Shown in pieces: positions 1 to 20,632 of a DNA stretch of 20,632 bases. Under the pieces are notes generated by a model. It searched no databases and was not told the DNA's origin. It saw only the letters and a program-made list of their open reading frames with translations. The position numbers were made by a program, and so were the translations under genes. The stretch covers positions 1-20,632 of IMG/VR virus record IMGVR_UViG_3300032516_000241; one strand, written 5' to 3'. Position 1 is the stretch's first letter, and each line of letters starts with the position of its first letter. This DNA is from a virus.

Positions 1-1218
1 CGTAGTTGGTACTGTTGCCGGGAATCCTGCTTCTGGTGCACCAAAAGACCCAGTTCCAAAGCCCATTACACCAAATGCACGTGGTTCATCTTCTAATACA
101 TCAGAATTTGCAATATCAAAATCAAAATCTGAAATGCTAATAACAAGTGTTTCACCAATAAAAGCATCTGTGTGGAGATCGCCTGCTCTTGCAAGGCGAC
201 AATATGCCGGCTCGTCATAGCCTAATGACGCTAGGTACATTCTACCATCAAATGGAACTGCTGGTGGTTTTGAAAATTCCACGTGTTGCTTTGTAAAAAC
301 GATTGTATTTGGAATCGTTAGTGTACCAGTTACTGTTGTCGCAAGCGGAACAGATGCAACTGTCACAACTGTATCACTAATACTATTCAAAGCAACAGAC
401 ACTACCGTATATATTCCATCGCCAATTCCATTTCCAGAGATAATGAATGTCGACCCAACTGCAAATGCTGATGTAGCATAACCTTGCACAGTGAAAGATC
501 CACTCACTCCTGGTGTCACACCAATGATGGCAAAACTATTGAAAGCATTTTGCACATAATAAGTGCCGGTATTACGATTTAGATAAGTATTATCAACTGT
601 AATGTATACACCTTCAAAATACTTATCAGTTTGATCGCCAATAACAACAAAGGCGTTGGAGGTTGAATCGCTGTTGATAATTGAATCTTTAGACGTATCA
701 AAAATATAGGCAAATCCATGCGGAGATGATGATGTGATTGATGTCAACCAATACTGGGATGGGGGAATTGGTGGTATTGAACTAATTGTAACAACTGTAT
801 TACCACTAACCAATGTTGACGAAGCAACAAGATACCAACCATTCCCACCGCCAATATTTCGTCCTACAACAAATAAAGTTCCTGGTACAAATAGTGCTGT
901 GTGATCACCAAGTATTGTCCATGACCCACCACTACCTGTTACAACGCCAATAATTTGATACGCCGTACTTGCAAAACCCGGAGGGGCATCCCAAATAATA
1001 CCATAACCACAATCATAGGCTACTGGTGGGTTTGGTCGTGTAAAATCCATTACCCATGCATCACGATCACAAACTATGACATTGATTTGTTCTGTCCAAA
1101 CATACTCAACCAATGTTTCCAAAATTTTGGTGTGATACGGTTTGACTGTTAAAACATAGTCAACAAATCCTGTTGTAGGATCTGTACGGAATAATGCATC
1201 AATTAAACGACTGGCCAT
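1..1218 (-). CDS. Tail/baseplate structural protein, C-terminal part cut by the window edge
   Basis: An open frame of 406 codons starts at ATG 1218 and runs off the left edge without a stop. I translated the last 400 bases codon by codon and found no interruption. The start is supported by AAGGA six bases upstream, lying inside the last codons of the preceding gene. The N-terminus begins MASRLIDALFRTDP and contains VKPYHTKILE (about residues 25-34), which looks like a short conserved docking segment; no enzymatic motif is visible. Two beta-rich modules of about 55-75 residues follow, near residues 98-150 and 226-305. Both have the pattern F.pGt.F.i....g.GiYtV, a T/V-rich strand, then a G-T end. 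The same module occurs three times in the giant gene upstream. By position it could be the counterpart of T4 gp8 or of a P2 H-like protein, but I see no sequence reason to choose. A structural role is inferred from operon position and composition. Confidence 0.72.
   Translation of the reverse strand, partial: MASRLIDALFRTDPTTGFVDYVLTVKPYHTKILETLVEYVWTEQINVIVCDRDAWVMDFTRPNPPVAYDCGYGIIWDAPPGFASTAYQIIGVVTGSGGSWTILGDHTALFVPGTLFVVGRNIGGGNGWYLVASSTLVSGNTVVTISSIPPIPPSQYWLTSITSSSPHGFAYIFDTSKDSIINSDSTSNAFVVIGDQTDKYFEGVYITVDNTYLNRNTGTYYVQNAFNSFAIIGVTPGVSGSFTVQGYATSAFAVGSTFIISGNGIGDGIYTVVSVALNSISDTVVTVASVPLATTVTGTLTIPNTIVFTKQHVEFSKPPAVPFDGRMYLASLGYDEPAYCRLARAGDLHTDAFIGETLVISISDFDFDIANSDVLEDEPRAFGVMGFGTGSFGAPEAGFPATVPTT
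306..540 (-). repeat. Beta module copy B in the left-edge gene
   Basis: Encodes NSFAIIGV, FTVQGYATSAFAVGSTFII, GDGIYTVVSVA and VASVP.ATTVTGTLTI. It aligns by eye with copies C and D of the giant protein. Confidence 0.65.
769..960 (-). repeat. Beta module copy A in the left-edge gene
   Basis: Encodes YQIIGVV, WTILGDHTALFVPGTLFVV, GNGWYLVAS and VTISSIPP. W.iLG.H.A.F.pG..F.v is shared almost word for word with copy D in the giant protein. Confidence 0.65.
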
Positions 1219-1220
1219 TG

Positions 1221-2162
1221 TTAATCCTTAATAATTTCGAGTTTTAGAGCCGACAACAATGATAATGGAAAACATTCCGTCCAGCCCGTAAAATATTTAT
1301 TTTTACACACCTGTACTTTGTATCGCTCTTGATGAAATTTTTTCAATATTGTCTGTTCTTGTTGGAAAGCCTTATATAAAGGATAAGGTAATTCTGCTAC
1401 CACTTTAAACCGCACACCTGAAAATCTTTGTTTGATGTATTGTTTCCTCGTTATACCAATTTTACAAAACGCATCGTCAATAGTAATAAGATATAATTTT
1501 GCTGGTTGTGCTTTTACCTCTGGATGTTTTTCAAAATACTTATTTGTATAACCCTTTTGATGCTGTATTCCACAAGAGGGACAACCAACGCCGTTTGCAT
1601 GGTCTGCTGCTCGTTGAGAAAAATTTCCATGATCTTTGCATGTTATAATAACCTTTTTATTCATTCCCGCCGAAATGGTTTTTGAATAGTCATATTTACC
1701 CACGTGAAGTATTGACGAGCGGTGCACAAAATCTTTTGTTGATACTTTCCCTGTACCACCACACACTGGACATCCATATCCACCATGCACATGATCTGTT
1801 GGTGTTTGTGAGAAAATCCCATGAACAGGGCACGTAATGTTTACCTTTGTGTGTACATTTTTATACACAACATTTTCGTACGTATATTTTGATTTGTGTT
1901 TTTTATTGGATCGTTCAATGAATTGTTGCAACGTTAATGATTGTCGCTCATTACATAACGAACATCCGCGACCTTTCATATGATCCATTGCTCGCTGTTC
2001 AAACGCCCCATGGATATTACAAATAATTGTAATTTTTTTATCAGCACCGCAGAATTGTGTCTGCGAATAATTATAACGATCACCATGAACGGTTTGTGAT
2101 CTTTGTATAAATTGTTGGGTAGTTAGTTTTTTTGGCATGATTGTATTTATGGCTCTAGTCAT
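1221..2162 (-). CDS. Putative GIY-YIG-type homing endonuclease with three zinc-finger-like repeats
   Basis: The protein has 313 residues. Three tandem repeats of about 60 residues (near 13-70, 77-134 and 141-197) each read F..RS...H...Y.Y, then K..I.C..HG.F.Q....H..G.GC..C. Each supplies a Cys-His-Cys-Cys set (C48/H51/C67/C70, C111/H114/C131/C134, C175/H178/C194/C197) that probably binds zinc. Residues 222-305 resemble a divergent GIY-YIG nuclease of the T5orf172/Mug113 type: LYLI, then FCKIGIT with downstream arginines, a Glu in QQEQTIL, and a terminal F.GWTECF. The likely role is DNA recognition by the repeats and cutting by the C-terminal domain, as in mobile endonuclease genes of phages. 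The ATG at 2162 has CAGG eight bases upstream and overlaps the previous stop (ATGACTAG). A TTG at 2177 and an ATG at 2138 (MPKKL, exactly where the first repeat begins) are alternatives. The gene sits alone among structural genes, which fits a free-standing mobile gene. Confidence 0.75.
   Translation of the reverse strand: MTRAINTIMPKKLTTQQFIQRSQTVHGDRYNYSQTQFCGADKKITIICNIHGAFEQRAMDHMKGRGCSLCNERQSLTLQQFIERSNKKHKSKYTYENVVYKNVHTKVNITCPVHGIFSQTPTDHVHGGYGCPVCGGTGKVSTKDFVHRSSILHVGKYDYSKTISAGMNKKVIITCKDHGNFSQRAADHANGVGCPSCGIQHQKGYTNKYFEKHPEVKAQPAKLYLITIDDAFCKIGITRKQYIKQRFSGVRFKVVAELPYPLYKAFQQEQTILKKFHQERYKVQVCKNKYFTGWTECFPLSLLSALKLEIIKD
1225..1229 (-). promoter_or_regulatory. Shine-Dalgarno AAGGA for the gene starting at 1218
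   Basis: On the minus strand AAGGA is followed by six bases and then ATG. It overlaps the final codons of the endonuclease gene, so the downstream gene kept or acquired its ribosome site at the exact boundary. Confidence 0.75.
1294..1301 (-). promoter_or_regulatory. Weak late-promoter-like element AATAAATA inside the endonuclease gene
   Basis: Minus-strand AATAAATA lies 76 bases before the start codon at 1218. It matches the T4 late core TATAAATA in seven of eight positions, but is followed by T instead of the C that follows the other three elements here. It falls in coding sequence, so chance is a real possibility. Confidence 0.3.
2143..2151 (-). promoter_or_regulatory. Late-promoter-like element CATAAATAC
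   Basis: Minus-strand CATAAATAC begins four bases after the stop codon of the giant gene. It shares ATAAATAC exactly with the elements at 12837-12845 and 16791-16799. With T4-like spacing, transcription would begin near 2137, at or beyond the possible endonuclease start codons. It is therefore badly placed for that gene but well placed for a gene directly downstream before the endonuclease was inserted. Confidence 0.55.
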
Positions 2163-5100
2163 CGAACAAACCTGCAACTTCTAGAACACGAATACCGTGC
2201 AAGGCTACCCAAGATGTTTTGAAGATCTGTGGGTATTTAGATTTTACAGAGAAAGCATCAAGTAATGTATTAAACCAAATGTTATTGACATGAATGGTAC
2301 CAAATGTGTTATAAATTACATCCATTGATATAGCAATGTTTGCCGGCGTATCAAATGAGTATGTAGCAAAGAATGAATTGATGTCCAACGGATAAAAGTC
2401 ATTATTTGGATCTTCCAAATATGCAATTACCGTCTGTAATGACAGAGTACCATCTGTGAATGCCTGAGCTTCACCCAATCCATACTGAGTATCTGTTCCA
2501 TTCATTTCATCATATAGTGTGCGTTCCAAAGCTGGAACGCGAATGCTTGGATCTGCTAATTTGTAAAAAATCAAAGATTCAGTTAAGCGATTCCACAAAT
2601 AACGATCAATGTTTACTCCTTGCTCACGACGAATAACAAGCCATTCTTGATGTTTATCTTTCAAATTTACTGGACGGTAGCCATCATCCAAGTTATCACG
2701 CAACGTTAAATCACGTGTAAATCGCATTTCGTAACGATTATCTGTACGCACATAGTCGGCAGCTTTACGAATGATTGCTTGACGATAAAACACAGGAATT
2801 ACGGGGTATAGATCATAGATCCAAGGAACGCTATACACAGTGCCATACGTGATACCGTATCCGAAGCGGTCAGCTAGTGTTGGGTCGTCTTCTGGACGCT
2901 GTACAACAAGATATGGCGTAGGAATTACTGCAAGTTGTTGAGCAACTTGAATAAGAGGCAAAGCATCTTCACGATCTTCAATTTTGTTCAGTCGGTTTTC
3001 TACCCAGAAATAATACAAAGTCTTTTCAATTGTGTCAAATGTGACGACGCGTTGTGTATATTGAACCATTTCTTTCAATTGCACATTCGTTGTTCCATCA
3101 TCTGACGCATCTGGATCAAATGCTGCCTCTTCTGGTGTTACAACAGGAATAGGACGGACGACCATTATGATATCACGAAGAACATATTGTGCTGTGTTGG
3201 GAATTTGGTACAAACTATCTACTGTTAAATCTGCCTGAGATAGACGACCATTCAAATATGTATTAACAACATCACCAGGTGAAAAGAGTGAACTATCCAG
3301 CGTGAACAATGGTGGTACTGGCAATGTGTAGCCATCAATAATCGGAATAATTTGTTGAGATGAAACAGGCTTTGGAGTCCAGTTAATAGCTTTAAATGCC
3401 GGCACTACCGCCAACGTTCCAATACCACCTGTGCCATATTCAAATGCTGTTCCATTTGGTACGTCACTTAGTTTAATAATTGAGGCGGTGGTTCCCAACG
3501 TAACATAATATTTTGTTGATGATGCAAGAGTTGTCGTCGTCGTTAATGGTAGTTGGAGATCTAACGCTGTAATAGTGATTGTATTTTGAGCTGCTTCTAC
3601 TGTTGTTGCAATACCAACGAGAACGACCATTATCTTAGCTGCAAGTTGTGTGACTGTTGTTGCACCTGTAATTGTAATTGTGTAATTCACCGGTACACCA
3701 CCATTTACAGCGAATGTAAAATCATACAATCCATTAGCAAGATTTGTTAATGTTGCTGGCACAACTGCTGGTATATCAAAAAATGTAATTGTAGCAATGG
3801 CTGGGGATTCACTATAGACTGCCGGAACAACAGTAATTGTTATTATTGCAGTCATTGATGTCGCCAAACTATCAAACAAATCTGGATTCACACCTGTTGT
3901 TGGACGTGTAGGAGTAATTGTGCCATTGATTGTCAATAGGGCCTGATCACCAATACTCATTCCATTCGCACCCAACAATTCATCTGTACCAACATTAACA
4001 GTCGTAGCAATTGGTATACGTTCACGTTTGAATACCGTGTTTCTTGGGGTGCCTGTTATTTTGGTGTTCGATGGGATTGCAGTATTGTCTGCTTCATTTG
4101 ATGCAGTCGCAGTCCATTGTTCCGGCGTAAATTCACTTTCTACCCACTGGAATACACGAACTTGACCCCAATCAGCGAATCGACCCCAACTGTAAAGGCG
4201 ATCATTCAACTGTGGGGAAATGATATCATCGTAATACGGTAAGTATGCCAGTGTTGATGTATCCAACCATACTGTTTGAATTTCATGTTGATTCCAAGCT
4301 TGTTCTGATACATCATTTGGATTCAACGTATTTGTGTACAGAGCAGGATCACCCGCATTTTGAATATTAACATTGTGAATTGCAATTATAGAATGATTTC
4401 CGCGAGCTGGATCCCAATATGGAACATCGGTTAATACAGTTTCTGATACATAATCGATAATCTTTCCCGGACTATTTTGCGTCTTTGCTGGATTGATTGT
4501 AAACAGCATAATAATGTCACTAAAGCCAAACGTTGTAAAACGAACAACTTGCGAATTGATTCGCTCATACTCGCTTGGACCCGTACCAGGTTGCAAATAT
4601 GAAGTTGTGTAATTACGCAGATCGCCTGGAATTACTAGTTGTCGGTGTGTGATACGAACTGTATCTGAAAATACTGGTTGTTGCACATACACATCTGTAC
4701 CAACAGTTGTTATTTTTACATTAACATCTGTTGTCAATACCCACGATGTACCATTCCATACAAAAATATCACCAGTTGATTTTTGATACCAGAGATCAAC
4801 TGTTTCTTGACCAGATGTTGGAACAACATCTGAAGCATAAATTGTTGTTAATGATGTCACCTTACTATCGAGAAATAGAATGGAATTATGAAGCAATTCT
4901 TGTTGCTGTGGTGCATCAATCCAACGTGACTGATCAGCAAATGTAATTACATTAAAGCCCTGAGCTTTATCAGCAGCAACTACAGCTTTATCTGATGCTT
5001 CTGAGTCCGTTAAAAACTCTAAACGAATATCGTCAACCTGTCCATCTGATGCAAAAAGTTTGATCTCAGGATAAACTTTTGGTCGAACATCACCAAAGTC

Positions 5101-8100
5101 GGCAATCTTCCATGCCCAAAATTCATCTACTTTTGCATCAACAAATCGACGAGAATTAATATATGCTTTGATAGCATTTGTTGAACCTTTTGCTTGGATC
5201 ATGCCACGGTAAAAAATGAATTGAGTTTTTGCATTGGTGTTCAACAAATCCATGAACTTCATTTGTCCTTCACGATAACCTACCAGAGCACGTGAGTGGT
5301 GACCAACCTTTGTTTGCTCCTTTAGAGCATACGTATCGTAGTAGTTTTGTGAATCAACAGTCTGGCCTTCAATATTACGTAAAAATTTACCATCCAATAA
5401 GTAGTAACCACCCAATGTTGGACGCAAAGTGTAATCTTTCTTTTCATAAAAATCTAAACCAAAACGTTGAGCTTGCAGTCCTAGGAAAGAATCATACAAA
5501 ATCTGATTGCTCGTTGTGTAATCATTAAACAACACAACGTGTTGAATACCTTCAATGAACAAGTGTGCTCCACCCATGTGAATCAAATTGTATGGATCAA
5601 CTGTTGAAACCGATGGAGGAACAACATCATTTGCAATTCCTGTACGCATTGCCAAACGAGCAAGTGTATCTTCGCGGAAGATTAGAAGTTTATCAGCAGT
5701 CAGTGGTCGAGCATATTGGTCAAAAATTGTTTGCTGGACACGAATGTCCGCATAAGGACCTTGAATTACATTCGCCAACACACCTTGTGGTGTCGCAACC
5801 CACAAGTTATTGCGTGCCGGATTCATTTCAAATGATGGAAATGATTGTGGACGATTTTGTGGTGCTACAAACATGATGCCACTGCCATTTGATAGAATAT
5901 CAACAATTGATGCTGCTATCTGCCGTGTAGTTGATAATTGAAACACACCTGAAATAGTTGTTGATGGATAGTAATAATATGGTGTATTACCAATGAAGGG
6001 TTCTGGCAACAAACCTGTTGAAGTCATTACAATTGCCATTCCCGCAGACCATGTTGGAATTTGTCCTGTAAATTGTAATGTATTGTCTGTTTGATCCAGA
6101 ACAACAAATGGATACTTATCTGCTACGCTCAAACGTGTGCGACGTAGACGGAATGCCCAATCAATAAATCTTTCTTCTTCCAATTGCCAATCAACATTGC
6201 GGCCTGTTTCTGGATCAAGTTCTGAAAAATCACTCAAATTATATAACACACCAAGATCAGTTTGATAGGATTGATAACCATCAATAATGTTAAGCAATCG
6301 TTGAATGCCAGCGATAGAGTATGGTGGAGTAAAGTTGCGAACTTTGGTTTTGTCTACTGTGTAGTGATTCCAAATTTCTTTGGAAGGACCTGTACCACCC
6401 AGCACTTGGAATGAAGATGTTACTTGACCGACATTTAAATCACCAGTTCCTGGTGTTGTCCAAATAAACGGCAATCCAACAGTTGCATCGTTTGGACTAT
6501 CACTTACACGGAAGGTTCGATTCGTTAAACGAATAATATAAAGTGGTTGATACTGAACCAACGGAGCTGGTAATAATTGTGACGATGTAATAAACACAAG
6601 ATCACCAGTTTGCCATGGCAAAATATTGTTCGGCAAATCAATCATACCATCCACAACAGAACTTGGTAATGCTTCAAGTGTTGTAATTCTTGTTTTGTCT
6701 GTTGATGGATCGTAGATAGATGCAACAACTGTATATGTACCGTTATTTGCTGTTGAATCGATTACATCAAATACCGTATCGTGCGGGAAGTCTGTAACGT
6801 GATCGCCATTAACTTCTAACAAATTTGACACACTAAGTGCACCAGAGATTGCATACCGATAGAATGTCGCAGTATTCGTTGACACATCAACTACGAATGG
6901 ATAATTCATAACGTCGTAGTAGGAAATTGCACGTGGAATTGCTGCTAGTGTTTCCAGTTCCATTTTCCACTGTGCTTGATTGCTGTATGAAATTAATGCT
7001 GGTGGCATGTTCAAAATAACAACTTCGAATGCATCCGACCACATATCCTTAATAACACCCATGTTTGCTAAAATAACATTGTAATCTTGAGGACCAACAT
7101 CAAAATATTTGTTTGTTACTTGCAGGGTACTTGTGTCAATAATACCGGAGAATTGATATGTTAAGAGTGGATTCCATTGTGTCCATAGTACACGGAACTC
7201 TTTGTTAGTGTCATATCCAACATATCGATTGTAATTAACGTACCACTGATTCATTCCTCGAACGAGGAACTTAATGTTATTATCGTAAATATCACCATGA
7301 AATAATGCATCTTCGTGATTATATACTTGACAGAATGTAGGATCTAATTGCAAGTTATTAACACGAATAAAATCAATTCCCCATGCATAATGCATGAATC
7401 GAACTGGTTGCATTCTGAATGCAACCACCAATGGATCATATACGTGTTCACCAGAAACAAGCCATTGCCACTCTGTCGGACCACCATCTCCATATGCATA
7501 ATTTGCACCTGGTGCAACTATTTCTGTTGAGAGACTTGTAAAGAATGAACGAATTGTAGGAGAACTTGTGCTATAATATGGAGGAAGCACATCATCTGGT
7601 GCATAGTTACCTGCAATGACAACAGTACCAGTATTGACTGAGACGTAATTGTACACCAAAGTTATTTGGCCTGGTAATCCTGTACCTGGTACTCCTGTTG
7701 GAGTAGTTCCCACCGTTGGAATAATACCAACTCTAATATTTGCCCACATGTCGTGTATACCATCACGACGCCAGTGATATGTTTCTGTGGCATCAAGATA
7801 AAACGCATCCCACCAATCTGGTTTATCAATAAAGCCTTGGAGAGACCATGGCTCTAGATGAGGATATGGTGTTCCATACCACAACGTATAGAGTTGCTGC
7901 CACGATGCTGCAAGCCCAGGAGTAATCGAAAATGTTGGTGGTGTTGTAACTGAACTATACACATAATTCCACGTAAATGCATCTGATGGTGTGTAATTAA
8001 AATTTTCAAATGGAGCACGGATGCGACGACGCGCAATAAACGCAAAAAACTGCTCCTCATTGTATTGATCGTAAAATGCTTGCTCGCTTGGATTTGGTGT

Positions 8101-11100
8101 AAGGGAAGCATAATCAAAAGCAAATTCTGTGATCGGCTTTGGTGTAATTGCATACAGTTGATTCTCAACTGTGAGAAGAGTGTTTGCTAACAATAACCGC
8201 ATATCGACCAATTCCCATGCAAGTGAAATTTCTTGAACAGGGGCTGCTGCTATCCATGCTGATCCATTCCATGTGAACAGTTGATTGAGCATTGAGTTCC
8301 AATAAAAAGCACCTACGGGAACACCAGTTCCCGATGGAGCAACTGGTGTCACAGCGATAACATTGAATCGATACAATGCACGAGGATTAGATGTTTGATA
8401 CCAATATACACCGTTTCGAATCACACCAAATTGTGTAGAGAATGTTGTGTTTGGACAATTCGATGGAAGCACAAATGGTAGGACTGACATAAAGCACGGA
8501 GGTGGCGTCGTTGCAATCTTACCGATAGTACCATTTGTTACGCGTGTATCTGGTATAACACAAAGAATACGTGATGCAGAATCTTCTTCCGCTGCTGTAA
8601 AATTGATGCTTGATCGATGTCCATCATGATGTAGAATCTGATAAAGATTCATTTTTACATCAATATCCATCACTGGTTGGATGACAGGACCAAGAGCAAA
8701 CATTGGAACTGTTGAAATCCAATTGCGCATGCCTACATTTGTAGCAGCGTCGAATGCACTAGTATCAACATATACTTCAGCATAAAAATCGTTGGCTTCG
8801 TAGGCACTAATAACAGTTTCGGCTACAAATCCTGGCAAATCAGTGAGAGCATCAACAGAAAGATTAGACAGCATCGTTACTAGATTTCTGTTGAAAAGTT
8901 CTTTGATCGCCAACAGTAAATCAGCATATTGTTGTTGAGCAAATTCAATAACACCTGGTGGTGTTACGTTAATCAAATTAACTGCTGAAACTAATGTGTC
9001 ATAACTATCATTATGTTCTTTGATAGTTCCACCAAGTGAATAATTAAAATCTGCTTGTGAAAATCCTGAAATACCACCACCCGGAAAACTAAATGGATTT
9101 GGTTGAGCATCAACGATAGAACGGAAGTGTGTTACTAGTTCGGAATAACTAATATTAGTACGATTGTGGTGTTCTGGATTCAATCGCCACTGGTCCGGAA
9201 TTTCCCAATCGCCTCCTGGGTCGCCGACAGGAATTGGATTATTGTCACCATCAACCCATTGTGGAATATATGTACCACCTGTCCATGTGCTTGGTGGACC
9301 AGATGTATTATCTGTGTATTGTGGAACACTGCGCCAAACTGTTGTTAATGTTGGGTCTCCACCTTCAATTGCCACTGCTGGAGTTACCAGTGAATCATCT
9401 TGCTTTGGTAATGCTTGAACTACCCATGTTATACCATTAGATTTGTAAACAAGTTGCGTGGTAGGATCATACCAAATACTGTTTTCGATTGTTACAAGAT
9501 AAGTTGGTGGTGTTGCACCAACAAATGGTACATGTGTTTCAATTAGACCCGTACCTGAATCTTGAATTACAAATAGAGTTTGCCATGCTACACCATTCCA
9601 CTGTAAAAGAATTCCTGTACTTGGATTGTACCAATAGTCACTTGGCTGCATACGACCATCTAGCAGTCGGTAACCATAAATTTGTCCATTATCTTCCGCC
9701 AACATAAATTGAACAAAACCAAATTCTCGGCCACCATCGGACGTTACAATTCTTTTCTGAACAACACGGTTGACAGGAGCGCTCGGATCCTCACGATATG
9801 CAAATAGTGGTGATGCACTAATCAAGTTGCCAGAACAAACGTCATACATATCAAATAATGGATATTGATTAACCAAGGTCTTAACTTGATCTTTATGATC
9901 AAACGAATTACGTCCCAAATATGTTGGTTGAGTACCAACTAATACAGCTGCTAAGAACGCCGTTTCATCTTCAATAGTTCGCACAGGAACATACTGCATA
10001 CCCATATCACTAAGGGCTGCTGGGCCTACTTCAATACGAATAATATCGTACTGTGTAAGTGGTGTGGTGAATACAACGTTCGTTACATAATTAAACGATT
10101 GTGTTGTATAGATACTAGTTCCCACAGCTGTATAATCTGGAACACCAATTGCACTCAATTCAACGTAAGTGCCGTATTGTTGAATGTTATTTTTGTAAAC
10201 ACGAATCTGATCCTGTCCTGCAAGAGCAAATAGTGATCGGCCTGTTAAAATTGTTCCTGAAACAGTTGCTAGTGCAGGAATTGTTTCATTAACAATAATT
10301 TCTGTATTTGGACCAACGTCCAATGCAGACAGGACCGTATAAATTCCATTACCGGCGCCATTATTAGGAATGACAAAAGACATACCTGGTGTAAAAAATG
10401 CTGCATGATTTCCAAGCACAGACCACGTACCATTAACACCAACAATAAGTGGTGCAACAATGGTAAAAAATGTCTGATCGATGAAACGGAATGATGCATC
10501 TAACGCAATATTAGTTACACCCACTCCAGTAATTGTAGTTTCTTGAAAATATTCACCAACTACCATTGGACCAACTGATGGTACACCTGAGAATGAATAT
10601 GGATCACCTTGTTCAATAGCACGATTCAACATTGGATTTCCAACTTGTGATCCAGCAGCGGTAGACGTCATTGAATTTAAATCAAGGAACCAATGTACTT
10701 GATACCCACGCCATATATCACCAAGAGTTGTTATTTGTGGTTCAATACGAGCATGATTTACACCACCACCTTGAGGAGTTGTTGTAAAAAATGCATCGAT
10801 GCCAGCACCAAGCTCAACGAGCTTAACGATCGTAACAAGATAACCACCTTGAACTTCTAATGGATCAGATGGAGCACCTTCACGATAGATTGAATAATCT
10901 ACTGTGAAGCTATTGTTGATCATTGGAATATCAGAAACGACCAAAAACGTAAAGCCAGGAACAAATGTTGTAGCATAATTAATATCACGTGCTTCTGTTG
11001 CATTCTTATCAAACAAATACAAGTACCATGCTGTTCCAGGAGCACCTGGTTGTACGGCTAACCAGCCTTTAACTGGTTCCAATTCCAAGCGAGTTGGTTG

Positions 11101-12810
11101 ACTGGTGGTTGCAGAAAATGATCCAGTTGTGATTGGACGATATTTCCACGAATATGATAATTCTGTCCATTTGTTCATTTCTACACGTGAATCATATTCA
11201 AGAATAGGTGCTTGGGCTCTACGAACACCGGCAAATGAACTTACTCGTGATTTGTGAATCCACTTGTTTTGTTGTGTCCATTGATTACCAACTTGTAGTG
11301 TTGCAGCACAGCTTGCTGTCAAGTCCCATAAAATATCACCTTTGAGTTTATCACCAACAAAAACACTCCAATCCTGAATAACTAATATCCATGCTGTATT
11401 ACCTGGGTTGCGTTGATACAAACCATCAAGCGTTGTATCTAACCACAACGCAAGAGCTGTTGGGATACCATTAAATGCAATCCATGCACCATCTCCAACC
11501 CCAGCAGCAGATTCACCACTTGTTTGAAATGGTTGTGCATATGGACCTAATAAGAATGTCCAAGGTGGATCACCAGGTGCTTGATTATCATCCCACAAAG
11601 CTAAATCCCAACCAAAATCACCAGAACATACACAATTTGCATCTACACGTAATACATCATGCAACTCTTCTAAAGAGATAATACCAGATGCTACTGGTGT
11701 GCAAGGTACCCACGCAAAACCATTCCAACAATAAACATCAAGATCCATAGTACTTGTATCCACCCAATATCGACCAAGCACCGAAGGTGGTGGCATTGTT
11801 GGGCTACGAATAGCCATGGGAGAAATATCTGGATCAAAGATGATTGTTGTTTGAATTGGTATGGAGCCTTGCACACAAATGTTGACATCAATTGTACAAG
11901 TACCGTTACCAACAGCTGTTAATGGAATATCTTCATTAACGAGAATTGTTGTATTACCAGCGCCAAATGTTGTACTACTTACCGTATATGTACCATCTGC
12001 GCCACCCGTATTGTTGGTGATAGTAAATGGAATTCCTGGACCAAGAACAGACCGGAAATCACCTGCAATTACCCACAATCGGGCTGGTGCATCAACACCA
12101 ACCACAAATGCAGTTTGAGTTTCCAAACTGTAAGAGGAACTTTGAACAGTGAAGAAACGATTACGAATGTTAATATCCAATGTATCCTTAATCCACACAC
12201 GGAAGTTTTCAATAAACAACGTACTAAGTTGTCCATCAACTGTGACCGAATTATTTCCAACATCAATTTCAACGATTGGGAATGTTTCACCATACGTTTG
12301 AACTAGAGTGTCATATGCTGTAAGAACGTTTAATTCTTTTTCACAACGATTTTCAATTGTTAGATACTGTGGTAAATCTGTAGGGTTTACCGGTTCCCAG
12401 TAATAGTCTGTGAAATTAACAACCATGTCCAAATTAACTGGAGGTACCCAGTTAAAATGAATTGTGTTACCCCACTCTTGCATACGAAGAAAATCTACTC
12501 CCATTAGAGTTAATTGTTCTTGATATGCTTTGAATGACATAGCTGTTTCCACCGTACCAACTTTTGAATAAATTGTTGGTTGCAGTTGAAACGCTTGTAA
12601 TTGAGGAGTTGGTTCGGGGAGTTGACGATTTGTCAACGATGAGGGATTGGGCGTGCCGACATAGCCTGAGACGTGCGTTGTATCATCTTTTGTCAACATA
12701 CGATCAAAAGATGTGTTTAGAACGCTTTTGTTAGTTTCTGATCGTAGAACTTCTGGTAGAAGTTCAAACAGATTAGTATGTGGTTCAGGATGGTCGCTGT
12801 GGTTTGCCAC
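2155..12810 (-). CDS. Giant (3,551-residue) baseplate/tail structural protein at the gp7/gpI position
   Basis: One uninterrupted frame covers more than half the window. The start is GTG at 12810: AGAGGA lies seven bases upstream, no in-frame ATG exists nearby, and a promoter-like element is just beyond. T4 gp7, at the same place after gp6, has about 1,030 residues, so this is over three times longer. No signal peptide, membrane segment or catalytic motif is evident; the sequence is rich in T, V, N, P, Y and W, typical of beta-rich tail proteins. Visible internal units are: three modules of the F.pG..F.i..n.GtYtV type (near 237-311, 782-857, 1989-2064); six copies of a short Y/L-W...tg.ly.WNG.aWv motif (near 347, 456, 1057, 1111, 1500, 2672); and a flagellar-hook-like beta insertion (near 2984-3097). 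The last 400 residues are more charged and helical and may be the wedge-docking part. It overlaps the endonuclease start by eight bases. The structural role is well supported by context; equivalence to gp7 is positional inference. Confidence 0.82.
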   Translation of the reverse strand: MANHSDHPEPHTNLFELLPEVLRSETNKSVLNTSFDRMLTKDDTTHVSGYVGTPNPSSLTNRQLPEPTPQLQAFQLQPTIYSKVGTVETAMSFKAYQEQLTLMGVDFLRMQEWGNTIHFNWVPPVNLDMVVNFTDYYWEPVNPTDLPQYLTIENRCEKELNVLTAYDTLVQTYGETFPIVEIDVGNNSVTVDGQLSTLFIENFRVWIKDTLDINIRNRFFTVQSSSYSLETQTAFVVGVDAPARLWVIAGDFRSVLGPGIPFTITNNTGGADGTYTVSSTTFGAGNTTILVNEDIPLTAVGNGTCTIDVNICVQGSIPIQTTIIFDPDISPMAIRSPTMPPPSVLGRYWVDTSTMDLDVYCWNGFAWVPCTPVASGIISLEELHDVLRVDANCVCSGDFGWDLALWDDNQAPGDPPWTFLLGPYAQPFQTSGESAAGVGDGAWIAFNGIPTALALWLDTTLDGLYQRNPGNTAWILVIQDWSVFVGDKLKGDILWDLTASCAATLQVGNQWTQQNKWIHKSRVSSFAGVRRAQAPILEYDSRVEMNKWTELSYSWKYRPITTGSFSATTSQPTRLELEPVKGWLAVQPGAPGTAWYLYLFDKNATEARDINYATTFVPGFTFLVVSDIPMINNSFTVDYSIYREGAPSDPLEVQGGYLVTIVKLVELGAGIDAFFTTTPQGGGVNHARIEPQITTLGDIWRGYQVHWFLDLNSMTSTAAGSQVGNPMLNRAIEQGDPYSFSGVPSVGPMVVGEYFQETTITGVGVTNIALDASFRFIDQTFFTIVAPLIVGVNGTWSVLGNHAAFFTPGMSFVIPNNGAGNGIYTVLSALDVGPNTEIIVNETIPALATVSGTILTGRSLFALAGQDQIRVYKNNIQQYGTYVELSAIGVPDYTAVGTSIYTTQSFNYVTNVVFTTPLTQYDIIRIEVGPAALSDMGMQYVPVRTIEDETAFLAAVLVGTQPTYLGRNSFDHKDQVKTLVNQYPLFDMYDVCSGNLISASPLFAYREDPSAPVNRVVQKRIVTSDGGREFGFVQFMLAEDNGQIYGYRLLDGRMQPSDYWYNPSTGILLQWNGVAWQTLFVIQDSGTGLIETHVPFVGATPPTYLVTIENSIWYDPTTQLVYKSNGITWVVQALPKQDDSLVTPAVAIEGGDPTLTTVWRSVPQYTDNTSGPPSTWTGGTYIPQWVDGDNNPIPVGDPGGDWEIPDQWRLNPEHHNRTNISYSELVTHFRSIVDAQPNPFSFPGGGISGFSQADFNYSLGGTIKEHNDSYDTLVSAVNLINVTPPGVIEFAQQQYADLLLAIKELFNRNLVTMLSNLSVDALTDLPGFVAETVISAYEANDFYAEVYVDTSAFDAATNVGMRNWISTVPMFALGPVIQPVMDIDVKMNLYQILHHDGHRSSINFTAAEEDSASRILCVIPDTRVTNGTIGKIATTPPPCFMSVLPFVLPSNCPNTTFSTQFGVIRNGVYWYQTSNPRALYRFNVIAVTPVAPSGTGVPVGAFYWNSMLNQLFTWNGSAWIAAAPVQEISLAWELVDMRLLLANTLLTVENQLYAITPKPITEFAFDYASLTPNPSEQAFYDQYNEEQFFAFIARRRIRAPFENFNYTPSDAFTWNYVYSSVTTPPTFSITPGLAASWQQLYTLWYGTPYPHLEPWSLQGFIDKPDWWDAFYLDATETYHWRRDGIHDMWANIRVGIIPTVGTTPTGVPGTGLPGQITLVYNYVSVNTGTVVIAGNYAPDDVLPPYYSTSSPTIRSFFTSLSTEIVAPGANYAYGDGGPTEWQWLVSGEHVYDPLVVAFRMQPVRFMHYAWGIDFIRVNNLQLDPTFCQVYNHEDALFHGDIYDNNIKFLVRGMNQWYVNYNRYVGYDTNKEFRVLWTQWNPLLTYQFSGIIDTSTLQVTNKYFDVGPQDYNVILANMGVIKDMWSDAFEVVILNMPPALISYSNQAQWKMELETLAAIPRAISYYDVMNYPFVVDVSTNTATFYRYAISGALSVSNLLEVNGDHVTDFPHDTVFDVIDSTANNGTYTVVASIYDPSTDKTRITTLEALPSSVVDGMIDLPNNILPWQTGDLVFITSSQLLPAPLVQYQPLYIIRLTNRTFRVSDSPNDATVGLPFIWTTPGTGDLNVGQVTSSFQVLGGTGPSKEIWNHYTVDKTKVRNFTPPYSIAGIQRLLNIIDGYQSYQTDLGVLYNLSDFSELDPETGRNVDWQLEEERFIDWAFRLRRTRLSVADKYPFVVLDQTDNTLQFTGQIPTWSAGMAIVMTSTGLLPEPFIGNTPYYYYPSTTISGVFQLSTTRQIAASIVDILSNGSGIMFVAPQNRPQSFPSFEMNPARNNLWVATPQGVLANVIQGPYADIRVQQTIFDQYARPLTADKLLIFREDTLARLAMRTGIANDVVPPSVSTVDPYNLIHMGGAHLFIEGIQHVVLFNDYTTSNQILYDSFLGLQAQRFGLDFYEKKDYTLRPTLGGYYLLDGKFLRNIEGQTVDSQNYYDTYALKEQTKVGHHSRALVGYREGQMKFMDLLNTNAKTQFIFYRGMIQAKGSTNAIKAYINSRRFVDAKVDEFWAWKIADFGDVRPKVYPEIKLFASDGQVDDIRLEFLTDSEASDKAVVAADKAQGFNVITFADQSRWIDAPQQQELLHNSILFLDSKVTSLTTIYASDVVPTSGQETVDLWYQKSTGDIFVWNGTSWVLTTDVNVKITTVGTDVYVQQPVFSDTVRITHRQLVIPGDLRNYTTSYLQPGTGPSEYERINSQVVRFTTFGFSDIIMLFTINPAKTQNSPGKIIDYVSETVLTDVPYWDPARGNHSIIAIHNVNIQNAGDPALYTNTLNPNDVSEQAWNQHEIQTVWLDTSTLAYLPYYDDIISPQLNDRLYSWGRFADWGQVRVFQWVESEFTPEQWTATASNEADNTAIPSNTKITGTPRNTVFKRERIPIATTVNVGTDELLGANGMSIGDQALLTINGTITPTRPTTGVNPDLFDSLATSMTAIITITVVPAVYSESPAIATITFFDIPAVVPATLTNLANGLYDFTFAVNGGVPVNYTITITGATTVTQLAAKIMVVLVGIATTVEAAQNTITITALDLQLPLTTTTTLASSTKYYVTLGTTASIIKLSDVPNGTAFEYGTGGIGTLAVVPAFKAINWTPKPVSSQQIIPIIDGYTLPVPPLFTLDSSLFSPGDVVNTYLNGRLSQADLTVDSLYQIPNTAQYVLRDIIMVVRPIPVVTPEEAAFDPDASDDGTTNVQLKEMVQYTQRVVTFDTIEKTLYYFWVENRLNKIEDREDALPLIQVAQQLAVIPTPYLVVQRPEDDPTLADRFGYGITYGTVYSVPWIYDLYPVIPVFYRQAIIRKAADYVRTDNRYEMRFTRDLTLRDNLDDGYRPVNLKDKHQEWLVIRREQGVNIDRYLWNRLTESLIFYKLADPSIRVPALERTLYDEMNGTDTQYGLGEAQAFTDGTLSLQTVIAYLEDPNNDFYPLDINSFFATYSFDTPANIAISMDVIYNTFGTIHVNNIWFNTLLDAFSVKSKYPQIFKTSWVALHGIRVLEVAGLFDD
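6620..6845 (-). repeat. Beta module copy E in the giant gene
   Basis: Encodes roughly residues 1989-2064, with the landmarks VNGDHVTDF, VFDVID, NNGTYTVVAS and a final V.G.I. It is the most divergent of the five copies of the module found in this window. Confidence 0.5.
10240..10465 (-). repeat. Beta module copy D in the giant gene
   Basis: Encodes roughly residues 782-857, with W.VLGNHAAFFTPGMSFVI, GNGIYTVLSA and VNETIP..ATVSGTI. It is clearly similar to the copies in the gene at 1-1218. Confidence 0.65.
11880..12100 (-). repeat. Beta module copy C in the giant gene
   Basis: Encodes roughly residues 237-311, with LWVIAGDFRSVLGPGIPF, ADGTYTVSST and ILVNEDIP..AVGNGT. It shares the VNE.IP strand with copy D. 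Confidence 0.65.
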
Positions 12811-12817
12811 GTATGGT

Positions 12818-12823
12818 TCCTCT
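12818..12823 (-). promoter_or_regulatory. Shine-Dalgarno AGAGGA that fixes the GTG start of the giant gene
   Basis: Minus-strand AGAGGA, seven spacer bases, then GTG at 12810. It is the strongest ribosome site seen in the window and decides in favour of the GTG. Confidence 0.8.
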
Positions 12824-12836
12824 TGGTTTTGCCCAA

Positions 12837-12845
12837 GTATTTATC
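12837..12845 (-). promoter_or_regulatory. Late-promoter-like element GATAAATAC for the giant gene
   Basis: Minus-strand GATAAATAC lies in the 64-base gap between the gp6-like and giant genes. T4-like spacing would start transcription near 12831 and give a leader of about 20 bases that contains AGAGGA. This is the best placed of the elements. Confidence 0.65.
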
Positions 12846-12874
12846 AATAGAACCCACCAGATATTCCACTAGTT

Positions 12875-15800
12875 TTAACCGTTTAAGCGCAGATTGATTG
12901 AATTGTAAGATGGAACCAATACAATGTCATCAACGGTAATATCAGCATAGAAAATTTCATCTTCGGCGGCAAATACCTCAAACATATCACCAAATTGGTT
13001 TTGTTCAAATAATGGTACAATCACAACAGAACTAATATCCATCGGCAATGCAGCATGAATTGATGCAGCCATTTCTGTAAAGAAGAACGTTTCCCCAAAT
13101 TCCCATGTGGTGATGTCCAAGAAATTTCGAACAGTTGCAACAATTGTTGTTTTGATCTCATTATCGGTCAACAAGGCATCAGCTGATTTAATTACTTTAA
13201 GAGTTGCTTGTAGTTGCGGAGCGGCCTGACCACCAAACAACAGCTTAATCTTACCTGGCTGTAGAATAACTGTATCCGAAATCATTGCATTATCAAGCAA
13301 ATAATTGTATGAAGTACGCAAATCTAGTGGGGTTGGTACAGCTGGAAGACTTTGATTATTCTCCAATGCTTGTTTCAAGGACACAAAATAGCCTTTGGTA
13401 ATAACCATCATATCAATGATGTTACTTGCTGCAGGATCAACTAAGTGATATCGTGCCGTGAAGTGGAACCAAGCAAAATTAAAATTCTCACGACCATTAT
13501 TACGTTTCCAGAGGTTAGCTCCTGCGAGTTGATCCTCGATGTAAGAAGTGATTGTTTCATAACTAACTGCAGTAGGTACCCAAGGATCATCAACTGTCAA
13601 ACGTGAAAAGTACACATAATCTTTCACTATGACAACAACTTGCGTATTGCCGTTCATATTGAACACTTCAACTATTGAAACAATTTCATCTGGTAATAGT
13701 GACCCTTCTTGCCAATCAACTAACGGTGTCATTGTTGTCAGATCACCTGTCACTGTTACATCACCCTGACCAGTAATATAGAGAATTGGAATTGTGATGT
13801 CCGTCGTTGTATACGGAGCAGTTGAACTGCCCACTGTTGCAATATCAATCAATAGAAAGTTTGTTAATGAAGCAAACAATGGTGGAGCACCATCTACAAT
13901 GTTTATCGTTGATGCGGTTCCAAATGTGTTACTCATTACAACCAATGCACCGTCGATGATAGCAATAAATCCATTTCCTGTCAAGGCTGAATTAATATCA
14001 AACAACAAATTTGTATATGTATATGTTGCTGGGATTACCACGGTCACACTAACCGGATATGGTGTCCCATCAATTGTAATTGTTGTATTATATGTACCCG
14101 CTAAAGCAAATGGTTGATCACCGGCAGCAATTCCTGTTGAAAAAAGTATCGGTTGTTGGCCAGCAACCAGTGTAATAGTTGGATTGATAATCCCAAATAG
14201 CATTGGATTATCAGGAACTCGATCACCATTTGCATCAACAGAAACAACACTGATGCTGTTAATATCTCTCAAACCAATTTCTGGTCCACTATCAATTGTT
14301 TCTTGTGCAAGAACATTAAAATTCCAATTCTGTGACATTAAAGCAGCACGATTATTATCAACATTTGCTTGCAAAATAACGATCAAATCAAAATCTGAAT
14401 TCAATGTATCATAATCAACAATTGTTGCTCCATCATTTTGATTCCAAAATTGTGTTGTAACACTTTCAACAATTGTCCGACGGGCATCCCTTGATACATT
14501 GTAAATTGTTTCAAACACACTTAACTGCGTAACAGAAATCAATGGATATGTAATGAAGTCGATTGGATATCCCACACCTCCCAAACCATCCACAAAGAGT
14601 GGTGGTGTACCCGGTAATGTTGGCGCTGCACTTGTTTTCAAACTATACCATTCATTCGTAACTTTGTTGTAGTACATGTCAAATGCAGCTGGTGATGGTG
14701 GTGGGGCTAACGCCGCAACAATACGATCGATTTCATCTTGATTAAAAGTGCGACGAATATCACTTGAAGGTACACCATTGGTAATCAATTGCATATAAAT
14801 GTCTGTTGATGATAGCAGTGGTTCAATATAGGTTGAAATTAACGTGCTTGGTGACACTCCTGGTGTTGTTTCAGAGATTTGTTCATCTTGAAAATATAGG
14901 AGAGCATCATCACCAAAAATCTTCACGTTTTCATACGAACCACTTGGATCATGCCATGGAATATATTTGCTATCACCAGCAAATGTTCTATTGAAAGAAC
15001 GCAATTTTAAGATTGAACTATCCTGCAATGGGAAGACATTATAATCTTCCGCATTAACCATACGATCTTGAGTGTAGTATACAGCAGGTGCTGTCACACG
15101 AATATGTTCTAGTGTTTCTGCAGAAGAAGCATTCTGTAATGTGTTAATTAACGAAACGGTAAATGTAAATGTCTGAACACGACCTAAAGTATCAACGTAC
15201 GAAAAAGATAATGTTTGATTGACAACCGCTGAACGAGGAACCACAACATCATCGTCGATACTTGAGCGAACCCAGGCATCAAATGTTCCTTTAGGAATAT
15301 CTGAAAATTCACCATCTCCAAAAATCAATTGAATTTGGTTATTTGTTAGCGTTTCAACTTCATATTTGTTACGAATCGGATTTGTATTGAAAATAATATT
15401 CTGTGCATGTGCAAGATCAACTTGCTGCCAATCACCTGAACGAACGCCCGTTGCTCGATGATACGGAAGAAGTGGTGGTAGATCCAATGTTACTCCCGTG
15501 TTTGGATCAATGTTATTCAACCATACGTCTGTTTCGTTGATGTTCGTTGCATTGACAAGGTAGATTTGATTTGGTGTAATACCATCAAAGTTTGTTCGAA
15601 ATCGCTGCATTGTTCCTTGCTTGGTGAAACAGAAGAAGCCTGTTGTATCAGATTGGTCACCCAACCCATCGTTACCATAGCTAATCACAAAATTCGTATT
15701 ATTTTGTGGACGGCGCTCTACGAGTCCCTGTGTCAAACTACGTGCTAATGGAACTAATTCCATAGGTAGAGATTGTCCACCAACTGTCGTTGAGTATTGA

Positions 15801-16381
15801 AATACACCAAGTGGTAATGGAACAAGATTCCATTGATACAGTTCAAATACAACATCATCAATTTGAAAACGATCAGTTGGAACCACAGATCCAAATGGTT
15901 GAGCCAGAACACGATTCATTACCTGAATAAACTGTTGTTTCCAATCAACATTGTTTATATCATTCCAACGAATTGTGGTATTGGCTAAATTGATACCATT
16001 AGTATCAATTACTGGTTCTGTTGTGGCGATTGATTGAATTTTAACTAAGCCACGAGCTGGTAGCATTCGATCCGCTTTGTATGAAACTAACTTTGCTAGA
16101 CGAAGAATACTATCTCGACGTTGTGCTGTTGTGATGAAGTTTTCTTGGGCATTTACGTCGAGGCGATAAGCAATCTGTTCTGCCACATAAGCAAAAGATT
16201 CCACAACAGCAATAAATTCACTACTTTCAATGAAGTCGTTGAAAGTTTCTGGAAAATACAATTTAATGTATTCAAGAATACTTTGCTTGATTGAGTTGTA
16301 ATCAAATGCTGCAAAATTTACATTTTGAAATGCAGTATAGATACGTTCAAACGATTCTGCTCGGGAGACTAGACGACTCAT
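12875..16381 (-). CDS. Baseplate wedge protein, T4 gp6 / P2 gpJ family
   Basis: The protein has 1,168 residues. The N-terminus has the helical pattern of gp6/J proteins (IYTAFQNVNFAAFDYNSIKQ, later NAQENFITTAQRRDSILRLA). Near residues 353-365, LIFGDGEFSDIPKG matches the FGDG.f...P.G signature of the Baseplate_J family. The C-terminal 170 residues carry the usual closing pattern (IKLLFGG..., TDNEIKTTIVATVRNFLD, WEFGETFFFTEM). Gp6 dimers form the inner ring holding the wedges together, with gp25 and gp7 as partners; both neighbours fit. T4 gp6 has about 660 residues, so this protein has roughly 500 more. The extra part includes a beta insertion near residues 754-850 (IDGTPYPVSVTV, then LLFDINSAL and TFGTASTINIVDG), similar to flagellin/hook insertion domains. 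Its ATG overlaps the gp25-like stop by four bases, implying coupled translation, with AAGG nine bases upstream. Confidence 0.92.
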   Translation of the reverse strand: MSRLVSRAESFERIYTAFQNVNFAAFDYNSIKQSILEYIKLYFPETFNDFIESSEFIAVVESFAYVAEQIAYRLDVNAQENFITTAQRRDSILRLAKLVSYKADRMLPARGLVKIQSIATTEPVIDTNGINLANTTIRWNDINNVDWKQQFIQVMNRVLAQPFGSVVPTDRFQIDDVVFELYQWNLVPLPLGVFQYSTTVGGQSLPMELVPLARSLTQGLVERRPQNNTNFVISYGNDGLGDQSDTTGFFCFTKQGTMQRFRTNFDGITPNQIYLVNATNINETDVWLNNIDPNTGVTLDLPPLLPYHRATGVRSGDWQQVDLAHAQNIIFNTNPIRNKYEVETLTNNQIQLIFGDGEFSDIPKGTFDAWVRSSIDDDVVVPRSAVVNQTLSFSYVDTLGRVQTFTFTVSLINTLQNASSAETLEHIRVTAPAVYYTQDRMVNAEDYNVFPLQDSSILKLRSFNRTFAGDSKYIPWHDPSGSYENVKIFGDDALLYFQDEQISETTPGVSPSTLISTYIEPLLSSTDIYMQLITNGVPSSDIRRTFNQDEIDRIVAALAPPPSPAAFDMYYNKVTNEWYSLKTSAAPTLPGTPPLFVDGLGGVGYPIDFITYPLISVTQLSVFETIYNVSRDARRTIVESVTTQFWNQNDGATIVDYDTLNSDFDLIVILQANVDNNRAALMSQNWNFNVLAQETIDSGPEIGLRDINSISVVSVDANGDRVPDNPMLFGIINPTITLVAGQQPILFSTGIAAGDQPFALAGTYNTTITIDGTPYPVSVTVVIPATYTYTNLLFDINSALTGNGFIAIIDGALVVMSNTFGTASTINIVDGAPPLFASLTNFLLIDIATVGSSTAPYTTTDITIPILYITGQGDVTVTGDLTTMTPLVDWQEGSLLPDEIVSIVEVFNMNGNTQVVVIVKDYVYFSRLTVDDPWVPTAVSYETITSYIEDQLAGANLWKRNNGRENFNFAWFHFTARYHLVDPAASNIIDMMVITKGYFVSLKQALENNQSLPAVPTPLDLRTSYNYLLDNAMISDTVILQPGKIKLLFGGQAAPQLQATLKVIKSADALLTDNEIKTTIVATVRNFLDITTWEFGETFFFTEMAASIHAALPMDISSVVIVPLFEQNQFGDMFEVFAAEDEIFYADITVDDIVLVPSYNSINLRLNG

Positions 16382-16770
16382 TCTGATGCGCCTTCAAAAA
16401 GGATATTCAAGTTCAGATTATCAATAATATTCAATTCTATGTATAACATTCGTGCTGCAGCAACCACCCGATTACTATCATAATCGGGAATGACTGACAT
16501 CTGAAGAAGTTCAACTCTAGGGTCAAAATTGATAACTGTTTCTAAGTCTTCTCTCAAAATGCCAAGTGTGATCTCATCCAGTGGCTCGAATGCCAGATCT
16601 GGTATTCTTGTACCGTACGTAGGCATCATTACACGTTCACCTCGACGTGTAAAGATATGATTAAGGATATCCATTTTGACCAACTCAACGTCTGTCAATG
16701 AAAAGGTTTTATTCTTTTCATATTCAAACGAAGAATAGCCGCGATAGAGACCAAATGTTATTCCTGCCAT
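16378..16770 (-). CDS. Baseplate wedge protein, T4 gp25 / P2 gpW family
   Basis: The protein has 130 residues, close to T4 gp25. The family signature is plain: ILNHIFTRRGERVMMPTYG (residues 35-53), then IPDLAFEPLD, with an N-terminal helix ending in the conserved R.G.R...P.yG turn. Gp25 sits in the inner baseplate, binds the gp6-like protein and helps nucleate the sheath; the adjacent gp6-like gene fits this. Two ATGs stand in tandem (16773 and 16770). I chose the second because CGGAG lies six bases before it but only three before the first. The gene follows a promoter-like element and overlaps the start of the gp6-like gene (ATGA), so the two are probably co-transcribed and translationally coupled. 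Confidence 0.93.
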   Translation of the reverse strand: MAGITFGLYRGYSSFEYEKNKTFSLTDVELVKMDILNHIFTRRGERVMMPTYGTRIPDLAFEPLDEITLGILREDLETVINFDPRVELLQMSVIPDYDSNRVVAAARMLYIELNIIDNLNLNILFEGASE

Positions 16771-16776
16771 CATTTA

Positions 16777-16781
16777 CTCCG
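16777..16781 (-). promoter_or_regulatory. Shine-Dalgarno CGGAG before the tandem ATG ATG
   Basis: The spacing is three bases to the ATG at 16773 and six to the ATG at 16770, which favours the second start for the gp25-like protein. Confidence 0.65.
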
Positions 16782-16790
16782 ATAGTTCAT

Positions 16791-16799
16791 GTATTTATT
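16791..16799 (-). promoter_or_regulatory. Late-promoter-like element AATAAATAC before the gp25/gp6-like pair
   Basis: Minus-strand AATAAATAC lies in the 78-base gap after the spike gene. T4-like spacing would place the start near 16785, leaving a short leader that contains CGGAG. It shares ATAAATAC with the elements at 12837 and 2143. Confidence 0.62.
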
Positions 16800-16848
16800 C
16801 GGGGTCAGGCATGTTTTGTTTCGTCTAAGTTTCAAAACGAATCTGACA

Positions 16849-18441
16849 TTATCTTCGCCAAAATTTACCACGTGGAATCTCTACACCACGCTCATTTCTA
16901 TTTACCTGAGGACTGGTATAAAGAAATTCATCGTTATGTGTGAAATTGTTTGCCGTCATTACACGTGGCCAAGGTTCATGCTGTGGTACACGACTGGTCC
17001 AAAATGTTGGTAATTCACTTGGTGATGAAGCCCCTGCAGCAGTCGAAACGACTGAAGCATGAATTGCATTACAATCACTTGTTGATATAATACAATCTGA
17101 GTGGTACATTATAATTTCACTAGTATGCCAGTTTGGTGTTGAATATTTAATGGCATCATCACCACGAATACTTACATCAAATCCTTGAATCTCAAAGTTA
17201 GTTTGGGCTTTTGCTGTAAGGTTTGAACCAGCACTAATATCAAGATTGCTTCCAGCTTTTTCTTCAATGTTGGAAGCTGCTTCCAAATACATGCTTCCGC
17301 CAGCTTTAATATTCGTGTTTGAGTTGGAGTTCAAGTACGTATTTTGTGTGACATTAACACGCCAATTTTGATGGAACTTAAAATGAACATCCTGCAAAGC
17401 TTCTGCACGAATATCGGTGCCAGAATACATGTGAATTCCTTGTGCACCATACATGCGAATTGCTTGATCGCTTGTTAGATTAATATCTTGTGCCGCATGA
17501 ATATTAACTTTATTTGATGTATAGATGTCAATATTGCCCGCTTGATCCATTTCAATCCAATTATTACCTTTGGCTGTAGCTACATATATTCGTTCATTCG
17601 TATCATCCATAAGGATTTGATGTCCTCCCGTTGTACGAAAACGAGTGCGACAGTTTGTGGTACTATCATCCATTGATATAGCGTGGAATCCTGGAGTCGT
17701 CCAAGAATAAACTTCACTATCAAGATTGCCCTCATCATATAAGCCAGGATATGTTGGATCTTGACGACTAATTTCATAACCTTGAGTACTGAACCAACCG
17801 TCCCAAAATGCATTTTTATCATCAGGAACATTACTTGTTGTAAACTGCAATGCTGCCACATCAACAGCCGAAACCTGATAATCTGCTACACGAGTGCGCC
17901 ATTCATAATTTGGTTCACTCTTTGGAAATGCTTCTCGCATATTTGTATTGAGTGGTTCAATATATTTTTCATTTGATGTGTATGGACCAAATGGGCGACG
18001 ATCATCTGCCTGTTCCAATCCAGGATGATCTTCATACATGAATCGACCATGTGGCATAGTATGTGGTCGAAATTGATCGTATATTGCACCAAAAGAAATT
18101 CGGAAGTTTGGATCACCATCGATAAACATTACAACAACTTGTGAACCAATCTTCGGCCTCGCCCAAAAACCATATCCCACCGCTCCTTCAGAATGTTCAC
18201 CTGGTCCTGTACCACGAGTTCCTGCTTCGGTTTGACCAGCAAACGGTGATACATAAACAGCCCATGGAATATCTTCGATTTTACTAGACATTCCCTCACC
18301 CAACACAGCACATACAATACGGATGCGACCCATTTGTTGTGGATCATTTGTATCAACAACTGTTCCAATTGTTGCCACGCCTTGGAACGAAGGTTGTGGC
18401 TGTGCTTGTTGTTCATATGTGAGTAGTTGTTTGGTTTTCAT
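16849..18441 (-). CDS. Baseplate spike/needle protein, T4 gp5 / P2 gpV-like, without a lysozyme domain
   Basis: The protein has 530 residues. Residues about 20-120 form an OB-fold typical of gp5/VgrG N-termini: GTVVDTNDPQQMGRIRI, IPWA.YVSPFAG, RPKIGSQVVVMFIDGDPN, then FGAIYDQ. Residues 294-429 form 17 consecutive octads with alternating hydrophobics ending in small residues (for example NKVNIHAA, QGIHMYSG, SNLDISAG), the hallmark of the triple-stranded beta-helix needle of gp5C. About 100 residues follow the helix, including VPQHEPWPRV. T4 gp5 carries a lysozyme domain between OB fold and helix; here the region 130-290 has no lysozyme-like motif, and a murein-cutting domain is on the preceding hub gene instead. 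The spike would trimerise and pierce the outer membrane. ATG 18441 overlaps the upstream TGA by four bases, implying coupling of hub and spike synthesis. Confidence 0.9.
   Translation of the reverse strand: MKTKQLLTYEQQAQPQPSFQGVATIGTVVDTNDPQQMGRIRIVCAVLGEGMSSKIEDIPWAVYVSPFAGQTEAGTRGTGPGEHSEGAVGYGFWARPKIGSQVVVMFIDGDPNFRISFGAIYDQFRPHTMPHGRFMYEDHPGLEQADDRRPFGPYTSNEKYIEPLNTNMREAFPKSEPNYEWRTRVADYQVSAVDVAALQFTTSNVPDDKNAFWDGWFSTQGYEISRQDPTYPGLYDEGNLDSEVYSWTTPGFHAISMDDSTTNCRTRFRTTGGHQILMDDTNERIYVATAKGNNWIEMDQAGNIDIYTSNKVNIHAAQDINLTSDQAIRMYGAQGIHMYSGTDIRAEALQDVHFKFHQNWRVNVTQNTYLNSNSNTNIKAGGSMYLEAASNIEEKAGSNLDISAGSNLTAKAQTNFEIQGFDVSIRGDDAIKYSTPNWHTSEIIMYHSDCIISTSDCNAIHASVVSTAAGASSPSELPTFWTSRVPQHEPWPRVMTANNFTHNDEFLYTSPQVNRNERGVEIPRGKFWRR
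17155..17562 (-). repeat. 17 octapeptide-coding repeats (beta-helix needle)
   Basis: Residues 294-429 of the spike protein can be cut into 17 eight-residue units in constant register, with hydrophobic residues at positions 3 and 5 and a small or polar end. The register is seen in the translation; the triple-helix fold is known for gp5C and VgrG and is inferred here. Confidence 0.8.
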
Positions 18442-20632
18442 GTCTGTTTCTCTGTGTTAATACCACCGTAAGATTCATATATGTTTAAGAATTCTGTCAT
18501 TGATATTTGATGCTGTCCCAAAGTCGTGGCCGTCGGAAGTGATGGCCAAACAGTTGGTGCATGTCCCAATTTGTCTAATGCAGTTGTTACTTTGCCAGCC
18601 TTTACATCATTAAATGCATCACGTTCTTTAAATAATCCTTCAGCAGCCATATCTTGACTCGTTGGCCCAAAATCTGGCAATCCTAATGATACCTTAAGAT
18701 TTCCCCATGTCTCACGAAAAAATTGGTAACCACCTGCAGCACTTGATGGCAATACAATTTTTATATTTGTTGTATCTGCAGCACCGCGGGTCGTGTCTAT
18801 ATATGCCGCTAACTTACCACCTGGTAAAGACTTCGGAACAATACGGCCTCCCGGAGTTGTTCCAAAATTTGTACTCTTTACCAATTGTGGTATTGGTACT
18901 AATGCTGGATGATCTGTAAGAACAAGAGCTTCTTTACCCGTTTTACCAATTTTCTTGTAATTAATCGTTCCTTGACTTGTTAATGTACCTTCTCCTTCAG
19001 CAATCGCATGTCTGAAGGCAAAGAGATTAATATCTTCCTGATTTGTTGAATTCAATCGTGGAGATGGACGTACTGGTTTTGGTGTAGGAGGAGTCTGTGG
19101 TACAACTCTTGCTGGTTCCGGTGGTGGGGTTGGAGGAGGAGTTGTCGTTGTTCCACAGTCTGTCTTACTGTTACGTTGTTGTTCGTTCTGTGTGCACTGT
19201 AGGGCTGCTGTCAAACTATCATCGCCAGTTCGTGTATCTGGTGCACCATCTTTTGATGGCTTTGGCTGCTGGCAAGGAATTGATCCATCATAGCAGTCCA
19301 TTGTTTGTTTTGTAAATGCAACAGCGGATTTTCTCTTATCGCTCAAATAATCAAATGTTCCCGGATCTGGAAGTGCAATCATATTCAATGTTTGTGTGAA
19401 TTCACCATTGGAAAATTCATGATTGATGCCATAGATGTAATAGTATCCTTGAAACCAAAAATTTGTTGCATAGTTTGTTTTATCTTGAAAGGCTTGCAAA
19501 TCGTCTTGATTTGCTGGCATTTTAATGTTGATCTTGGCAAGCAATGGAAAATCACCCATCGACATGCCGCGATTGATCGTGTCTTGTTCTCCCGTCGGTC
19601 CAGGCTTTGCTGAACAAACATCAGTATTACCATCTTTATCTCGTACAAAAGCATCCAAAAACTTGAATGTTGATTCGGGCGAAGACAATTCACTAGCTGT
19701 TTCTAAAAATGCTGTATTACCCCGAATTCGTATAGTTGCTTCAGCAACTTCCAAACTAGCATGTTTCGCCATTGTGTAATTTGCACCAATATTTTCTCCC
19801 GGATATAATGTATTATTTCCTTTACGTTGTGCCTGAGCACCAAAGAATAGAGGAGTTTTTAAAGAGTATCCTGGACGCAATTTGTTAATCTCTGCATTGG
19901 GATTAATGTGTGTTGATTTTGATGGAGAAGCTTCTAAGGCACTTTTAAAGGAATTTGCTGAGGTTGCTGTTTGCAAATATGCCATTCCTAAATTCAACTT
20001 CAGATCAAACTCCAAAATGTCCGTATTCAATCCTGTATACATGTAGTCAAATAATACCAAATGATTGTTGATTACAGTATCACTAAACACACGTGCGTTC
20101 TCTGAATTACCACCAATAATTTGTTCAATCAAACCACCCTTTGGTGAAACAAATTGTTTGATTGTATACACCACTTGTACTCTATCATTTAGTGATCGTA
20201 AAGCAGTTTGAACTTTATATTCATACTTAATTACGTTACCCTTTCCATCTTTCGTCCCGGCCATTTCTTCTAATACTTGAGGACTTAATTGCATTATTCC
20301 ACGAATTGCACTCTCAATACTTCCACCAATTGTTTGTTTAACATATACCTTGCCTTTATCACAATTTGGCTTATCCGTATATTGCTGTGGACGATCAGAA
20401 ACTAGGTAACGATTATTGCAATATACTGGATCTAAGAGAATAATATATTCTACAGGAATATAATCACCATCTTTGTTTGCAAATCCATCATCTAATAAAT
20501 TTAGTTTGCCTCTGAAACAATTTGCATAGGCTGTATAACGTTCGTTAATATAATTTTGTAGCTGTTGCATCGAATCTCGTAATGATGGGCCCACGGACAA
20601 AGCAAACCCATCAGCAGCTCGGGAGTACTGTG
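18438..20632 (-). CDS. Tail hub-like protein (gp27/gpD type) fused to a lambda-R-type transglycosylase domain, 5' end outside the window
   Basis: The frame is open to the right edge. A TTG at 20600 could be called as a start, but the codons before it (YSRAADGFA...) continue the protein and no ribosome site supports the TTG, so I treat the gene as partial. The part to about 19345 is hub-like: long beta-rich stretches ending in YYIYGINHEFSNGEFTQTL and NMIALPDPG, the usual closing pattern of gp27/gpD-type hubs. A low-complexity linker follows with four cysteines and a proline-rich run (about 19055-19150). The last 180 residues resemble phage lambda R endolysin (GH104): AIAEGEGT with the catalytic-type Glu, TDHP, AGGYQFFRETW, LGLPDFGPTSQD, then VWPSLP and GQH. 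Between TDHP and AGGYQF there are about 35 extra residues compared with lambda R. The domain would cut peptidoglycan during DNA injection. The stop overlaps the spike ATG. Confidence 0.78.
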   Translation of the reverse strand, partial: QYSRAADGFALSVGPSLRDSMQQLQNYINERYTAYANCFRGKLNLLDDGFANKDGDYIPVEYIILLDPVYCNNRYLVSDRPQQYTDKPNCDKGKVYVKQTIGGSIESAIRGIMQLSPQVLEEMAGTKDGKGNVIKYEYKVQTALRSLNDRVQVVYTIKQFVSPKGGLIEQIIGGNSENARVFSDTVINNHLVLFDYMYTGLNTDILEFDLKLNLGMAYLQTATSANSFKSALEASPSKSTHINPNAEINKLRPGYSLKTPLFFGAQAQRKGNNTLYPGENIGANYTMAKHASLEVAEATIRIRGNTAFLETASELSSPESTFKFLDAFVRDKDGNTDVCSAKPGPTGEQDTINRGMSMGDFPLLAKINIKMPANQDDLQAFQDKTNYATNFWFQGYYYIYGINHEFSNGEFTQTLNMIALPDPGTFDYLSDKRKSAVAFTKQTMDCYDGSIPCQQPKPSKDGAPDTRTGDDSLTAALQCTQNEQQRNSKTDCGTTTTPPPTPPPEPARVVPQTPPTPKPVRPSPRLNSTNQEDINLFAFRHAIAEGEGTLTSQGTINYKKIGKTGKEALVLTDHPALVPIPQLVKSTNFGTTPGGRIVPKSLPGGKLAAYIDTTRGAADTTNIKIVLPSSAAGGYQFFRETWGNLKVSLGLPDFGPTSQDMAAEGLFKERDAFNDVKAGKVTTALDKLGHAPTVWPSLPTATTLGQHQISMTEFLNIYESYGGINTEKQT
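18480..19035 (-). other. GH104 (lambda R-like) lytic transglycosylase domain of the hub protein
   Basis: The landmarks appear in the same order as in lambda R: EGEGT (lambda SEGTD), TDHP (SDHP), AGGYQFF..TW (AGRYQLLSRWW), LGLPDFGPTSQD (LGLKDFSPKSQD), KERDAF (KERGAL) and WPSLP (WASLP). The order and density of matches make this assignment firm although no search was run. Confidence 0.85.

Follow-up and report, generated by a model that had tools for sequence, protein, structure and literature searches.

What is the role of a 3,551-residue protein encoded directly downstream of gp25-like and gp6-like baseplate genes, that is, in the gp7/gpI position of a phage baseplate cluster? We addressed this question for a 20,632-bp virus fragment (the entire stretch analyzed here, hereinafter the window). 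The initial annotation interpreted the giant product (hereinafter the giant) as a gp7-type wedge protein that has absorbed extra domains.

The giant gene and its neighborhood

The giant structural gene (P0001; 2155..12810, minus strand) starts with a GTG at 12810, its stop codon ends at 2155, and it consists of 3,551 codons; the mass computed from the translation is 395 kDa (395.5 kDa) and the pI is 4.6. The unbroken frame was originally reported with the exact length and coordinates, and the coding strand is the minus strand; the plus strand across 2155-12810 is full of stops. Given that the window comes from a metagenome fragment, an assembly artefact or a chance open reading frame has to be considered, but we regard this explanation as already refuted. 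With the GC content of this DNA, a run of 3,551 codons would stay open by chance with a probability of ~1e-103, and the differences between P0001 and a homologue from L012 that is 74% identical at the amino acid level are distributed as 0.22/0.14/0.55 among codon positions 1/2/3, which implies purifying selection. Furthermore, an independent contig (L010) is 99.97% identical to window positions 5138-20632, a region that encodes residues 1-2557 of the giant, and homologues of full length exist. The giant ORF is genuine.

The ribosome site and the promoter-like element noted earlier are both readily located upstream of the GTG start. A ribosome-binding-site-like AGAGGA (12818..12823, minus strand), identified from the sequence, lies 8-13 nt before the start codon and is preceded by GATAAATA (12838..12845, minus strand), 28-35 nt before the start, which is the sole [TG]ATAAATA in the window. 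The latter box resembles the T4 late promoter, for which the consensus TATAAATA is quoted in PMC5587285; in a comparison of 16 loci, nearly every relative had an ATAAATA/TAAATA box ~25-45 nt before its giant gene.

All genes of the window are on the minus strand and follow each other, in the order of transcription, as P0007, P0006, P0005, P0004, the giant, P0003 and P0002. P0007 (18438..20630) is a tail hub/lysozyme-like structural protein that is truncated by the window edge and consists of 974 aa in L010; P0006 (16849..18441) is a gp5/gpV-like spike protein, with matches to PF04717 (Phage_base_V) and PF10106 (DUF2345). The gp25-like and gp6-like genes that had been placed directly before the giant were identified as such by profile searches. 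P0005 (16378..16773) matches PF04965 (GPW_gp25; E=1.7e-9), and P0004 (12875..16381; 1,168 aa) is, judging by its matches to phrog_10646 (E=3.5e-262) and phrog_219 (E=1.6e-21) and a weak match to BplA among PDB sequences (E 0.0012), a gp6-like baseplate wedge protein; there is also a match to the TIGR02243 baseplate assembly protein, below the cutoff. A further gp6-family profile search included T4 gp6 itself and so is not independent support for this assignment. The gene order, gp25-gp6-giant, is that of the gp7/gpI position, as originally proposed, and a homology comparison between the giant and gp6 found none. Behind the giant come a homing-endonuclease-like gene, P0003 (1221..2177; phrog_681, E=5e-58), and P0002 (1..1218), a continuation gene that is cut by the end of the window and starts with a motif, VKPYHTKI, found inside the giants of other lineages.

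A widespread family of giant proteins downstream of gp6

The giant matches phrog_10938, annotated 'virion structural protein', with E=8.1e-65, and this profile also matches 11/11 and 14/14 members in two sets of the family, with co-linear conserved segments. The giant is a new addition to this family, which is widespread but has no assigned function. A tblastn search detected homologues in XacN1, RAS14/CM1, Asteriusvirus, Atu_ph07, Serratia BF, PA5oct and SCTP-2, and the phages with a homologue further include RaK2, 121Q-like phages and CBB. In 7 examined phage records, the matched genes encode 3,138-4,449 aa, and the giant follows gp6 in all six of those records in which the upstream gene was resolved; the slot after gp6 is likewise filled by CBB_236 (3,340 aa) in CBB and by ORF070w in RaK2.

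A profile scan of IMG/VR yielded at least 532 confirmed stretches of the family. In 129 of 140 sampled loci, no more than 250 nt separate the gp6 stop from the giant (median gap, 31 nt), the 11 exceptions being T4 itself, one locus with no giant in reach, and others in which the giant is somewhat farther off. The 59 distinct complete homologues range from 1,879 to 4,457 aa with a median of 3,239 aa, so the size of the giant, which had appeared unusual against gp7 proteins of ~1,000 residues, is ordinary for the family; cyanophages, too, encode proteins of ~3,500 aa in this slot.

Predicted structure and composite architecture

We obtained AlphaFold2 (AF2) models, from alignments without rows from annotated phage records, for residues 5-1180 (mean pLDDT 75) and 1590-2760 (mean pLDDT 84.6), together about two thirds of the protein. 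Both models show a beta-rich multidomain chain. The segment-wise structure prediction suggested earlier thus produced the beta multidomain chain, but a Foldseek search of the PDB with residues 5-1180 and 1590-2760 gave no meaningful match and no gp7, gpI or TssG chain; PDB searches with sequence profiles of both folded segments likewise retrieved nothing. When the model of residues 1590-2760 was compared with the BFVD, members of its own family (Atu_ph07 and others) came first, followed, at E 2e-10 and TM 0.08, by a protein of Synechococcus phage Bellamy labeled 'Baseplate wedge initiator', a designation used for T4 gp7 in many records; a 'Baseplate wedge subunit' was also matched (E 4e-8). 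The TM values of the matches outside the family are about 0.08, and tail fibres are among them.

Alignments and the AF2 model delineate a conserved N-terminal region (residues 14-150; 12361..12771, minus strand) with the motifs LPE...F...L..GYIG and F.WxPPIDxDKxxNFxDYYW. The most conserved part of the protein, as seen in the conservation profile, is a tryptophan-rich core (residues 1601-1900; 7111..8010, minus strand) modeled with a pLDDT of ~85-94. The repeated beta modules mentioned in the initial annotation were recovered as well. A module HMM identified two copies of a ~75-aa beta module, at residues 235-308 (11887..12108, minus strand) and 788-857 (10240..10449, minus strand), and two further copies in P0002. 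The same module is also present in a gp6 homologue that has grown to 2,005 aa (L047, 7535-13552; also L059 and L099). By sequence comparison, the ~75-aa module moves between wedge genes. In addition, the giant contains five hairpins ending in [WS]NGxxW, compared with 0.05 matches expected after shuffling, and CBM_5_12 matches were obtained in three orthologues; together, these features hint at glycan binding.

In several relatives, the giant is divided between two genes. A natural split zone is located at about residues 2660-2790 (4441..4833, minus strand), the breaks falling in every case between residues ~2,600 and ~2,790. Here, two ORFs are found in L023/L029, a single phage recovered from two samples, in L048 and L049, which come from different samples and have an identical layout, and in L051 and L163, in which the overlap of the two ORFs makes a frameshift error possible. 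The second ORF of the split giant in L023 has its own GATAAATA box. A different split is seen in L066 (9986-17820), where the first ORF, of 815 aa, corresponds to window residues 13-141 and the second matches from residue 1106. The VKPYHTKI motif is internal to the giants of RaK2-like phages, PA5oct, SCTP-2 and marine lineages, and starts a separate downstream gene in the clade of the window. A P0003-like endonuclease occupies the giant/P0002 junction of the window, as it does in L009, L011, L012, L013, L017 and L036; related endonuclease genes lie before the giant, near or upstream of gp6, in L051, L024, L044 and L015. The giant is a composite protein. The proposal that extra domains were absorbed fits these observations because beta modules recur within the giant and other lineages encode some of its parts separately. 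The further suggestion that the giant replaces several separate proteins is not supported here, given that Synechococcus phage ACG-2014e keeps gp8 next to its giant and PA5oct has a gene annotated as gp10-like.

Presence in virions

For three orthologues, there are mass spectrometry data on virions, in agreement with the original prediction. The PA5oct gp355 record carries an ESI-MS/MS note; CBB_236 was detected with 21 peptides and 7.72% coverage (PMC5259590), and phAPEC6 gp245 (381.88 kDa) with 17 peptides and 7.6% (PMC7247149). The last protein, which is listed directly after the 131-kDa gp6-like baseplate wedge protein gp244 (PMC7247149), is apparently an orthologue of the giant, by size and adjacency. 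The peptide density of the giant relative to gp6 is 0.28 in phAPEC6 (per kDa) and 0.56 in CBB (per residue), a crude hint of fewer giant copies. The literature searched assigned no function to the giant orthologues.

These data bear on two other possible identities of the giant, a tape measure and a protein absent from virions, such as a packaging protein, as its great length and the PHROG category of phrog_10938, 'head and packaging', could suggest. This category looks wrong, as does the label of phrog_3465 ('head closure Hc2'), which contains the Det7 gp7-slot protein encoded right after gp6. A tape measure would be a long alpha-helical or coiled chain, whereas the AF2 models contain few long helices and are mainly beta by DSSP; in Atu_ph07, a separate protein, gp701, is annotated as the tape measure (PMC6102473); and the giant gene sits in the wedge cluster. 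Both readings fail because orthologues were detected in virions by mass spectrometry. We therefore consider it highly improbable that the giant belongs to either of these two classes, which had been named as the alternatives to a wedge protein.

Is the giant a homologue of gp7 and gpI?

In proteins of the gp7 type, a helix-turn-helix joins two gp6 molecules in the core bundle and is followed by the trifurcation region (PMC10457771, PMC6300606). At the place of the trifurcation, the motif K/RG(T/I)xx(A/S) is common to T4 gp7, P2 gpI, the product of Det7 gene 204 and the giant of the cyanophage. The window giant contains a candidate counterpart, a KG[TS]xx[AS] helix-turn-helix at residues 2527-2564 (5119..5232, minus strand), proposed on the strength of conservation and register. 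The lysine is conserved in 97/98 and the glycine in 98/98 sequences, AF2 places helices at 2527-2539 and 2543-2551, and the KG is in register with KG738-739 of T4 gp7, the cyanophage giant and P2 gpI. Sliding segments over the motif rank at the top of 172 against the KG profiles of the cyanophage giant and T4 gp7, and the motif is the second-best site in the giant against P2 gpI. The E-values of these matches are 0.002-0.04 and reversed-profile controls score as high, so it is only register and conservation that argue for the match. A predicted helical hairpin at residues 2165-2230 (6121..6318, minus strand; AF2 helices 2169-2186 and 2208-2226) is a candidate core-bundle element, being the top-ranked but weak hhalign match to the N-terminal helices of the Det7 gp7-slot protein.

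Pfam and PHROG scans of the giant gave no significant match to gp7 or Tail_P2_I, and the hhalign comparison of whole profiles against gp7 and Tail_P2_I yielded nothing significant, with or without 16 homologues that were misaligned by hmmalign and dropped from the family profile; the P2 and Mu relatives are too alike to yield deep profiles. A link to T4 gp7 via phrog_2885 was considered and rejected as evidence: the profile matched one distant member and, because it also matches shared beta-module families, the hit is likely a module match. We also rejected the N-terminal LP...F segment as the gp7 helix-turn-helix, given that profile ranking produced no match to the N-termini of gp7-slot proteins. 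With weak E-values, reversed profiles that score equally well and an empty whole-profile comparison, homology of the giant to T4 gp7 and P2 gpI is only suggestive, and we do not file the giant as a gp7 member. Of the original gp7-type assignment, the genomic slot and the presence of orthologues in virions stand, whereas a gp7 match was found neither with Pfam, PHROG and hhalign nor with Foldseek against the PDB.

The T4-like cyanophage ACG-2014e (a Synechococcus phage) shows the order gp25-gp6-giant-gp8 (L200, NC_026928, 19773-30260), and its giant, gp083, of 3,495 aa, belongs to phrog_4406/phrog_2885. Residues 177-393 of this protein weakly match T4 gp7 702-900 (E 0.0012), and a gp7-like KGT core lies near its N-terminus (residues ~12-215). 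No sequence or profile homology between this protein and the window giant was found. The proteins in this slot comprise 242 aa in XM1 (gp17), 284 in Det7, 1,032 in T4 and 3,495 in the cyanophage; large proteins in the gp7 slot may have several independent origins, or may have diverged past detection.

A putative enlarged wedge scaffold

The interpretation that we favor, with a probability of roughly 0.6, is that the giant is a scaffold of the baseplate wedge, equivalent in function to T4 gp7 and P2 gpI and enlarged by inserted or fused beta domains; most likely, then, the giant works like gp7. A competing and somewhat unlikely, albeit plausible, explanation is that this virion protein lies at the periphery of the baseplate or on the surface of the tail, as a fibre or whisker anchor or an adhesion platform, and merely occupies the gp7 slot, the gp6-binding gp7 equivalent being another protein or lost. 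Such a role would be compatible with the lack of a significant gp7 match in the profile and PDB fold searches, and the five [WS]NGxxW hairpins, which resemble CBM5/12, the CBM_5_12 matches in orthologues and the 'chitin-binding type-3' annotation of one of these all fit adhesion; moreover, RaK2-like phages bear elaborate fibres and whiskers (PMC5259590, PMC7247149). However, a peripheral protein that is in the slot by happenstance does not account well for the strict position behind gp6 or for the nearly invariant KG helix motif in register with gp7 and gpI, and the different giant of the cyanophage, in the same gp6-gp8 slot, weakly matches T4 gp7.

If the giant is indeed a wedge scaffold, one giant chain per wedge would associate with the gp6 dimer and reach outward to the periphery, its enlargement to 395 kDa having occurred through inserted and fused beta domains. 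The protein would be located in the baseplate in six copies, with the helical segments ~2165-2230 and 2527-2564 forming the gp6-binding core (core bundle plus trifurcation). The outer wedge would consist of the other domains, whose surfaces would dock fibres or bind glycans weakly, and which might pass receptor contact to the wedge ring and the sheath.

More tentatively, and we consider this unlikely on balance, gp7 could be the growth point of the contractile baseplate. Its core would then have been extended and fused with neighboring peripheral wedge genes into one ~400-kDa chain, and this would have happened independently in jumbo phages and in cyanophages. In six copies, such a chain would amount to ~2.4 MDa per baseplate, and a single polypeptide would represent what T4 builds from several separate proteins, one that can be cut back to individual genes at fixed borders between domains, near residue 2,700 and where P0002 begins.

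In many jumbo phages, the largest structural protein has no annotation beyond 'virion structural protein'; the wedge placement, the candidate gp6-binding core and the mapped split points make its role testable in the cultured phages PA5oct, CBB and RaK2. The wedge placement also suggests that a baseplate can gain complexity through fusion into a single chain rather than by added subunits.

Relation to known systems

Among the closest known systems are the wedge proteins T4 gp7, P2 gpI and TssG of the T6SS, which pair with two copies of gp6, gpJ and TssF, respectively. The giant is like them in that its gene lies directly downstream of a gp6/gpJ/TssF homologue, in that its orthologues are virion proteins and, putatively, in the KG[TS]xx[AS] helix-turn-helix in register. 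Unlike these proteins, it is 3-20 times larger, lacks a significant sequence, profile or PDB-fold match to them, and has its helical hairpin and KG motif ~300 residues apart, deep in the chain. Within phrog_10938, RaK2 ORF070w, CBB_236, PA5oct gp355 and Atu_ph07 gp180, along with XacN1 ORF325, SCTP-2 gp140 and phAPEC6 gp245, are homologous over most of their length. Compared with these isolates, the window giant shows 18-32% identity, the same post-gp6 slot and a similar size (3,138-4,449 aa in the isolates), but its C-terminal continuation (P0002) is separate, behind a homing endonuclease, and it carries another set of decorative modules and a larger number of [WS]NGxxW hairpins. ACG-2014e gp083 shares with the window giant the slot, the size class and the multidomain beta modules, yet is unrelated to it in sequence and profile and has its gp7-like core at the N-terminus. 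At the other extreme is gp17 of Vibrio phage XM1, a solved wedge protein of 242 aa in which loops inserted in the core domain carry spikes (PMC10457771). Likened to the giant by this description rather than by sequence, XM1 gp17 has the same slot and the same proposed role and, conceivably, represents the minimal version of what the giant elaborates.
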